NCBI GenBank assembly: GCA_016875535.1
Contig: VGPF01000001.1
Coordinates: 1 to 64,000 of the forward strand
Source of the DNA: Chloroflexota bacterium
GTDB taxonomy: Bacteria; Chloroflexota; Dehalococcoidia; SHYB01
Direction: 5' to 3'
DNA: 64,000 bases
Of this stretch, positions 1 through 64,000 are shown in pieces; positions within the stretch are counted from its first letter, which is position 1, and every line of letters begins with the position of its first letter. The position numbers and the translations under genes were made by a program. The notes beneath the pieces were generated by a model. That model worked only from the letters and a program-made list of their open reading frames with translations, searched no databases and had not been told where the DNA came from.

Positions 1-124
1 CTGCCGCAAACCGTTTCCTTGGCATCGCTGCCTCCCTTTCCGTCCAGGCATTTTCCCACTTTGCGCCTGGTCTAGTTTTTGGGGGGCAGGTCAATATCAG
101 CCAACTGGAACTGTTCCGTTCAAT

Positions 125-517
125 ATGCAAGGCAACGAAAAACTACTCTGGCTGTTCAAAGACGTACCATACCATCAAGAAAAAGTTTTTCGCTCCTTCG
201 AAGGCGGGCACCACGGCGTCAGTATCCGTGTGATGAGGGGTGTTACCTATAGGGTAGGTCAATTCAAAGGCCATCCCTTTGAAAGTACAAAGTTGGCACA
301 CGTAGGGACGGGAATGTTAGGCTTGACGACTTCCGGCTTATATTTTTCTTCTAGAGAAAAAGGGTTAAAAATCCCCTATGACAAGATCGTAGCGTTCGAG
401 CCTTATTCAGACGGCGTAGGAGTGCAGAGGGATGCAGAACGCGCTCTGCCACAAATCTTCGTTACCGGCAACGGATGGTTCGTGTATAACCTTGTAACAA
501 CCCTAGCAAAACTCTAG
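125..517 (+). CDS. Hypothetical protein, 3' part of a probably longer gene
   Basis: A 130-residue reading frame, AT-richer than every neighbour. The C-terminal half (Gly-Leu-Tyr-Phe, Ile-Pro-Tyr-Asp-Lys-Ile-Val, Glu-Pro-Tyr-Ser-Asp-Gly, Gly-Asn-Gly-Trp-Phe) looks like the PH-like domain found in many uncharacterised bacterial proteins; that is recalled family knowledge, not a search. The frame stays open upstream of Met125 to the window edge, and the residues just before it (Val-Pro-Phe-Asn) fit the family better than a start at Met125. Another frame upstream (bases 3-110) also reads like protein. A lost base near 110-115 would join the two, so this may be the tail of a frameshifted gene. No ribosome-binding site precedes base 125. 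Convergent with nadC. Confidence 0.5.
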   Translation: MQGNEKLLWLFKDVPYHQEKVFRSFEGGHHGVSIRVMRGVTYRVGQFKGHPFESTKLAHVGTGMLGLTTSGLYFSSREKGLKIPYDKIVAFEPYSDGVGVQRDAERALPQIFVTGNGWFVYNLVTTLAKL

Positions 518-576
518 TTAACGACGATTGTTGTGAATGATTCTAAGGGGGACGTTTTAGGCCTCTAGCCAGACCT

Positions 577-1431
577 CTACCCGGAATTTACTTCCAGGCT
601 GATGTCGAGCGCGGGGGCGGAGTGGGTGAGGGCGCCGACGGAGATGTAGTCCACGCCGGTGCGGGCGACGGAGCGGACGCGGGCGAGGGTCATGCCGCCG
701 GAGGCTTCGGTCTTGGCTTTGCCTTTGGCGAGGGCGACGCACCTGCGCATCCGGGCGAGGGACATGTTGTCCAGGAGGAGTCGCTTGGCTCCGGCATCAA
801 GGGCTTCGCGGGCCATGGCGATGGTGGTGACTTCGATGACGACGGGCAGGCCTCCGGCTTTGCGGTTGGCCTCTTCCACGATGCGTCGCAGGCTCCAGCC
901 CCGGCCGCGGAGGGCGGCGATGTGGTTGTCCTTGACCAGGATGCCATCGGAGAGGTCCATGCGGTGGTTGGTCCCGCCGCCCATGCGGACGGCGTACTTT
1001 TCCAACCGGCGGAGGCCGGGGGTGGTCTTGCGGGTGTCCAGGATGGCACAGCGGGTGCCCTTCACCGCCTCCACGAAGCGGGCGGTGAGGGTGGCGGTGC
1101 CGCTGAGGCGCTGCATGAAGTTGAGGGCGACGCGCTCGGCGGAGAGGATGGAGGCGAGAGGGCCTTCGACCTTTGCGACGACATCGCCCCGCTGGACTGA
1201 GGAGCCATCGCGAATGAGGGCGGTGAAGCGGACCTTGGGGTCAACCTGGCGGAAGACTTCCTGGGCGATGGGCAGGCCGACGATGACGCCCTCCTGCTTG
1301 ATGAGGAATTCGCCTCCGGCGCGGGCAGAGGGCGGGATGAGGGCGCGGCTGGTGGCGTCCCGATGGGCGGCGTCCTCGGCGAGGGCGAGGCGGACGAGTG
1401 GGGCGATGGGGGGGAGTCTGCTATAGGACAT
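577..1431 (-). CDS. nadC: Nicotinate-nucleotide diphosphorylase (quinolinate phosphoribosyltransferase)
   Basis: Converts quinolinate and PRPP to nicotinate mononucleotide, CO2 and PPi, the third step of de novo NAD synthesis in the cytoplasm. The 284 residues match the usual family length. Visible motifs are DTRKTTPGLR (about 132-141) and GGGTNHRMDLSD followed by LVKDNH (151-170), which contribute Arg, Lys and His residues binding quinolinate and the PRPP phosphates. A C-terminal Ile-Ser-Val-Gly-Ala-Leu-Thr-His segment closes the barrel. The ATG at 1431 is chosen because the preceding reading frame lacks family character and sits inside a repeat-containing gap. It is the last gene of the miaB-nadA-nadB-nadC series, 194 bases after nadB. 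Confidence 0.96.
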   Translation of the reverse strand: MSYSRLPPIAPLVRLALAEDAAHRDATSRALIPPSARAGGEFLIKQEGVIVGLPIAQEVFRQVDPKVRFTALIRDGSSVQRGDVVAKVEGPLASILSAERVALNFMQRLSGTATLTARFVEAVKGTRCAILDTRKTTPGLRRLEKYAVRMGGGTNHRMDLSDGILVKDNHIAALRGRGWSLRRIVEEANRKAGGLPVVIEVTTIAMAREALDAGAKRLLLDNMSLARMRRCVALAKGKAKTEASGGMTLARVRSVARTGVDYISVGALTHSAPALDISLEVNSG

Positions 1432-1550
1432 TAGGGAATCACCCTCCTCGCGGCTCGGAGGCCGACGGAAGGCACTCAAATCCCTCTCCCATCGTGGCTC
1501 GCAGACGAGCACCGGGCGAGGCGACAAGAAAGGCCTGCGCCTTTTTATTG

Positions 1551-1602
1551 CGGGCGGGGCTGAGCCCTGGCTTCGCCAGCCCGAGGACGGGCCGCCCGTA
1601 CC
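1551..1602 (+). repeat. Dispersed structured repeat, family 2, copy 1
   Basis: A 52-base element in the nadB-nadC gap, matched at 49 of 52 positions by 56999-57050. Its ends are inverted repeats (CGGGCGG and CCGCCCG) and it has an internal hairpin CTGGC-TTC-GCCAG, so it can fold into a compact structure. Both copies are in the same orientation and lie outside genes. Confidence 0.8.
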
Positions 1603-1625
1603 AGAAATGTTCAGTCTGACGAAGC

Positions 1626-3185
1626 TTAGCGGACATAGACGATGTGTTTGAGCCAGGCGTCTGAGGGTTGAGGATAATCGGAGCGATAGTGGGCGCCGCG
1701 GCTTTCGGTGCGGGCCAGGGCGGCCTCCGCCATGATACGCGAGGTGAGGACGGCGTGCTTGAGCTCGTAGCTGGGGCGGTCTTTGGCCTCCGGAAGGGCG
1801 GCCTCCCAAGCGGCGAGCCGCTCGGCGGCGCGGGTGAGGCCTGGGGCGTCGCGCTCGATGCCGACATCGTCCCACATGAGCTGCTGGAGATATTCCAGCG
1901 TGGGAGCGGCGGCATCCCGGGCGACGGCGCGCTCGGGCAATCGCCGCGTCTCTTCCACGCGGCTGGACCTGGCGGCGGGGCAATCGCCCTTGAGCTGCTG
2001 GGTGCGCTCGACGGCACGCTTGCCGAAGATGACGGTCTCCAGCAGGGAGTTGCTGGCGAGTCGGTTGGCGCCGTGGACGCCGGTGCAAGCGACCTCGCCG
2101 ACGGCGAAGAGGCCCTTGATGTTGGTCTCGCCGCAGCCGTTGGTCTTGATGCCGCCCATCATGTAGTGGGCGGCGGGGGCCACGGGGATGAGCTGTTCCG
2201 TGATGTCCAGGCCGTGGGAGCGGCAGAACTTGTAGATCTGGGGGAAGCGGGCGGGGATGCCGCGCTTGGGCAGGTGGCGGATATCCAGGTAGACGTGGTC
2301 GGCGTTGGTCTTTTTCATCTCGGCGACGATGGCGCGGGCGACGACATCGCGCGGGGCAAGCTCGCCGTGGGGGGAGTAGCGCTGCATGAAGCGCTCGCCC
2401 TGCTGATTGCGGAGGATGCCACCTTCGCCGCGGACGGCTTCGGAGATGAGGAAGGCCTCGACTCCCGGGATGCGAAGGGCGGTGGGATGGAACTGGAAGA
2501 ACTCCATGTCCATGATTTCCGCCCCGGCCTGGTAGGCCAGGGCGACGCCATCGCCGAGGGCGACGGGCGGGTTGGTGGTGAACTTGAAGAGCCGCCCTGC
2601 GCCGCCGGTGGCCATGACGAGGAAGCGGCAGGCGAAGCGCTCCAGCCTGCCCTTGTGGGCGTTGAAGACGGTGACGCTTTGGACGCAGCCATCGGCGACT
2701 TCGATCTCCGCGAGGAGGCTGTGCTCGTGGATGAGAATGTCGTCATGGCGGGCCTGGGCGCTGAGCGACATTTCGATCTGCGCGCCGGTGGAGTCGCCGC
2801 CGGCGTGGAGGACGCGGGGGAGGCTGTGGGCGCCCTCCTTGGCGAGGGCGATCTCGCCGTGGATGGTATCGAAGGTGACGCCGTAGCGGATGAGGTCGGC
2901 GATACGGTCGGAGGCCTCTTCCGCCAAGAGGCGGACGGTCTCCGGGTCGCTGAGGCCAGCGCCGGCGGCGAGGGTATCGCGGATGTGGAGCTCAGGGCTA
3001 TCGCCCTGGCCGATGGGGGCGGCGATGCCGCCTTGGGCGAATTGGGTGTTGCATTCGGCGATGCTGCCCTTGGTGAGGAGGAGGACCCTGCCCGATTCAC
3101 GGGCGAGGAGCCCGGTGTAGAGGCCGGCGATGCCGGAGCCGACGATGACGTAATCGAAGAAGGGGACGGCCGGGTACGAGGTCAC
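1626..3185 (-). CDS. nadB: L-aspartate oxidase
   Basis: FAD enzyme oxidising L-aspartate to iminoaspartate, the first step of quinolinate synthesis with NadA. The 519 residues are of typical length. The N-terminal dinucleotide-binding motif GSGIAG is at residues 16-21. Further family signatures include FFQFHPTAL, GEGGILRN, APRDVVARA, HYMMGGI and the FAD-binding stretch GVHGANRLASNSLLE. The start is GTG at 3185, because the FAD motif begins only 15 residues later and no ATG lies between. It follows nadA after a 148-base gap that holds a dispersed repeat, so nadB may be partly uncoupled from nadA. Confidence 0.96.
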   Translation of the reverse strand: MTSYPAVPFFDYVIVGSGIAGLYTGLLARESGRVLLLTKGSIAECNTQFAQGGIAAPIGQGDSPELHIRDTLAAGAGLSDPETVRLLAEEASDRIADLIRYGVTFDTIHGEIALAKEGAHSLPRVLHAGGDSTGAQIEMSLSAQARHDDILIHEHSLLAEIEVADGCVQSVTVFNAHKGRLERFACRFLVMATGGAGRLFKFTTNPPVALGDGVALAYQAGAEIMDMEFFQFHPTALRIPGVEAFLISEAVRGEGGILRNQQGERFMQRYSPHGELAPRDVVARAIVAEMKKTNADHVYLDIRHLPKRGIPARFPQIYKFCRSHGLDITEQLIPVAPAAHYMMGGIKTNGCGETNIKGLFAVGEVACTGVHGANRLASNSLLETVIFGKRAVERTQQLKGDCPAARSSRVEETRRLPERAVARDAAAPTLEYLQQLMWDDVGIERDAPGLTRAAERLAAWEAALPEAKDRPSYELKHAVLTSRIMAEAALARTESRGAHYRSDYPQPSDAWLKHIVYVR

Positions 3186-3234
3186 GGGAGGGCCTGCCGA
3201 AATGTGGAGCGGCTCCTAAGGGAACCGCAGGGAT

Positions 3235-3300
3235 ACTCCCCCTCTCCTCTCGGGCTGCGCTCGAGCTCCTCTCCCGCCGAGGGAGAGGAGACGCAGGCAG
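3235..3300 (+). repeat. Dispersed palindromic repeat, family 1
   Basis: Lies in the nadA-nadB gap. It has the family-1 pattern: CCCCCTCTC, then a hairpin of CTCTCCC and GGGAGAG around a CGCCGA loop. The sequence between the two parts differs from other copies, so this is a diverged member. Related copies are at 17757, 35811, 42647 and 56010. Confidence 0.65.
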
Positions 3301-3333
3301 CAGCCTTAACGGCCGTATCGCGCGCGAGGGAGG

Positions 3334-4530
3334 TCACGTGGTGGCCAGCATCCGTTCGAGGGCGACCTTGGCCCAGCGCGCAACCTCGTCGTCCACCTTG
3401 ATCTCGTTGACCACCTCGCCGCGCACCAGGGCCTCCAGCACCCAGGCCAGGTAGGCGGGGTGGATGCGGTACATGGTGGAGCAGGGGCAGATGACGGGGT
3501 CCAGGCAGAAGATGAGCTTGTCCGGCTGTTCCTGAGCCAGGCGTTTGACGAGGTTGATCTCCGTGCCGACGGCCCAGGCGCTGCCGGGGGGTGAGTCGGT
3601 GACGGTCTTGATGATGTATTCGGTGGAGCCGACGGCATCGGCGATGTCCACCACCTCGTGCTCGCATTCGGGATGGACGAGGATCTTGACGTTGGGGACG
3701 CGCTTGCGGGCCTCCTTGACCTGGTCCACGGTGAAGCGCTTGTGGACGGAGCAGTGGCCCTTCCACAGGATAAAGGCCGCCTTGCGGTAGGCCTCCCGGC
3801 TGTTGCCGCCGAGGGGCTGGAAGGGGTCCCAGACGAGCATATCGTCCAGGATGTAGCCCATCTTGAGGCCGGTGTTGCGGCCGAGGTGCTGATCCGGGAA
3901 GAAGAGGACCTTTTGGCCGCGCTGAAAGGCCCACTTCGCAACGGCGGCGGCGTTGCTGGAGGTGCAGACGATGCCGCCGTTGGCGCCGCAGAAGGCCTTG
4001 AGGGCGGCAGTGGAGTTCATGTAGGTGACGGGGATGACTTTGCCGGTCACGCCCTCCATCGCTTGGAGCTCGTCCCAGCACTGGAGGACGTCTTCCGTGG
4101 GGGCCATATCGGCCATGGAGCAGCCGGCGGAGAGGTTGGGCAGGATGACGCGCTGGTGGGGGGCGGCCAGGATATCGGCGGTCTCCGCCATGAAGTGGAC
4201 GCCGCAGAAGACGATGGAGTCGGCCTCCGGGTGGGAGGCGGCGTGCCGGGCGAGCTTGAAGGAGTCGCCCCGGAAATCGGCCCAGCGGATGATCTCGTCG
4301 CGCTGGTAGTGATGGCCCAGGATGACGAGCTTCGTGCCGAGCTTGGCCTTCGCCTCGCCGATGCGGCGGACGAGGACGTCCTCGCTCAGGCCCACGTACT
4401 CCTTGGGCAGGCGCGAGGTGTTGGCCTTGGTGGACATCTCCGTGCGCAGGAGCAGGTCGCCGAGGGAGCGATCGGCGTCGCAGCCTTTGCCTACCTCGAA
4501 CTTCTTGGGGATCTGGAGTTGGAGCGTCAT
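3334..4530 (-). CDS. nadA: Quinolinate synthase
   Basis: Condenses iminoaspartate with dihydroxyacetone phosphate to quinolinate using a [4Fe-4S] cluster. The 398 residues fit the long bacterial type. Likely cluster ligands are Cys109 (CGVHFMAE), Cys189 (CTSSNA) and a Cys in the C-terminal CPCSTMYR segment (348/350), by analogy with characterised NadA proteins. Other family residues are LGHHYQRDEI (71-80), YMNSTAALKAF and VHPECEHEV. A second Met at residue 32 is an alternative start, but the residues before it read as protein. It follows miaB by 14 bases, so the two Fe-S enzymes are surely co-transcribed. Confidence 0.95.
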   Translation of the reverse strand: MTLQLQIPKKFEVGKGCDADRSLGDLLLRTEMSTKANTSRLPKEYVGLSEDVLVRRIGEAKAKLGTKLVILGHHYQRDEIIRWADFRGDSFKLARHAASHPEADSIVFCGVHFMAETADILAAPHQRVILPNLSAGCSMADMAPTEDVLQCWDELQAMEGVTGKVIPVTYMNSTAALKAFCGANGGIVCTSSNAAAVAKWAFQRGQKVLFFPDQHLGRNTGLKMGYILDDMLVWDPFQPLGGNSREAYRKAAFILWKGHCSVHKRFTVDQVKEARKRVPNVKILVHPECEHEVVDIADAVGSTEYIIKTVTDSPPGSAWAVGTEINLVKRLAQEQPDKLIFCLDPVICPCSTMYRIHPAYLAWVLEALVRGEVVNEIKVDDEVARWAKVALERMLATT

Positions 4531-4544
4531 ATCGCCACCGCCTT

Positions 4545-5882
4545 TTAGCCAGCCACCACTGGGATCTGGAGCCTGCCCGGCTGAGCCGGGTGCTTACGGA
4601 TCGAGTCGGGCTTCACGGTTCCCTCAACGGACCAGGTCGTCGCTTTGGTGATTTCCGCGTCCACCAGCTCGCCGGGGGTGCGAGCACCTTCGCCCGCCAG
4701 GTAGACGAGGCGGTTGGCGCGCGTCCGGCCATGCCACCGGCCGTCCTTCCGCCCTTCGATAAGGACCTCCTCCGTTGTGCCAACCATCTCTCTATTGATC
4801 TGATGCGAAATCTCGGCTTGAAGAGCGTCCAGGACGTGGAAGCGCCGGCTCTTCTCTTCCGGGGAGACATCGTCCGGCAGCTTGCGGTAGGAGATGGTGC
4901 CGGGGCGGGGCGAGTACTGGGCGATATGCACCTTATCGAAGCGGACGCGCCGCACCAGGTCCACGGTCTGCTCGAACTGCGGGACCGTTTCGCCGGGGAA
5001 GCCGACGATGATATCCGTAGTCAGGCCGACCTTGGGCATGGCGGCGCGGATGCGGCCGACGAGGTCGAAATACTGCTCGCGGGTGTAGCCGCGGCGCATG
5101 TTGGCGAGGACGGTGTCATCGCCGGCCTGGACGGGGAGGTTCACGAACTCGCAGACCTTTTCCAGGCGGGCGACGGCGTCAATGATCTTCTGCGACATAT
5201 CGTTGGGGTGGGAGGTGAGGAAGCGGATGCGCTTGACGGCGGGGACGGCGTTGACGGCCTCCAGCAGGTCGGCGAGGTCGCGCGGCTCGGGGAGGTCATC
5301 GCCATAGGAGTCCACGTTCTGGCCGAGGAGGGTCACTTCCTTCACGCCGCGCTTGGCGAGCATCTCCACTTCCTTGACCACCTCCGCAATGGGGCGGCTG
5401 ACCTCCCGCCCGCGGCGGTAGGGGATGATGCAGAAGGTGCAGAACTTATCGCAGCCGTGGGTGATGGGGATATAGGTGGCGACGGAGGGATGGCTTGGGA
5501 CAAGAAGCTCGGAGCTATCCAGGCAGGCGCCGGAGCGGGCCTCCACGAGCCGGACCAAAGGGCCGAACTCTTGGGGGCGCATGAAGCAGTCCACGTGGGG
5601 GAAGCGTCGCTTGAGGTCGCGGGTGCCCGGGCCGACCATGCAGCCCATGAGGGCGATGACGGCCTCGGGCCGCTGCCGCTTAACTTGGGCGAGGGCGCCG
5701 AGGCGTCCGGCGACCTTGTCCTCCGCCCCTTGGCGGACGACGCAGCTGTTGAGGACGATGACATCGGCGGCCTCCAGCTGGTCGGTGGGCGTGCAGCCGA
5801 GGCGATCAAGGGCCGCCGACATCCGCTCGGAATCGGCGACGTTCATCTGACAGCCCACTGTCCAGACGTGGTAAGTTGTCAT
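4545..5882 (-). CDS. miaB: tRNA-2-methylthio-N6-dimethylallyladenosine synthase
   Basis: Radical-SAM methylthiotransferase that adds the 2-methylthio group to i6A37 of tRNAs reading UNN codons. Three domains are visible: the N-terminal UPF0004 domain with cluster ligands Cys11, Cys47 and Cys81; the radical-SAM core with CDKFCTFC (Cys144, Cys148, Cys151) followed by IPYRRGRE; and a C-terminal TRAM domain with TRANRLVY. The 445-residue start at ATG 5882 puts the family opening TVGCQMN at the N-terminus; a start 21 codons upstream has no family support. First gene of the nad operon. A tRNA-Ser gene on the same strand lies 87 bases upstream. Confidence 0.94.
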   Translation of the reverse strand: MTTYHVWTVGCQMNVADSERMSAALDRLGCTPTDQLEAADVIVLNSCVVRQGAEDKVAGRLGALAQVKRQRPEAVIALMGCMVGPGTRDLKRRFPHVDCFMRPQEFGPLVRLVEARSGACLDSSELLVPSHPSVATYIPITHGCDKFCTFCIIPYRRGREVSRPIAEVVKEVEMLAKRGVKEVTLLGQNVDSYGDDLPEPRDLADLLEAVNAVPAVKRIRFLTSHPNDMSQKIIDAVARLEKVCEFVNLPVQAGDDTVLANMRRGYTREQYFDLVGRIRAAMPKVGLTTDIIVGFPGETVPQFEQTVDLVRRVRFDKVHIAQYSPRPGTISYRKLPDDVSPEEKSRRFHVLDALQAEISHQINREMVGTTEEVLIEGRKDGRWHGRTRANRLVYLAGEGARTPGELVDAEITKATTWSVEGTVKPDSIRKHPAQPGRLQIPVVAG

Positions 5883-5969
5883 GTGATTTACTTCACAAAC
5901 TATGCCCGAATTTTGGGTACAAAACGCCCCCTGCGGTATATCCACCGGGTTTTGGCGAGAGTAGCAGAC

Positions 5970-6066
5970 TGGCGGAGGGAACGGGATTTGAACCCGTGAT
6001 AGGGGCTTTAGACCCCTATAACCGCTTAGCAGGCGGCCGCACTAGACCGGGCTATGCGATCCCTCC
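5970..6066 (-). tRNA. tRNA-Ser (GCU anticodon)
   Basis: Reads on the minus strand with a 7-bp acceptor stem GGAGGGA/TCCCTCC, discriminator G and encoded CCA. The anticodon loop is CTGCTAA (GCU, plus-strand positions 6028-6030). There is a long variable arm (TAGGGG/CCCCTA) typical of class II serine tRNAs and a T-loop GTTCAAATC. Coordinates include the CCA end at 5970-5972. It lies between the two-component operon and miaB, all on the same strand. Confidence 0.96.
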
Positions 6067-6178
6067 GGATAGGGCAACTATAGCATGCGGAGGGGAGGGG
6101 AACAAGGAGCGGGGAGCATGGCTCGCAGGCAAGGAGAGGCGGAGGCACGACCGGGCTTCCCATAGCGCCATGACGGCG

Positions 6179-7432
6179 CTAGCCGGAGGCGGCCTGCCGC
6201 GGGGACTTGGGCAGGGTGAAGGAGAAGGTGGCGCCCATGCCGGGAGCGCTCTCCGCCCAGATGCGCCCGCCGTGGGCCTCCACAAAGCCTTTGGCGATAC
6301 TGAGGCCCAGCCCCGCGCCGCCAGCCTTGCGCGTCCGTGAGGGCTCCTGGCGGTAGGAGCGCTGGAAGAGGCGGCCGAGCTCGCCCTCCGGGATGCCTTC
6401 GCCGGTGTCCGTCACCTGCACCTGGACGGCATCGCCGATGTCAAAGGCGCGGATGGAGATGGAGCCATCGGGCGGCGTGTGGCGGATGGCGTTCTGCACC
6501 AGATTAGCCAGGACGCGCTGGATGCGCCGCTGATCCATGACCACGGGCGGGACGCCGCCATCCACCATCGCCTGGAGCTTCAGCCGGACCGCTTGGGCCT
6601 GGGGGCGCATGCCCTCCACGGTCTCTGCGATGACGTTGCCCACGGATGCCTCTTCAAGGTGCAGCCGGAAGAGCCCGGCATCCATCTGGGACAGCTCAAA
6701 GAGGTCGTTCACCAGCCGGGTGAGATGCTCGATCTCCTTTTGGGAGGTCTTGAGGTAGCGCCTCACCGTGTCCGGGTCGGTGACGACGCCGTCGTTGATG
6801 CTTTCGATCATGGCGCGGATGGAGGCGATGGGGGTGCGAAGATCGTGGGAGACGGCGGTGACGACCTCGCGCCGGGCCTGCTCCAGCTCGCGCTGGCGGG
6901 CGAAGCCGTCTTCGAGGCGCTGGGCCATGCCGTTGAAGGCCGCCGCCAGCTCGCCGACCTCATCGCCGCCAGTGACGCGGACGCGGGTGTCCAGCCTGCC
7001 TTCGCTCAAGCGCCTAGCCGCATCCACCACCTCCCGAAGCGAGCGGGAGGTGGTCTCCGAGAAGGCGATGGCGACGAAGACGGCCATGCCGAGGGAGAAG
7101 CCGAGGAGGGCGGCCAAGAGCGCAAGGTCGTGGGTAGAGAGGAACATGAGGGAGGCGATGAAGGCGATGTTGGCGAGGGCAAGGCCCGTCGAAGCGAGGG
7201 CGATGACGAGCATCTTGCCGCGCAGGGTGCGGACCCAGGCGGGCAGGCCGAAGCGCTGGGCGGCGATGCCGAGGCCGATGGTGAGGCCGCCGCTTGCGAG
7301 GAGGAAGAGGGCCATGGCAACGAGGTCTTCGGCAGGCGGGTGGAGGGCAGCGACGACGATGGCGATGACGATGCCCTCCAGCACAGCGAGGGCGACAAGG
7401 CCGAAGAGGAGTCTCCGCCAGAGGGTATGCAT
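6179..7432 (-). CDS. Sensor histidine kinase (HAMP, HisKA, HATPase)
   Basis: Membrane-bound sensor kinase of 417 residues. The N-terminal about 125 residues hold four hydrophobic segments and little extracytoplasmic sequence, so it may sense within the membrane. A HAMP domain (about 128-185) follows, then the H-box AVSHDLRTP with phospho-acceptor His196. The ATPase domain shows N-box LVQNAIRH, DTGEGIP and GAGLGLSI. Its stop lies 3 bases after the end of the response regulator, so the pair is co-transcribed downstream of the thioredoxin-like and CcdA genes. Its cognate regulator carries an in-frame amber codon, so the kinase may have lost its normal partner. The ligand is unknown. Confidence 0.92.
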   Translation of the reverse strand: MHTLWRRLLFGLVALAVLEGIVIAIVVAALHPPAEDLVAMALFLLASGGLTIGLGIAAQRFGLPAWVRTLRGKMLVIALASTGLALANIAFIASLMFLSTHDLALLAALLGFSLGMAVFVAIAFSETTSRSLREVVDAARRLSEGRLDTRVRVTGGDEVGELAAAFNGMAQRLEDGFARQRELEQARREVVTAVSHDLRTPIASIRAMIESINDGVVTDPDTVRRYLKTSQKEIEHLTRLVNDLFELSQMDAGLFRLHLEEASVGNVIAETVEGMRPQAQAVRLKLQAMVDGGVPPVVMDQRRIQRVLANLVQNAIRHTPPDGSISIRAFDIGDAVQVQVTDTGEGIPEGELGRLFQRSYRQEPSRTRKAGGAGLGLSIAKGFVEAHGGRIWAESAPGMGATFSFTLPKSPRQAASG

Positions 7433-7435
7433 CGG

Positions 7436-7870
7436 TCACGCCTCGAACTTATAGCCGACGCCCCAGACGGTCTTGATGAACTGGGGCCGCATGGGGTCCG
7501 GCTCCACCTTTTCGCGAAGGCGGCGGACGTGGACGGTGACGGTGCTCATATCGCCGGCGTAGGAGTAGTCCCAGACCTTGTCCATCAGCTGCTCGCGGGT
7601 GAAGACCCGGCCGGGATTGGAAGCGAGGAAATAGAGGAGGTCGAACTCCTTGGCCGTAAGGGCGATCTCCCTTTCGCCAAAGGTCACCAGGCGCGTGGCG
7701 GGGTTCACCACCAGCCGCCCGTGCCGGAGGCCGCCCGCGTGGGGCGCGGCCGGTCCGGCGGCGGTGCGCCGGAGGACGGACTTGACGCGCGCCACGATTT
7801 CCCGGGGGCTGAAGGGTTTCACCACATAATCGTCGGCGCCCATCTCCAGGCCGACGATGCGGTCTGTCTC
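7436..7870 (-). pseudogene. OmpR/PhoB-type response regulator, C-terminal part after an in-frame stop
   Basis: Continues the receiver domain in the same frame directly after the TAG at 7871-7873. The first codons restore the family sequence ETDRIVGLEMGADDYVVKPF, including the conserved Lys of the Lys-Pro-Phe motif. A complete winged-helix DNA-binding domain follows (LTAKEFDLLYFLASNPGRVFT, the recognition helix region with VTVHVRRLREKVE, then the IKTVWGVGYKFEA wing). An ATG at 7843 could restart translation and yield a regulator without most of its receiver. The gene normally ends with TGA 3 bases before the histidine kinase start. Confidence 0.85.
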
Positions 7871-8137
7871 CTAGCCTTTGGCGGTGACCATGATGATGGG
7901 CGTCCTGCCGGTCTGGCGGATGCGGCGGCAGACTTCCAGGCCGTCCACGATGGGGAGCATGAGATCGAGGACGATGAGATCGGGCGCCCACTTCTCGGCG
8001 ATGCGCAGGGCCTCCGCGCCGTCAGCCGCCACCGCCACGTCAAAGCCGTCCTTGCGCAAGTAGCGCTCCAGAACCTCAGTGACGACGGCTTCATCGTCCA
8101 CCACAAGGATGCGCTTCGGCGTCTCTCGGCCAGGCAT
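7871..8137 (-). pseudogene. OmpR/PhoB-type response regulator, N-terminal receiver part
   Basis: Starts at ATG 8137 (MPGRETPKRILVVDDE), preceded by a purine-rich GGAAGGGG. The acidic pocket Asp14/Asp15, phosphoacceptor Asp58 (VLDLMLP) and the switch Thr in MVTAKG are present. Codon 89 is TAG (7871-7873), where homologous proteins usually have Gln or Glu. The whole gene would be 233 codons (7436-8137). A single C-to-T change of CAG explains the stop, so this is a recent nonsense mutation, a sequencing error, or suppressed reading. The gene follows ccdA by 58 bases. Confidence 0.85.
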
Positions 8138-8195
8138 CTGGGCCCCTTCCGCCTCTTTCACGATAGTCTGGGTGTCAGTATACACAGGAGCCTTT

Positions 8196-8912
8196 CTAGA
8201 GGGTGACGGGGACGTAATCGGCCAGGGTGGAGATGAGGTTGGTGTAGACGATGATCCCAAGGACGACGAGGGCCGCGCCGCCCATGTAGTTCGTCGCCAG
8301 CAAGACCTTGCCGTGGCGCTTCATCAGGCTGCTGGTCCATCCGGCGAAGAGCCCCGCGCCGATGAAGGGAAGCATCAGGCCCAGGGAATAGGCGAAGAGG
8401 AGGAGCGCGCCTGATTCAGCGGAGCCCTTGGTGCCCGCCAGCACCAGGATCGCGCCGAGGATGGGGCCGACGCACGGGACCCAGCCCACGGCGAAGGCGG
8501 CGCCGACGAGGAAGGAGCCGAAATAGCGAAGGCGCTTGGCCCAGTCCGTCTTGATGGTGAAGCCGCGCTCCAGGAGCTGGAACTTGAAGAGGCCCAAGGT
8601 CACCAGGCCGAAGGCGATGACGAGGACGCCGCCGACGCGATTGAGCCAGATGGAGTTGTCTTGCAAGGACGAGGAGAGGGCACCGAGGGAGCTGCCCAGA
8701 AGGACAAAGACAGCGGTGAAGCCGACCACAAAGGCAAGGGTATTGAAGATCGAAGCTCTGCGAACCTGCCAGGGCGTGGCAGTTGAGCGATCGGCCAGGG
8801 TGAAGCTGGCCAGATAGAGGACATAGGCAGGGACGAGGGCCAGCGTGCACGGGGGAAGGAAGGAGACGATGCCCGCGCCGAACGCCGCAAAGATGCTGAC
8901 GCTGTCCGTCAT
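8196..8912 (-). CDS. CcdA-type thiol-disulfide transporter
   Basis: Polytopic membrane protein of 238 residues with six hydrophobic segments. It moves reducing equivalents from cytoplasmic thioredoxin to extracytoplasmic thioredoxin-like proteins. The two redox cysteines sit in the typical Pro-Cys settings FLPPC (Cys22) and GWVPC (Cys147). AGGAG precedes the ATG by a few bases. It follows the secreted thioredoxin-like gene by only 8 bases; together they make the two halves of a DipZ/ScsB-like system, here as separate genes. The natural role is to keep that partner reduced. Confidence 0.93.
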   Translation of the reverse strand: MTDSVSIFAAFGAGIVSFLPPCTLALVPAYVLYLASFTLADRSTATPWQVRRASIFNTLAFVVGFTAVFVLLGSSLGALSSSLQDNSIWLNRVGGVLVIAFGLVTLGLFKFQLLERGFTIKTDWAKRLRYFGSFLVGAAFAVGWVPCVGPILGAILVLAGTKGSAESGALLLFAYSLGLMLPFIGAGLFAGWTSSLMKRHGKVLLATNYMGGAALVVLGIIVYTNLISTLADYVPVTL

Positions 8913-8920
8913 AGCCGCTC

Positions 8921-10072
8921 CTATGAGCCGAAGGTGAAGGTGTAGAGGACGAAATCGGCGGAGTTCACGCGCAGGTCAAGGTTCCTTGTCACAACGGCAT
9001 CGCCGCGGACGACGTTATAGAGACGAGGCTCATCCACGGTGAAATAGGTGCGCCCTTCGCCGTCTACCTTTATGTCGCCGCCGCGCAAAGCCTCCGGGAT
9101 AGGCGCGCCGTCTATCGCGGCCAGGACATCAAACCGGCCGGGCGCGCCGGGCCGGATGACGGCGTTGACGCTGGCGGCGGTGAAGCGTATGCCCACAGCG
9201 TCCTCGAATCCAGCCGTCGCCGCCGCATGGCGCACGCTTTCGTTCCCCACCTGCCATGCGCCGTGGAGGTAGAGCTTGCCATCGGCCCGCTCACCCGAGG
9301 CGGCGTATTGGGCGGGTCTATCGTTCCCGCCGCTCACCGGGTTCCCAAGGTAACTGCCGTTGGCCCAGCCATAGCCCGCATACAGCTCTCGCGTGATGCG
9401 TTCGCCGCTGTTCTGCCGGGCAGCCACGCCGCCGAGAGAAAGATCGTCCACACCGGCCCCTATTTCGGCAAGCAGCTTGCGTATCTGGGTCTCCGTCTCG
9501 ATATAGGCCCCTTCGCCGATACGGTCATAGCGGATAGCCCCATCCCGATCAATGAGGTACTTGCGCGGCCAGTAGCGGTTCCGGTAGGCGTTCCAGGTTG
9601 CGAAATCGTTATCCAATCCTACAGGCCAGGTGATTCCCTGCTTGACGACGGCGGCGCGCACGTTCGCCTCCGAGCGTTCGAAATCGAACTCGGGCGCATG
9701 GAGGCCGATGATTACGAGTCCGCGAGAGGCGTACTTGGCGTTCCAGTCCTGGAGGTAGGGGACGGTGCGGATACAGTTCACACAGGAGTAGGCCCAAAAA
9801 TCGACGAGGACGACCTTGCCGCGCAGGCCCTCCAGGGTCAGCGGCGGCGTGTTGATCCATGCAGCGATGCTGCGAATCTCGGGGGCCGCCGGCCCCTTGA
9901 GAGAGGCGGCGGAGCGGCCCGGCTCGGCGGTGAGCGCCGGAGCGCCCGCGCCGCCGGAGGAGGCGCCGCCGCGCTCGGGCGCGATCGTCAACTCGATGGC
10001 GACGATGGCGACGGCAATGGCCGCGATGACGCCGATGCGCGCCGCCCAAAGGCGTGTTCCTGCCAGGTGCAT
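8921..10072 (-). CDS. Membrane-anchored thioredoxin-like protein with C-terminal DipZ-type domain
   Basis: The 383 residues start at ATG 10072, with AAGGAAGG upstream; a GTG 7 codons earlier is less likely. Residues about 11-30 form a signal anchor, followed by a flexible Gly/Ala linker. The thioredoxin fold has DFWAYSCVNC with Cys97 and Cys100, close to the extracytoplasmic domain of DipZ. Residues about 215-383 resemble the beta-rich C-terminal DipZ domain, with YAGYGWANGSY and YLHGAWQVG. It acts outside the membrane, presumably passing electrons from CcdA to copper-protein or cytochrome thiols. First gene of a four-gene operon ending with the two-component system. Confidence 0.88.
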   Translation of the reverse strand: MHLAGTRLWAARIGVIAAIAVAIVAIELTIAPERGGASSGGAGAPALTAEPGRSAASLKGPAAPEIRSIAAWINTPPLTLEGLRGKVVLVDFWAYSCVNCIRTVPYLQDWNAKYASRGLVIIGLHAPEFDFERSEANVRAAVVKQGITWPVGLDNDFATWNAYRNRYWPRKYLIDRDGAIRYDRIGEGAYIETETQIRKLLAEIGAGVDDLSLGGVAARQNSGERITRELYAGYGWANGSYLGNPVSGGNDRPAQYAASGERADGKLYLHGAWQVGNESVRHAAATAGFEDAVGIRFTAASVNAVIRPGAPGRFDVLAAIDGAPIPEALRGGDIKVDGEGRTYFTVDEPRLYNVVRGDAVVTRNLDLRVNSADFVLYTFTFGS

Positions 10073-10139
10073 GCCCGCCCTTCCTTCGTCCACGATGGAA
10101 CAAGCGTAGCGGCCAAAGGTTGCGGCCCAGTGAAGAAGA

Positions 10140-10189
10140 TTACATATCCCTTACAACTTCCCGATCGCAACGCTGTAAGCCTTTCGTAA
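10140..10189. promoter_or_regulatory. Candidate OmpR-family operator, two inverted pairs of 11-bp-spaced direct repeats
   Basis: TTACA at 10140-10144 and again at 10151-10155 (11-base period) faces TGTAA at 10174-10178 and CGTAA at 10185-10189 (11-base period). The whole is symmetric around 10164.5. Tandem repeats with an 11-base period are the usual site form of OmpR/PhoB-type regulators. The site lies between the divergent thioredoxin operon and the CopC-cupredoxin gene, and the interrupted response regulator of that operon is the obvious candidate binder. The sequence is direct observation; the function is inferred. Confidence 0.5.
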
Positions 10190-10256
10190 TCTTCGCAAGG
10201 GTTGAGCAATCTTCCATCGTTACGCTGGGCGTGAAATTCCACCGGAGGATGCCCGT

Positions 10257-10691
10257 ATGCGCTCTGCAAGATCGAAACTGCTTCTGCTCCTCTCCCTCTC
10301 CGTGCTCACGCTCTTCATCTTTGCCGCCTGCAGCGATGATGACGATGGCGCGGTGATGGAGAAGAAGGACGGAGAGGCGATGGTCAAGGAAGGCGACACG
10401 ATGAAGAAGGAGGGCGACGCCATGATGGTGAAGCTCCCGGACAGCATCATCGCCCCGCACTTCGTCAGCTCCGTGCCGAAACACGGCGAGGCGCTCAAGA
10501 CCGCGCCGGATAAGATCATGCTCAATTTCAACTTCAATCTGCACAGGGACTCCAGTGTCAAGCTGACGGTGGACCACAATCCCGTGGCCCTGGGGGCGCA
10601 GACGATATCCGCAGACGAGAAGGTCATCACGATCCCCATCACAGGCGAGCGGAAGAACGGCGTCTATCACGTCATCTACAAGGCATGCTGA
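10257..10691 (+). pseudogene. CopC-like lipoprotein, N-terminal part up to an in-frame TGA
   Basis: Starts at ATG 10257 after a GGAGG site. The signal peptide ends in a lipobox (IFAAC, Cys25), so the product is a lipoprotein facing outward. A charged Met/Lys/Glu/Asp linker follows, then a CopC-like beta-sandwich domain (SSVPKHGEALKTAPDKIMLNF to HVIYKAC). Codon 145 is TGA (10689-10691). In the downstream copy of the domain the same position is Trp266, and the frame continues open with PDRSCHDGSFGF, so a TGG-to-TGA change interrupted a 384-codon gene (10257-11411). If the stop is real, the product is a single-domain lipoprotein. Confidence 0.82.
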
Positions 10692-11411
10692 CCGGACCGC
10701 TCCTGTCACGACGGCAGCTTCGGCTTCACCGTCGGCGACGTCATGGTGAAGGAAGGCGATACGATGAAGAAGGAGGGCGACGCCATGATGGCGAAGGTCC
10801 CTGCGAAGGTGACGGCCCCGCACTTCCTCGACTCCGTGCCGAATCAGGGCGATGTGCTGCCCATGGCCCCGAGCGCCGTGATCCTGAACTTCGATTTCAA
10901 TCTCCACACTGATTCCACGATCACGGTCACGCGGGACGGCCAATCCGTCCTCACGGGAACCAAAACGATCTCTCCGAACCAGCTTTCCATGTCCATCCCC
11001 ATCACAGGCAATGCAGGAGACGGCACGTACACCGTCAGCTACAAGGCCTGCTGGCCCGATCGCTCCTGCCACACCGGAAGCGTCTCCTTCATCGTAGACG
11101 CTTCCAAGAAGAGCGCGTTCAACGATATGCGCGGCAAGCGCGAAGTGGCGGTCGCGATGCAGAACATCGCCTTCACGCCGCAGTTGCTCATCGTCAACCC
11201 CGGCACAAAGGTTACCTGGACCAACAACGACGGGGCGGTGCACTTTGTGAACAGCGATCCGCACCCATCCCACAACGGCACGCCTGCGCTGAACTCATCC
11301 TCCCTACAGAAGGGACAGAGTTACTCGTTCACCTTCGCAAACGCAGGCATCTACACCTATCACTGCTCGGCGCACCTAGGCATGACGGGACAGGTGCTGG
11401 TGCAATCATAG
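10692..11411 (+). pseudogene. CopC-like repeat 2 and cupredoxin domain, downstream of the in-frame TGA
   Basis: Same frame as the lipoprotein part. It holds a second linker and CopC-like domain (residues about 163-282), a tandem copy of the first with a 363-base period, then a plastocyanin-like cupredoxin (about 292-384). Likely type-1 copper ligands are His329 (GAVHF), Cys370, His373 and Met376 (YHCSAHLGMTG). An ATG at 10743 could restart translation, but that product would lack an export signal. The intended protein is a copper-binding exported electron carrier or copper chaperone. A strong hairpin terminator follows. Confidence 0.82.
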
Positions 11412-11443
11412 CGCCTCGGCCGATATCGCAAATCGGAGCGTAA

Positions 11444-11482
11444 AAAAAGGGAGGGACGGGCGACGCCCGTCCTTCCCTTTTT
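11444..11482. terminator. Rho-independent terminator
   Basis: An 18-bp stem (AAAAAGGGAGGGACGGGC pairing with 11465-11482, one G-T pair) with a 3-base loop. It is flanked by A and T runs and can act in both directions. It ends the CopC-cupredoxin gene and isolates the next CoA transferase gene. Confidence 0.88.
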
Positions 11483-11507
11483 CCGTACCGCTCAACAGAA
11501 GGAATCG

Positions 11508-11536
11508 TTGACAGTCCCGTGTGGGACAACTATCCT
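11508..11536 (+). promoter_or_regulatory. Sigma-70-type promoter with an inverted repeat in the spacer
   Basis: TTGACA at 11508-11513 and TATCCT at 11531-11536 are separated by 17 bases. The spacer holds the inverted repeat GTCCC-GTGT-GGGAC (11514-11527), which could be a repressor site for the CoA transferase gene downstream. Confidence 0.65.
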
Positions 11537-11572
11537 GCCCGAATCTGAAGAAAGCGCCGTCCGGGAGTTGCC

Positions 11573-12889
11573 GTGCCATCGAACGCCAGCCATCACCTCC
11601 CCCTCGAAGGCATCCGCGTCGCCGATCTGTCCCTTGTGCTGGCGGGGACCAGCGCCTGCACGCTGCTCTCCGATTGGGGGGCGGAGGTCATCCGCCTAGA
11701 GCCGCTGCAGAACTTCCAGCCCAACACGCGCGGCAGGCTGGCGCGGCCGTCCCAAGCCTACCTGGACGCGGCGCACGTGTGGGTGAACGCCTACCCGGAT
11801 TTCAAACCCGGCAGACGCCCGTGGAACCGCTGGCCGTTCTTCCAAGTCCACGCCCGCAACAAGCTCAGTATGACCTTGGACATGAAATCGCCGGAGGGGC
11901 TGGCGATCCTGAAGCGCATCGTCGCCGTCTCGGACATCGTGATCGAGAACAACGTGCCGGAGACGCTGAACAAGCTGGGCATCAGCTATCCCGTCCTCCG
12001 CAAGGTGAAGCCGGACCTCATCATGGTGCGGATGCCGGGCTATGGGCTCACCGGGCCCTACGCGAACTACCGGTCGCTGGGGTCGCACCTGGAGGGCACG
12101 GCAGGCCATACCTACATCCGAGGCTACGCCGATTCAGACCCAACGACGGTTGAGGACATCTACTTCGGCGATGCCGCCGCCGGGGTGACGGCCTGTTTCG
12201 CGGCCATGGCGGCGCTGCACGAGCTGCGCCGCACGGGCAAAGGCCAGCTCATCGAACTGGCGCAAGTGGAGACGGTGGTCTCCTACTTCAGTGATCTGCT
12301 GCTCGATTACCAGATGAACAGGCGCGTCGCGAAGCCAGGGGGGAATGACCTCGCCCCCTTCGCGCCGCACAACACCTATCAGTGCAGCGGCGACGACCGG
12401 TGGGTCGCCATCGCCGTGAGCAACGACAAGGAGTGGCAGGGCCTGGTGAAGGCGATGGGCAACCCGGAATGGGCGAGTGACGCCAAGTTCTCCACCCAAG
12501 CCGGGCGCTTCAAGCGCCGCCGGGAGCTGGACCAGCGCATCACCCAGTGGACGCGCCAACATGAGAACCAGTGGGCGATGGCGCGTCTGCAATCGTTCGG
12601 CGTGCCGGCAGGCGTGCTGAACGACGAGCGCGACGCCTATGCCGACCCGCACCTGAACGCGCGGGGCTTCTTTGAGACGCTGACGCACCCGGATACGGGG
12701 ACGCACCGGTATCCGGGCATCGTGTGGAAGATGGTGAAGACGCCGAACAAGATCCGCACGCCCCCGCCGATGCTGGGCGAGCACAACAAGTACGCCTATG
12801 CCGAACTGCTGGGGGTCCCGCCCGAAGAGTACAAGCGCCTGGAGGCGGCGGGGCACATCGGCGACGAGTATCCGCCGCACGTGGCCTAA
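11573..12889 (+). CDS. CaiB/BaiF family (family III) CoA transferase
   Basis: Moves CoA between acyl groups through acyl-aspartyl and CoA-thioester enzyme intermediates. The 438 residues match the family. The N-terminal Rossmann part opens LEGIRVADLSLVLAG and has WGAEVIRLEP. Asp200 (YFGDAAAG), 25 residues before the conserved GKGQ Gln, is the expected nucleophile. MPGYGLTGPYANY and the C-terminal PPMLGEHN are also typical. The start is GTG 11573 with GGGAG upstream. It is a single-gene unit with its own promoter and a perfect terminator, facing a DinB-like gene. The acid substrate is unknown. Confidence 0.92.
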   Translation: MPSNASHHLPLEGIRVADLSLVLAGTSACTLLSDWGAEVIRLEPLQNFQPNTRGRLARPSQAYLDAAHVWVNAYPDFKPGRRPWNRWPFFQVHARNKLSMTLDMKSPEGLAILKRIVAVSDIVIENNVPETLNKLGISYPVLRKVKPDLIMVRMPGYGLTGPYANYRSLGSHLEGTAGHTYIRGYADSDPTTVEDIYFGDAAAGVTACFAAMAALHELRRTGKGQLIELAQVETVVSYFSDLLLDYQMNRRVAKPGGNDLAPFAPHNTYQCSGDDRWVAIAVSNDKEWQGLVKAMGNPEWASDAKFSTQAGRFKRRRELDQRITQWTRQHENQWAMARLQSFGVPAGVLNDERDAYADPHLNARGFFETLTHPDTGTHRYPGIVWKMVKTPNKIRTPPPMLGEHNKYAYAELLGVPPEEYKRLEAAGHIGDEYPPHVA

Positions 12890-12910
12890 GGGCGGCTTTC
12901 AGCTCATAAT

Positions 12911-12950
12911 AAAAAGAAGGGGCCGCCCTGCAGGGCGGCCCCTTCTTTTT
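12911..12950. terminator. Bidirectional terminator, perfect 40-base palindrome
   Basis: AAAAAGAAGGGGCCGCCCTG followed by its exact reverse complement. The A and T ends make it work for both convergent genes, the CoA transferase ending at 12889 and the DinB-like gene ending at 12965. Confidence 0.92.
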
Positions 12951-12964
12951 ATCTGCGAGAACGG

Positions 12965-13417
12965 TTATGCCTTGCGGCCAAGGCCCGCAAGGAGCTTGGT
13001 CTGGAGGTCGGCGTTGGCGGGCACTTGCACCATGGGCTTGAAGGCTTCACCCGGCGCCTTTGAGAGATTCGCGAAGCCGGGGGACATGGCGGCGTAGCAG
13101 GCTTCCACGAGGTTGGCGGGGAGCTTTGTATCCTGTTTGGTGGCCTTGGCCAGGTCCCAACCGTGGATGAGGATATCGTCCGCCAGAATCATCGCGAAGG
13201 CGGCGCCGGGCTTCTTCAGTTCGCCGCTGCCGGGCGTTCCACCGAAGACTTTCAGGCCGAAGAGGGGAACACCGGTGATGTGATCCAGGAGCTGCTTCAC
13301 ATTCCACTTCTCACAAGGGGTCGAATCGTTCCTCTGGTTCGGCTTCACGCCTGCGATGTATTTCCGCGTGTGGGCCGCCGCCTGGTCGATCACTGCTATC
13401 GGGTCCATCTGTGCCAT
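12965..13417 (-). CDS. DinB-like / mycothiol-dependent maleylpyruvate isomerase-type protein
   Basis: The 150 residues resemble the TIGR03086-like four-helix bundle proteins: an N-terminal DPIAVIDQAAAHTRKYIAGV helix, TPCEKWNVKQLLDHITG with a possible metal-ligand His, and ILIHGWDLAKAT with a second His characteristic of the family. Many members are annotated as actinobacterial mycothiol S-transferase relatives, and the function here is not known. ATG 13417 is chosen over an upstream start because AGAGGA lies just before it and the family sequence begins there. It is divergent from an SDR gene with a strong promoter and ends at the shared palindromic terminator. Confidence 0.75.
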   Translation of the reverse strand: MAQMDPIAVIDQAAAHTRKYIAGVKPNQRNDSTPCEKWNVKQLLDHITGVPLFGLKVFGGTPGSGELKKPGAAFAMILADDILIHGWDLAKATKQDTKLPANLVEACYAAMSPGFANLSKAPGEAFKPMVQVPANADLQTKLLAGLGRKA

Positions 13418-13524
13418 AGGTCGTCCTCTTTTCTGATAATCGGTACAGGTCCGTGGCTCATTCGAGCTTCGTACAGGATACTCCTGCCGTGCAAGGGGTA
13501 CGACGATTCGGGGCAAACGGTTCG

Positions 13525-13553
13525 TTGACAGCCGTTAGACCCGGTTCTACACT
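13525..13553 (+). promoter_or_regulatory. Sigma-70-type promoter
   Basis: TTGACA at 13525-13530 and TACACT at 13548-13553 with a 17-base spacer, 26 bases before the SDR start codon at 13580. GGGAGG of the ribosome-binding site follows. Confidence 0.7.
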
Positions 13554-13579
13554 CGCGCCACTCTTATCGGGAGGCCGCT

Positions 13580-14494
13580 ATGGGCATGCTGGACGGCAAG
13601 GCAGTGGTGATCACAGGCGGAGGGGGACTGCTGGGCTCGGAGTTCGCGAAGGCGATGGCGAAGGAGGGGGCGAAGGTCTTAGTGAACGACATCGTCGCCG
13701 AGAACGCCAACGCCGTTGTTGCGGCGATCACCAAGGCAGGCGGCACGGCCCATGCCAACACGCAGGCCGTGGCCGGATGGGAGAGCGCGGGGCGCATCAT
13801 TGACGATTGTCTCCAGCGGTTCGGGAAGATAGACGCCCTGGTGACCTGCGCCCACAAGACGACGGGCGGGCCGATCTGGGACATGAAAGAGGCGGACCTG
13901 GACCTGACGATGAACATCCATGTGAAGGGTCAGTTCGCCTGCGTGCACCACGCAGCCAAGCAGATGATGAAGCAGAAAAGCGGCAGCATCATCACGATGA
14001 GCTCCCGCGCGCTGAACGGCCATCCGGCGCTCTCCACCTACGCCGCCGCCAAGGGCGCGATCATCAGCGGCACGATGAGCTGGGCCCTGGAGCTGGCCGA
14101 CCACGGCGTTCGGGTGAACTGCATCCTCCCGGCGGCGATCCGCCCCAAGCCGGGGCAGGAGCTGCCGACGCATATGAAGTGGTTCTGGGACTTCAGCGTG
14201 ACCAACCACTCGTGGTACGAGCCGGTCCCCGCCGCCCACACGGTGGCGCCGCTGGCCGTCTACCTGGCGAGCGACGCCGCGAACTGGGTGACGGGGCAGA
14301 TCGTCTTTCTGAGCGGCGATACGCTGGCCCTGCTGCGCCACCCGCGCGAGGAGCGTTTCGGCTTTATGCCCAACGGGTGGACGGGGGCCGATGTGGCGCG
14401 CTATTTCAAGGAGACGGTGGGCGCGCAATTGGAGATGCCGGGCATGGGCGTGCCCAGGTACAAGTGGTACGAAGGCGTGAGGGCGCAGAAGTAG
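13580..14494 (+). CDS. Short-chain dehydrogenase/reductase, extended C-terminus
   Basis: NAD(P)-dependent oxidoreductase of 304 residues. The dinucleotide motif is TGGGGLLG, and Asp near the end of beta-2 (VNDIV) favours NAD(H). The usual NNAG is altered to TCAHKT. The catalytic Ser is in MSSRA and Tyr/Lys in YAAAK. The C-terminal about 50 residues (MPNGWTGADVARYF onward) exceed the classical 250-residue core and resemble a group found with acyl-CoA degradation genes. It has its own promoter and is convergent with the CoA transferase/SDR pair. The substrate cannot be assigned. Confidence 0.88.
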   Translation: MGMLDGKAVVITGGGGLLGSEFAKAMAKEGAKVLVNDIVAENANAVVAAITKAGGTAHANTQAVAGWESAGRIIDDCLQRFGKIDALVTCAHKTTGGPIWDMKEADLDLTMNIHVKGQFACVHHAAKQMMKQKSGSIITMSSRALNGHPALSTYAAAKGAIISGTMSWALELADHGVRVNCILPAAIRPKPGQELPTHMKWFWDFSVTNHSWYEPVPAAHTVAPLAVYLASDAANWVTGQIVFLSGDTLALLRHPREERFGFMPNGWTGADVARYFKETVGAQLEMPGMGVPRYKWYEGVRAQK

Positions 14495-14512
14495 CCGCGC
14501 CTCATCCTCTCC

Positions 14513-15322
14513 CTAGGGCTGGAGGCTCCAGCCGCCCTTGCCATCGCTCAGCCAGCCGCTGGAGGCCATGGTCCCGCCATCCACGTGCAGCGTGACGCCG
14601 GTGGTGTAGGCACCGAGGTCTGAGGCGAGGTAGACGCAGGCTCCCGCGATGTCCTCCGGCTGGCCGACGCGCTTGATGGGGAAGCGACGCATCAGCGTAG
14701 GCCTATTCTCCGGGGTGAGCGAGGCCGCCGTGTGAGGCGTCTCCACGAAATCCGGCGCGACGCAGTTGACGCGGATGCCGTGCTCGCCGAGCTCCAGGGC
14801 CAGGGAGCGCGTGAAGTTGGCGAGGCCCGCCTTGCAGGCGCTATAGACGGCCCGCAGGGGCGCGGCGCGGTGGCCTTCGATGGAAGTGATGAAGATGACG
14901 GAGCCCCCGCGCTTGCCCGCCAGCATCGCCTTGACGGCCTGCTCCGTGCAGTAGAACTGCCCCATGAAGTTAAGCTCGATATGCTTGCGCCAGCCCTCTT
15001 CGCCCTGCTCCAAGAACGACTGCCTGCGCGTGCCTCCGGCGTTGTTCACCAGGATGTCCACGCCGCCCAGATCGCGCACCGTCTGCGCCACCATCGCCTT
15101 CACCTGGCCGTAGTTGCGGATGTCCGTCGTGACGGCCAGGGCCTTGCGCCCCAGGGCCCGGACCTCGGCGGCAACCTTGCCGCCCGCCGCCTCATCCCTA
15201 TCGGCGATGACGACATGCGCGCCGAACTTGGCGAAGGTGACGGCGATGCCCCTGCCGATGCCGGCCCCGCCGCCGGTGATGACGGCGACCTTGTCTTTCA
15301 GCGATGCGCTTGATGGATCCAT
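14513..15322 (-). CDS. Short-chain dehydrogenase/reductase
   Basis: A classical SDR of 269 residues starting at ATG 15322 behind GGAGG. TGGGAGIGRG is the cofactor motif, and ADRD at the end of beta-2 points to NAD(H). NNAGG, the catalytic Ser in ITSIEG and YSACK (Tyr and Lys) are intact. GVTLHVDGGTMAS is the usual C-terminal signature. The gene starts 23 bases after the stop of the two-domain CoA transferase, so the pair is one operon and the SDR probably acts on the CoA ester made by that enzyme or on a later intermediate. Confidence 0.9.
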   Translation of the reverse strand: MDPSSASLKDKVAVITGGGAGIGRGIAVTFAKFGAHVVIADRDEAAGGKVAAEVRALGRKALAVTTDIRNYGQVKAMVAQTVRDLGGVDILVNNAGGTRRQSFLEQGEEGWRKHIELNFMGQFYCTEQAVKAMLAGKRGGSVIFITSIEGHRAAPLRAVYSACKAGLANFTRSLALELGEHGIRVNCVAPDFVETPHTAASLTPENRPTLMRRFPIKRVGQPEDIAGACVYLASDLGAYTTGVTLHVDGGTMASSGWLSDGKGGWSLQP

Positions 15323-15345
15323 AGTGCCTCCAAGAATTCCGGACG

Positions 15346-17679
15346 TCAGTCCGGCCACGTGATGACGTTTCCGGCTTTCAACGCCGTCATTTCCTCTGAA
15401 GAATAGCCGAGGGCGGCCATGATCTCCTGGGTGTGCTGGCCGATGACGGGCGGCGCGCGCTCGATGCGGCCCGGCGTCTCCGAAAAGTTGATCATGTGCC
15501 CATTCTCGCGCATCTTGCCATAGACGGCGTGGGTGTATTCGACGGCCAGGCCGTTGACGAGGTTCTCCGGGTCCATCAAGAGGTCCTTGCCGCCATCCCG
15601 GCTCGCGATCTCACAGGGAACGCCTGCGCGATCGAGCGTTGAGAAGACCTCGCTCGCTGTCTTCTTCGCGAACCAGCCTTCAAGGAGCGCGGCGAGCCGG
15701 GCGGCGTGATCGCGGCGCGCCTCAGGCGTGGCGAAGCGGGCATCGTTCGCCAGGCGCAGGTCGCTGAGGGCCGAGCAGAGGGCCCGCCAGTGGCCTTCGT
15801 TCAGGCAGGCGATGGCGAGCCAGCCGTCGCCCGCCTGGTAGAGGCGGTAGAGCGGTCCGAAGCCGGTCTGGGCCTTATCGAGCTTGTGCCGCTTCATTGG
15901 GCCATCGGGGCCGATGATGACATCGGAGTTGTAATAGAGTCCGCAGTTTAAAAGATTCGTGTCTACGAACTGGCCCTTGCCCGTCCGCTCCCGGTAGTAG
16001 AGGGCCATCAGCACGCCGATGACGGACTGAAGGGCGTTGCCGGTATCGCACATGCCGAAGCGGTACCAGACGGGCGGGTTGCCTTCGCCGCCCGCCTCGA
16101 TCTCCAGGCCGCACATCGCCTGGAAGACCTGGTCGAAGCCGGGGAAGTGCGCGCGCGGGCCGGTGATGCCGTAGGCGGGCGTGTGGCAGTAGATAAGGCT
16201 GGGGTTCAATCCCTTCGCGGTGGCGTAATCAATCTTCAGCCGCTCGGCTACGCCCGGGCGGAAGTTGTGGTGGATGACGTCCACGGTGCGCATGAGGCGA
16301 TGGGCGATCTCAAGCCCCTCGGGGCGCTTGAGGTCCACGGCGATATCGCGCTTGCCGCGCTGGCAGCCGTTGAAGGGCATCGTGGCGGGGCGCATCTGGT
16401 CGCCTTCGATGGCCTCCAGCTTGATGACCTCCGCGCCGAGATCTGCGAGGACCATGGGGCCGAAGGGACCTGCGAGGAAGTTGCCGAAATCGAGGACGCG
16501 GATGCCTTCCAGGGCGTGGCGCCGCTTCGGTCCGCGCGCGGCTCTTCCTTGCATCGCTTGGGAGTGGGGCATCGCGGCATCGCGCCAACGCTTCGCGAGG
16601 CTATCGAGACTTGCCGTGTGCCGGCCTACCAGGGGAGCGGGGCCCTGCACCTGCGCGGGAGCCTCGTGCAGATTGATGGTGACGCCGATCTGCTTCGTGG
16701 GGCCGATCACCGGGTCAATCACATCGGCGACGGCCTTGTTATGGATGACCTGCGGATCGCTAAAGGCGTCCTGGATGTATTGGATGGGGCCGATGGGGAT
16801 CTCGGCGGCCCAGAAGCGCTGAAGGAGCTCCTTGCGCGGGATCTTGCGGAAGGCATCGCGCAGCATCATGTCCTGGGGAGAGCCCGGCGGCGCTTGGAAG
16901 AGGTTCCCTTCCTGGGGCGCCAGGCCCAGGATGCGCCACTGGACGCTGCGATCGCGCCCTCGGCCGCCCGCCATCTGCATCGAATGCACCCATGAACCGT
17001 CGGCGCACTGGAAGATGGCGGGCTGGGTCGCCTTCTGGATGCTCATCCAGTTGTCCATCTTCTCCGCCCACTGCCAGAGCTGTGTGGTAAAGGCAAGGAC
17101 ACCTTGATAGAGGGACGTTTCTACCCACTGGCCCTTTCCCGTCAGCTCCCGCACGTAGAGGGCGGCGGCGATGCCGATGGCGGCGAGATAGGAGGCGGCG
17201 AAACTGGGAAATGGATGGAAGAGGAAGATAGGGCCATCGCGCCAGCCCGCCTGCTCGTACTGCTGGCCGGAGCGGGCCTGAACGAGGGCGTCTATCCCAG
17301 GGCGGCCGGCGTGTTTACTTGTACGCGGGTAGCCGGTGACGGAGCAGTAGACGAGGGCCGGGTGCGCTCTGCGAAGCGCGGCGTAGTCGAGGCCGAGGCG
17401 ACGCATCACGCCGGGAGAGAAGCTCTCTATCAAGACGTCCGCGCCGGAGACGAGCTTTAGGAAAGCAGCTTTCCCGGAAGGAGACTTCAGGTCAAGGACG
17501 ACGCTCTTCTTGCCCCGGTTCCAGACGGTGTAGCCGCCGTAGCTGCGGAAGGGGTCGCCGCCGGGCGGCTCGATCTTGATAACCTCCGCCCCCTGGTCGG
17601 AGAGCGTCATGGTCGCCAGAGGGCCGGCAACGCCCCAGGAGAGATCGAGGATACGGACGCCTTGGAGTGGGCCGGGCAT
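15346..17679 (-). CDS. Two-domain CaiB/BaiF CoA transferase fusion
   Basis: A 777-residue protein with two consecutive family-III CoA transferase domains, about 1-375 and 388-777, each opening with the motif pair (L)xGxRxLDL/F and GAEVIK. In domain 2 the nucleophile Asp545 (GMCDTGNA) stands 25 residues before GKGQ. In domain 1 the aligned position is Ser159 (HPFPSFAAS), so domain 1 is predicted catalytically inactive. CaiB enzymes work as interlocked dimers, so the fusion may form a pseudo-heterodimer with one active site. Forms an operon with the SDR at 14513-15322. Confidence 0.9.
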   Translation of the reverse strand: MPGPLQGVRILDLSWGVAGPLATMTLSDQGAEVIKIEPPGGDPFRSYGGYTVWNRGKKSVVLDLKSPSGKAAFLKLVSGADVLIESFSPGVMRRLGLDYAALRRAHPALVYCSVTGYPRTSKHAGRPGIDALVQARSGQQYEQAGWRDGPIFLFHPFPSFAASYLAAIGIAAALYVRELTGKGQWVETSLYQGVLAFTTQLWQWAEKMDNWMSIQKATQPAIFQCADGSWVHSMQMAGGRGRDRSVQWRILGLAPQEGNLFQAPPGSPQDMMLRDAFRKIPRKELLQRFWAAEIPIGPIQYIQDAFSDPQVIHNKAVADVIDPVIGPTKQIGVTINLHEAPAQVQGPAPLVGRHTASLDSLAKRWRDAAMPHSQAMQGRAARGPKRRHALEGIRVLDFGNFLAGPFGPMVLADLGAEVIKLEAIEGDQMRPATMPFNGCQRGKRDIAVDLKRPEGLEIAHRLMRTVDVIHHNFRPGVAERLKIDYATAKGLNPSLIYCHTPAYGITGPRAHFPGFDQVFQAMCGLEIEAGGEGNPPVWYRFGMCDTGNALQSVIGVLMALYYRERTGKGQFVDTNLLNCGLYYNSDVIIGPDGPMKRHKLDKAQTGFGPLYRLYQAGDGWLAIACLNEGHWRALCSALSDLRLANDARFATPEARRDHAARLAALLEGWFAKKTASEVFSTLDRAGVPCEIASRDGGKDLLMDPENLVNGLAVEYTHAVYGKMRENGHMINFSETPGRIERAPPVIGQHTQEIMAALGYSSEEMTALKAGNVITWPD

Positions 17680-17756
17680 CGCTAGCTCCTACCTTTCCCT
17701 TGCATGGCGACAGCGCCAAAGGCAATCCCCGCCGGCGAGCAAAAGTCGCCAGACAT

Positions 17757-17794
17757 CCCCCTCTCTTTTCTTCTCTCCCGCCGGGGGAGAGAAG
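17757..17794 (+). repeat. Dispersed palindromic repeat, family 1
   Basis: Upstream of the fusion CoA transferase. CCCCCTCTCTTTTCTTCTCT, then a CTCTCCC/GGGAGAG hairpin. It matches the reverse complements of the copies at 42647 and 56010 almost base for base. Confidence 0.75.
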
Positions 17795-17907
17795 AGGAGA
17801 CGCGGGATGAGGAGGCCGGTTAGGGGGCCGGGCATGAGGACTCCGTGAGAAGAGTGTGCGCGGGCCAGCGTACGAGATGCGACGGCGAAAGTCCAGGGGC
17901 GGAGCGC

Positions 17908-19341
17908 CTATGAGAGGCCCCGCGAGGCCTGCTCCTTCTTGCGCTCCGCGTACCGCTGCCTGGCCGTATCCGGGATGAAAAAGACGAGCCCGATGGAGAG
18001 AAAGACCAAGATCGAGAGCGCGAGAAAGATGCGCTCAAGCCCCTCGCCCTTGTCCGAAAAGTGGCTGAGGACGATGACGACCATGGCGGCGCCGACGATG
18101 CCGCCGACGTTGCGGAAGACGCCTCGCACCCCGGAGATGCTGGAGATCTTCCCTGGAATCACATCGAGCGCGGCGTTGTTCGAAGCGGGCGCGCCGATGC
18201 CGAGGCCGACGCCGGTGATCACCATGATGATGGAAAGCCAGGCGACGTTTGGGATGCCGAGGTCGCGAAGGCCGAGGCCCAGGAGGAAGAGTCCGCAGGC
18301 GATGATCGTGACCCCCACCACCATGGGGCGGCGGTAGCCGAGGCGGATGAGCGCCACACTGCTGACGATGGAGAGCAGCACGAGCGCGATGGACCTGACC
18401 GTAAGGATCAAGCCGCTGGTGGAGGGGCTCATCCCATAGCCGACCTGCGCGTAATAGGGGATGAAGGAGAAGGTGCCGACGGTGAAGAGGCCGAAGATGA
18501 ATTGCTGGATGTTCGCCATCAGGAGGGGCCAGGACTTCAGCAGCTGGACTTCCACCATCGGCGAGGGGGTACGAGCCTCGTGGCGCACGAACGCGATGAG
18601 CGAGAGCAGCCCGAGCGAGGCAAAGGCGATGGGCAGCGGATCGCTCATCGCGTTCGGATGGTTTGACCAGAAGGTGACGGCGTAGAGGAGCAGCGCTATC
18701 CCCAAGCCGAAGAGAGCCACGCCCAGCCAATCAATAGCAAGACGCCGCTTCGCTCGGTCGCTCTGGGGCAGAAGGCGGAGGCCGATGAAGAAGACGGCTA
18801 CGGCGATGGGCACATTCACGAAGAAGAGCCACCGCCAGCTCAGGTGCGTGATGATGACGCCGCCGATGTTGGGTCCGATGATGGTCCCGATAGTCAGGAT
18901 CGTGGTGAAGAGCCCGATGGCCGTCTGCCGCCTCTGGCCGAAGATATCGCTGGCGATGCCGATGGCCACGGGCAGGAAGACGCCCGCGCCGATGCCCTGG
19001 ATCCCGCGGAGGACGATGAGGACGTAGACGTTCAGCGCGAAGCCGAGGGCGAGGGAGCTCCCGGCAAAGAGCGCCAGCGCCCAGAGGAAGAGTTTCCGAT
19101 TGCCCAGCTCATCGCCCAGGTTCCCGGCCACGGGCATCACGATGGTCTGCACCAGGGCATAGACGTTGATGACCCAGCCGATCCAGCCGACGGTGGTGTC
19201 CAGCTCCTCTTCCAAAGTCGGCAGGCCCACGGCCACGATGGTGCTGGCCATAGTGGACATGAAGAGCGCCACAGCCACAACGGCGAAGACGGCGTAGTTG
19301 CGCCGCTCGGTTTCCGTCGCCCGCGCGAATGCCCGCATCAT
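17908..19341 (-). CDS. MFS transporter, DHA2-type drug:H+ antiporter family
   Basis: The 477 residues contain about 14 hydrophobic segments, as expected of DHA2 exporters. It opens FAVVAVALFMSTMASTIVAVGL with a family motif-D-like region, then GNLGDELGNRKLFLW (motif A) and LRGIQGIGAGVFLPVAIGIA (motif C-like). Start ATG 19341 (followed by a second ATG) has GGAGG upstream. It probably exports hydrophobic compounds from the cytoplasm. It is divergent from the thiolase-like gene at 19506. No local regulator gene is adjacent. Confidence 0.9.
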   Translation of the reverse strand: MMRAFARATETERRNYAVFAVVAVALFMSTMASTIVAVGLPTLEEELDTTVGWIGWVINVYALVQTIVMPVAGNLGDELGNRKLFLWALALFAGSSLALGFALNVYVLIVLRGIQGIGAGVFLPVAIGIASDIFGQRRQTAIGLFTTILTIGTIIGPNIGGVIITHLSWRWLFFVNVPIAVAVFFIGLRLLPQSDRAKRRLAIDWLGVALFGLGIALLLYAVTFWSNHPNAMSDPLPIAFASLGLLSLIAFVRHEARTPSPMVEVQLLKSWPLLMANIQQFIFGLFTVGTFSFIPYYAQVGYGMSPSTSGLILTVRSIALVLLSIVSSVALIRLGYRRPMVVGVTIIACGLFLLGLGLRDLGIPNVAWLSIIMVITGVGLGIGAPASNNAALDVIPGKISSISGVRGVFRNVGGIVGAAMVVIVLSHFSDKGEGLERIFLALSILVFLSIGLVFFIPDTARQRYAERKKEQASRGLS

Positions 19342-19505
19342 CACGCACGCCTCCGCTTCGATCCCCGCTATGGTAGTGGGTGCATCGAAGGCGCGCGTCA
19401 GGCCGTCCGGCGGCAGCCCGCAGCGCGGCCAGGGGCGCGCCGAGAGCGGTTGAAGCGGCGCGCGCATCTGGGTATAGTGGCGGCACTGTCCCTGTGGAGG
19501 CGCTC

Positions 19506-20663
19506 ATGACTATCACGGCACTGCGCGATAAGGCGGCCATCGTCGGCATCGGCGAGACGGAGTATGTGAAGAAGAGCCCGCGCACCATCCAATCGCTGGT
19601 CTTTGAGGCGGTGGAGAAGGCCTGCGCCGATGCGGGCATCACGCCCAAGGACCTGGACGGCTTCGTCCAGTGCTCGAGCGGCGGCGTCTCCGTCCCCACG
19701 ATGCACTTCATCACGAACTATGACCCGAAGGAAGTCACCTTCGCGGCCACGGCACCCTTCGGCGGCGGCACCGGCGTGAACGCGGCGGCGGGCCTGGCGG
19801 CCATGGCCGTGAACAGCGGCATGTGCAACTATGTGGTGGTCTGGCACGGGCTGGCCTGGGGCTCCATGAGCCAGATCCCCGGCGATATCCACGACCGCAT
19901 CCCGATGAAGCACGACTTCGAGACGCCCTACGGCTGGTTCGGCCAGCCCTCCCACCTGGCGATGCTGGCGCGGCGGCACATGCACGAATACGGCACCACG
20001 CAGGACCAGCTGGGCATGGTGGCGGTGGCGCACCGCAAGCACGCCATCCTGAACGGCAACGCCGTGATGCGCGCGCCGCTCACCCTGGCCGATTACCATT
20101 CCTCGCGCTGGGTCTCGGAGCCCTTCCACCTGCTCGATTGCTGCCTCATCAACGACGGCGCGGGCGCCTATATCATCGCCTCGGCAGACCGGGCAAAGAG
20201 CCTGCGCAAGAAGCCCGTCTACGTCATGGGGCTTGGCATCGCGCCGGGACACCGGACAGAGTTCTGGGCGCAGAACCCCGTTATCACACAGACGGCGGCG
20301 GTGGACTCCGCGCCGCGCGCCTACAAGATGGCGGGCGTTGGGCCCAAGGACGTTGATTTCTTCCAGACCTATGATTGCTTCACCTGGACCGTCATCTCCA
20401 CCCTGGAAGACCACGGCTTCTGCAAGAAGGGCGAAGGCGGGCCCTTCGTGGAGGGCGGGCGGATCGAGATCGGCGGCGAGCTGCCGGTGAACACCCACGG
20501 CGGCATGCTCTCGCAGTCCTACATGCAGGGGATGAACCACGTCATCGAATCGGTGCGGCAGCTGCGCGGCGAGGCAGGCAAAGCCCAGGTGAAGGACGCC
20601 GAGATCGGCCTGGTGGGCGGCTACGCGGGCTCCACCTACGCCAGCCTGATTCTGCGCCGATAA
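19506..20663 (+). CDS. Thiolase-like protein lacking the nucleophilic Cys (SCP-x/Ltp2 type)
   Basis: A 385-residue member of the lipid-transfer-protein thiolase group, starting at ATG 19506 after GGAGG. The N-terminal IVGIGETEY and the DAGI/DLDGF region are typical. The position of the thiolase Cys is occupied by a Gly run (APFGGGTGVNAA), and the GHP motif near the end by NTHGGMLSQSYMQG, so classical thiolysis is unlikely. Tyr in QTYDCFTW and in SQSYMQG are conserved with the two other thiolase-like proteins of the window (47353 and 52625). No DUF35 partner lies next to it. Probably acts on branched-chain acyl-CoAs; a retro-aldol role is inferred. Confidence 0.88.
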   Translation: MTITALRDKAAIVGIGETEYVKKSPRTIQSLVFEAVEKACADAGITPKDLDGFVQCSSGGVSVPTMHFITNYDPKEVTFAATAPFGGGTGVNAAAGLAAMAVNSGMCNYVVVWHGLAWGSMSQIPGDIHDRIPMKHDFETPYGWFGQPSHLAMLARRHMHEYGTTQDQLGMVAVAHRKHAILNGNAVMRAPLTLADYHSSRWVSEPFHLLDCCLINDGAGAYIIASADRAKSLRKKPVYVMGLGIAPGHRTEFWAQNPVITQTAAVDSAPRAYKMAGVGPKDVDFFQTYDCFTWTVISTLEDHGFCKKGEGGPFVEGGRIEIGGELPVNTHGGMLSQSYMQGMNHVIESVRQLRGEAGKAQVKDAEIGLVGGYAGSTYASLILRR

Positions 20664-20670
20664 AATAAGA

Positions 20671-20698
20671 GCGCGGCCCGGGTGAACCCGGGCCGCGC
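20671..20698 (-). terminator. Terminator of the cupredoxin gene
   Basis: A 12-bp perfect stem GCGCGGCCCGGG/CCCGGGCCGCGC with a 4-base loop. On the minus strand it is followed by TCTTATTTTA. It serves the gene ending at 20732; on the plus strand there is no T run. Confidence 0.7.
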
Positions 20699-20731
20699 CC
20701 ACTCATCAGTGGGGACAGGCGTCCCGTACCG

Positions 20732-21160
20732 CTATTTCACTTCGATGGCCGCCGCCATGCCGCCCTGGTAGTGGCCCACCAGGTTGCAGATCAGTAGGTA
20801 CTTGCCCGCATCCAGCTTGAAGGTCTGCTTTTTGGACTTGCCCTTCTTGAGGCTGTTCTCGTTGATGCGCCCGATGACCGTAACTTTGGACTCGTCCGCC
20901 TTGCCGTTGGCAGTGGGCAGGCCATTCGCGGCCAGGTCCGTCTTCACGATGGCAAGCTCGTGGGGGATCTTCCCCGCGTTCTTCGCATCGAACTCGATGC
21001 TGCCTGGGACGAAGGTGGTCTTCGCGGAAGCGATTTTGAACTCACTCAGCGTCACCTTCGCCGTCTGCTTTTTCTCCTTCGCGCCCGTGGTGACGAGCAG
21101 CAGCGCCGCCGCGAGCATCGCCACCCCAAGGATCATGCCGAACTTCTTCAGTGCTTTCAC
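20732..21160 (-). CDS. Secreted cupredoxin-like blue copper protein
   Basis: A 142-residue exported protein starting at GTG 21160 behind AGGAGG. Residues about 7-26 form a signal peptide or membrane anchor. The mature part has the cupredoxin layout with probable copper ligands His67 (IPHELA), Cys125, His130 and Met135 (LLICNLVGHYQGGM), like sulfocyanin/plastocyanin-type domains. It likely carries electrons at the outer face of the membrane. It is the last gene of the ArsR-led run and ends at a hairpin terminator. Confidence 0.87.
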   Translation of the reverse strand: MKALKKFGMILGVAMLAAALLLVTTGAKEKKQTAKVTLSEFKIASAKTTFVPGSIEFDAKNAGKIPHELAIVKTDLAANGLPTANGKADESKVTVIGRINENSLKKGKSKKQTFKLDAGKYLLICNLVGHYQGGMAAAIEVK

Positions 21161-21231
21161 AAGTCCTCCTCGTGGAATCGGCGTCCCGTGACCGGGACGC
21201 CGATGAGTAAGTATAGCACTGAGCCGCGCGG

Positions 21232-21681
21232 TTATCCGCCTTGGTTCGCCTCGAGATTGGCCTTGAGCTGCTTAAGGTCTCTGGTGATGTTGCGCTTCAC
21301 CATCATGGCCATGAGCGGGCGTGTCAGCCAGGCGACGAAGCCGGTCATGCCGCCCCGGATGCGGATCCTCGCCCGCGTCCCTCCATCCGCAGGCTCGAAG
21401 GTATACGTGACGCGCATGGGGAAGGGGCTCTTCACCGATCGCATGTCCAGAACCCGTTCAGGCTGATAGTCGGCGACTTCGAGGATATAGTCCACGCGCT
21501 TGCCCATGAAATAGGCGATGCGCTCCACCTGCATCCCCTTGGCCACGGGCCCAGGCGTGCGCTTCTTCGACTCCTTGATCCCCGCTATCCAGTCGCGCTC
21601 CCGCTCGGGGTCCGTGGCATAGGCGGCCACAGCGGCCGCCGGGCGGCGGATGAGCGCTGTTGCAGAGACATCAATAGGCAT
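21232..21681 (-). CDS. SRPBCC family protein (polyketide cyclase/START-like)
   Basis: A 149-residue START-like fold. The N-terminal IDVSATALIRRPAAAVAAYA followed by a Trp (RDWIAGI) and the central IAYFMGKRVDYILEVADY and TYTFEPADGGTRARIRIRG strands are typical of the polyketide-cyclase-like SRPBCC subgroup. The C-terminal helix is amphipathic. GGGAGG precedes the ATG. These proteins bind hydrophobic ligands; no catalytic residue can be named. Part of the same-strand run from the ArsR gene. Confidence 0.82.
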   Translation of the reverse strand: MPIDVSATALIRRPAAAVAAYATDPERERDWIAGIKESKKRTPGPVAKGMQVERIAYFMGKRVDYILEVADYQPERVLDMRSVKSPFPMRVTYTFEPADGGTRARIRIRGGMTGFVAWLTRPLMAMMVKRNITRDLKQLKANLEANQGG

Positions 21682-21762
21682 ACAACCTCCCGGGATGCGC
21701 GCCGCCTCCGCGCGGGCGCGGAGGCGGCGCGTGCATGCTTCCTTGGGCGAATCCCTCGCTCG

Positions 21763-22122
21763 CTACTGCATCGAACCGGTCTTGATAAGGCCGATCGCCT
21801 GTCCTCCGGGCGTCGCGAACATCGCGATGGTGGGGCCGCCGGGGACGGCCATCGTCTTCATCAGGACCTTGCCGCCGGCGTTCTTGGCCTTGGCGAGGTA
21901 GGCGTCCGGGTCGTCAACCTGCACGTAGAAGGTGACCATGGCGGGCGCGCCGTCCATCGTTTGCCCGATGCCTCCATCAATGCCGCCCTTGCCCGCCTTC
22001 ACCTCTGTGTAGTTCATCTCCTTGTGGAAGGTGTACTTCCAATCGAAGACCTTCGCGAAGAAGGCCTGCGTCTTCTTCGCATCCTTCGCCTGCACTTCGA
22101 ACCAAACAACGGGATTCGCCAT
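21763..22122 (-). CDS. VOC family (glyoxalase/bleomycin-resistance fold) protein
   Basis: The 119 residues form two beta-alpha-beta-beta-beta modules: PVVWFEVQAKDAKKTQAFFA with FDWKYTF, and VTFYVQVDDPDAYLAKAKN with TPGGQAIGL. The first metal-ligand position, usually His, is Trp/Phe here and the last is Gly, so metal-dependent catalysis is doubtful. AAGGAG lies before the ATG. It resembles the small VOC proteins commonly clustered with AHSA1 proteins and ArsR regulators, as here. Confidence 0.84.
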   Translation of the reverse strand: MANPVVWFEVQAKDAKKTQAFFAKVFDWKYTFHKEMNYTEVKAGKGGIDGGIGQTMDGAPAMVTFYVQVDDPDAYLAKAKNAGGKVLMKTMAVPGGPTIAMFATPGGQAIGLIKTGSMQ

Positions 22123-22182
22123 CGCGCTCCTTTTTTCGGGCAGGCCTGAGGCCGGCCCCGCTACGGGATGTTTTTGAGAACG

Positions 22183-22644
22183 TTACATCTGCCTGGGCTT
22201 GTGGTTGGGGTCCAGGCCCGGGTCGCCTCCCGTGGCGGCAACGGCCAGGCGGTTGAGGTACATCGTCCAGCCTTCCTTGTGCGGCGCCATGGCCGGCTCG
22301 GGAAGGCCCGTGTGCCGCAGCTTCACCAGCGTCTCGCTCCCCTGGGGGATAAGGTCAATCTCCACCCGCGATGAGCCGGGGCGGATCGGATTGTCCGCCG
22401 CCTCCCAGCCCCACGTGAAGACGACACGCTTGTTCGGCACCACTTCAACGTATTCGCCCTTCGCCACATCGCGCTCGTTGAAGATCACGCGGTAGATCCC
22501 GCACGGGCGCGGGTCGAGCTCAGCCCTGTTTCCCTTCCACTTGTGGTACTTCTTCGGGTCCGTCAGAAGCTGGAAGATCGTCTCCGGCTTCGCCTTGATG
22601 CGGACCTCCATCTCGATCGCCTTCGCCTCACCGACCTTCGGCAT
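22183..22644 (-). CDS. AHSA1/SRPBCC domain protein
   Basis: A 153-residue activator-of-Hsp90-ATPase-1-like domain. IEMEVRIKAKPETIFQLLTDP opens the fold; GIYRVIF, RVVFTWGWE and TLVKLRHTGLP form the sheet; and HKEGWTMYLNRL is the C-terminal helix with the usual Gly-Trp. It overlaps the ArsR gene by 17 bases, an arrangement seen very often for ArsR-AHSA1 pairs, suggesting the two proteins serve one response. The ligand is unknown. Confidence 0.88.
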   Translation of the reverse strand: MPKVGEAKAIEMEVRIKAKPETIFQLLTDPKKYHKWKGNRAELDPRPCGIYRVIFNERDVAKGEYVEVVPNKRVVFTWGWEAADNPIRPGSSRVEIDLIPQGSETLVKLRHTGLPEPAMAPHKEGWTMYLNRLAVAATGGDPGLDPNHKPRQM

Positions 22645-22951
22645 CCTGCTTGCTCCTTTCTTCTTCTTCGGCCGCCTCTTTGAGCATCGTCAATCGTTCG
22701 ATCCAGAACTCCTCGATATATTCGCGCAATCCTTCGAGTCCTTCGGGCCTTGCCCTATACATGCGCCGCGTTCCTTCCTTTCGCACCGTCACCAGCCCGG
22801 CGTTCGCAAGCACCTGCAGATGCTGTGAGATTGCCGGGCGCGTCAGGTCGAAGAAGGCCGCGATCTCCCCTGCGGAGCGCTCGCGGTCTTTGACGAGCCG
22901 CAAGATCTCCCTTCGATTCGGTTCGGCGATGGCGTGCAAGGCATGCTCCAT
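22628..22951 (-). CDS. ArsR-family winged-helix transcriptional regulator
   Basis: The 107 residues start at ATG 22951; a GTG 4 codons upstream is an alternative, and neither has a clear ribosome-binding site, so the message may be nearly leaderless. The helix-turn-helix is RSAGEIAAFFDLTRPAISQH followed by LQVLANAGLV and the wing TVRKEGTRRMYR. No cysteine metal site is present, so it belongs to the non-metal ArsR group that accompanies AHSA1 proteins and usually represses its own operon. It is divergent from an SDR gene, with repeats in the gap. Confidence 0.9.
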   Translation of the reverse strand: MEHALHAIAEPNRREILRLVKDRERSAGEIAAFFDLTRPAISQHLQVLANAGLVTVRKEGTRRMYRARPEGLEGLREYIEEFWIERLTMLKEAAEEEERSKQDAEGR

Positions 22952-22963
22952 AAGGCGGAGCAC

Positions 22964-22997
22964 ACGTTAGCATATACTTACGTTAGTGTCAGCTAAC
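22964..22997. promoter_or_regulatory. Candidate ArsR operator
   Basis: ACGTTAG occurs twice (22964-22970 and 22980-22986), and GTTAG-TGTCAG-CTAAC (22982-22997) is an inverted repeat. The cluster is AT-rich and directly abuts the regulator start, where an autoregulatory site would lie. Function is inferred. Confidence 0.4.
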
Positions 22998-23113
22998 TAT
23001 TCTCTCCAGATATAAACGCCCCTTCTTAAGCAACTCTCCAATCGTCGGGCTCGTGGACACAAAAGAGCGCGACTTCTAGAATGCCTTTGAGAAGCAAGGC
23101 TCCTGGAGCAACG

Positions 23114-23884
23114 ATGGACTACCTCGCAAAGCTCTCTCTCAAGGGCAAGACGGCGATCGTGGCAGGCGGCGGGCGCGGCATGGGCGAAGCAAGCGCCTTT
23201 GCCTTAGCCCAAGCAGGCGCGAAGGTGCTCGTCGCGGACTACAACCAGGCGCGCGCCGTGGACGTGGGCAGGCGCATCGCGAAGGAAGGCGGCACCGCCT
23301 TCGCCTTGCGCGCCGACCTGCGCGAGAAGGCGGACGTGGATGCCCTGGTCAAAGAGGCTGTGGAAAAGCACGGCGGCATTGATGTGCTGGTAAACGTGGC
23401 TGGGGGCATGTCGAAGTTCACCTATACGCCGACGACCGAATGGACCGACGAGGCGTGGGATTCCGTGGTGAACTTGAATCTGCGCTATGTCTTTCTCCTC
23501 TCCCGGGCAGTCCTCAAGACGATGGTGGCGCAAGGGCGCGGCGGCAGCATCGTGAACATCTCCTCCGTCGGCGGCCTGCGCGTCTCGCCTGGGATGGCGG
23601 CCTACGGCGCGGCCAAGGCCGGGATGATGCAGCTGACGCGCACCCTGGCGGCGGAGCACGGCAAAGACAACATCCGCGTGAACAGCATCGCGCCCGGGGT
23701 CATCCGCACGCCCATTATCGAAGCGAACTTGAAGCCGGAGCGGTCCAAGAGCCTGCCGCTGGGGCGCTTCGGCGAGGCCGATGAGATCGCCTCTATCGTC
23801 CTCTTCCTCGCCTCGCCGATGTCGTCCTACATCACCGGGGCAACCATCGTCGCCGATGGCGGGATGATCATCACGACGCCGTAG
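23114..23884 (+). CDS. Short-chain dehydrogenase/reductase
   Basis: A classical SDR of 256 residues. GGGRGMGEAS is the cofactor motif and VADYN at the end of beta-2 favours NAD(H). NVAGG replaces NNAG; the catalytic residues are Ser in ISSVGG and Tyr/Lys in YGAAK. It ends with GATIVADGGMIITTP. ATG 23114 is chosen because GGAG precedes it and the alternative 11 codons upstream adds non-family residues. Its 3' end overlaps the convergent pduX end by 14 bases. It is close to many 3-oxoacyl-ACP reductase-type enzymes, but the context suggests catabolic use. Confidence 0.9.
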   Translation: MDYLAKLSLKGKTAIVAGGGRGMGEASAFALAQAGAKVLVADYNQARAVDVGRRIAKEGGTAFALRADLREKADVDALVKEAVEKHGGIDVLVNVAGGMSKFTYTPTTEWTDEAWDSVVNLNLRYVFLLSRAVLKTMVAQGRGGSIVNISSVGGLRVSPGMAAYGAAKAGMMQLTRTLAAEHGKDNIRVNSIAPGVIRTPIIEANLKPERSKSLPLGRFGEADEIASIVLFLASPMSSYITGATIVADGGMIITTP

Positions 23885-24785
23885 CGCCCTCCGCGCTCGG
23901 TGCGCCGATGAGCCGCGTGGCGAACGCCCGCTCCAGCGCGGGAAGCCGCTCTCGCGCCTCGACCTCGACCGCCGCAGGGTCACGCCCGCCCGCGAAGAGG
24001 AGGCCGATCACCGTGCCGCTGTGGGCGATGCAAAGGCCGAGCGCCCCTATCCTCTCGCTAAAGGCCTTCGCTTGCGCGAAGTACGGGTTGGGGGAAATCT
24101 CCTGATGCGCCGTCGCGCTCAGGGTGGCCCCGCGCGCGATGAGCGCGGCGTCGGAGCGCCGCAGGCCTTCGCGCACCAGGGAGAGCGCCGTGCGCCACTG
24201 CGCCTCCCGCGCCGCAAGCTGCGGCATGCGGTCAACGGCATTGAAGGCGAGGGTGTCTACTTCGCCGCCGAAATCGAGGACGAGGATGCCCATCGGCGGG
24301 GGCGCGCCAAGGCTCTCCATCAGGGAGCCCTGGCGATGGTCGAAGAGGGCGATGCCCTCAACCATCAGGCCATCGCTCGGCTCGATGGCGAGGGCGAGCG
24401 CGGCGACCTGGCGCGCGGAGAGGCGCGCGGAGAGGGCGGAGGCCGTCGCTTCGATGGCGCCGACCACGTCGGCGGTGCTGCTCGCCATCCCCTTTCCCCT
24501 AGGAAGCGCGCTTTCGATGGCGAGGGCCGCGTCAACATCGCGTCTGCCCAGGTGAGCGAGTGTCGCCTCCGCCGCGCGGCGAGCCTTCGGGCAATCGGCG
24601 GGGGCGGAGATGCGGCCTGCGCCGGGGGAGATGGCGATGCGCGTCGTGGAATAGAGATCAATGGGACAGGTGACATGGAAGTGACGTCCATCAATGATGC
24701 CCTGCACAAGCTCGCCGCAGGTCCCGGGCACTCTGGCAACGGCGACTGCGCCGCCAAGCCGCTTCGCCATCTCTGGGATCGTCAT
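23871..24785 (-). CDS. pduX: L-threonine kinase (PduX-like GHMP kinase)
   Basis: A GHMP-superfamily kinase of 304 residues. The opening VARVPGTCGELVQG is the PduX hallmark and the ATP loop is LPRGKGMASSTADV. In the cobalamin pathway it makes L-threonine phosphate, which CobD decarboxylates to the aminopropanol phosphate arm of the nucleotide loop. It overlaps cobU by 4 bases (ATGA) and is the last gene of the riboswitch-controlled operon. Presence with cobD supports complete synthesis of the aminopropanol linker. Confidence 0.9.
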   Translation of the reverse strand: MTIPEMAKRLGGAVAVARVPGTCGELVQGIIDGRHFHVTCPIDLYSTTRIAISPGAGRISAPADCPKARRAAEATLAHLGRRDVDAALAIESALPRGKGMASSTADVVGAIEATASALSARLSARQVAALALAIEPSDGLMVEGIALFDHRQGSLMESLGAPPPMGILVLDFGGEVDTLAFNAVDRMPQLAAREAQWRTALSLVREGLRRSDAALIARGATLSATAHQEISPNPYFAQAKAFSERIGALGLCIAHSGTVIGLLFAGGRDPAAVEVEARERLPALERAFATRLIGAPSAEGATAS

Positions 24786-25363
24786 CGCCCGCCTCGGTGC
24801 GCTGCGACTTCGGCGAAGGGCCTGCCGCCCGCCGCCTTCACGTCCAGGGCCAGCCCAGCGACCATTAAGTAGACCCTATCGGCGCGGGCGGCGAATCGCT
24901 GGTTCACCTTGCCCAGCAGATCGCGATAGCGGCGGCCCAGCCTCGTCGGCGGCACAACGCCCAGGCCGACCTCATTGGTGACGACGATCCATGTGGCGCG
25001 ACTCTGTGCTATCAGATCCAGCAGTCGCTCCGTTTCGGCGAGCAGCCGGGCCTCAGTCTTCGCAAGGCTCTTCTCATTGAGCAGATGATTGCTCACCCAA
25101 AGTGTTAGGCAGTCGAGAAGGATCGTATCGCAGCCGCGCGCGCGCTTCTCCAGAGCATCTGCAATCGCGAGGGGCTCTTCCAGCGTCCGCCATCCCCTCG
25201 GGCGGGCGCGCTTGTGCGCCGCGATGCGGCGCTTCATCTCGCCGTCCCGCGCCTGGGCCGTGGCGACAAAGAAAACGTTTCCGCCCCGGGCCGCAAGCTG
25301 TTCCGCGAAGGAGCTTTTGCCCGAGCGCGCGCCGCCGGTGATGAGGATGAGCCTGCCCTTCAT
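24782..25363 (-). CDS. cobU: Adenosylcobinamide kinase / adenosylcobinamide-phosphate guanylyltransferase
   Basis: Bifunctional enzyme that phosphorylates adenosylcobinamide and transfers GMP to give AdoCbi-GDP. The 193 residues are typical. The P-loop GGARSGKS is at 10-17, and His50 (IAAHKRARP) fits the guanylylated His. DCLTLWVSNHL and VTNEVGLGVVP are family signatures. It overlaps cobQ and pduX by 4 bases each, so translation is coupled. Confidence 0.95.
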   Translation of the reverse strand: MKGRLILITGGARSGKSSFAEQLAARGGNVFFVATAQARDGEMKRRIAAHKRARPRGWRTLEEPLAIADALEKRARGCDTILLDCLTLWVSNHLLNEKSLAKTEARLLAETERLLDLIAQSRATWIVVTNEVGLGVVPPTRLGRRYRDLLGKVNQRFAARADRVYLMVAGLALDVKAAGGRPFAEVAAHRGGR

Positions 25364-26898
25364 ACGGAGACTCGCTCCAGCCCGGCGATGCGGCGGATCA
25401 GCGTCATGTCCAGGTGCCGCTCCACAAAGTCGGCCAAGCGGTCGTACTCCTTGTCCTGGTCGAACTCGCGCGCGCCTCCGGGTAGCGCGACGCCCTTTCC
25501 CTGGGCGAGCCTGCGAAGGAGCGCGCGGCGCAGCCCGGCATTGTGGAAGAGGCCGTGCATATAGCTTCCCAGCGTCAGTCCTTCGGCATCAAGCTGCCCA
25601 TCGCCTAGCGCAACCGCCCGTCCAGAGCGGCGCGTGAAGGCGAAGGGCGCGCCGGCATCGGCAGGTCCGGTCTGCCCCATATGGATCTCATAGCCCGTGA
25701 TCGCTTCGTCGCCGCACAGGGAGAGCAGTCCCCGCCGCTCGCGCACCACGGCCTGCACCTGGTGCGTCGCCTTCTCCAACTCGAAGATAGTCGTATGCGG
25801 CAGCAGCCCGAGGCCATCCGCCTCAGAAAGCGGCGACTCCACGCCTTTCGGGTCGAGGATGCGCCTGCCGAGCATCTGGTAGCCGCCGCAGATTCCCACG
25901 ATAGGCGTCCCGGCTCTCCTCCGTCCGATAATCGCCTCATCCATCCCCTGGGCGCGCAGCCAGTGCAAGTCGGCGATCGTCGTCTTCGAGCCGGGGATGA
26001 TGATGAGATCGGGCGAGCCGAGTTCAGCCGCCGAGGCGACGAAACGCAATCGCACGCCGGGCTCTCGGCGGAACGGATCGAAGTCATCGAAGTTCGCGAG
26101 GTGCGGAAGCCGGACGACGGCGATGTCCAGAGAGGCCGTCGCGCCGCCTGAGGCCGACGGGTCGAGGCCCAGGGAGTCTTCCTCCGGGATGTGGATGTCG
26201 GCGAAGTAGGGCAGAACGCCTGCGATGGGGATGCCGGTGCGCGCGCGAAGCTCCGCGATGCCGGGCTCGAGCAGCGAATGGTCGCCGCGCATCTTGTTGA
26301 TGACCAGGGCCTGCACCAGCGCGCGCTCTTCCGGCCGCAGCAGCTCCACGGTGCCGTAGAGCGAGGCGAAGACCCCGCCTCGGTCAATATCGCCCACCAG
26401 GACGATGGGCGCATCTGCATAGCGCGCCACACGCATGTTCACGATCTCGTGCTCGCGCAAGTTGATCTCGGCGGGACTGCCAGCGCCCTCGATGACGACG
26501 ATGTCGTACTCCCGCCGCAGGCGGTCCAGCGCTTGCGTGACGATAGGCCACAATCGCTGCCGTTCCTGGTAGTAGGCGCGGGGCTCCAGGGCCTGCGTCG
26601 GCCTGCCCAAGACAACCACTTGCGACTTTCGCTCACCCTCGGGCTTCAACAAGATCGGGTTCATGTCCACATGCGCGATCGCCATCGCCGCCTCCGCCTG
26701 CACGGCCTGCGCGCGCCCGATCTCGCCTCCTTCGATAGTGACGTATGAGTTCAGCGACATGTTCTGCGACTTGAACGGCGCGACGGCGTAGCCCTGGCGC
26801 GCGAAGCTCCTGCAGAGGGCGGTGACCAGCACAGACTTGCCGGCATGGGAGGTGGTGCCCTGCACCATCAGCACCTTCGCGCGCCGCTCACTCGCCAT
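25360..26898 (-). CDS. cobQ: Cobyric acid synthase (glutamine-hydrolysing)
   Basis: Amidates four carboxylates of adenosylcobyrinate a,c-diamide using glutamine and ATP. The 512 residues start at ATG 26898. The N-terminal synthetase domain has GTTSHAGKS (14-22) and FKSQNMSLNSYVT; the C-terminal class-I-like glutaminase domain has Cys337 (GICGGYQMLG) and His448 (GSYMHGLFHN). It overlaps cobC by 11 bases. No cbiA/cobB or corrin-ring gene lies in this window, so either these are elsewhere or CobQ works on imported incomplete corrinoids. Confidence 0.95.
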   Translation of the reverse strand: MASERRAKVLMVQGTTSHAGKSVLVTALCRSFARQGYAVAPFKSQNMSLNSYVTIEGGEIGRAQAVQAEAAMAIAHVDMNPILLKPEGERKSQVVVLGRPTQALEPRAYYQERQRLWPIVTQALDRLRREYDIVVIEGAGSPAEINLREHEIVNMRVARYADAPIVLVGDIDRGGVFASLYGTVELLRPEERALVQALVINKMRGDHSLLEPGIAELRARTGIPIAGVLPYFADIHIPEEDSLGLDPSASGGATASLDIAVVRLPHLANFDDFDPFRREPGVRLRFVASAAELGSPDLIIIPGSKTTIADLHWLRAQGMDEAIIGRRRAGTPIVGICGGYQMLGRRILDPKGVESPLSEADGLGLLPHTTIFELEKATHQVQAVVRERRGLLSLCGDEAITGYEIHMGQTGPADAGAPFAFTRRSGRAVALGDGQLDAEGLTLGSYMHGLFHNAGLRRALLRRLAQGKGVALPGGAREFDQDKEYDRLADFVERHLDMTLIRRIAGLERVSV

Positions 26899-27511
26899 GG
26901 CGCTCCTCCAGGTGCGAGGTATCGTTCCACAGCTCAAGCGTCGCCGCGCCCTGCTGCACGTTGATGATGGAGAGGCTCGCCGGCTCCGTGCGCACGCGCC
27001 AGTAGTAGGCCAGCGGCAACCCCAGGAGCGCAAAGGCCAGCACTTTCACGGAGCCGCTGTGCCCAACGATGAGCAGATCGTCCTCTTCCCGGTGTGCAGA
27101 GCGGATGCGCTCCATCACCACCGAAACGCGGCGCGACACATCGAGAATGCTCTCGCCCCCAGGCGCCGCGAAGCCCGAATCGGGCGATTGCATGAAGCGC
27201 GCGTACTCAACGGGGTACTTCACCTGGGCCTCAGCGAAGGTCAGTCCCTCCCAGACGCCGTGCTTCGTCTCGCGGAGGTCCCGGACCGGCACAGGGGCGA
27301 TACGACCGCCCGAAAGGATCTCGGCAGTGGTGAAGGCGCGCGTCAGGTCGCTGGCGTAGATGGCCGTGAAGCGCTTTCCGCTGAGTCGCGCGGCGAGCCG
27401 CTGGACCTGCCGCCGCCCCTCCTCGCCAAGGGGTGTGTCGGAATGTCCTTGCAATCGCCCATCGGCATTCCACGAGGTCCTCCCGTGCCGGACGAGGTGC
27501 CACCTACCCAT
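26888..27511 (-). CDS. cobC: Alpha-ribazole phosphatase-like histidine phosphatase
   Basis: A 207-residue histidine phosphatase. The catalytic RHG motif is VRHGRTSW (His9), the second His is in VGHSGS (His151), and an acidic residue follows in LRETKHGVWEG. In this operon the natural substrate is alpha-ribazole 5'-phosphate or adenosylcobalamin 5'-phosphate, the last dephosphorylation step. Sequence alone does not exclude a general phosphoglycerate-mutase-type phosphatase. It overlaps both cobQ (11 bases) and cobD (8 bases). Confidence 0.87.
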   Translation of the reverse strand: MGRWHLVRHGRTSWNADGRLQGHSDTPLGEEGRRQVQRLAARLSGKRFTAIYASDLTRAFTTAEILSGGRIAPVPVRDLRETKHGVWEGLTFAEAQVKYPVEYARFMQSPDSGFAAPGGESILDVSRRVSVVMERIRSAHREEDDLLIVGHSGSVKVLAFALLGLPLAYYWRVRTEPASLSIINVQQGAATLELWNDTSHLEERHGE

Positions 27512-28577
27512 GGCGAACGACCTCCCTCAGCGCGGCGACCAATCGTCGGCAGTCGGCCGTGCGGCGTATACCTATCCTTATATATGCCGGCAGGCCGAAG
27601 GACGCGCAATCGCGCACCAGCATGCCTCTCTTGAGAAGCTGCGCCCGGATGTGGCTTGCATCCCCAACCTTTACTAGCAAAAAGTTAGCGCTGGACGGCT
27701 GATAGGCAAGCCTAAGCCTCTTCAACTCGCCCGCCAAATAGGCCTTCGCCCTGCGTACCTCTTCCTTGGCGCGCGCGACATGCCAACCATGCGTCAACGC
27801 ATAGAGGCCTGCCTCCTGAGCGACGCCGCTCACGCTCCAGCTCGGCTGGCGCGGACGCAATCGTGCAAGCACCGGCGGCCCAGCGACCAGATAGCCGAGG
27901 CGTATCCCGGCGATCCCATAGTCCTTCGTCATGGAGCGCATCACGGCTACACGTCCGCCCTTCACCAGAGGGAGCGCGTTCCACGCTCCCTCTGCAAAGG
28001 CGATGTACGCTTCATCGAGAACGAGCATACTTCCAGAGGGCAGAGCGCGAGCGACACGCTCCACAAAGCCTTTGCCCGCGAGCACGCCAGTCGGATTGTT
28101 CGGATTGCAGAGAAAGACGAGCTTCGGCCTCGCTGCGCGAACCGCCTTCACCGCCTCCTCAGCGCGCCAGAGAAATCCGTCGGCCTCTCGCGCCACGATG
28201 CGAACTGCTCTGCCGCCGGCGGCAGCACACGCCCCCTCGTATTCGCCGAAGGTCGGCGCGAAAAGCGCGAAGCGGTCCCCGGGGCGAAGGTAGGCCTGCG
28301 CAAGCAGGTGGATGATCTCTGAAGATCCATTGCCGGGGAGGATCTGCTCTTCCGGCACGTGAAGATGCGCCGCCAGCGCCGCGACCAGCGCCGTCGAACG
28401 CCGGTCCGGATAATTCGTGATATCCGCCCTCGCGATGGCCCGCCGTATCCCCGGGGGCGCGCCCAGGGGATTCAGGCTCGCGCTGAAGTCCAGCGCTTCG
28501 CGCGGGTCAACGCCCGCCGCGCGCAGCTCGCTCACATCAAGCCCGCCGTGGACAACCGCTTTGCCGTGTTGCGCCAT
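27504..28577 (-). CDS. cobD: Threonine-phosphate decarboxylase
   Basis: A PLP fold-type I enzyme of 357 residues, HisC-like. HGGLDVSEL and LDFSASLNPLG at the N-terminus are characteristic of this decarboxylase. NPNNPTG, DEAYIAF and the PLP Lys218 (SMTKDYGIAGIRLGY) are intact. It makes (R)-1-amino-2-propanol phosphate from threonine phosphate, matching pduX at the operon end. It lies 7 bases after cbiB. Confidence 0.94.
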   Translation of the reverse strand: MAQHGKAVVHGGLDVSELRAAGVDPREALDFSASLNPLGAPPGIRRAIARADITNYPDRRSTALVAALAAHLHVPEEQILPGNGSSEIIHLLAQAYLRPGDRFALFAPTFGEYEGACAAAGGRAVRIVAREADGFLWRAEEAVKAVRAARPKLVFLCNPNNPTGVLAGKGFVERVARALPSGSMLVLDEAYIAFAEGAWNALPLVKGGRVAVMRSMTKDYGIAGIRLGYLVAGPPVLARLRPRQPSWSVSGVAQEAGLYALTHGWHVARAKEEVRRAKAYLAGELKRLRLAYQPSSANFLLVKVGDASHIRAQLLKRGMLVRDCASFGLPAYIRIGIRRTADCRRLVAALREVVRHG

Positions 28578-28584
28578 GCCGCTC

Positions 28585-29547
28585 CTATGCCATCGCGCAG
28601 GCGCGGGCCAGGGTCACGCCGCATGCGGCGACCGCGCCGAGAAGGCCGACAGCGTAGCACAGCGCGACCGCGCGACCGATGTCGCCTGCGCTAGGCTCGC
28701 GAAGGCCTTCCCCCAGGAGATAGTGACCCTGCTTCTCCAGCGCCACGCCCAAAAGCCCTGCCGCCGCACCCATGGTCCACCCGGCATTCGGGCTCGCCGT
28801 CAGCGCATGGTCGCGCCGCATGATGCGCCAGCCGCGGCGCGCATCGAGCCGCCGCAAGAGGCCTGCGGCGAGGAGGAGCATCGCGCTCACCCGCGCAGGG
28901 ATGAAGTTCAGTGCATCATCGAGCCGCGCCGAGGCCTTTCCCAGCCACTCGTATCGCCCCCGGTAGCCGATCATGCTATCGAGCGTATTCACCGCGCGGT
29001 AGAAGAAGGCACCGGGGAGGCCGAGGAGGCCGAAGGCAAGCCACGGCGCGATGAAGCTATCCGTCGTATTCTCCGCCACCGACTCCACAGCCGCGCCGGC
29101 CGCCTGGGAGGGAGAGAGCTGCGCTGTCTCGCGGCTCACAAGGCTTCGCAGACTCTCGCGCGCGCAGGCGATGTTGCCTGCGGCCAGGTCCCGCTCCACC
29201 TGCCGCCCCGCGCGCCCCAGGCCGCGCACCGTGAAGACGCCGCGCAGCAGCAACGCGCCGATGAGCACGTAGGCGATGGGGCTCAGCGCGCGCAGGCCGT
29301 AGGCTATCGCGCCAACGGCTACGGCGACAAAGAGCGGCAGGCCGATCGCCATCAACAGGCCATAGCAGAGATGCCTCAGCTTCCCATGTTTAGGCGCGCG
29401 CCGCTCACAAAAGGCGGTCCCCTTGCCGATCCATGCCACCGGATGCGCGGCGTTGGGAGGCTCCGGCAAGAGAAGATCGAGCAGCAACGCCAGGCCGAGG
29501 AGACCGGCATCTAGATAGACATTTCCAGGCCAAAGCCACCTCTCCAT
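28585..29547 (-). CDS. cbiB: Adenosylcobinamide-phosphate synthase
   Basis: A membrane protein of 320 residues with several hydrophobic segments. It attaches aminopropanol phosphate to adenosylcobyric acid. Family motifs seen are LLPEPPNAAHPVAWIG near the N-terminus, ESVAENTTDSFIAPW and FYRAVNTLDSMIGYR. It lies 4 bases after cobS and 7 before cobD. The symbol cbiB avoids confusion with the decarboxylase called cobD here. Confidence 0.94.
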   Translation of the reverse strand: MERWLWPGNVYLDAGLLGLALLLDLLLPEPPNAAHPVAWIGKGTAFCERRAPKHGKLRHLCYGLLMAIGLPLFVAVAVGAIAYGLRALSPIAYVLIGALLLRGVFTVRGLGRAGRQVERDLAAGNIACARESLRSLVSRETAQLSPSQAAGAAVESVAENTTDSFIAPWLAFGLLGLPGAFFYRAVNTLDSMIGYRGRYEWLGKASARLDDALNFIPARVSAMLLLAAGLLRRLDARRGWRIMRRDHALTASPNAGWTMGAAAGLLGVALEKQGHYLLGEGLREPSAGDIGRAVALCYAVGLLGAVAACGVTLARACAMA

Positions 29548-29551
29548 CGCG

Positions 29552-30322
29552 TCACCCTATCGCCAAAGGCGCATCGAAGAGCTGCGGCGCCCTTTCCACA
29601 AAGGCCGCTGCCGCCGCCAGCAAGGCAACCATCGTCACTTCGTTGATCGCGCCATAGCCATCGCCCGTCAGCCCGCCGAGCAGTCGCGCTATCCACGCGC
29701 CGAGAAGCACCGCAACGCCTATTGCGATCGCGACGAAGATCAGACCGGCCCATCCCGCGAGGAGAGCGCCCGCCGCCAGGGGAAGGACAAGCGCGGCGGG
29801 AATCAGCGCCCAGCTCTTCCCGAGCTGGAATGCTGCGCCGAGTCCCTCTTTCCTCGCGTACGGGAATCGAAAGATCCCCACGGCTATCGCCAGCCGCGAG
29901 AGACAAGGCATGAGCAGCAAGACCTCAGGCCGCACCGCGTCCGGCAGCGCCGCCAGCGACGACCATTGCACCAGGAGCAACGCCGCGCCGCCGATGACGG
30001 CAAAGGCGCCCACGTGCGGATCGCGCAAGATCTCCAAGCGTCGCTCGCGCGTGTGCGCGCCGAAGAGCGCATCGCAGCAATCCAGGAAACCGTCAACGTG
30101 CAAGGCGCGGGTCGCGGCGATTAAGAAGACAAGCACGATCGCCGACGACAGGCCGCTAGGAAAGACTTCGCGCAGGCCGGTGTCGAGGCCCCAAAGGGCA
30201 CAGCCGAGCACGAGCCCCACCAGAGGGAAATAGAGAACTGAGGGCGCGAGTCGCGCGGGAAGCTGCTTCGGCCCGACGGGCAAGATCGTCAGAAAGCTGA
30301 CGGCGACTCGCAGGTGCGTCAT
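29552..30322 (-). CDS. cobS: Adenosylcobinamide-GDP ribazoletransferase (cobalamin synthase)
   Basis: An integral membrane enzyme of 256 residues that joins AdoCbi-GDP with alpha-ribazole or its phosphate. It opens with VAVSFLTILPVG; the central metal-binding motif is HVDGFLDCCDALFG; RDPHVGAFAVIGG and a late GLTGDGYGAINE motif complete the family pattern. It overlaps cobT by 4 bases (ATGA), consistent with the two acting in sequence at the membrane. Confidence 0.95.
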   Translation of the reverse strand: MTHLRVAVSFLTILPVGPKQLPARLAPSVLYFPLVGLVLGCALWGLDTGLREVFPSGLSSAIVLVFLIAATRALHVDGFLDCCDALFGAHTRERRLEILRDPHVGAFAVIGGAALLLVQWSSLAALPDAVRPEVLLLMPCLSRLAIAVGIFRFPYARKEGLGAAFQLGKSWALIPAALVLPLAAGALLAGWAGLIFVAIAIGVAVLLGAWIARLLGGLTGDGYGAINEVTMVALLAAAAAFVERAPQLFDAPLAIG

Positions 30323-31413
30323 GGCGCGGCCTTATTACTCACGCCCGCCTCTGCGAAGGTCGCCATCTCACGCAGGCAGGCGGCCGCCGCCTCCACGATG
30401 CCCATCGCCAGCACCGCGCCCGTTCCTTCGCCGAGGCGCATATCGAGATCGAGCAGCGGCCGAAGGCCGAGGTGCCGCAGCACGATGCGATGCCCGCGCT
30501 CGGCGGAGCGGTGCGAGGCGATGCAGTAGCCCTTCGCCTCAGGCGCAACGCCGCAGGCGATGAGCGCCGCCGCGCCCGAGATGAAGCCATCGAGGACGAC
30601 GGGCCGCTTGGCGATCGCCGCGCCGAGGACGACGCCCGCCAGAACGCCGATCTCGAAGCCGCCGACCTTTGCCAGCACATCGAGCGCATCCCTCCGGTCC
30701 GGGCGGTTCACCGCGATCGCCTTCGCGACAACCTTCGCCTTGCGCCTCAGCTCCTGGGGCGAACGCCCCGTACCCTTGCCCGTTGTGAGCGTCGGCGCCT
30801 TCCCCATCATCACCGAGGCGATCGCGCTCGATGGCGTTGTATTGCCGATGCCCATATCGCCCGTGCCCAGCGCGTCGGCCCCTTCGGCCACTGCCCTCTT
30901 CGCTAGCTCGATGCCCGCCAGCAGACAGGCCTCCCCCTGGCGGCGGGTCATCGCCGGGCCGCGCGCGATATCGCCCGTCCCCTTCCCGATGGCAACGCGA
31001 CGCAGCCACGGGTGCTCCGGCAGGTCGTTCGCGATCCCCGCGTCCACGACGACGAGCCGCACGCCCGCGTGCTTCGCCATCACGCTCACGGCCGCGCCGC
31101 CGGACAGAAAGTTCAGCACCATCTGCCCGGTGATCTCCTGCGGGTAGGCCGTCACGCCCTGCGCCACAACGCCGTGGTCGCCAGCGGCCACGATCACCGT
31201 CTTCCGCCGAATACGCGGCCGCTCTTCCCCGAAGATACCCGCCAGCCGGATCGAGACATCCTCCAGCAGTCCCAGGCTCCCCGGCGGCTTCGTAAGCCTG
31301 GCCTGCCTGGCCCGCGCCGAGGCCATCGCCCGGATATCGAGCGACGCGATTTTCGCCGCCTCCTCCGCCAGGCGCGGCGGCAATGCCGCTCTCCTCGCGC
31401 GCCCGCTTGCCAT
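30319..31413 (-). CDS. cobT: Nicotinate-nucleotide--dimethylbenzimidazole phosphoribosyltransferase
   Basis: Activates the lower-ligand base to its alpha-ribotide using nicotinate mononucleotide, which links this operon to the NadC product made elsewhere in the window. The 364 residues contain AAGDHGV (about 76-82), the GTGDMGIGNTTPS phosphate-binding loop and catalytic Glu329 (LGEGTGA). The start overlaps the end of cobO by one base (TGATG). No gene for making dimethylbenzimidazole is nearby, so the base is probably scavenged or made elsewhere. Confidence 0.96.
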   Translation of the reverse strand: MASGRARRAALPPRLAEEAAKIASLDIRAMASARARQARLTKPPGSLGLLEDVSIRLAGIFGEERPRIRRKTVIVAAGDHGVVAQGVTAYPQEITGQMVLNFLSGGAAVSVMAKHAGVRLVVVDAGIANDLPEHPWLRRVAIGKGTGDIARGPAMTRRQGEACLLAGIELAKRAVAEGADALGTGDMGIGNTTPSSAIASVMMGKAPTLTTGKGTGRSPQELRRKAKVVAKAIAVNRPDRRDALDVLAKVGGFEIGVLAGVVLGAAIAKRPVVLDGFISGAAALIACGVAPEAKGYCIASHRSAERGHRIVLRHLGLRPLLDLDMRLGEGTGAVLAMGIVEAAAACLREMATFAEAGVSNKAAP

Positions 31414-31994
31414 CAGAACTCGATCCCCTGCTGGGCCTTGATCCCCTGGTCGCGATAGGGGTGCTTCAGCATTTTCATCTCTGTCACCAGGTCGGCGAAG
31501 TCAATCAGCTCCTGGGGCGCACGGCGCCCGGTGATGATGACGTGCAGCGCGGGTGGGCGGCGACGCAGGACGTCCAGCACCTCGCTCATGGCGATCCAGC
31601 CGAAGTGCATCGGGTACGTGAACTCATCCAGGATGATGATGTCTTCCTCGCCCTTGAGGATCGCTTCCTTGCACCGCTGCCACTGGTCCACCGCGAGGGC
31701 CTGTGTCCGCTCTTTGTCTTTGGAAAGCCAGGTGAAGCCGTCGCCGTACGCCTCGATGGTGACGCCCATCTGCTTTGCGGCGCGCTGCTCGCCGTACTGC
31801 GCCCCGGTGTGCTTGATGAACTGGAACATCCGCACGCGCATCTTCCTCCCCCAGGCGCGCATCAGCACGCCCAGGGCCGCCGTCGTCTTCCCCTTGCCGT
31901 CGCCCGTGTTCACGATGACCAGGCCCTTGCGCACGCGCGGCGCTGTCACCTGCTCCTCGGGCGATTTCCACGGGTCGCGCGTCGTCTCGCTCAA
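31413..31994 (-). CDS. cobO: Corrinoid adenosyltransferase (CobO/BtuR type)
   Basis: Adenosylates reduced corrinoids with ATP. The 193 residues have the P-loop [11 protein letters not shown] (31-40), RMFQFIKH, the long [13 protein letters not shown] segment and [20 protein letters not shown] near the end, all typical. It overlaps the ABC ATPase gene by 4 bases and abuts cobT. This placement converts freshly imported corrinoid to the adenosyl form, which is also the riboswitch ligand. Confidence 0.96.
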
Positions 31995-33265
31995 GGCGCC
32001 ATGCTCCGTGCCAGCGCTCCCGGCACCTCCGCGAACGTCGCGCAGCGCGCCGCGGGCGAAAGCGCCTCGTAGATGCGCGTTGCGGCGCCGCCAGTGAAGT
32101 CGCGCCGCTCGAAAGAGCCCGCCTCCACCACGATAAGCTTCGAATCCCGCGGTGCCGCCTCGAGGTTACGCAGGTTGTTCGCGCCGAAGGGCGTCTCACA
32201 GATGACGACGGCCGCCGCGCCCGCCATCAGCTCCTGATGCGCCTTGTGCGCCTCATCGCTGATGCCGCCGAAGGCCGGCGAGGGCACATAGCGGATGCCC
32301 AAGATGTCGGCGGCGCGCCGGTCCGTGTCCCCTGAGCCGAGGACGCACGCCGTCACGGCGAAGCCCGCGCGCTGCAGCTCGTACATCAGGCGCGCGCCGG
32401 AGCCGCCGCCGCAGATAAGATGCACCCGCATCCCCTTCCCGATCGGCTCCGCCGCCGTTGCCGGGTCAAGGAGGCTCAGGGTCAGCGCGCCCGTCAGCGG
32501 ATCGGGGTAGGTGACCGACCGCACGCCGAAGGATGCTTCGATATTCGCAGGCGTCAGCACCATCTCCGGAGGTCCATCGGCCAGGATGCGCCCCCTGTGC
32601 AAGAGGACGAGGCGGTGGCAGAAGCGCGCCGCCAGCGGCAGATCGTGAATCGCGGCGATGACCGTCATCCCCTCGCGCGCCAGGCCCGTCGCCAGCTCCA
32701 GCACGTGGAGCTGGTGCTGGACGTCCAGGTTCGCCGTCGGCTCATCGAGGATGAGGATCGGCGCCTCCTGCGCCAATGCGCGCGCCAGGAAGACGCGCTG
32801 CCGTTCGCCGCCGCTCAGCGTCGCCACGATGCGGTTCGCGAACTGCTCCGTCCCCGTGCGCGCCATCGCCTCCTGCGCCTTGCGCCTATCGCGCTCGCCC
32901 TCCGCCGCGAAGCGCCCCATGCGCGCGTAGCGGCCCATCATCACCACCTCAAGCCCCGTGAAGCCGAAGGTGCTCGGCGCGCCCTGGGCCACGTAGGCTA
33001 CCGCTCGCGCCATGCGCGCCGGAGCGAGCGACTCGATCGCCTGCCCCGCTATCGAAATCTCCCCCGATGTGCGCCGCGCCAGGCCGCTCATCGCCCTGAG
33101 CAGCGTGGACTTCCCCGCGCCGTTGGGGCCCACAAGGCCCAGAAGCTCTCCGCGCCGCGCCTCCAGGCTGACGCCGTGCAGAAGACGCGCGCCGTCCACC
33201 TCGTAGACGAGGCTTTCGACGGCAAGCGCCGCTTCGCCGGATGCGCCTCCGGCCTGGCGCACCAC
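31991..33265 (-). CDS. btuD: Cobalamin ABC transporter ATPase with extra C-terminal domain
   Basis: The ATPase domain (about 14-260) has Walker [10 protein letters not shown] (46-54), signature LSGGERQR (150-157), Walker B LILDEP (171-176) and a switch His in AAIHDLP, close to BtuD/FhuC-type subunits. Residues about 278-424 are an additional alpha/beta domain opening [17 protein letters not shown], with ETPFG and a final region rich in Ala. BtuD proteins normally end near residue 260. The extra domain could bind a nucleotide or corrinoid; its role is unknown. It lies between btuF (11 bases) and cobO (overlap 4). Confidence 0.92.
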
Positions 33266-33276
33266 GGGGCAGGGCT

Positions 33277-34344
33277 TTACTGCGCCGGTCTGCTGAATGG
33301 CGGAAACTCCTTCCCTGCGAAATCGGACGGCCAGAGGATCTTCGCCAGCTCCTCAACACCGCGCACGTTGTAATGCGAAAGCGTAGTGAACAAGCGCGAG
33401 TCCACCAGGTAGACCCTGCCGTTCTTCACCGCAGGGGTTTGGGCGAGCAGGGGATTCGCCAGGAGCGACTTCTTGAACGGCTCCCCGCTATCCGGCGGCT
33501 GCGCGATGATGATGACGCCGGGGTTCATCGTGATCACCGACTCATAGCTGATGACCGGGTTGCGCTCCAGGCCAGCCTCCGCCGCCACATTGATGCCGCC
33601 CGCGCTCTCGATGATCGCCCCCTCCGTGGAGAGCCTCCCTGCAGTGTAGAGCTTATCGCTGAACAGCGTGTAGGAACCGACGCGCTGGCGGGCCGATGCC
33701 GGTTTGCTCTTCACGGCGGCCTGCACCGCGGTGAAACGCTGGTCCACCTCCCGCGCGAACTCCTGGGCGCGCCTCTCCTCGCCGAAGATGTAGCCTGCCA
33801 GGAGGATCTGATTGATCCGGTCCTGGTGATCGTTCTTCAGCTCCGTCTGCACCACCGGGATGCCCGCCTTGCTCACCGCATCCGCAAGCGTCGCGGGCAG
33901 GAGCGAGCTGGCGAAGAGGAGATCGGGCCGCTGGGCCAGCACGGCCTCCGGCTCCCGGCTGATCGTCGCCGCGCCCTTCACCAGGTCGGCGACGTTCGAA
34001 AAGGCGGCGTTCTTCGTCGCCGAGCTCACGGCTACAAGGCGGCCCGTAGGCACCAGCGCCAAAGCGATCTCGTCATGGCCCACTGAAAGCGTGATGATGC
34101 GCTCCGGCTTCGCCTTGATCGCAACGGTGCTGCCGCTGGACGACTTCACCTCCCTGGGCCAACCGAAGTTATCCGGCTTCACGATGGCCGGGACGCCCGC
34201 GAACGGGTTCGCCGCCTGGGGCGGCGGTGAGGTCGGCGGCGCGCCTCTCGGCGATGGCGTCGCCGGTCCGCCGTTGTCGCCGCTGCATGCGGCGACGACG
34301 AGCGCGACCGCGAAAAGAAGAGCAAAAAGGATGCGGTGTTTCAC
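33277..34344 (-). CDS. btuF: Cobalamin ABC transporter substrate-binding lipoprotein
   Basis: A 355-residue lipoprotein with the lipobox VVAAC (Cys20) and a Thr/Pro-rich linker. The class III periplasmic-binding fold starts at [18 protein letters not shown], with [12 protein letters not shown] and [14 protein letters not shown] in the two lobes. It binds corrinoid outside the membrane and delivers it to the BtuC permease. The Glu residues that normally salt-bridge to the permease cannot be located with certainty. It is 15 bases after btuC. Confidence 0.92.
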
Positions 34345-34359
34345 GGAACGGGTCTCCTT

Positions 34360-35436
34360 CTATAGGGCATCTGCATGCCGCTTGTTGCGCAAGAGCAGAA
34401 AGATGAAGAACGGCGCGCCGACCAGAGAGGTCAGGATGCCGACGCGGAACTCCGCGGGCTGGATCACCGTCCGCGCCAGCGTATCGGCGAGGACGACGAA
34501 GACCGCGCCGCCAAGGGCGCTCAAGGGAACGAGGACCCGGTTATCCGGGCCGAAGATGAGCCGCAGGATGTGCGGCACCACAAGCCCGACGAAGCTGATG
34601 ATCCCCGCCACCGCCACCGCCGTCCCCGTCGCCAGCGCCGCCGCTGCGATGATGACCGGCCGCGCAACGCTCACCCGCACGCCCAGGGAGCGCGCCTCGT
34701 CGTCGCCCAGCATCAGGAGATTCAGGTCCCGCGCGAAGGCCAGCATCACCGCCATCCCGCCAAGGATCATCGGCGCGGCGATCCGCACGTGCTCCCACGT
34801 CCGCCCGTCCAGGCCTCCGGCCAGCCAGAACAAGATATCGCGCAGGGCGTCGTTGCGTGGCACCACCACCAGCACGGTCGAGACGATCGCCCCGAGGAAC
34901 GATGAAACGGCGATCCCCGCCAGCAGCAGCGTCGCCATGGAGAAGCGCCCGCCCGCCAGGGCGATGCCGTAGACGAGGAAGGCCGCGCCCAGCGCGCCGA
35001 TGAAGGCGAAGGTCGGCAGCGCGAGGTAGAAGGCCGTGTGCGCGCCGAAGGCGATGGCCAGCACCGCGCCCACCGCGCCGCCAGATGAGACGCCGATGAT
35101 GCCCGGGTCGGCCATGGGGTTGCGGAAGAGCCCCTGCATCATCGCGCCCGAGGCGCCCAGGGCCGCGCCCACCAGCGCGCCCGCGATGATCCGCGGCATC
35201 CGCAGCTGCTCTATCACCAGCTGCTCCGTCGTCGTCGCCTCCGAGGCGTCAACGCTGAACCAGCCGAGGACGACGCTCCACACGTGGCTCAGGGGGATCT
35301 TCACTGGGCCCATCGTCAGGGAGACGAGGCCGACGGCGATGAGGAGGAGCAAGAGCAACAGCGCGCCGAAGGCCAGCCGGGTCGTGACCCGCGCTTCCCG
35401 GTACGCCCCTACCCTTCGCAGCGTCCCTGCGACCAA
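34360..35436 (-). CDS. btuC: Cobalamin ABC transporter permease (FecCD/BtuC family)
   Basis: A polytopic permease of 358 residues with about ten hydrophobic segments. RMPRIIAGALVGAALGASGA, NPMADPGIIGVSSGGA and the coupling region FVGLVVPHILRLIFG are family signatures. The start is TTG 35436: it is the only start codon ahead of the first membrane helix and lies 8 bases after GGAGG. That ribosome-binding site sits inside the terminator-like hairpin downstream of the cobalamin riboswitch, so both transcription and translation could be controlled. First gene of the 12-gene operon. Confidence 0.92.
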   Translation of the reverse strand: MVAGTLRRVGAYREARVTTRLAFGALLLLLLLIAVGLVSLTMGPVKIPLSHVWSVVLGWFSVDASEATTTEQLVIEQLRMPRIIAGALVGAALGASGAMMQGLFRNPMADPGIIGVSSGGAVGAVLAIAFGAHTAFYLALPTFAFIGALGAAFLVYGIALAGGRFSMATLLLAGIAVSSFLGAIVSTVLVVVPRNDALRDILFWLAGGLDGRTWEHVRIAAPMILGGMAVMLAFARDLNLLMLGDDEARSLGVRVSVARPVIIAAAALATGTAVAVAGIISFVGLVVPHILRLIFGPDNRVLVPLSALGGAVFVVLADTLARTVIQPAEFRVGILTSLVGAPFFIFLLLRNKRHADAL

Positions 35437-35467
35437 AAGAAAAACCTCCGGCGCTCCGCCAGAGGTT
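35435..35467 (-). terminator. Riboswitch expression platform: terminator hairpin that holds the btuC ribosome-binding site
   Basis: On the minus strand AACCTCTGGCG (35467-35457) pairs with CGCCGGAGGTT (35453-35443) around a 3-base loop, one G-U pair. It is followed by TTTTCTTTT (35443-35435). The 3' arm includes GGAGG (35449-35445), 8 bases before the TTG start at 35436. It can act as an intrinsic terminator, as a mask over the ribosome-binding site, or both. Confidence 0.75.
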
Positions 35468-35536
35468 ACTTTTCGCTAGCAGCTAGGAAATCCGCTGCAG
35501 CCTGGGACCCTCTCTGTGCGGAGAGCAGTCGCCAAA

Positions 35537-35703
35537 CCGTTCAGGCAGGTCTCCTGGCTTGCGGGCTCGTCGCTCCGGCCTTCCCATCGCCCCAAGGCGG
35601 ACAGTGGCGCGAAGCTCTCCATCCCGCTTACAGTGGCGCAACCGCGGCGGCATTCCACCGCCTTCCCTATTCTTCCCGATTCCGCATCGGGACACCTGAA
35701 CGG
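35537..35703 (-). promoter_or_regulatory. Cobalamin (AdoCbl) riboswitch
   Basis: On the minus strand a 9-bp closing stem CCGTTCAGG (35703-35695) pairs with CCTGAACGG (35545-35537). The conserved elements appear in order: GGGAAGAATAGGGAA, GGCGGTGGAATGCCGCC, GCCACTGTAAGCGGGAT, CGCCACTGTC and the B12 box AAGCCAGGAGACCTGCC (about 35561-35544). It precedes btuC by about 100 bases and should switch off the transport and assembly operon when adenosylcobalamin is abundant. Confidence 0.95.
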
Positions 35704-35810
35704 ATGCGCTCTTCAATTGTTCCGAGGGAACAACTCTACCGCGATGTGTTCAAGGTGTCAACGCGAAAATCCACGATCCGCTCAAGTAGAGGAGCGAAAT
35801 GCTGCTTCGC

Positions 35811-35855
35811 TCCTCTTCTCTCCCCTCTGCGGGAGAGAATAAAAGAGAGGGGGAC
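35811..35855 (-). repeat. Dispersed palindromic repeat, family 1
   Basis: Between the riboswitch promoter region and the end of the CoA transferase at 35885. It has the hairpin CTCTCCC-CTCTGC-GGGAGAG followed by AAAGAGAGGGGGA, so it is the reverse orientation of the copy at 17757. Confidence 0.7.
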
Positions 35856-35884
35856 TCCGGTCAGCCGCTTGCGGGAAAGCGCGC

Positions 35885-37138
35885 CTACCCGAACTTCACC
35901 GACGTGCCGATGATATTCCGCCCCTTCAGCGTCGCGATCTCATCCTGCGAAAGGTTGAGTACCTCGCTGAAGACGAAGTCGTTGTCCTCGCCGATCGTCG
36001 GCGGCGCCTTGCGCGGCGAAGCCGGCGTCTTGGAGAGCTTCGGCGGGAAGCCGTAGTAGGGCATCGGCTCCGGGCCGTTCACCGGGCGCAGGATCCACCA
36101 CCAGAAGTCCCGCGCCTTCAAGGCCGGGTCCTCCAGGATCGTCGCGTAGTCCACCACGTCCGCCGCCATCACGCCTCGCCCTTGCAGCACCTCCATGATC
36201 TTCGCGCCCGTCCGCTCCTTCGTCCACCGGGTAATGATCTCCCCCAGAGCATCCTGGTTCTCCCACCGGGTGATCACATCGGCGAAGCGCGGGTCGTGTT
36301 TGAGGCGCGGCTGGCCCATCGCGTCGCACAGCTTCGCGAACTCCTCGTCCGCCTTGCAGACGATCGCCACCCACTTGTCGTCGCCCTTGCAGCGGAAGGC
36401 CCCATGGGGCGACCACGCCGGATGCTTATTCGCCATCCGCTCGCGCACGCGCCCGTTCATCGTGTAGTCCATCAGCGTCGCCGAGGTCATGTGCGTGATG
36501 GCCTCCGCGCTGGACATGTCTATGTATTGCCCGCGCCCCGTCACGCGCCGGTGCTCCAGCGCCATCAGCGTCGCCACCGCGCCGAAGGAGCCGGCCAGGG
36601 GATCGCTCATCCCGCCCTGCATCATCGGCGTCGTGTCCGGGTAGCCGCTCATATAGGTGATGCCGGAGGCCTGCTCGAACTGCGGCCCGAAGCCCACGTA
36701 GTTCTCCCAGGGCCCGCCGTGGCCGAAGCCCGGCATGGAGACCATGATCGCGCTGGGGTTCGCCTTGTGGACGAAGTCCCACGTGATGCCTAGGTTCTTG
36801 CCCACCCGCGCGCTGAAGTTCTCCGAGACCACGTCGCTCACCGCGATGAAGCGCTTCAAGATCTCGCGCCCGTCGTCGGAGTCCAGGTCCAGGGTGATGC
36901 CCAGCTTGTTCACGTTCGTGCCGTTGAAGACCGTCGCCCACTCCAGGGGGTCCTTGTCCCGCGCGCCGCCCATGATGCGCACGCTGTCGAACCGCTTCGC
37001 CGATTCGATCTTGATGACCTGCGCCCCAAGGTTCGCCAGGAACATCGTGGAGAAGGGCCCAACCCAGAACATCGTCAGGTCCGTCACGCGGACGTTGGAA
37101 AGCGGAAGATGCGGCTTCTGTCGGTATGCCTGTGTCAT
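35885..37138 (-). CDS. CaiB/BaiF family CoA transferase
   Basis: A 417-residue family-III CoA transferase. It has LPLSNVRVTDLTMFWVGPF and LGAQVIKIES at the N-terminus, and the nucleophile Asp169 (GGMSDPLAG) 25 residues before GRGQ. MPGFGHGGPWENY and the closing PPTIGEDNDFVFSEVL are typical. It is the last of five genes transcribed from 41205: acyl-CoA dehydrogenase, two crotonases, two CoA transferases. It lies 8 bases after its neighbour; the two are not close copies, so they may form a heteromer or act on different acids. Confidence 0.92.
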   Translation of the reverse strand: MTQAYRQKPHLPLSNVRVTDLTMFWVGPFSTMFLANLGAQVIKIESAKRFDSVRIMGGARDKDPLEWATVFNGTNVNKLGITLDLDSDDGREILKRFIAVSDVVSENFSARVGKNLGITWDFVHKANPSAIMVSMPGFGHGGPWENYVGFGPQFEQASGITYMSGYPDTTPMMQGGMSDPLAGSFGAVATLMALEHRRVTGRGQYIDMSSAEAITHMTSATLMDYTMNGRVRERMANKHPAWSPHGAFRCKGDDKWVAIVCKADEEFAKLCDAMGQPRLKHDPRFADVITRWENQDALGEIITRWTKERTGAKIMEVLQGRGVMAADVVDYATILEDPALKARDFWWWILRPVNGPEPMPYYGFPPKLSKTPASPRKAPPTIGEDNDFVFSEVLNLSQDEIATLKGRNIIGTSVKFG

Positions 37139-37146
37139 AGCGCCTC

Positions 37147-38349
37147 TTACAGCACGCCCTGCTCGGAGAGGATGACCATCTCTTCCCTGGAAAAGCCCAG
37201 CCGGTTGCAGTAGACCTCTTCATTGTCCTGGCCTAGTTTCGGGGCCTTCCTTCGGAGCCGCCACGGCGTCGCGTTGAGGTTGAAGGGCCGCCCCGGCGCA
37301 TCGGCCTTGCCCGTCTTCTCGTTGCCGACGTCGGCGAAGAAGCCCCGGGCGTGGAACTGCGGGTTGCGCGCCACGCGGTCGGCGCTGGCCACGGGCGCCG
37401 TCGGCACGCGCATCTCCTGGCCCAGCTTTACCACCTCGTCCACGGCGCGCTCCTTGAACCACGGCCCCAGGACTTCCATCGCGGCGTCCGGGTTCATGTT
37501 CCGCGCCAGGGGCGTCGCGAACCGCTCGTCCTCCTGCATCCAGACCTTGTCCGTCAGGACGCTCAGATACTCCCACTGGTGCTGCAGCATCACGTAAAAG
37601 CCGATGAAGCCGTCCTTGCACGGCACGATGGGCATGGGGAATTTGTTCCCCCGGCGTCCCTGGGGCATTGAGCGGTAGAAGAGGCCCAGCGTCGGGTTCG
37701 CCAGGGCCGTGATGAAGGCCTCGCGTATCGAGATATCTATGCGCTGGCCGCCATACTGCCCCCGCCCGAAGATCGCGCCCAGCGTTGTCCCGGCGGCGTA
37801 AAGCCCCGCCATATGCTCGGCCACATCTTCGCCCGCCCGCAGCGGCTCGCGCCCGGGGAGGCCGCCGCCGGAAAGCAGGCTGGAAGAGGCCCAGTGCAGC
37901 AGGTCCGTCCCTTTGTAGTCCTTGTAGGGGCCTGTCTGCCCGTAGTCCGTGATGGAGACGATGACCAGGTCCGGGTTCGCCGCCTCCAGCTCTTCGAACG
38001 AAAGGTCCCAGGAGGCCATCGTCCCCGGCGCATACGTCTCCACCAGCACATCCGCCTCTTTCGCCAGCGATTTCAGGATCTCCGCGCCGGTGGCGGTGGA
38101 GGGATTGAGCGTGATGCTCTTCTTGTTCGTATTGAGGAAGAGGTGCTGGCCGCTCGCCTCCGGGTCAATGTGGTCGTCCTTGAACGGCCCCGCCTGGCGC
38201 TCCGGCGCTCCGGCCACGGGCCGCTCGACCTTGATGACCTCCGCGCCGAAATCGGCCAGGAACTTCGTCGTGTAGCTCCCGGCTATGCGCGTGCTTAGGT
38301 CAATGACGCGGAGATGTCCGAGGGCGGTAAGCGGTTGCGTGGCAGGCAT
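37147..38349 (-). CDS. CaiB/BaiF family CoA transferase, Glu near the nucleophile position
   Basis: The 400 residues start at ATG 38349, where the family motif LGHLRVIDLSTRIAGSY begins soon after. FGAEVIKVERP and ITDYGQTGPYKDYKG are typical. Aligned on the downstream Gly-Gln motif with a one-residue gap, Glu178 (AEHMAG) falls at the nucleophilic Asp, with Asp175 three residues before, so activity cannot be assumed. It is 20 bases after the crotonase and 8 before the next CoA transferase. The preceding reading frame is an accidental extension into the crotonase gene. Confidence 0.88.
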   Translation of the reverse strand: MPATQPLTALGHLRVIDLSTRIAGSYTTKFLADFGAEVIKVERPVAGAPERQAGPFKDDHIDPEASGQHLFLNTNKKSITLNPSTATGAEILKSLAKEADVLVETYAPGTMASWDLSFEELEAANPDLVIVSITDYGQTGPYKDYKGTDLLHWASSSLLSGGGLPGREPLRAGEDVAEHMAGLYAAGTTLGAIFGRGQYGGQRIDISIREAFITALANPTLGLFYRSMPQGRRGNKFPMPIVPCKDGFIGFYVMLQHQWEYLSVLTDKVWMQEDERFATPLARNMNPDAAMEVLGPWFKERAVDEVVKLGQEMRVPTAPVASADRVARNPQFHARGFFADVGNEKTGKADAPGRPFNLNATPWRLRRKAPKLGQDNEEVYCNRLGFSREEMVILSEQGVL

Positions 38350-38369
38350 ACTCGGGTGGCAGGCGCCGC

Positions 38370-39167
38370 TTATTGCATCTTGAAGTTTGCTTTGCGCTTC
38401 TCCGCGAAGGCCCGCAGGCCCTCCCTCGCGTCGTCGCTCGTAAAGCAAACGTTCGAATGGTGCGACTCGGTGTAGTAGGCGATGTCCGTCGGCACCTCTT
38501 GCGTCAGCATGACCGACCGCTTGATGGCCTGCAGCGAGATGGGACCGTTGGCAATCATCCGCTCGGCGTAGTTCACCGCCGTCGGCAGCAGGTCCTTGAG
38601 CGGCACCACCCTGTTCACCAGGCCGCAGCGCAGCGCCTCCTGCGCCGTCACGCGCCCGCCGCTCCCGCCCACCAGCAGCAGCTCCATCGCCATCACATAC
38701 GGAATCTGGCGCGGCAGCCGCACAGTGGTTCCGCCGCCGGGGAAGAGCCCCCACCGCACCTCGGCCACCGCGAAGGTGGCGTTCTCGGACGCGATGCGGA
38801 TGTCTGTGCCGCAGAGCAGCTCCATGCCGCCCGCGATGCAGTAGCCGTTCACCGCCGCGATCATCGGCTTCCAGAAGTCCATGCCCTTCAGCACCCCAGG
38901 CACCACCATATCGAACTTGGTGAACCGCCTGCCCTCTGTCGCCTTCGGGATGAACGTCTTCAGGTTGCCCCCGGCGCAGAAGGCCTTCTCGCCCGTGCCG
39001 GTGATGATGCCGACGATGATCTCGTTATCGTCTTTGATCGTCTTCCACGCCGCTTCCAGGCCATCCATCACCTCTTGGTCCATCGCATTGTGGACCTCGG
39101 GCTTGTTGATGGTCACGATGGCGTAGCCACCCTTGCGCTTTTCGAAGATGACGGCTGGGCCTGGCAT
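38370..39167 (-). CDS. Enoyl-CoA hydratase/isomerase family protein, duplicate 1
   Basis: A 265-residue crotonase. The oxyanion-hole segments FCAGGNLK and NGYCIAGGMEL are present, as are both acid-base positions Glu116 and Glu136 (AEVRWGLFPGGG), so hydratase activity is plausible. It is 86 percent identical by hand count to the adjacent gene at 39180-39977; residues about 112-265 are nearly the same and the difference is concentrated at 80-100. It lies 12 bases after that copy and 20 before a CoA transferase. Confidence 0.92.
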   Translation of the reverse strand: MPGPAVIFEKRKGGYAIVTINKPEVHNAMDQEVMDGLEAAWKTIKDDNEIIVGIITGTGEKAFCAGGNLKTFIPKATEGRRFTKFDMVVPGVLKGMDFWKPMIAAVNGYCIAGGMELLCGTDIRIASENATFAVAEVRWGLFPGGGTTVRLPRQIPYVMAMELLLVGGSGGRVTAQEALRCGLVNRVVPLKDLLPTAVNYAERMIANGPISLQAIKRSVMLTQEVPTDIAYYTESHHSNVCFTSDDAREGLRAFAEKRKANFKMQ

Positions 39168-39179
39168 GGTCGCCTCGCT

Positions 39180-39977
39180 CTACTGCATCTTGAAGTTGGC
39201 TTTGCGCTTCTCCGCGAAGGCCCGCAGGCCCTCCTTCGCGTCGTCGCTGCTGAAGCAGACGTTCGAATGGTGCGACTCGATGTAGTAGGCGATGTCCGTC
39301 GGCACGCCTTGGGTCAGCAGCACGGAGCGTTTGATCGCCTGGAGCGAAAGCGGCCCGTTGGCAATCATCCGCTCGGCGTAGTTCACCGCCGCCGGCAGCA
39401 GGTCCTTGAGCGGCACCACCTTGTTCACCAGGCCGCAGCGCAACGCGTCCTGCGCCGTCACCCGGCCGCCGCTCCCGCCCACCAGCAGCAACTCCATCGC
39501 CATCACATAGGGGATCTGGCGCGGCAGGCGCACCGTGGTCCCACCGCCGGGGAAGAGCCCCCACCGCACCTCGGCCACCGCGAAGGTGGCGTTCTCGGAC
39601 GCCACGCGGATGTCCGTGCCGCAGAGCAGCTCCATGCCGCCTGCGATGCAGAAGCCGTTCACCGCCGCGATGATGGGCTTGTAGAGGTCCATGCCCTTCA
39701 GCACGTTCGTCGAATTCACATCGAAGCGGCGGCGGATCTTGCCTTCCGTCGCCTTCGGGATATACGTCTTCAGGTTGCCGCCTGCGCTGAAGGACTTCTC
39801 GCCCGCGCCCGTGACGATCCCCACGATGATCTCGTGGTCGTCGCGGATCGTGCGCCACGCTTGATTCAAGCCGTCCATCACCTCTTGGTCCATGGCGTTG
39901 TGCACATCCGGCTTGTTGATGGTGACGATCGCGTAGCCGCCCTTGTGCTTCTCAAAGATGACCGCTGGTCCTGCCAT
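39180..39977 (-). CDS. Enoyl-CoA hydratase/isomerase family protein, duplicate 2
   Basis: A 265-residue crotonase, tandem copy of 38370-39167 with an 810-base period. Oxyanion-hole segments FSAGGNLK and NGFCIAGGMEL and catalytic Glu116 and Glu136 are intact. The variable stretch at 80-92 (KIRRRFDVNSTN) probably lines the acyl pocket, so the pair may have split substrate range. It follows the acyl-CoA dehydrogenase gene by 94 bases on the same strand. Confidence 0.92.
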   Translation of the reverse strand: MAGPAVIFEKHKGGYAIVTINKPDVHNAMDQEVMDGLNQAWRTIRDDHEIIVGIVTGAGEKSFSAGGNLKTYIPKATEGKIRRRFDVNSTNVLKGMDLYKPIIAAVNGFCIAGGMELLCGTDIRVASENATFAVAEVRWGLFPGGGTTVRLPRQIPYVMAMELLLVGGSGGRVTAQDALRCGLVNKVVPLKDLLPAAVNYAERMIANGPLSLQAIKRSVLLTQGVPTDIAYYIESHHSNVCFSSDDAKEGLRAFAEKRKANFKMQ

Positions 39978-40071
39978 GTATGACTCCTTGGTGCGCGCCC
40001 GGGCCTCTACCGGCCTCCGGCCTGCGCCATTATCTTCAGATTGCCCGGATGGGGCAAATCGCTTCGCTGTT

Positions 40072-41205
40072 TTAGAACCCCAGGCTCTGCGCCACCGCTT
40101 CCCTGTGCTGGTCCGGCCCGCCGTACAGCTGCTCCCAGCCCTTCGCGCGCCGGAAGTAGAGCTGGGCGTTCATCTCCTTCGTGAAGCCGATCCCTCCGTG
40201 GATCTGGATCGCCGTCCGCGTCATCCGCGTGTACGTGTTCGCCACATACGTCTTCGCCATCGCGATCTCTTGGTCGCACGTGCGCCCTTCGCTCAGGAGC
40301 CACGCTGCCTCGTATGCGATCAGGCGCATCGTGTCCACGTCCGTCACGATGTTCGCCGCGTGGTGCTGGACCGCCTGCAGCGTCGCCAACGGCCGCCCGA
40401 ACTGCACGCGCCCCTTCACATATTCCACCGTGCTCTCCAGCAAGCCCTGTCCGCCGCCCAAGGAGAGCACTGCCTGCCCCGCGATCGCCCACTGCATCAC
40501 CCGCTTCACGATAGGCCACCCCTTGCCGGGCTTCCCCAGGATGCGGTCCTTCCCCACCGTGACGTTCTTGAAGACGACTTCGCACTGCTTCTCAAGGCTT
40601 ATCGGCTTCAGCCTGTTCACCGTGATTCCGGGCGCAGCCCCGTCCACGATGAAGACCGTGATGCCCTCTTCCGGCGTTCTGCCCTTGCTCGTGCGCACCG
40701 CCACCAGCAGCACATTCGCCACGTTCGCGTTCTCCACGAACGTCTTCGTGCCGTTGAGCTTGTAGCCGCCGCCCGCCGCCTTCGCCGAAAGGTTGATCCC
40801 CTTCGCCGAATAGCTTGAGCTCGGCTCGGCGATCGCGAACGTTCCGATGCTTTCGCCCGATGCCAGGCCGGGCAGGAAGGCCTTCTTCTGCGCCGCCGAC
40901 CCGTACTTGGTGATCGGCAACCCGGCCAGCACCACCGTGCTGAAGAGCGGGATCGGCGCCAGCGAGCGCCCCAGCTCCTCAAGGAGGACGGCCAGGTCCA
41001 GGAACGATCCGTCCGCCCCGCCGTGCTCCGCGGGGTACGGCAGGCCCAGCCAGCCCAGCGAGGCCACCTTGCGCCACAGCTCCGGCGAATAGCCCTTCTC
41101 GTCCTGCTCCATCGCTCGGATCAGCGCGCCCGACGACTCCTTGGAGAAGAAGTCACGCGCCGCCTTCCGCAGAATCTCTTGTTCCTGGCTGAGGTTGAAA
41201 TCCAT
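40072..41205 (-). CDS. Acyl-CoA dehydrogenase, smaller-subunit type
   Basis: A FAD-dependent acyl-CoA dehydrogenase of 377 residues. The N-terminal helical part includes LGLPYPAEHGG, the middle domain FAIAEPSSSYS, and the C-terminal part QIHGGIGFTKEM. The end reads LYGGPDQHRE where medium-chain enzymes have YEGT, so the usual C-terminal base Glu is absent. Such sequences often pair with another dehydrogenase in heterotetramers, as FadE26-FadE27 do. The divergent gene at 41383 is the natural partner. First gene of a five-gene operon. Confidence 0.9.
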   Translation of the reverse strand: MDFNLSQEQEILRKAARDFFSKESSGALIRAMEQDEKGYSPELWRKVASLGWLGLPYPAEHGGADGSFLDLAVLLEELGRSLAPIPLFSTVVLAGLPITKYGSAAQKKAFLPGLASGESIGTFAIAEPSSSYSAKGINLSAKAAGGGYKLNGTKTFVENANVANVLLVAVRTSKGRTPEEGITVFIVDGAAPGITVNRLKPISLEKQCEVVFKNVTVGKDRILGKPGKGWPIVKRVMQWAIAGQAVLSLGGGQGLLESTVEYVKGRVQFGRPLATLQAVQHHAANIVTDVDTMRLIAYEAAWLLSEGRTCDQEIAMAKTYVANTYTRMTRTAIQIHGGIGFTKEMNAQLYFRRAKGWEQLYGGPDQHREAVAQSLGF

Positions 41206-41343
41206 GCCTATCTGCTCCCTCGCATGCGCAAAACGGCCTACAGGCCGATAGTGGGTCGCCCCTTACCCTATCGCCCTGTGTCCCAGGTGTCAACGGTGAA
41301 GCGGGTACGGCGCGATTCACTGTCGCTAACCCAGGCTCAGGGC

Positions 41344-41349
41344 TATAAT
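41344..41349 (+). promoter_or_regulatory. Consensus -10 element of the acyl-CoA dehydrogenase promoter
   Basis: A perfect TATAAT, 34 bases before the ATG at 41383. A weak TGTCGC at 41321-41326 lies 17 bases upstream as possible -35. The gap to the divergent gene is 177 bases. Confidence 0.55.
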
Positions 41350-41382
41350 GCCCCCATACCTTTCTCCTCAAGGAATCCCTCC

Positions 41383-42567
41383 ATGGACTGGCGTTTTACC
41401 CCCGAGCAGGACCGCTTCCGCGCCGAGGTCAAGGCCTTCCTCGCCTCTGCTCTTCCCAAGAGCTGGGACGGCGATAACAATAAAGACCGCGAGCTGCCCG
41501 AAGGCAAGTCCTGGACCAAAGCCTTCGTCAAGCAGCTCGTCGCCAAGGGTTGGTTCACCATGGCATGGCCTAAGGAATACGGCGGCGCCTCCCGGCCCAT
41601 CATCGAGCAGGTCATCTACAAGGAAGAGATGTCCTACCACAACGTCTCCGTCCCCACCCTGGGCGGCGCAGGCGTCTCCTGGGTCGGCCCCGCCCTCATG
41701 CAGGCCGGTACAGCCGCCCAGAAGCAGGACTTCCTGCCCCCCATCTCCAGGGGCGAAGTCTACTGGTGCACCGGCTATAGCGAGCCCAACACCGGCTCCG
41801 ACCTCGCCGCCCTGGAAACCCGCGCCGTCCGCGATGGCGACGACTATGTAGTGAACGGCTCCAAGATCTGGACCAGCTCCGCCCACCTGGCCGATTGGTG
41901 CTGGCTCGCGGTCCGCACCGACGCGAAGGCCCCCAAGCACAAAGGCATCTCCGTCCTCATGACGGATATGCGCGCCCCCGGCATCCGCGTGGAGCCCATC
42001 CACGATATCTCCGGCGGCCACCACTTCAACCAGGTCTACTTCGATGATGTCCGCGTCCCCGTCCGCAACCGCGTCGCCGAGGAGAACAAGGGCTGGTACA
42101 TCATCGCCATGGCCCTGGACTTCGAGCGCTCCGGCATCTCCGGCGCCGCCACCAACCTCCGCCGCCTGCATGACATGCGCGACTTCTTGAGCCAAGGCGT
42201 CTGGCAACGGCTGCCCCAACAGCGGAGGGACATGCTCCGCTACAAGCTCGCCGAGCGGGAGATCGAGGCGCGCGTCGGCCGCAACATGTGCTACCGCATC
42301 GGCTGGATGCAGAGCCGGGGCCTGATGCCCAACGCCGAGACCTCCATCACCAAGCTCTTCCTCTCGGAGTCCGCCCAGCGCATCTCCGCGCTCGGCATGG
42401 AGGTCTTAGGCCTGTGGTGCCAGCTCTCCCCCGGCTCAACGTCCGCGCCCCTGGGCGGCATCTTCCCCCGCCGCTACCTCTTCGATAGGTCGGCCACCAT
42501 CGCCGGCGGCACCTCGGAGGTCCAGCGCAACGTTATCGCCACCCGGGGCCTGGGGCTGCCGCGCTAG
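41383..42567 (+). CDS. Acyl-CoA dehydrogenase
   Basis: The 394 residues start at ATG 41383 with AAGGA upstream; the longer frame upstream covers the divergent promoter. MAWPKEYGGA, YSEPNTGSDLA (FAD/substrate region) and VNGSKIWTS are typical of the middle domain. The end TIAGGTSEVQRNVIATRGLG has Gly at the medium-chain catalytic Glu position, as in enzymes that carry the base on another helix. It is probably a partner of the divergent dehydrogenase. Almost the same C-terminus is found in the partial gene at 63836. Confidence 0.92.
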   Translation: MDWRFTPEQDRFRAEVKAFLASALPKSWDGDNNKDRELPEGKSWTKAFVKQLVAKGWFTMAWPKEYGGASRPIIEQVIYKEEMSYHNVSVPTLGGAGVSWVGPALMQAGTAAQKQDFLPPISRGEVYWCTGYSEPNTGSDLAALETRAVRDGDDYVVNGSKIWTSSAHLADWCWLAVRTDAKAPKHKGISVLMTDMRAPGIRVEPIHDISGGHHFNQVYFDDVRVPVRNRVAEENKGWYIIAMALDFERSGISGAATNLRRLHDMRDFLSQGVWQRLPQQRRDMLRYKLAEREIEARVGRNMCYRIGWMQSRGLMPNAETSITKLFLSESAQRISALGMEVLGLWCQLSPGSTSAPLGGIFPRRYLFDRSATIAGGTSEVQRNVIATRGLGLPR

Positions 42568-42646
42568 CCTTCCGCTAGCAGCTTGCCTCTAGCCCAGGTT
42601 CTCGTTGAATCCCCCGTGGGTGAAAAGAGCCCCGCTGGCTCTCTTC

Positions 42647-42688
42647 ACCCTCTCTCCCTCGGCGGGAGAGAACCAAAGAGAGGGGGAC
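42647..42688 (-). repeat. Dispersed palindromic repeat, family 1
   Basis: In the gap between convergent genes. ACCCTCTCTCCCTCGGCGGG, then AGAGAA and AAAGAGAGGGGGA. The core is identical to 56010-56053 and the reverse of 17757-17794. Confidence 0.8.
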
Positions 42689-42698
42689 ACTATCTTCC

Positions 42699-43532
42699 CT
42701 ACGCGCTCGCGCCCTCGACGTACTTCGGCACCGGGCAGCGCCCAAGGAAGCCGCGCCCGCCGTCCACTAGGATGTTCTGCCCGCTGATGAACTCCGCGGC
42801 GGGCGAAAGCAAGAAGGCCACCGCCCCCGCGATGTTCGCAGGGAGGCCCTTGCGCCCCAGCGGCGTCATCTTGATCGTCTCATCTATATAGTCGGGTCGC
42901 AGCGCATTGCTCTTCGTGGAGAGCGGCGTGATGATGGAGCCAGGCGAGACGCTGTTCACCCGGATGCCGTAGCGCCCCAGCTCGCCGTTCAGCGATTGAC
43001 TCAAATTGATGAGCCCCGCCTTCATGGAGCCGTACAGCGCCAGGTTCTCGTGCCCCCACATGCCGCCGATGGAGGCGATGCTGACGATGGCTCCGCCTTT
43101 CCCTTGCTTAATCATCTGGTTCGCCACCGCCCGCGTCACCAGGTAGACGGACTTGGCGTTCATCACGTAGATCGCCTCCCACTGCTCCTCCGTTGTCGCG
43201 TAGATCGGCCGCGGCCCCACGCCCGCCGTCCCGCCCACGTTGTTCGCCAGCAGGTCAACCTGCCCGAACTCCTTCACCACCTTCTGCACCATCGCCTCCA
43301 CAGAGGCCTGGCTGCGCACGTCCACGGAGACGCCGATGGCCTTCTGCCCGCGCGCCTGCGCCTCGGCCACCGTCTGCTCCCGCGTCATCTCGTTGATCTC
43401 CGCCACGGCCACATGCGCGCCTAGGTTCGTCAGCGCCTCCACGATCCCCTTGCCGATGCCCTGCCCTCCCCCGGTGACGATGGCCTTCTTGCCCGTCAGG
43501 AGATATGCCTCTGGTGTGATCATCGTAATCAT
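42699..43532 (-). CDS. Short-chain dehydrogenase/reductase
   Basis: A classical SDR of 277 residues starting at ATG 43532 (GAGG upstream; a second ATG follows three codons on). TGGGQGIGKG is the cofactor motif, NNVGG the NNAG equivalent, with catalytic Ser in IASIGG and Tyr/Lys in YGSMK. SGQNILVDGGRGF closes the fold. The Ala-Glu-Ile end of beta-2 favours NAD(H). It is the last gene of the run that begins with the thiolase-like gene at 48534, 91 bases after another SDR; the gap holds a repeat. Confidence 0.9.
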   Translation of the reverse strand: MITMITPEAYLLTGKKAIVTGGGQGIGKGIVEALTNLGAHVAVAEINEMTREQTVAEAQARGQKAIGVSVDVRSQASVEAMVQKVVKEFGQVDLLANNVGGTAGVGPRPIYATTEEQWEAIYVMNAKSVYLVTRAVANQMIKQGKGGAIVSIASIGGMWGHENLALYGSMKAGLINLSQSLNGELGRYGIRVNSVSPGSIITPLSTKSNALRPDYIDETIKMTPLGRKGLPANIAGAVAFLLSPAAEFISGQNILVDGGRGFLGRCPVPKYVEGASA

Positions 43533-43579
43533 GGGTTGCCTCGCGTAGTCTATGGTTGGTCTGTCATGAAGCTTCCGCC

Positions 43580-43616
43580 TCAGTCCCTCTTCCCTGAGGG
43601 GGAGGGGGTTAGGTCG
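43580..43616. repeat. Diverged family-1-like repeat
   Basis: CAGTCCCTCTTCCCTGAGGG followed by GGAGGGGGTTAGG. It shares the GGGGGTTAGGT tail with 55947-55986. It lies between two SDR genes. Confidence 0.5.
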
Positions 43617-43623
43617 CCTTCGC

Positions 43624-44397
43624 CTATCGGAACGGCACCGTGTAGTGGACGTTGTAGCCGGAGTCCACCCACAGCGTCTGTCCCGTGATATGCCGCGATT
43701 CGTCCGATGCCAGGAACGTCGCCGCGTAGGCGATGTCCTCCGGGTCGTTGATGCCCAGCAGGCCCTTCGTCTCGTACGATTTCCCAAAGCCGCCCTGGTC
43801 CTGGAAGCGCGCCTGGATGCGCGCCGTCTTCGTGCCGCCCGGCACGAGCAGGTTCGCCCGCACCTGCTGCGGCAGGTACTGCATCGCGATGGTGCGCATC
43901 AGCGCCTTCAGGCTCCCCTTGGCCGTCGCGTAGGCGTTGTAGTTGATCGCCCCATCCAGCGCCACGGAGGCCGTATAGAGGATGGAACCTCGCCCGTTCT
44001 TCACCATGTGCGGCAGGGCGTACTTCGTGCAGTAGAAGGAGCCGTTCAGGTTCACGTCCAGCGTCTCGTGCCAGACCTCCAGCGGCAGCTCCGCCGCGCC
44101 CACCTTCTCCACGATCGAGTACCCGGCGTTGTTGTACATGATGTCCAGCTTGCCGAAGGCGGCGACGGTCTCGTTCACCATCTTCTCCACCTCCTGCGCG
44201 TTGCGGACGTTGGTGACGAGGGCCTTCACCGTCCCAAGCGACTTCAGCTCCTTCTCCGCGTTCGCGCTCGCCTCCGGATCCTTATCCGCTATGACGACCT
44301 TCGCCCCCTCCTTCAGGAACATCTGCGCTCCGGCGAAGCCGATCCCTCGCGCGCCGCCGGTGATCACCGCCACTTTGCCTGCCAATCGTCCTGCCAT
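43624..44397 (-). CDS. Short-chain dehydrogenase/reductase
   Basis: A 257-residue classical SDR. TGGARGIGFA cofactor motif, ADKD at the end of beta-2 (NAD preference), NNAG, catalytic Ser in TASVAL and Tyr/Lys in YATAK. HITGQTLWVDSGYNVHYTVPFR ends the chain. It follows the CoA transferase at 44416 by 18 bases and so belongs to the thiolase/DUF35/CoA transferase operon, where a 3-hydroxyacyl-CoA oxidation step would be expected. Confidence 0.91.
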   Translation of the reverse strand: MAGRLAGKVAVITGGARGIGFAGAQMFLKEGAKVVIADKDPEASANAEKELKSLGTVKALVTNVRNAQEVEKMVNETVAAFGKLDIMYNNAGYSIVEKVGAAELPLEVWHETLDVNLNGSFYCTKYALPHMVKNGRGSILYTASVALDGAINYNAYATAKGSLKALMRTIAMQYLPQQVRANLLVPGGTKTARIQARFQDQGGFGKSYETKGLLGINDPEDIAYAATFLASDESRHITGQTLWVDSGYNVHYTVPFR

Positions 44398-44415
44398 CGT
44401 CTGCTCCTTCGCGGG

Positions 44416-45678
44416 TTATGCGCCCGCCTCCCATAATTCAACGACCCCTTCGCCCAACAGCCGGTCATACTCCTCGTTGGTATACCCCAGGAATCGTTTG
44501 TATACAAGCTCCGAATGTTCGCCAAGGCACGGCGCGGCCATCCGCACGCTCCCCGGCGTCGCCGAAAGCCTCGGCGCCAGCATCTCGCTGTGGTGCGGCC
44601 CTATCTCGGTGTGCGTCACCGTGCCGTAGTGCCCGCGATGGTTCAGCTGCGGGTCCTCGAAGAGCCCTTGCTGATCGTGGGCCAACCCGGCGGAGACGCC
44701 CGCCGCCTGCATCGCCGCCATCACGTCCTTCGCCTCACGCCTCGTCGTCCATTCCGCGATGAGCGCGTCCAGCGCGTCGCTATTCTTGCACCGCTCCAGC
44801 GCCGTGGCGAAGCGCCGCTCCCGCGTCCACGCCGGGTTGCCGATCACCGTGCAGAAGGCGTGCCACTCCTCTTGGGAAAAGACCCCGATGGCGATCCACC
44901 GGTCGTTCCCCTTGCAGGGGTAAGCCCCGTGGGGCGCGGCGCGCGGCAGGTCGCCCGCCATCAGCTTGTTCCCGGCCCGCGTCTGGTTGCGCCCGTTCAT
45001 CGTGTAGTCAACGATGGCGTCGCCCAGCAGATAGACGGATGTCTCGAACTGCGAAAGGTCAATATATTGCCCCTTGCCCGTTCGCGCCCGGTAGTCCAGG
45101 GCGGCGGAGAGGGCAAGCGAGCCGAACTGCGGCGATGTGGCGTCCGTGTAGACGATGCTCACGCCGCTGGGCGCGCCGTCGGGATAGCCGGTCAGGTTCG
45201 CGAAGCCCACCAGCCCCGCCAGCATCGGCCCCAGCCCGGGCAGCGAGGCCTGCGGTCCCGTCTGCCCTTGGATGGAGAGAGAGATCATGATGATGCCGGG
45301 GTTGATCTGCTTCACCGATCCGTAGTCCAGCCCCCATTTCGCCATCTGCCCCGGCGTGAAGTTCTCGATGAGCACGTCCGCCCACTCGATGAGCCGCCGC
45401 GCCGCTTTCAGGCCGGAAGGCTTGTTCAGATTCATCGTGATGCCGTACTTGTTGATATTGCAGGCGGCGAAGTAGGCGCTCTGGTTGATGGAGAACTTCC
45501 CCTTCCAGAAGGGCGGCCCCTTCCGCAGGCCGTCCACCTTGCCCATGGACTCCACCTTCACCACCGTCGCGCCGTAATCGGCGAGCCACCGTGCCGTCAT
45601 CGGCCCGGCGGCGATCCACGAGAAATCGGCGACTTTGACCCCGGCGAGCGGCCCGGCGGGCGCGCCCTGCTTGCTCAT
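44416..45678 (-). CDS. CaiB/BaiF family CoA transferase
   Basis: The 420 residues open LAGVKVADFSWIAAGPMTAR with YGATVVKVES. The nucleophile is Asp179 (VYTDATSP), 25 residues before GKGQ. LSIQGQTGPQASLPG and the final PCLGEHSELVYKRFLGY are typical. It overlaps the upstream CoA transferase by 4 bases (ATGA). That partner lacks the nucleophile, so a heterodimer with one working and one non-catalytic subunit is possible. Confidence 0.92.
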   Translation of the reverse strand: MSKQGAPAGPLAGVKVADFSWIAAGPMTARWLADYGATVVKVESMGKVDGLRKGPPFWKGKFSINQSAYFAACNINKYGITMNLNKPSGLKAARRLIEWADVLIENFTPGQMAKWGLDYGSVKQINPGIIMISLSIQGQTGPQASLPGLGPMLAGLVGFANLTGYPDGAPSGVSIVYTDATSPQFGSLALSAALDYRARTGKGQYIDLSQFETSVYLLGDAIVDYTMNGRNQTRAGNKLMAGDLPRAAPHGAYPCKGNDRWIAIGVFSQEEWHAFCTVIGNPAWTRERRFATALERCKNSDALDALIAEWTTRREAKDVMAAMQAAGVSAGLAHDQQGLFEDPQLNHRGHYGTVTHTEIGPHHSEMLAPRLSATPGSVRMAAPCLGEHSELVYKRFLGYTNEEYDRLLGEGVVELWEAGA

Positions 45679-46934
45679 GCCACACCCGCCGCGCGCAGGA
45701 CGGCCTGCTCCGCTTTGCCCAGGCCCAAGACGCCATCCAGGATCTCACCGTTGTGCTCGCCAAGCAGCGGCGGCCGTCCCTTCGCCTGCCAGGGCGATTC
45801 GGAAAAGATGAAAGGCGCGCCGATGGTCTTCACCGGCCTATCGAACGCCGGATGCTCCACCTCCACAAAGTAGCCGCGCGCCTGCAATTGCTCGTTCTTC
45901 GCGATGTCCGATGGCGTGTTCACCGGGTAGACCCACAGCCCGTGCTTCACCGCCATCTCAAAGATCTCCGCCTTCGTGTGGCGCATCTGCCAGTTGACGA
46001 AGACCTCCTCAACTCGGTGCACCTGCGCCTCCGTCGGCTCCCACTGCCCCGGCAGCGCGCCGAAGGGGCTGGCATCCAACCACTTGGGGTCCACCAGCTC
46101 CTCCGCCACGCCGTCCGCCTTCATCAGCCCCAGCAGCGGCGGAAAGGCCGTGCCGAAGATGGCGGCGTTCGCCGTGTAGCCGTCCTTGCACGGCGCCAGC
46201 GTCAGCGGCTTATAGTGCCCGAAGTTCATCCGGTCGCCCGTGCGCGCCACGTTCGTCTTGTGCATCGTCCACCAGGAGGTGATGGAGCCGGGCCCGTTGA
46301 GGCAGAACTTCACCGCCTCCTGGATGGAAAGGTCAACGCGCTGGCCCTCCCCCGTTCGCGTCCGGTGGAAGAGCGCGAAGCACGTCCCCGTCGTCGCTTG
46401 CAGATTGGATGTCAGATAGGCCTGCGGCGGCCCCATGCGCACCGGCGGCCGGGTCGGCTCGCCCAGGAGAAACATCACACCCCCCAGCGCCATCAGCACC
46501 AGGTCGCTCCACTTGTAGCCGCTGTACGGCCCCGTCTCGCCGAAGCCCGTGACGCTCGTCATCACCAGGGAGGGGTTCTCCCGCTTCAGCGTCCCGTAGT
46601 CCAGCCCCAAGCTCTCCAGCAGGCCCGGCGGCTGGCTCGTGAGAAAGACATCCGCCGTCTTGATGAGCCGCCGCGCCAGCTCACGCCCCTGGGCCTGCTG
46701 CACGTCCAGGGTGATGCTCTTCTTCCCGGCGTTGAAGACCCAAAAGGCCAGGCTCCGCTCCGGGTGCGGCTCGTCCTTGTAGAAGGGGCCGAAACCGCGG
46801 ACCGGGTCGCCCCCAGGCGCCTCGATCTTGATGACCTCCGCGCCCAGTCCCGCAAGAATCCGCCCGGTGAACTGGCCCCCTTCGCCCGCGAATTCGACGA
46901 CGCGGTAGCCCGTCAGCGGGCCCGGTCGGGTCAT
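45675..46934 (-). CDS. CaiB/BaiF family CoA transferase homologue lacking the catalytic Asp
   Basis: The 419 residues start at ATG 46934, overlapping the DUF35 gene by 4 bases. The fold markers LTGYRVVEFAGEGGQFTGR, LGAEVIKIEAPGGDP and VTGFGETGPYSGYK are clear. The nucleophile position, 25 residues before GEGQ, is Tyr173 (PQAYLTSN). The homologue at 60081 has the same Asp-to-Tyr change, so this is a subgroup trait and not random decay. Either the group has another chemistry or it needs the adjacent Asp-containing subunit. Confidence 0.9.
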   Translation of the reverse strand: MTRPGPLTGYRVVEFAGEGGQFTGRILAGLGAEVIKIEAPGGDPVRGFGPFYKDEPHPERSLAFWVFNAGKKSITLDVQQAQGRELARRLIKTADVFLTSQPPGLLESLGLDYGTLKRENPSLVMTSVTGFGETGPYSGYKWSDLVLMALGGVMFLLGEPTRPPVRMGPPQAYLTSNLQATTGTCFALFHRTRTGEGQRVDLSIQEAVKFCLNGPGSITSWWTMHKTNVARTGDRMNFGHYKPLTLAPCKDGYTANAAIFGTAFPPLLGLMKADGVAEELVDPKWLDASPFGALPGQWEPTEAQVHRVEEVFVNWQMRHTKAEIFEMAVKHGLWVYPVNTPSDIAKNEQLQARGYFVEVEHPAFDRPVKTIGAPFIFSESPWQAKGRPPLLGEHNGEILDGVLGLGKAEQAVLRAAGVA

Positions 46935-47356
46935 CGCGCGCTCTTCGCCGGGCGGAACTTCGGCAGCGTGATCTGCTCGGTGACCTTCTCGAAGACCACT
47001 TCCACCGGCATCCCGATCTTGATCTGGTCGTTGGGGCACTCCACCATGTTGCTGATCATCCTCGTCCCCTCTTCCAACTGCACCAGGATCACGTTGTACG
47101 GCACCTTGTCCTGGAAGGCCGGCAGCACCGGCGGGTGGACGATGATCCAGGAGTAGATCGTCCCCTTGCCGGAGGCCTGCACCCATGTCCACTTCATCGT
47201 GCCGCAGTGTGGACAGCCCATCGTGGGGAAGTGCCGCAGGCGGTTGCAGCCGCCGCACTTCTGGATCAGCAGCTTCCCTTGCTTCGCCGCCTCCCAGTAT
47301 TCGCGGTCCTCGTCGGACGGGACGGGAACAACAACAGGTTTCGATTGGGTCGTCAT
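46931..47356 (-). CDS. DUF35 OB-fold protein with zinc ribbon
   Basis: The 141 residues start at ATG 47356. A rubredoxin-like zinc ribbon (Cys34, Cys37, Cys48, Cys51 in CGGC and CPHC) precedes an OB-fold (GTIYSWIIVHPPVLPAF to MPVEVVFEKV). DUF35 proteins bind thiolase-like partners; in ChsH2 this domain docks Ltp2 to form the steroid side-chain aldolase. It overlaps both neighbours by 4 bases, so equimolar production with the thiolase-like protein is expected. It likely binds acyl-CoA and scaffolds its partner. Confidence 0.92.
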   Translation of the reverse strand: MTTQSKPVVVPVPSDEDREYWEAAKQGKLLIQKCGGCNRLRHFPTMGCPHCGTMKWTWVQASGKGTIYSWIIVHPPVLPAFQDKVPYNVILVQLEEGTRMISNMVECPNDQIKIGMPVEVVFEKVTEQITLPKFRPAKSAR

Positions 47357-48534
47357 GATGGCTGGCTCCCAAGGATGAAGGCGCTGGTGGGGCTGAAGTT
47401 GCCGCTGGCCACCAGCACCACTTCGGCATCCTTCACCTGGCTGGTGGAGGTCCCGCGGATCTGCCGCACCGCCTCCGTGATGAGGTTGAAGCCGTGGAGG
47501 TAGATCTCGGAAAGGCTCCCGCCGCTCGTGTTCGTCGGGATGGCGCCGTTCGGCCACTGCATATTGCCCGCCGCCACAAAATCGCCCGCCTCGCCGCGCT
47601 TGCAGAAGCCGAAGTCCTCCAGGCCGATGAGCACCCTAGGCGTGAAGGCGTCGTAGATCATCGCCGCATCCACGTCCTTGGGGCCCACGCCGGCCCGTCC
47701 GTAGATCATCTTCGCCACCGCCGCCGATTCCGTGGAGAAGAGCGATTCCTTGTAATAATTCGTCCCCGGCACCGTCATGAAGACGTTCGCGTTCCCCGTG
47801 GATAGGATGTAGGCGGGCTTCTGCTTTAGCGCCTTCGCCCGCTCCACGCTCGTCACCACGATCGCCGCTCCGCCGTCCGTCTCCAGACAGCAATCGAAGA
47901 GCCGCAGCGGCTCCGCGATCCAGCGCGCCGCCAGGTAGTCCTGCATCGTCAGCGGCTCCCGCATCAGCGCCGCGGGATTCCGCATCGCGTGGGCGCGCTC
48001 CGCCAGCGCCACGTGGCCGAAGTGCTCATACGTGATGCCGTACTCGTACATGTAGCGGCGCGCGATGACCGCCATCTCCTGCACCGCCGCGATGAGCCCG
48101 TACGGGTTGCTGAACTTCTTCCCCAGCTCCCGCACCTGCATGGACATCTTCTCCCAGGGGCGTCCGCCTTCGAACTGCCCCGGCCCGCCGGACGATTGCT
48201 TCCCGCGGTTGCGCGCGCGGAAGACCACCACGTAGTTCGCCAGGCCGCCCTTGATCGCCAGGTCCGCCATCTGCACGGCGTTCGACCCGGCATTGCCGCC
48301 CCCGGGCGCCACGGAGAAATAGCTGAGCTGCGGGATCCCGAGGTTGTAGGCCAGCTGCCACTCGGAGTTCGTGTCCAGGGAGTAGCGGACGATGCCGTCC
48401 ACATCCTTCATGGAGATGCCGGCGTCCGCCACGGCGTTCTGGATCGCCTGATAGGCGACCGCCGCCTCGCTTATCCCGATCTTTCTCGAAAAGGCCGTCT
48501 GTCCGATGCCGACGATAGCCGATTGCGCAGGCAT
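47353..48534 (-). CDS. Ltp2-like thiolase-fold protein (probable retro-aldolase subunit)
   Basis: A thiolase-superfamily protein of 393 residues, with GGAGG before its ATG. The thiolase Cys is missing (APGGGNAGSNAVQ) and the C-terminal GHP motif is replaced by SEIYLHG. Tyr294 (MIYDAFTP) and Tyr345 sit where I recall the catalytic tyrosines of Ltp2 from Thermomonospora curvata (294 and 344). With the overlapping DUF35 gene this matches the Ltp2-ChsH2 arrangement that cleaves 3-hydroxyacyl-CoA side chains. First gene of a six-gene operon with two CoA transferases and two SDRs. Confidence 0.88.
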   Translation of the reverse strand: MPAQSAIVGIGQTAFSRKIGISEAAVAYQAIQNAVADAGISMKDVDGIVRYSLDTNSEWQLAYNLGIPQLSYFSVAPGGGNAGSNAVQMADLAIKGGLANYVVVFRARNRGKQSSGGPGQFEGGRPWEKMSMQVRELGKKFSNPYGLIAAVQEMAVIARRYMYEYGITYEHFGHVALAERAHAMRNPAALMREPLTMQDYLAARWIAEPLRLFDCCLETDGGAAIVVTSVERAKALKQKPAYILSTGNANVFMTVPGTNYYKESLFSTESAAVAKMIYGRAGVGPKDVDAAMIYDAFTPRVLIGLEDFGFCKRGEAGDFVAAGNMQWPNGAIPTNTSGGSLSEIYLHGFNLITEAVRQIRGTSTSQVKDAEVVLVASGNFSPTSAFILGSQPS

Positions 48535-48572
48535 AACACCTCCGATTGGGACGCCCTCACCAGGGTGCCATA

Positions 48573-48601
48573 TTCATACTCTCCTGCGACGGGAAAGGCA
48601 A
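48573..48601 (-). promoter_or_regulatory. Promoter of the thiolase/DUF35/CoA transferase operon
   Basis: On the minus strand TTGCCT (48601-48596) and TATGAA (48578-48573) are 17 bases apart, 39 bases before the ATG at 48534. Confidence 0.55.
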
Positions 48602-48619
48602 GCCTTGCGCCCCAAAAAG

Positions 48620-48649
48620 AAGGCCCTGCGGGGTCATCCGCAGGGCCTT
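48620..48649 (-). terminator. Rho-independent terminator of the substrate-binding protein gene
   Basis: A 12-bp stem AAGGCCCTGCGG/CCGCAGGGCCTT with a 6-base loop. On the minus strand it is followed by TCTTTTTGGGG. It separates the binding protein gene from the thiolase operon. Confidence 0.85.
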
Positions 48650-48674
48650 TAGAACGCGTCGGTTCACCTGCCCG

Positions 48675-50495
48675 TCAGCTAAGCCACATGCTCTCCCACT
48701 GCTGCGCGCCCCAGAACGGCCACTGGTTGCGGACGTTGTAGATCTCCCCGTTCAGCTGCTCGCGGTAGATGCAAAAGTTGCCCATGCTCCCAAGGCCGAT
48801 GCGGTAGAGCTTCCCAGCGTCCGCCTGATAGATCTGCCGCAAGATCTGGCGGCGCTTCGCCGGGTCCGTCTCGACCCGCTGCTGCTCCAGCAGCTTGTCC
48901 AGCTCCGGATCGTTCGCCAGCTCAGGGCTATAGTGCGAGTAGAGGGCCGAATACGTGTCGCCGTCCGCGGTGAATCGGGAGGTGGCGCTGTTCCATATGA
49001 TCGTCTCGGGCGTCCCTTTCTTCATCTGATAGGTGGAGGCCATCTGCATCCACGTCGCCGTATCCAGCGGCCTCAGCTCGATGGTGATGCCCACCTCCTT
49101 CGCCGATTCCTTCCATATCTCCGCCTGCGGCCCGATGTTCTGCCGCAGCTGCGGAGGATAGTGCCAGATGATCGTGATCCCCTCCGGGTAGCCCGCCAGC
49201 GTGAGGAGCCGCTTCGCCCCCGTGGGATTGTATTGGTACCACGGCCCCGCCTCTTCCATCTTCAGCGGTTGGTCAAAGGCCCACACGAAGGGGATCGGCG
49301 GGCCAACCTGCCCCGTGCCGCCCAGGTACCACAAGCCCTCCGCCGTCACCTGCAGGATCGTCTCCCGGTGAACGGACATGGAGATCGCGCGGCGGACGTT
49401 GATGTCCCGTCCAAGCGGACTGTCCAGCCGCATCGCGATGTAATCGTTCCCAGTCCCAGGCACGGAGGCCAGACGCGCGTTCGGGAACGTCTCCATGATG
49501 GACTTGCGAAGGTCCTTCTGGCCCGCCAGATGCGATGTCGCCCCTTGGCCGTAGAGGGTCTGCCCCGTTCGGAAGGCCGCGATCCCCGCTGTGAAGTCCG
49601 GGATCGAGATGATGCGTATCGAATCAATATAGGGAAGCTGCGTCCCCCGGGCATCCCTGCGCCAGTAGTCCGGGTTGCGCTTCAAGCTCCATTCGATCTC
49701 CTTCTTCATATCGGAGATCAGGTACGGCCCGGTGCCTATGGGATTCTCCTGGTTCGGATTGTCCTTTGCCAGGACGACGGAGGTATGGAAGGCCACCGTC
49801 CCCACCAGGAAATCCACGTTCCCGTTCGTCGCCGTCACGCGCACCGTCCGCGGGTCCACCACCTGCGCGGAGGCCATGGACTGCCAGTTGCGGTTTCCGA
49901 AGTACGCCGCCTCCTTCTTGAAGCTCTCGAAGGAGAAGACTACATCGTCCGCGTTCACCTCACGCCCGTTCACCGGCGCGACGTTCTGGAACTTCACCCG
50001 AGGCCGCAGCTTGAAATCGTAGCTCTTGCCGTCCGCGCCAACGCTCCATGATTCGGCAAGGTCGCCCGTCAGCTCGCACGTCCACGGGTGGTAGCTCTTC
50101 ATCTCCAAGCCGTAGGCGCACCGGATCAGGCGGTTGTGCAGCGGGTGCATCCCCATGAGCGTGTTGACGCTGCCGCTCTTCAGCGTGTTCAGCGATGGCG
50201 GGTAGCCGTTGTTGGAGATGGTGGCGCTGCCGCCCACGCGCGGGGTGAGCAGCGGGTTCGGCGGGTTGGTGTAATACCTCGTCCCGCCGATGCCGTCGCC
50301 CGTCAGTCGCTGCATGAAGAGCGTCGTTGGCGAAGGCGTGGCCGTCGGCAGCGGGGGCAGTGTTGCTGGTACGGTGGGAGGCGTCGTCGGCTTCGCGATC
50401 GCCGTCGCCGTGGCCGCCGCCGGTCGCGGCGTATGCGTCGGCCCCTCGGCGTTGCCGCCGCAGGCGGCGACGATAAGCGCCGCGATAAGTCCCAC
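48675..50495 (-). CDS. ABC transporter substrate-binding lipoprotein, family 5 (peptide/opine/nickel type)
   Basis: A 606-residue binding lipoprotein. A Thr/Pro/Ala linker of about 45 residues follows lipobox VAAC. The family-5 fold shows LAESWSVGADGKSYDFKLRP, ADDVVFSF, NPIGTGPY, NPDYWR and VRRAISMSVHRETI. The open frame begins at GTG 50495 with a very short signal peptide. An in-frame ATG 10 codons upstream (50525, behind GAGAGGAA) would give a complete signal peptide, but codon 4 is TGA (50514-50516). The gene is therefore either a nonsense mutant or starts at a weak internal codon. No permease or ATPase genes are adjacent. Confidence 0.85.
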   Translation of the reverse strand: MGLIAALIVAACGGNAEGPTHTPRPAAATATAIAKPTTPPTVPATLPPLPTATPSPTTLFMQRLTGDGIGGTRYYTNPPNPLLTPRVGGSATISNNGYPPSLNTLKSGSVNTLMGMHPLHNRLIRCAYGLEMKSYHPWTCELTGDLAESWSVGADGKSYDFKLRPRVKFQNVAPVNGREVNADDVVFSFESFKKEAAYFGNRNWQSMASAQVVDPRTVRVTATNGNVDFLVGTVAFHTSVVLAKDNPNQENPIGTGPYLISDMKKEIEWSLKRNPDYWRRDARGTQLPYIDSIRIISIPDFTAGIAAFRTGQTLYGQGATSHLAGQKDLRKSIMETFPNARLASVPGTGNDYIAMRLDSPLGRDINVRRAISMSVHRETILQVTAEGLWYLGGTGQVGPPIPFVWAFDQPLKMEEAGPWYQYNPTGAKRLLTLAGYPEGITIIWHYPPQLRQNIGPQAEIWKESAKEVGITIELRPLDTATWMQMASTYQMKKGTPETIIWNSATSRFTADGDTYSALYSHYSPELANDPELDKLLEQQRVETDPAKRRQILRQIYQADAGKLYRIGLGSMGNFCIYREQLNGEIYNVRNQWPFWGAQQWESMWLS

Positions 50496-50709
50496 GAATA
50501 ACGCGCTCAGCCCTCACCGCGCCATTGAAGCGTTCCTCTCCCTAAGCATGCCGCGCTTCTGTCAAGTCGTCCGGCTCTGTGAACCCGGTGAAATCGTACG
50601 AACCCCTGGCGGCCCTGTCAAACCACTTCCGTTACAAGGGGGTACGTCCCGCCGCCCGCCGCCGATTTCATAGCCCATCGCAACCCCCTGCTGAAACATG
50701 ACCGGCACT

Positions 50710-50739
50710 CTGACTCACCTGGGTGCAGGATGGTACAAT
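50710..50739 (+). promoter_or_regulatory. Promoter of the CoA transferase-VOC pair
   Basis: CTGACT at 50710-50715 and TACAAT at 50734-50739 with an 18-base spacer. The predicted transcript start lies only about 10 bases before the ATG at 50756, so the message has a very short leader. Confidence 0.5.
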
Positions 50740-50755
50740 CTCTTCTGTCCCACCT

Positions 50756-52072
50756 ATGCCAACAGCAACTGCCCAGAAGAAAGCCGCGCCCAAGACCCCC
50801 CTTGCCCTTCAAGGGCTCCGCGTCATCGAGTTCACCACCGGCGGCTCGGCTCCCTATATCGGCCGCCACCTCTCCTTCAACGGCGCCGATGTCATCCGCA
50901 TTGAGTCCAAGGCCCACCCGGACCTGAGCCGCCTCTACGTTCCCCCCTGGGACCCGGCCATGGGCCAGCAGCCCGCCATGTCCCCCCGGCTCTGGGAGTG
51001 GCACTCCGCCAAGCGCCACGTGGGCCTCAACGTCAACACCCCCCAGGGTCGCGATGTGGTCCACAAGCTCATTGACATCAGCGACCTGGTGCTCGTCAAC
51101 CTGAGCGCCAACGTCACCCACAAGTGGGGCCTCACCTACGATATCCTCCGTAAGACCAACCCCGCCCTGGTCATGCTCGCCATGCCCGGCTTCGGCATGA
51201 CGGGCCCCTACCGCGACTACGTCTCCTTCGGCGCCACCATCGAAGCGCTCAGCGGCCTGGCCACCTCCACCGGTTACCCTGACGGCGACCCTATCGGCAG
51301 CGGCCTCTTCCACTTCCCGGATTGGCTCAACGGCATGCAGGGGCTCAGCGCCGTCCTGGCCGCCCTGGACCACCGCCACCGCACCGGCGAAGGCCAGTTC
51401 ATTGATATGTCCCAGATGGAAGTGATGGTCTCCGCCTTCGGCCCGCTCCTCCTGGAGGCCTTCCTGGACCCCAACGCGCCCGATCGCTACGGCAACTACT
51501 CGCCCGTGGCCGCCCCGCACAACGCCTACCCCTGCAAGGGCCACGACCAGTGGTGCGTCGTCGGCTGCTACAGCAGCGATGAGTGGGTGCGCCTCTGCAA
51601 CGCCATCGGCAGGCCGGAGCTGGGGAAGGACAAGCGCTTCGCCACCCTGCACGACCGCCAGCGCAACATCTCCCAGGTGGACGCCATCGTCACCGAATGG
51701 ACCCTCCCCCGCGACCCCATGGAGGTGATGGACACCCTCCAGAAGGCGGGCGTCCACGCGGCAAAGATCTACCACATCAAGGAGCTGCCGGACGACCCGA
51801 ACCTCAAGGCCCAGAACTTCTTCACCACGCTGCCGCACCTGCGCCGCGTCCTCAAGCCCGGCGAGCGCCGCCTGGTCAAGGAAGGCGAAGAGATGGGCGA
51901 AGTCCTTACTACCGGCCTCGCCATAGACCTCCCCAAGATGCCCGGCCACGTCTGGCGCGCAGGCCCCGGCTGGGGCGCCGATAACTCCCTCATCTTCCGC
52001 AAGCTGATGGCCCTTCCCAACGACCAGATCGAAGCGCTCTGCAAAGCCAACATCATCGAAGGCACCGCCTAG
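50756..52072 (+). CDS. CaiB/BaiF family CoA transferase
   Basis: The 438 residues start at ATG 50756; an ATG 11 codons earlier would lie inside the promoter. LALQGLRVIEFTTGGSAPY and NGADVIRIES open the fold. The nucleophile is Asp179 (FHFPDWLNG), 25 residues before GEGQ. MPGFGMTGPYRDYVSFG and PHNAYPCKGHDQW are typical. It is followed after 28 bases by a VOC protein, which may act on a product of the same pathway. The organic acid is unknown. Confidence 0.92.
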   Translation: MPTATAQKKAAPKTPLALQGLRVIEFTTGGSAPYIGRHLSFNGADVIRIESKAHPDLSRLYVPPWDPAMGQQPAMSPRLWEWHSAKRHVGLNVNTPQGRDVVHKLIDISDLVLVNLSANVTHKWGLTYDILRKTNPALVMLAMPGFGMTGPYRDYVSFGATIEALSGLATSTGYPDGDPIGSGLFHFPDWLNGMQGLSAVLAALDHRHRTGEGQFIDMSQMEVMVSAFGPLLLEAFLDPNAPDRYGNYSPVAAPHNAYPCKGHDQWCVVGCYSSDEWVRLCNAIGRPELGKDKRFATLHDRQRNISQVDAIVTEWTLPRDPMEVMDTLQKAGVHAAKIYHIKELPDDPNLKAQNFFTTLPHLRRVLKPGERRLVKEGEEMGEVLTTGLAIDLPKMPGHVWRAGPGWGADNSLIFRKLMALPNDQIEALCKANIIEGTA

Positions 52073-52100
52073 GAAATGCGCTCAGGGGGTTAGGTGGAAC

Positions 52101-52550
52101 ATGCCCACGTACGTCTTCAGCCACATCGGCATCTGCGTCACCAATATCCAGCGCTCCCGAGACTTCTATGAGCAGGCCCTGGGCTTCCAGTTCATCCGCG
52201 ATTTCTTCAACAAAGACCACCCCGTGCAGGACCGTTTCCTCCGCCTGCCCAAGGTGGACCTCCATGCCGTCTACCTGCAGAAGGACGGCTTCCAGATCGA
52301 GCTGCTCTACTACGCCTCGCCCAAGTCCGCGCCCAGGGGCGAGCGCCCCATGAACCAGCCGGGGATGACGCACCTCTCCCTGAAAGTGGACGATGTCCCC
52401 GCGGCCATCGCGGCGGTGAAGAAGTTCGGCGGCAAGCTCCTGGAAGATACCGTTATCAATGACCGCGCCTGCTTCGTCCATGACCCGGACGGCCAGCTCA
52501 TCGAGCTCGTCTCCAGCCAGGCCATGGCCGCCGCCCAAGGGCACCACTAA
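52101..52550 (+). CDS. VOC family dioxygenase/glyoxalase-type protein
   Basis: The 149 residues open with SHIGICVTNIQRSRDFYEQ. Probable metal ligands are His8, Glu in QIELLYYA, His in MTHLSLKV and Glu in QLIELVSS, the complete VOC set, unlike the VOC protein at 21763. This fits methylmalonyl-CoA epimerase, glyoxalase or extradiol-type enzymes; with an acyl-CoA context an epimerase-like role is attractive but unproven. It is co-transcribed with the upstream CoA transferase. Confidence 0.87.
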   Translation: MPTYVFSHIGICVTNIQRSRDFYEQALGFQFIRDFFNKDHPVQDRFLRLPKVDLHAVYLQKDGFQIELLYYASPKSAPRGERPMNQPGMTHLSLKVDDVPAAIAAVKKFGGKLLEDTVINDRACFVHDPDGQLIELVSSQAMAAAQGHH

Positions 52551-52624
52551 GGACGGGAACTTAGGAACCGGGAACGAAGAACCTCCAGCCGACCCTCCCC
52601 CAGTTCCTGCCTTCCTTCGGCTCC

Positions 52625-53752
52625 CTACACCGTCAGCACAAGGTTGATGTGCTGCTGGAACGTCCCGCCGTTGCCGCCCACCACCGCCGTCTCATGCTTT
52701 GCCGCCTGGCGTTCGCCCCCCTGGCCGCGCAGCTGCAGCACCGCCTCCGTCACGTGCCCCCAGTTGTGCAGATAGACCTCCGAGAGCAGGCCGCCGCTGG
52801 TGTTGAAGGGCAGCGCGCCGCCGGGGGCCAGCTTCCCATCGGCCACAAAGGGCCCGCCTTCGCCCTTGGGGCAGAGGCCGTAGTCCTCCAGCGTGATGAC
52901 GATCGCCGGGGTGAAGCAGTCGTAGACCTCAAAGAGGTCAATGTCCTTGAGCTTCAGGCCCGCCATCGCCAGGGCGCGCGGCAGGGAGTCCTTGGCCGGG
53001 CTGATGAGCGCCGGGTCGTTGAAGATGCTGCCCGCCAGGGTCTTCTCCGCATAGCCCTTCAGGTAGACGGGCTTTTGCCGCAGGGACTTCGCGCGGGCCG
53101 CCGTGGTCACGATGAAGGCCCGCCCGCCATCGCTCTGAAGACAGCAATCGAAGACGGTGAGCGGCTCGGCCACCCAGCGCCCCTGCATATACGTCTCCAG
53201 GTCAAAGGGCCGCCCGTTCATCTGCGCCATGGGGTTCTTCTGCGCCCACTGCCGCGCCGCCAGGGCCACCGCCGCCAGGTGCTCCCGCTTGGTGCCGTAG
53301 CGGTGCATGTGCCGCTGGGCCACCACCGCGTAGTTCATGGCGGCGCTGTTCATCCCGAAGGGATTCGTGAACTGGTTGCCGGAGAGCTCGCCGGTGCGCA
53401 CGCCGCCGCCTGCCAGGGAAAAGCCGGAGTTGCCGTAGCAGCAGAGCACCACGTCGGCCACGCCGGCCTTGATGCCCAGCGCCGCCTGCATCGCCAGCAT
53501 GGAGGCCGTGGTGCCGTAGGGCGCGATCATGGTGGAGTAGCGCGGCTGGATGCCCAGCATCTCGGCCACATCCACCGGGTAGATGCTGCCGTTCCCCTGC
53601 ACCAGGATGCCGTCTATATCGGCGGCCTTCAGCCCCGCATCGGCGATGGCGGCGGCCGAGGCTTCCAGGCAGAAATGCTTGGGCGAAACGCCCGGCAGCC
53701 GCCCCTGGCGCGTATAGCCCACGCCGACGATCGCGATGTCCGGTGCGCTCAC
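52625..53752 (-). CDS. Thiolase-like protein lacking the nucleophilic Cys
   Basis: The 375 residues start at GTG 53752. IAIVGVGYTRQGRLPGV opens the fold. The Cys position reads APYGTTASMLA, without Cys. Tyr in FEVYDCFTP and SEVYLHN is conserved with the other two copies, as is LEDYGLCPKGEGGPF. The GHP catalytic His is absent. It has no DUF35 partner beside it, in contrast to the gene at 47353. It follows the luciferase-like monooxygenase at 53824 but is separated from it by a strong terminator. Confidence 0.87.
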   Translation of the reverse strand: MSAPDIAIVGVGYTRQGRLPGVSPKHFCLEASAAAIADAGLKAADIDGILVQGNGSIYPVDVAEMLGIQPRYSTMIAPYGTTASMLAMQAALGIKAGVADVVLCCYGNSGFSLAGGGVRTGELSGNQFTNPFGMNSAAMNYAVVAQRHMHRYGTKREHLAAVALAARQWAQKNPMAQMNGRPFDLETYMQGRWVAEPLTVFDCCLQSDGGRAFIVTTAARAKSLRQKPVYLKGYAEKTLAGSIFNDPALISPAKDSLPRALAMAGLKLKDIDLFEVYDCFTPAIVITLEDYGLCPKGEGGPFVADGKLAPGGALPFNTSGGLLSEVYLHNWGHVTEAVLQLRGQGGERQAAKHETAVVGGNGGTFQQHINLVLTV

Positions 53753-53763
53753 CTGTGCCGCCT

Positions 53764-53816
53764 AAAAAAAGACCCCCGCTTGTAGCTCATCCGAAGGAGC
53801 ACAACAAGCGGGGGTC
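53764..53816 (-). terminator. Rho-independent terminator of the luciferase-like monooxygenase gene
   Basis: A 12-bp perfect outer stem GACCCCCGCTTG (53771-53782) pairs with CAAGCGGGGGTC (53805-53816), with a smaller inner stem-like part. On the minus strand it is followed by TTTTTTTAGG. Confidence 0.9.
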
Positions 53817-53823
53817 GAAGGTC

Positions 53824-54906
53824 CTACTTGCCCTTCTTGCTGCCCTTGATGACCGGGATGACGTTATCGGAGAAGCGCTGCATGGACTCCAGGACCATGT
53901 CCCGGGGCATGCCGCCGAAGTTGAACCAGAAAATCATGTTCTCGATGCCGTAGGACTCCATCGTCTTGATGTGGTCAATCACCCCGTCCGGCGTGGCGTA
54001 GAGCTCCTGCTTGAACTTGTGATCGTAGGGCTGCTTGGAGCGCTCCGTCATGCGCGCAAGGTGGTCGTGGTAGGCGGCATCCTGCTCCGGTGAGACGCCC
54101 AGCTGGGGCAAGCCCTCTTTCATCAGGGCGTTCTCGAACCACATCACGTACTCGCGGGGCCGCTCGTAAGAGTCCTTATCGTTCTTGCCCACGTAGATGC
54201 GGCGGGAGAACGGCGAGTCCTTGACGCACTGGGTGATGTGCGCATCGGAGAAGCCGGCGGCCTTCATATCGGCCCGGTACTTGTCCAGGCGGGCCTTGAT
54301 CCCCTCAAGCTCCGGGAAGGCGCCGCCGCTGATAAAGGGGACGCCCTTCTTGGCCACCCACTCCATCGTCTCCTTGGTGCCGCCGGTGGCGACGGGTGTC
54401 GGGATCGGCTTCTGGACGGGCTTGGGGTAGATCGTCTGCTTCACCGGGTAGTTGTAGTACTTACCCTTGTAGGTCCACTCCTCCTCCATCCAAGACTTGT
54501 GGAGGACCTCCAGCCCTTCGACCATCATGCCGCGGCTATCGCCGATGTTCAGGCTCAGCTTATCGAACTCCTGGCGCTGGTAGCCGCGGCCGACGCCCAG
54601 GACCAGGCGGCCATCGCTCAGGATGTCCACCATCGCCGCCTGCTCCGCCAGCTTCACCGGGTTGTGGAAGGGTATCACCGCCACGGCCAGGCCGATCTTG
54701 ATGCGCTTGGTCTTGGCCGCGATATGGGAGGCCAGCACCAGGGGGTCGGCCAGGATGGAATAGGGCGAGAAGTGGTGCTCCGCCAGGTAGATCTGGTCGA
54801 AGCCCATCTGTTCGGTCAGCACCGCCTGCTCGACGACCTCATCGAAGGCCTGCTTATTCGTCTTTGAAGGCGGGCACTGCAACAAGATAAATGAGCCAAG
54901 TTTCAT
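53824..54906 (-). CDS. Luciferase-like monooxygenase (LLM class)
   Basis: A TIM-barrel flavin- or F420-dependent enzyme of 360 residues. It has AEHHFSPYSILADPLVLASH, the IKIGLAVAVIPFHNPVKLAEQ strand with the cis-peptide region, and LSDGRLVLGVGRGYQRQEF (flavin phosphate site). The group also includes alkanal and sulfonate monooxygenases; the substrate is not evident. AAAGGGAG precedes the ATG at 54906. It is divergent from the crotonase at 55092 and ends with a strong terminator. Confidence 0.9.
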   Translation of the reverse strand: MKLGSFILLQCPPSKTNKQAFDEVVEQAVLTEQMGFDQIYLAEHHFSPYSILADPLVLASHIAAKTKRIKIGLAVAVIPFHNPVKLAEQAAMVDILSDGRLVLGVGRGYQRQEFDKLSLNIGDSRGMMVEGLEVLHKSWMEEEWTYKGKYYNYPVKQTIYPKPVQKPIPTPVATGGTKETMEWVAKKGVPFISGGAFPELEGIKARLDKYRADMKAAGFSDAHITQCVKDSPFSRRIYVGKNDKDSYERPREYVMWFENALMKEGLPQLGVSPEQDAAYHDHLARMTERSKQPYDHKFKQELYATPDGVIDHIKTMESYGIENMIFWFNFGGMPRDMVLESMQRFSDNVIPVIKGSKKGK

Positions 54907-55091
54907 GGCAAGCTCCCTTTAGGTTCCACACAAGATTTCGGGGACGGGCGAACGCCAGCATTATAGCGGCTCTGCATCGCCCGAGACAGCCGTGTAAAAA
55001 CCCTGTCCACGATTCATCTTTTCCCCTGAAGATTCCGTTTCATCGCGTGTTATACTCTGCTACGCCCCGCAGGTTCCCAGGAGGACGCATT

Positions 55092-55880
55092 ATGTCGCCT
55101 GACATCATCTATGAGAAGAAAGACCACATCGCCACCATCACCCTGAACCGGCCCCATGCGCTCAACGCCCTCACCCGGGAGATGATGGACGTCACCTTGC
55201 CCGAGATCTGGCAGGATATCAAGAAGGACAAGCAGGTCTGGGTGGTCATCTTCACCGCCGCGGGCGACCGCTCCTTCTCCTCCGGCCGCGACCTGCGGGA
55301 GGCGGCCAAGCAGCCCACCCACGGGCCTCCCGGCGGCTCCCAGAACCTCAAGATGTCCGCCCGGCAGAACGATATTGAACAGCCGGTGATCTGCGCGGTG
55401 AACGGCGTCTGCACCGGGGGCGCCTTCCAGTTCGTCTCGGACGCCGATATCGTCATCTGCTCGGAGAACGCTACTTTCGTTAATACAGCGGTCTCCGTGG
55501 GGCACGTGGTCACCTACTCGGCGATCCAGATGACGCGGTACGTCCCCTTCGGCGCGCTGAACCGCATGCTGATGGTGGGCGCCCACGAGCGCGTCAGCGC
55601 CCAGCGCGCCTACGAACTGGGCATCGTCACCGAGGTGGTGCCGTATGCCAAGCTCATGGACTCGGCGCTGGACCTGGCGCGGAAGATCGCCAAGAACTCG
55701 CCGACGGCGGTGCGCATCGTGAAGAAGACGCTGACCCGCGCCATGCTCGCAGGGCTGGATGAATCGTTCGAGTACGGGCGCCAGCTCTCGGGCACGATGT
55801 CCAAGCACCCGGATATCAGAGAGGGGACGCTGGCCTTTGTAGAGAAGCGCGAGCCCCGCTGGAACACCGACGGTCTCTAA
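55092..55880 (+). CDS. Crotonase-fold protein without the hydratase glutamates
   Basis: The 262 residues start at ATG 55092, 7 bases after AGGAGG; TATACT at 55051-55056 is a possible -10. The crotonase fold is clear (ITLNRPHALNALTREMMD, SFSSGRDLRE, AVNGVCTGGAFQF). The two acid-base glutamates of enoyl-CoA hydratase are replaced: Gln113 (GAFQFVSD) and Ala133 (NTAVSVGHV). The oxyanion hole remains, so it may be an isomerase, hydrolase or ring-cleaving member of the superfamily. It is followed by a repeat-rich gap and a luciferase-like monooxygenase gene. Confidence 0.9.
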   Translation: MSPDIIYEKKDHIATITLNRPHALNALTREMMDVTLPEIWQDIKKDKQVWVVIFTAAGDRSFSSGRDLREAAKQPTHGPPGGSQNLKMSARQNDIEQPVICAVNGVCTGGAFQFVSDADIVICSENATFVNTAVSVGHVVTYSAIQMTRYVPFGALNRMLMVGAHERVSAQRAYELGIVTEVVPYAKLMDSALDLARKIAKNSPTAVRIVKKTLTRAMLAGLDESFEYGRQLSGTMSKHPDIREGTLAFVEKREPRWNTDGL

Positions 55881-55946
55881 GGTGTCTCCCCATGGCAAAG
55901 CAGAGGCCCGTGCCGACGGGGGGACGTTGGCCTACACACGACATAT

Positions 55947-56100
55947 CGCCCCTGCCCTCGAAGGGAAGGGGTAGGGGGTTAGGTTTCCCATGAAACTCGG
56001 CTTCCGCTTCACTTCTCTCCCTCGGCGGGAGAGAAAAAAGAGAGGGGGATTCCGTTTGCACCCTCTCCTCATAATCCTCTCCCATCAAGGGAGAGGAGGT
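55947..56100. repeat. Cluster of three family-1 repeats inside a 14-base direct repeat
   Basis: Three elements follow one another: 55947-55986 (CCCTCGAAGGGAAGGGG with GGGGGTTAGG), 56010-56053 (identical core to 42647) and 56060-56100 (CCCTCTCC with GGGAGAGGAGG). The sequence ATGAAACTCGGCTT occurs at 55990-56003 and again at 56118-56131, the start of the next gene, so the last two elements are flanked by direct repeats. Confidence 0.75.
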
Positions 56101-56117
56101 TATCGGAGTAATTCTTT

Positions 56118-56990
56118 ATGAAACTCGGCTTTTTCCTCGCAGGCGTCAACCCGCGGCACTACCTCACCATCGCCAAGCGGGCCGATGAGCTCGGCTACGA
56201 ATCGGTCTGGATGCCGGAGCATCTCGTCTTCCCGGCCTCCATCGGCTCCAGCCATCCGTACGCAGGCCCCGGGGCGGAGAACTTCAACCCGGACACGCCG
56301 TCCTACGATCCCTTCGTGGTGATGGGGCATGTGGCCGCCGTGACCAAGCATGTGAAGCTCGGCACCGGCGTGTACATCCTGCCGCTGCGCAACCCCTTCG
56401 TCACCGCGCGCTCGGCCGTCACGGTGGACGTCCTTTCGGAGGGGCGCATGCTGCTGGGAGTCGGCATCGGCTGGCTCAAGAACGAGTTCCTGGCTGTAGG
56501 CGAAACGTGGGAGAACCGTGGCGCGCGCTCCGTGGAGATCGCGCAGATCCTCCGCAGGCTCTGGTCGGAGGAGACCATCGCCCACCAGGGGAAGTACTAC
56601 AAGTTCGACGCGGTGAAGTTCCGCCCCAAGCCCAAGAACCCGAACGGCATCCCGCTCCTCTTCGGCGGCGTGACGCCCCCGGCCATCGAGCGCGCGGCGC
56701 AGGCCGGCGAAGGCTGGTTCGGCGTGCGCCACAGCCTGGAAGAGGCGACGGAGATCATCGGGCGGCTGAAGGCGCACCGGGCGAAGCTGGGCTTAGGCGA
56801 TAGGCCCTTCGAGATCACGGTGGGCTGTCCGCCGCCCGTCACGGTGGAGCACATCCGCGCCTATGAGAAGGCGGGCGTGCACCGGATGATGGTGACGCCG
56901 TGGGGCCCGCCCCAGGGGCGGCTGACGCCGGAGCACTTGGTGAGCGGCCTGGAGCAGTTCGCCAACGACGTGCTGGCGAAGGTGAAGTAA
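56118..56990 (+). CDS. Luciferase-like F420-dependent oxidoreductase
   Basis: A 290-residue TIM-barrel enzyme of the kind often annotated as TIGR03619-type F420-dependent. It opens MKLGFFLAGVNPRHYLTIAK; WMPEHLVFP, VKLGTGVYILPLRNPF and LSEGRMLLGVGIGWLKNEF are the strand and cofactor-phosphate motifs; PLLFGGVTPPAIERAA follows. Its first 14 bases are duplicated 128 bases upstream around inserted repeats, so the original upstream region has been displaced. The ribosome-binding site is now GGAG followed by a T-rich spacer. The substrate is unknown. Confidence 0.9.
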   Translation: MKLGFFLAGVNPRHYLTIAKRADELGYESVWMPEHLVFPASIGSSHPYAGPGAENFNPDTPSYDPFVVMGHVAAVTKHVKLGTGVYILPLRNPFVTARSAVTVDVLSEGRMLLGVGIGWLKNEFLAVGETWENRGARSVEIAQILRRLWSEETIAHQGKYYKFDAVKFRPKPKNPNGIPLLFGGVTPPAIERAAQAGEGWFGVRHSLEEATEIIGRLKAHRAKLGLGDRPFEITVGCPPPVTVEHIRAYEKAGVHRMMVTPWGPPQGRLTPEHLVSGLEQFANDVLAKVK

Positions 56991-56998
56991 ACATCGGA

Positions 56999-57050
56999 CG
57001 GGCGGGGCTTAGCCCTGGCGTCGCCATCCCGAGGACGGGCCGCCCGTACC
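56999..57050 (+). repeat. Dispersed structured repeat, family 2, copy 2
   Basis: Immediately after the luciferase-like gene stop. It matches 1551-1602 at 49 of 52 positions in the same orientation, with outer inverted repeats CGGGCGG/CCGCCCG. Confidence 0.8.
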
Positions 57051-57062
57051 TTGGTGGGAGAT

Positions 57063-57156
57063 GGTTGCGGGGCAACCCGGAGGGCGTAGACCCGTTCGTC
57101 GTGGCGATGTGGCATCACCGCTTCTCAGGGTGACAGGGGGAGGGCGCGCGCCCCGC
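57063..57156 (+). repeat. Dispersed repeat, family 3, copy 1
   Basis: Contains GGGGCAACCCGGAGGGCGTA and CCCGTTCGTC, then CTCAGGGTGACAGGGGGAGG and GCGCGC. The same order of blocks appears at 58736-58825. The second half is repeated again at about 57188-57225. The remaining sequence between 56991 and 57356 shows no gene that I can support. Confidence 0.6.
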
Positions 57157-57356
57157 GTAGTTTTCAGGTTGGCGACCACCCTTCGCAGAGCCTCAGGGCG
57201 ACAGAGGGAGGGCGCGTGCCCCGCGCCCCTACATGTATGTTGTCCTCAGCGGTTTGCTGAGGGGCGACTGAGCGGTCGCCGCAGCGTTTCGTTTTTTATT
57301 CTCCGTTGTTGTGTAGTTGTTGCATTTTGAGAAAAGAGGCGCAGACGGTCCCAGCG

Positions 57357-58124
57357 TTAGAAGCCCAGGGAGCGGTAGAGGCGCCACGTGGTGCGAGCTT
57401 CCTCGTCGGGGTCGTGGCGCTTCCTCTCCGGTTTGAATGCGTTCCATTCTTCTTCTTCGATCGTGCGACGGCGCACCTCATCGGCCAGTCGCTGCGCCTC
57501 GCGCTTGGCGAGGGACCCCAGGGCGCGGACCGCGGTGCGGAGTATCTCCGCGATGTCTTCCGCGAGCCACTCCTCGAAGAGGGGGTCGTGCGGGTCGTAT
57601 CCAAGGGCGGCGACTTCCGTCTGCAGGAGCGTGATGAGGTTGTGGTGCAGCTCGTGCACTGGTGCGGACACGGAATCGGCGCCGTCCATGGCGTAACCGG
57701 CGAGCCCTTCCTGACCTGCAAGGCTTGACGCGCCGGGCGCGACGCGTTCCCTGGCACGCGCTGCTTTGTACCGATCTTCTGAACGCTTGATCTTTTCTTC
57801 AAGGAGGCGGACCGCTTGCGGAACGCCATCAGGCGGGAGGCGCTGCAGGAGCCTCTCCAGCTGGCGTTCGCGGAGCAGCCGGAGGAAGCGCTCCTGCTGC
57901 CAGAGGCGATGGCAGCGCGCCGCTTCGCGCCGCGCGTGGGCGGCGGGAGGGCGCGCTGTTGCGCCGGGCGAAGGAGCATGATCCGGCATAGGCAAGGAGG
58001 AGGCGCGATGGGGACGGGCTGCGCCTAGGTTGGAAGAAGCCGCCGTTCCAGGGGAAGGAACCGGGTTCTGACACTCAGCGTCTTGGGACGCCTGCGCCAC
58101 GTTCGGCCCGAGGCCCGTATCCAC
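57357..58124 (-). CDS. Hypothetical protein, helical, charged
   Basis: A 255-residue reading frame starting at GTG 58124, preceded at ideal distance by AGGAGGTGG, which decides the start. Residues 1-65 are rich in Ala, Pro and Ser and probably disordered. Residues about 66-120 are Arg/Leu/Glu-rich helices (LLRERQLERLLQRLPP, LLEEKIKRSEDRYK), and 150-255 contain HELHHNLITLLQTEVAALG and a charged C-terminus. I do not recognise a family. It stands alone between two repeat-rich gaps, so it could be a mobile or recently acquired gene. Confidence 0.55.
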   Translation of the reverse strand: MDTGLGPNVAQASQDAECQNPVPSPGTAASSNLGAARPHRASSLPMPDHAPSPGATARPPAAHARREAARCHRLWQQERFLRLLRERQLERLLQRLPPDGVPQAVRLLEEKIKRSEDRYKAARARERVAPGASSLAGQEGLAGYAMDGADSVSAPVHELHHNLITLLQTEVAALGYDPHDPLFEEWLAEDIAEILRTAVRALGSLAKREAQRLADEVRRRTIEEEEWNAFKPERKRHDPDEEARTTWRLYRSLGF

Positions 58125-58835
58125 CGCTCCACCTCCTCACATCCGCCTACCGAAGATTCCCGAAGCCGCGGTTGCTGGGACCGCTCCGGTGAAGCGCCGG
58201 AGTGCCTTCACCCCGCCTTTCGGCAGGCTGAAGGCATCTGCGCCTTGGGTCCAAAAAGAAGGGGAGACGCTAGGACGCAGGAGGCGCATGGCCATGCGCC
58301 GTCCGCACATCTTCGCGCCTCCCCGGCTCGTTGGTCCTGGCTGAGGCTTCTAAAGAAGATGATAATGGATGGTAGGCGGGAGTGTCAAGGCGGCGGGAAA
58401 GAGCGACCTAACCTCTAACCTCCCGATGCGGAATCGGGATCTCGGTAGACCTCGACCTTCATATCCTGAGCGGGAAGGGGCACTTCGCTGGACTGGGCGG
58501 AGGCGATTGTAGTGTTTAACGAAGCGTCCCTCGCCTCGCAGGAGAGGGATGAGAGGGAGAGGTCGAAGGGGCCGTGCCAAGTGCGGGGTAAGGTTGCACG
58601 GATGACCAGGGTCTGGATCCGAGCATCTGGGCGGTTCTTGAAGCGCGAGTGGTACGTTGTTCTTTGGCGATGGTGAGGGCGAGCCGCGCCATAGAGAATA
58701 TAAAGGCTGGCTAGGCTCGCCCCTACGTACGTTAGGGCTGTGGGCAACCCAGGCCGCGTAGGCCCGTTCGTCCTCCGGTGCGGCACCAGAGCCTCAAGGC
58801 GAAATAGGGGCGCGCGTCTCCTGAAAAACGCCCTC
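58125..58835. other. Repeat-rich intergenic region without a supported gene
   Basis: About 710 bases. It holds the AGGAGGTGG ribosome-binding site of the leftward hypothetical gene at its left end, a palindrome TCCCGATGCGGAATCGGGA (about 58423-58441), family-1-like sequence at 58527-58563 and a family-3 repeat at 58736-58825. Short open frames here lack codon bias and ribosome-binding sites. Confidence 0.6.
58736..58825 (+). repeat. Dispersed repeat, family 3, copy 2
   Basis: GGCTGTGGGCAACCC, GCGTAGGCCCGTTCGTC, GAGCCTCAAGGCGAAATAGG and GCGCGCG, in the same order as 57063-57156. It lies just past the end of the MFS gene. Confidence 0.6.
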
Positions 58836-60068
58836 CTACATCTCCCGCACGGCGCGGGAGCGCAGGGCGACGAAGGCGGCGCAGGCCGTCACGAGACAGC
58901 CCACCGTGAGGAAGGTGGTCTTGAGGGCGAACCATTCGGCTAATGTGCCGTTGAGAATGGCGCCGATGTTGGTGAAGCTGAAGCTCAGGAAATAGATGGA
59001 GAGGACGCGCCCGCGGATGTGGCCGGCCACGTGGCTCTGGATGAGGATGTTGTTCGTGATGAGCATCATCGCCGTCAGGACGCCCAGCGCCGCCATGATA
59101 AGGACGGCCAGGGCAAAGGCGCCCGTGAACCCCAGGAGCGCCAGCATGCCGCCATAGACGGCGACGGTGATGAGGAACATCCGCCCGCGCCGCTTCACCT
59201 GGCCGAAGAGCGACATCGCGACCGCGCCCAGGAGCGCGCCGAAGCCCAGGGATGAGTGGAGCCAGCCGAGCATCGTCCCGTCCGAAGAGCCCAGGACGCG
59301 ATCGGCGTAGACGGGCAGAAGCTGGAGGGAGGCGGTGCCGAAGATGCCGGTGACGAAGGCGAGGGCGATGAGGGGGCCGATAGTCCCTTCGCGCCGCAGG
59401 TAGCCGATGGTCTCCTTCAAGCTGGTGAAGACGTTGTTCTGCCCGGTGCCCTGTCGCGCGCCGCCCAAGGGGAGGAGGAGCAGAGGCCACAGGGCCACGG
59501 TGTAGGCGACGAGCGGGAACCAGAAAGCGTACTCGGGGCCGAAGCCGATGAGCGTGCCGCCGATAGCGGGGCCGATGACCCGCATGACGTTGGTGGTGAT
59601 GGAGTTGAGCGTGACGGCGCTGGCCAGCTCCTTGCCGCCCACCACATCGTGCACCAGGGCCATCCGCGTGGGGCCGCTCATGGAGAAGGAGCCGCCGTAG
59701 ATGGGGCCGAGGACGAAGAAATGCCAGAGGCGGATCGCATCCGTTGTCACCAGGACGGCGAGGATCAGCGAGGCGCCGATGAGTATGCTCTGGGTGCCGA
59801 TCATGATGAGCCGGCGCTTCCCTCTATCGGAGAGGTAGCCGCTCAAAGGCGTGGTGATGAGGATGAGGATGGAGGAGACGAAGGAGAAGAGTCCGACCTG
59901 GAAGGAAGAGTCGGAGAGGTGATAGACCATCCACCCTGAGGTGACGAGGGTGCTCCAGATGCCGAGCTGGAGGGTCCCGGTGCTCAGGATGAGGAGGCGG
60001 AAATCGCGGTAGCGGAGGGCCGCGAGCGCCAGACGGGGAGCGCGCGGGCGACGCTCAGGCTCTGCCAT
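58836..60068 (-). CDS. MFS transporter (EntS-like, 12 segments)
   Basis: The 410 residues have about twelve hydrophobic segments. It opens LALAALRYRDFRLLILSTGT, then TTPLSGYLSDRGKRRLIMIG (motif A with Asp-Arg-Gly-Lys-Arg-Arg) and GPTRMALVHDVVG, features of the MFS_3/enterobactin exporter-like group. It is the last gene of a run with a CoA transferase, an amidohydrolase and two regulatory-type genes, 12 bases after the CoA transferase. It could export or import an aromatic or terpenoid acid handled by these enzymes. Confidence 0.9.
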   Translation of the reverse strand: MAEPERRPRAPRLALAALRYRDFRLLILSTGTLQLGIWSTLVTSGWMVYHLSDSSFQVGLFSFVSSILILITTPLSGYLSDRGKRRLIMIGTQSILIGASLILAVLVTTDAIRLWHFFVLGPIYGGSFSMSGPTRMALVHDVVGGKELASAVTLNSITTNVMRVIGPAIGGTLIGFGPEYAFWFPLVAYTVALWPLLLLPLGGARQGTGQNNVFTSLKETIGYLRREGTIGPLIALAFVTGIFGTASLQLLPVYADRVLGSSDGTMLGWLHSSLGFGALLGAVAMSLFGQVKRRGRMFLITVAVYGGMLALLGFTGAFALAVLIMAALGVLTAMMLITNNILIQSHVAGHIRGRVLSIYFLSFSFTNIGAILNGTLAEWFALKTTFLTVGCLVTACAAFVALRSRAVREM

Positions 60069-60080
60069 GGGCGCGCGCCC

Positions 60081-61304
60081 TTAGACGACGCCGGATGCGC
60101 GGAGGGCGGCGAGCCTCTTTGGAGTGAGGCCGAGCTCTTCGATGAAGACCTGGGCGTTGTCCTGCCCGGGCTCCGGGGCAACGCGGCGGACGGCGGTGGA
60201 GGTGCGCGAGAACTTGTAGGGCGCGCCGGCGAGCTTCACAGCGCCGAGCGTGGGGTGCTGGTGCTCCTGGAAGAGCCCCCTGGCCAGCATCTGCGGGTTC
60301 GTCAGCAGATCGCGGATGGTGTAGACGGGCCCGAGCGTGAGGTGGCGGCGCTGGCCTTCCTTATACATCTCTTCGCGCTCGAAGTTCATGGAGAACTCCG
60401 TGATGTACATGTTAATCAGGTCGGCGTAGGGCTCCCGCTCGTCTGACCGCCCCTGGTACTTGGGGTTCAGGATGTCCTTATTGCCCGTCACCTCGGCCAC
60501 CCACTTGCTGAAGATGGCCCACTGCTCCGGGCGGCCGATGGCGATGATGATGTAGCCGTCCCTGCAGGGGTAGAGGCCGTGGTTGCCGCGGCGCGTGGGC
60601 GATCTCCCGGTGTCCAGCCAGAGCGTCACGCCCGCGATGGTGGTGAAGGCGACCATGGCCTGCTGCGCCGAGATTTCGATGTGCTGGCCGATGCCGTGGG
60701 TGTTGCGTCCCAGGATGGCCAGCAAGGTCCCGGCGGCCGCGTGGATGGAGGAGCAGACGTAGGTGAGCTGTCCGCTGATGACGACGGGCGGGCGCTCCGG
60801 CTCCCCGGAGCTGGCCATGAAGCCGCTCAGGGCGTAGTAGACGAGGTTCGCGCCCTGGTAGTCCTTGTACGGCCCCTCCGTCCCGAAGCCGGTGACGGTG
60901 GTGACGATGATCTGCGGGTTGATCTTGGCCAGGCGCTCGTAGGTGTAGCCAGCCTTCACCAGGGTGCTGGGAGGCCGCGTCTCGATGACGGCATCGGCCG
61001 TCTTGACCAGGCGCTCGAAGAGGCGGCGGCCCTCGGCCGTGCGGAGGTTGGGCGTCACCGAGCGCTTGTTGAGGTTCCACGCCTCGAAGTAGACGGAGGT
61101 GCGATGGGGATCATCGCCCACGAAGGGCGGGATGTAGCGCGCGCGATTATCATCCGGATCTTCGATCCGGATGACGTCCGCGCCGAGATCGCCCAGGACC
61201 TTGCCGCCGTATTGGCCCAGGGGGCCGGACAACTCCAGGATCCGGCGGCCCGTGAGGGAGCCGGGCGGCCCGAGCCGATAGGGAGCGGGGGCCTTACTTG
61301 CCAA
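60081..61304 (-). CDS. CaiB/BaiF family CoA transferase homologue lacking the catalytic Asp
   Basis: The 407 residues start at TTG 61304, the only start codon before the fold opening SLTGRRILELSGPLGQYGG; it overlaps the amidohydrolase end by 11 bases. LGADVIRIEDPDDN and VTGFGTEGPYKDYQG are typical. The nucleophile position, 25 residues before GIGQ, is Tyr182 (QLTYVCSS), as in the homologue at 45675. Unlike that one, no Asp-containing partner gene is adjacent, so a separate activity of this subgroup deserves attention. Confidence 0.88.
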   Translation of the reverse strand: MASKAPAPYRLGPPGSLTGRRILELSGPLGQYGGKVLGDLGADVIRIEDPDDNRARYIPPFVGDDPHRTSVYFEAWNLNKRSVTPNLRTAEGRRLFERLVKTADAVIETRPPSTLVKAGYTYERLAKINPQIIVTTVTGFGTEGPYKDYQGANLVYYALSGFMASSGEPERPPVVISGQLTYVCSSIHAAAGTLLAILGRNTHGIGQHIEISAQQAMVAFTTIAGVTLWLDTGRSPTRRGNHGLYPCRDGYIIIAIGRPEQWAIFSKWVAEVTGNKDILNPKYQGRSDEREPYADLINMYITEFSMNFEREEMYKEGQRRHLTLGPVYTIRDLLTNPQMLARGLFQEHQHPTLGAVKLAGAPYKFSRTSTAVRRVAPEPGQDNAQVFIEELGLTPKRLAALRASGVV

Positions 61305-62403
61305 GGTTGTAGAGGCGCTTGATGTTGCCGCCGATGATGAGGTCCATCTCGTGATCGGGGACGCCGGCGAACATCTCCTTGAGGGTCTTGCGGCTGTAGG
61401 GCCAATCGTTCCCGGCGTGTGGATAGTCCGTGGACCAGAGCATGTTCTCGACGCCGATGGAGGCGCGGTTCTGGATGCCATAGACGTCCTTGATGAAGGT
61501 GGCCGACCAGTTGCTCTTCCAGTACTCGCTGGGGAGGCGCTTGATCTGGCAGTTGGTCTGCTTGCGGTTGCGCCAGTAGCGGTCGTCCAGCTGCTCCATG
61601 AAGTACGGGATCCAGCCGCAGCCCGTTTCAATCATGCTCACCTGGAGTTTCGGGAAGCGGTCGAAGACGCCGCCGAGAATCATGTCGCCCATGGCGGCCG
61701 GCATGGCGGTCATGCCCTTGGAGGCGCTGCCGGCCATCTTCCAACTGCCGTCGGCATTGCCCATCTTGACCTGGCCGATGAGTGAGACGTGGATACTGAC
61801 GGGGATGTTCATATCCTGGGCGGCGGCCCAGAACTTATCGTCCTCGGGGGAGATCTGGGGCTTGCCGCTGGGCCAGGTGGCGATGACGCAGCCCAGGTGG
61901 CCCTTCTTGCGGGCGCGCTGGAGCTCGGCCACCATGCCGTCCACGCCGACGTTGGGCATCTGGGCGATGCCGATCAGGCGCTTTTTATCCGTGGCGCAGA
62001 AATCCTCGGCGAGCCAATTGTTATAGGCCTGGATGCCGGCCAGTTGGAACTCAACGTCCTGCTTCATGAAGTACGACATCGTGGTCTGTGGCTGGTAGAT
62101 AAGCTCAGCGTCCACGCCATCGAGATCCATTTCCTTGATGCGCTCCGGCCCCTTGAAAGCGCCCTGGACAATCCTGTCGTACGTGTAGCCCAGCCAGTTG
62201 ATGTCCTCCAGGGCTTTGCCTGCGGTGGCGGACTGGCCGATAGGCTGCGTGGGACTGCCATCGTAGCTCCATCCGTCGCCGCCCATTTTGTCTTTGGCCA
62301 TCTTGGGGGCGCGCTCCTGGAACTTGGCTGGCATCCACTTCTTCCAGATATCCGGCGGCTCTAGGATGTGGGAGTCTGCGGAGATGATCTTCATATCAAC
62401 CAT
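61294..62403 (-). CDS. Amidohydrolase family 2 protein (ACMSD-like)
   Basis: The 369 residues begin MKIISADSHILEPPDIW with the metal motif Asp10-x-His12. SIHVSLIG carries the central metal His, a Glu follows in MIETGCGWIPYF and the catalytic Asp in WSTDYPHAGNDWP. This group includes aminocarboxymuconate-semialdehyde decarboxylase and 2-hydroxy-dicarboxylate or aromatic-acid decarboxylases. A preceding GGAAGG supports ATG 62403. It forms an operon with the CoA transferase, the MFS gene and a TetR regulator, so it probably handles an acid in the same pathway. Confidence 0.9.
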   Translation of the reverse strand: MVDMKIISADSHILEPPDIWKKWMPAKFQERAPKMAKDKMGGDGWSYDGSPTQPIGQSATAGKALEDINWLGYTYDRIVQGAFKGPERIKEMDLDGVDAELIYQPQTTMSYFMKQDVEFQLAGIQAYNNWLAEDFCATDKKRLIGIAQMPNVGVDGMVAELQRARKKGHLGCVIATWPSGKPQISPEDDKFWAAAQDMNIPVSIHVSLIGQVKMGNADGSWKMAGSASKGMTAMPAAMGDMILGGVFDRFPKLQVSMIETGCGWIPYFMEQLDDRYWRNRKQTNCQIKRLPSEYWKSNWSATFIKDVYGIQNRASIGVENMLWSTDYPHAGNDWPYSRKTLKEMFAGVPDHEMDLIIGGNIKRLYNLGK

Positions 62404-62408
62404 ATGCC

Positions 62409-63017
62409 TTACCTTCCTTTGTGTCCGTTTTCGGACTCGCGCATTTGATCGACCATGACTTTGATGGTCTGCAGCATCTCTAAACGTCCGGCGTGATACG
62501 ACTTTGCATCCTTGGCCTTGCCGCAGGAATCGGCGGCGCGGGCCACCACTTGCTCCAGCTCGCCCAGGCGGTTGCCCAGGACATCGAAGACGGCGGTCTT
62601 GCCCAGATCGGCGCGGCTGACTGGGCTTTCGAAGGGGTGCAGCGCTTCGCCCGCGCCGTGCATTCTACCATTCTCGCCGGGGGTTTGGCCGGGCTTCCAG
62701 CCGCGCCCGTGGAGGACCACGCCCCACCTGCGGAGGCGCAGGACCAGGGTGGAGGGCTTGATGCCGAACTGCTCGGCCGTCTGCACCAGGCCCGCCGTCT
62801 CATAGCTGCGGACGATGGCGTCCTTGACGCCGGGATCGAAGACGGCCGGGGGACGAGCGGCCACGGGCTTGGGGACGAGCTTGACGGCGGGCGTGGCGGA
62901 GAGCTTGGCCATGGCTTCTTCCGTGGGGAAGCCGCAGATGATGCAGGCTTGCTCGATAGTGGTCACAAGTCGGCTCCCGCACTTGCGACACCTGGGCTGA
63001 ACGGCTTGAACTGTCAT
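62409..63017 (-). CDS. Zinc-ribbon and helix-turn-helix protein of unknown function
   Basis: The 202 residues have an N-terminal Cys4 zinc ribbon (Cys10, Cys13, Cys25, Cys28), a Pro/Ala linker, and a helix-turn-helix-like stretch at about 66-105 (AIVRSYETAGLVQTAEQFGI, then STLVLRLRRWGV). The remaining 90 residues are helical (FDVLGNRLGELEQVVARAA). The combination resembles small bacterial DNA-binding proteins, but I recognise no family. It overlaps the TetR gene by 4 bases and precedes the amidohydrolase by 5, so it is made with both and may be an accessory regulator. Confidence 0.72.
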   Translation of the reverse strand: MTVQAVQPRCRKCGSRLVTTIEQACIICGFPTEEAMAKLSATPAVKLVPKPVAARPPAVFDPGVKDAIVRSYETAGLVQTAEQFGIKPSTLVLRLRRWGVVLHGRGWKPGQTPGENGRMHGAGEALHPFESPVSRADLGKTAVFDVLGNRLGELEQVVARAADSCGKAKDAKSYHAGRLEMLQTIKVMVDQMRESENGHKGR

Positions 63018-63670
63018 CGCTGTGCCTCCATGAGTCGTAGGCCGAGCTTGCTCGCAACGGCGCCAGAGTCCTTGCTTAAGAACATGCGGACGAGCAGGGC
63101 GGCGATGGCGTTGGTATCGAAGGCGCCGCCGGTGCGGTACCAGTTGGGCATCCAGGTGATGGCGCCCATGACCAGGCGGATGGCGGCCTTGCTTTCGGCC
63201 TCGCCGAAGAGCCCTTCGCGGACGCCTTCATCAATGATGGCGTCATAGATAGAGTGGAAGCGATCGCGCTCCTGGGTGAGGATGCGGCGGTACTTGGCCG
63301 GGAAGGTGGGCATGAGGATATTGGAGGCGGTGCGGGCGGCGACGAAGCCCATGGCGGCGCGCTGGACGACGTGCTCCACGTGGGCGGTGAATGCGGCCTC
63401 CAGCTTGACGAGGGGGCTGCCCTCCTTGGGAACGCGAGACTGGACATAGGCGTGGACGCTCTTCATGGCCTGGGAGTGCAGGTCGTAGAAGACATCGTCC
63501 TTGGACTTGTAGTAGTAGTAGATGAAGCCCTTGGTGACGCCCATCTGGCGGGCGATGTGCTCCATCGTGGTGCCGACATAGCCGCGCTCTTGGAAGACGG
63601 TGGCGGCGGCTTGTTGGATCCGCTCGCGCTCGTGCTCGGCCTTGATGTTTTTACTCGCCGCCAGGGTCAT
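63014..63670 (-). CDS. TetR family transcriptional regulator
   Basis: The 218 residues have the N-terminal TetR helix-turn-helix: RERIQQAAATVFQERGYVGT, then MEHIARQMGVTKGFIYYYYK. The ligand domain follows, with CoA-regulator-like VFYDLHSQAMKSV. Many TetR proteins of this type respond to acyl-CoAs and repress catabolic operons. It is first in the run TetR-zinc ribbon-amidohydrolase-CoA transferase-MFS and has a palindromic site in its own leader, so autorepression of the whole run is likely. Confidence 0.93.
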   Translation of the reverse strand: MTLAASKNIKAEHERERIQQAAATVFQERGYVGTTMEHIARQMGVTKGFIYYYYKSKDDVFYDLHSQAMKSVHAYVQSRVPKEGSPLVKLEAAFTAHVEHVVQRAAMGFVAARTASNILMPTFPAKYRRILTQERDRFHSIYDAIIDEGVREGLFGEAESKAAIRLVMGAITWMPNWYRTGGAFDTNAIAALLVRMFLSKDSGAVASKLGLRLMEAQR

Positions 63671-63682
63671 GAAACGTTTATT

Positions 63683-63694
63683 CCTACCAGTAGG
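63683..63694. promoter_or_regulatory. Candidate TetR operator
   Basis: CCTAC-CA-GTAGG, a perfect inverted repeat, 13 bases upstream of the TetR start codon. On the minus strand a TATACT -10 element (63715-63710) lies just upstream, so a bound repressor would block the transcript start. A second inverted repeat TACT-TGCG-AGTA lies at 63702-63713. Confidence 0.5.
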
Positions 63695-63835
63695 TTTTTC
63701 GTACTTGCGAGTATAACGGCGGCAGGATACCGCAGGCGGCGCGAGGCCGTCAAGGGGGGATTCCCTCGGTTCGGGCCAGGGAGGAACGCCGATTCCCGTC
63801 AGCTTTCCGAAGGAAAGCGCGAGGCGCCGACGCGG

Positions 63836-64000
63836 TTAGCGGGGCAGGCCCAGGCCGCGGGTGGCAATGACGTTGCGCTGGATCTCCGAGGTGCCGCCGG
63901 TGATGGTGCCGACGGGGTTGCCGCGGTAGGCCTTCTCCAGCTCGCCGTCCAGGGGGGCGAGGTCGCTTTCCTTTCGGAGCTGGCCATAGAGGCCGAACAT
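63836..64000 (-). CDS. Acyl-CoA dehydrogenase, C-terminal part (runs off the window)
   Basis: The last 54 codons of an acyl-CoA dehydrogenase; the 5' part lies beyond the window edge. The end TITGGTSEIQRNVIATRGLG is nearly the same as that of the enzyme at 41383, with Gly at the medium-chain Glu position. LDGELEKAYRGNPVG precedes it. It is on the same strand as the TetR-led run, separated by 165 bases that carry the TetR promoter and operator. Confidence 0.87.
   Translation of the reverse strand: MFGLYGQLRKESDLAPLDGELEKAYRGNPVGTITGGTSEIQRNVIATRGLGLPR

Follow-up and report, generated by a model that had tools for sequence, protein, structure and literature searches.

A predicted Ltp2-like thiolase-fold retro-aldolase with a stand-alone DUF35 partner in a CoA-transferase operon of a Chloroflexota bacterium

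The closest described relatives of the gene pair analysed here are retro-aldolases with a thiolase fold that work with a DUF35 protein. In the Ltp2-ChsH2(DUF35) complex of Thermomonospora curvata (6ok1), Tyr294 of TcLtp2, within a YDHF motif, is the base and Tyr344 the acid, and His296 lies in the oxyanion hole, where its replacement causes only a 14-fold loss (PMC12329534). The bile-acid aldolase Sal-Shy(DUF35) of Comamonas testosteroni (9myr) shares the base tyrosine (Tyr302), uses Cys304 of its YDCY motif as second catalytic residue and carries Gln in place of the second tyrosine. A thiolase-fold protein and a DUF35 protein are also encoded together with E- and F-type CoA-transferases and two short-chain dehydrogenases (SDRs) in the bbs operon of anaerobic toluene degraders (BbsAB, BbsEF and BbsCD; PMC10818641), where BbsAB is a true thiolase. 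According to current thinking, SAR202-type Chloroflexota use large paralog families of monooxygenases, dehydrogenases and CoA-transferases to oxidise dissolved organic matter that is long-lived (PMC5395668), and cyclic alkane, sterol- and hopanoid-like compounds have been proposed as substrates of these expansions (Landry 2017).

We analysed a window of 64,000 nucleotides (contig VGPF01000001.1, assembly GCA_016875535.1) from the genome of an uncultured bacterium, which measures 2.52 Mb and is 98% complete. A preliminary description had read a Chloroflexota origin from this DNA, which our analysis supports, and had placed on its minus strand overlapping reading frames for a thiolase-fold and a zinc-ribbon DUF35 protein. 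Both are found there: the predicted retro-aldolase of 393 aa (47353..48534) and a stand-alone DUF35 protein of 141 aa (46931..47356), its putative partner, with a C34-C37-C48-C51 zinc ribbon and an OB fold, share the four bases ATGA (47356-47353). As had also been described, further 4-base overlaps join the DUF35 gene to that of an E-type class III CoA-transferase (CoA-transferase 1, 45675..46934, minus strand; overlap 46934-46931) and the latter to that of an F-type enzyme (CoA-transferase 2, 44416..45678, minus strand; overlap 45678-45675). The two SDR genes that had been listed next in this order, one with a YATAK motif (43624..44397, minus strand) and one with a YGSMK motif and an uncertain start codon (42699..43514, minus strand), stand about 18 and 109 bases apart from the gene before them. 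Upstream, a strong terminator-like hairpin on the minus strand (48620..48649; 12 pairs, then CTTTTT) separates the aldolase gene from that of an ABC binding protein, so that the unit starts at the aldolase; the ABC transporter was rejected as an operon member on the same ground. Beyond the SDR genes lie a convergent acyl-CoA dehydrogenase gene (41362..42567, plus strand) and a second minus-strand gene run (35885-41205), which begins with another acyl-CoA dehydrogenase (40072..41205, minus strand) and also holds genes for two crotonases and for a further CoA-transferase pair of the E/F type; the membership of both dehydrogenases is uncertain. There is no hydratase in the aldolase operon; enzymes for dehydrogenation, hydration and cleavage are encoded within 13 kb, but not on one transcript.

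The best solved relatives of the two overlapping genes are the two chains of a single Ltp2-ChsH2(DUF35) aldolase complex. The aldolase matches 6ok1_A with 325 bits (E 6e-96; runner-up 192 bits) and the DUF35 protein matches 6ok1_B with 125 bits (E 1e-35; runner-up 87 bits), and the Pfam assignments are Thiolase_C_1 for the former and zf-ChsH2 plus OB_ChsH2_C for the latter. An AF2 model of the aldolase (pLDDT 86.4, pTM 0.91) ranks 6ok1 first in structural comparison (TM 0.88-0.92, 43% identity), before 4u4e, Sal and SCP2 thiolases. Of these, 4u4e, an uncharacterised putative thiolase of Sphaerobacter thermophilus (Chloroflexota), is a related thiolase-fold protein that likewise lacks the thiolase Cys, but it differs in its YDSF motif, in a His at the position of Tyr345 and in belonging to another clade. 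The NCBIfam model PRK07855 (NF005892, lipid-transfer protein) scores the aldolase at 445.6 bits, just below its curated cut-off of 469.

Alignment places Tyr294 (codon 47653..47655) and Tyr345 (codon 47500..47502) of the window aldolase at TcLtp2 Tyr294 and Tyr344, the equivalence that had been stated in the preliminary description; that account overlooked the replacement of the oxyanion-hole His296 by Ala (codon 47647..47649), which turns YDHF into YDAF. Its term Cys-less does not hold literally, as C216, C217 and C311 are present, but is right for the two thiolase positions at which a catalytic Cys would stand: by alignment, this protein has none of the thiolase residues in question, be it the nucleophilic Cys, the His-Cys of the HDCF motif or the His of GHP. 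Relative to Sal, the window aldolase has Ala at the Cys position and keeps the second tyrosine. Predicted fold, lack of the thiolase Cys and His residues, tyrosine base and DUF35 partner together mark the pair as a putative DUF35-dependent thiolase-fold retro-aldolase in the wider sense, and the earlier assignment to an Ltp2/ChsH2-like pair finds support in the sequence, in the predicted fold and in the two catalytic tyrosines.

Across 140 aligned sequences Tyr294 is found in 132 and Tyr345 in 113, and position 296 is occupied by His (63 sequences), Ala (42) or Cys, Asn, Val, Pro, Phe, Gly or Ser. Judged from this alignment, residue 296 varies freely in the family while the two neighbouring tyrosines are mostly fixed. 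The loss of His296 may nevertheless signal another chemistry. Near relatives, some sister clades among them, have lost Tyr345 (YDHF/F, YDFF/F) or Tyr294; possession of the fold is thus no guarantee of aldolase activity, and each clade calls for its own test. Loss of C-C cleavage in the window protein, leaving a non-catalytic or repurposed acyl-CoA binder, or an acyl transferase, of thiolase fold with its DUF35 companion, would accommodate both Ala296 and these missing tyrosines; we consider it unlikely, as both tyrosines are retained in the window protein, in its ortholog of 89% identity and in the wider YDAF clade, which spans several phyla.

In a tree of 49 sequences (IQ-TREE), steroid Ltp2 proteins of Actinomycetota and Steroidobacteraceae form one clade together with TcLtp2 (support 100/100), and the window aldolase falls into a separate one (100/99) with sequences from Acidimicrobiia, Streptomyces, Myxococcota/Deltaproteobacteria, Binatota and Chloroflexota. 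A tree constrained to place it and the two sequences nearest to it within the steroid clade was worse by 73 log units (AU test, p=0.0003). His296, in the YDHF motif, is present in every steroid-clade member collected. Gene order differs as well. Genes of the steroid clade have DUF35 upstream, as a rule in a frame that also holds the ChsH2 MaoC domain (42 of 44, the fusion being judged partly from reading-frame lengths), and downstream in none, and acyl-CoA dehydrogenases are nearby in 37; non-steroid Ltp2-like genes have a stand-alone DUF35 gene directly 3' in 66 of 75 cases. By sequence, then, the clade of the window aldolase is related to, yet distinct from, the steroid Ltp2 aldolases. We found no assayed member of it in the literature. 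Of 25 cases in the broad YDAF clade, 12 have a crotonase gene no more than 700 bases away, a hint at crotonases as the source of the 3-hydroxyacyl-CoA there. Occurrence outside the actinobacteria, as suggested earlier, is not in itself new, since Ltp2 and Sal are known from Proteobacteria (PMC12329534) and many phyla contain Ltp2-like genes.

The same results bear on the sterol-like side chains that had been put forward as substrates. An aldolase that cleaves a propionyl (C3) side chain from a sterol- or bile-acid-like acid would be in keeping with TcLtp2 as the closest characterised protein and with the convergent acyl-CoA dehydrogenase 5 kb off, closest to 4x28_A and 6wy9_A, which are subunits of heteromeric steroid dehydrogenases. 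The sterol- and hopanoid-like substrates proposed for related SAR202 bacteria would fit too (Landry 2017). Such a function is nonetheless very improbable given the strongly supported position outside the steroid clade and the AU test. The window (1-64000) contains neither a MaoC domain nor a ChsH2-type fusion, and the DUF35 protein is stand-alone, downstream and accompanied by no ChsH1, unlike in the 6ok1 system. KshA (PF19298), the one steroid-ring marker searched, is absent from this genome and from two others (G090, of the same genus, and G075), while the search recovered it in four actinobacterial control genomes and, as a weaker match, in a deltaproteobacterial one. Its absence is not proof, because a Steroidobacteraceae MAG with a true Ltp2 has no KshA match either. 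In addition, hsaC was not found in Chloroflexi (Holert 2018). The tree, the AU test, the order of the genes and the search for KshA led us to reject a steroid operon, and with it the earlier suggestion of sterol-like side chains.

The remaining genes of the operon recall the bbs system. CoA-transferase 1 is closest to chain A of benzylsuccinate CoA-transferase 9fn0 (225 bits, 90 bits against chain B) and CoA-transferase 2 to chain B (264 bits, 96 bits against chain A); both share a Glu with 9fn0 where the single-chain relative 4ed9 has Asp. From these matches we infer that the two probably form one heteromeric CoA-transferase. E- and F-type CoA-transferases and an operon composition parallel to that of the bbs genes (PMC10818641) would also suit a bbs-type beta-oxidation operon with a thiolytic end, comprising CoA-transferase EF, two SDRs and a BbsAB-like thiolase-DUF35 pair. 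We regard this as improbable: the aldolase is without the nucleophilic Cys, HDCF and GHP His, its match to BbsB reaches no more than 86 bits, compared with 325 for that to Ltp2, the SDRs are generic and not specifically BbsC- or BbsD-like, and the genome has neither a benzylsuccinate synthase nor any other glycyl-radical enzyme for fumarate addition (PF02901). Full bbs homology was accordingly rejected, the CoA-transferases being the part that fits. The genome of the same genus, G090 (70% complete), keeps the aldolase (89% identical) and the DUF35 gene with an unrelated gene downstream, which identifies the pair as the conserved unit; its best match to CoA-transferase 2 is 49% identical and not a close copy, so that the link of the pair with the CoA-transferases may be peculiar to one lineage. 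The gene that follows the pair in the sister genome (L046:7834-8517) starts MAELRIVNPIAQPRAATANADRF and does not encode a CoA-transferase.

Retro-aldol cleavage of a 3-hydroxyacyl-CoA by the DUF35-stabilised thiolase-fold pair is the mechanism that best accounts for these observations, and we consider it likely. From sequence, alignment, phylogeny and gene order we infer its chemistry, the complex, the order of the pathway and the class of substrate as follows. The probable CoA-transferase heteromer would convert an imported acid into its CoA thioester, and hydroxyl or carbonyl groups, on either the substrate or the product, may be the targets of the SDRs. Tyr294 would accept a proton from the beta-hydroxyl of the 3-hydroxyacyl-CoA, the bond between C-alpha and C-beta would then break, and protonation of the acyl-CoA enolate by Tyr345 would yield a ketone or aldehyde and a short acyl-CoA. 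With Ala at position 296, stabilisation of the enolate oxyanion would have to come from backbone amides, water or a different side chain. DUF35 is predicted to bind to a dimer of the aldolase in the manner of 6ok1; it carries no hydratase. The acid that is cleaved is probably branched or alicyclic and not a steroid. A more specific and rather unlikely proposal is an aldolytic version of bbs-type catabolism, in which a heteromeric succinyl-CoA-dependent CoA-transferase would activate a 2-substituted dicarboxylic or branched acid and the Tyr/Tyr aldolase, in place of a thiolase, would release succinyl-CoA or propionyl-CoA together with a ketone or aldehyde. If true in several paralogous cassettes, this would amount, for these Chloroflexota, to a modular, ATP-free kit against many recalcitrant branched or alicyclic acids.

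The genome encodes 24 thiolase-like proteins complete enough to align, and these offer concrete enzymes for assay: 13 have the Tyr/Tyr combination, three (on contigs C23, C10 and C52) keep the residues of classical thiolases and provide an internal contrast, and the others have His, Phe or Arg at position 345. Automatic names such as 'lipid-transfer protein' and 'acetyl-CoA acetyltransferase' mask this diverse aldolase-like family. Alongside them are 20 DUF35 domains and 106 class III CoA-transferase domains, 86 of which are arranged in 43 tandem pairs. A CoA-transferase pair lies on the same strand within 3 kb of 6 of the 24 thiolase-like genes, where 1.9 would be expected; with a simple null model of gene placement, which ignores the general clustering of catabolic genes, p is about 0.009. 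As far as gene content can tell, these paralog counts extend the SAR202-type catabolic expansion to a predicted C-C-cleaving step. We did not find a C-C-cleaving thiolase or aldolase step described for these expansions in Landry 2017 or in two later SAR202 papers; the aldolases named in one of the latter are COG3836 sugar-acid enzymes.

Several further observations concern relatives and neighbours of these genes. Some E/F-type CoA-transferase pairs are fused into one chain of 780-930 aa (e.g., at 15349-17688 of the window). Two Ltp2-like genes adjoin thiolase-fold relatives (L021:2-1054 and L030:2-1072) whose motif, DDSY, lacks the base tyrosine and which have His at 345; these relatives may be inactive partner subunits. 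In two other Ltp2-like proteins (L081:7959-9170 and L095:2273-3574) the base tyrosine is gone (FDHF/F and VEPF/F) and a DUF35 gene still follows each. Within the window, two more Ltp2-like paralogs (19380-20663, plus strand, and 52625-53752, minus strand) have a YDCF motif and keep the second tyrosine, which combines a Sal-like Cys with an Ltp2-like Tyr; the latter gene is 90 bases from that of a luciferase-like monooxygenase. Finally, a minus-strand stretch (26888-35436) holds cobalamin assembly genes (CobD/CbiB, CobS, CobT-like, aminotransferase and phosphatase) adjoining a FecCD-type ABC transporter.
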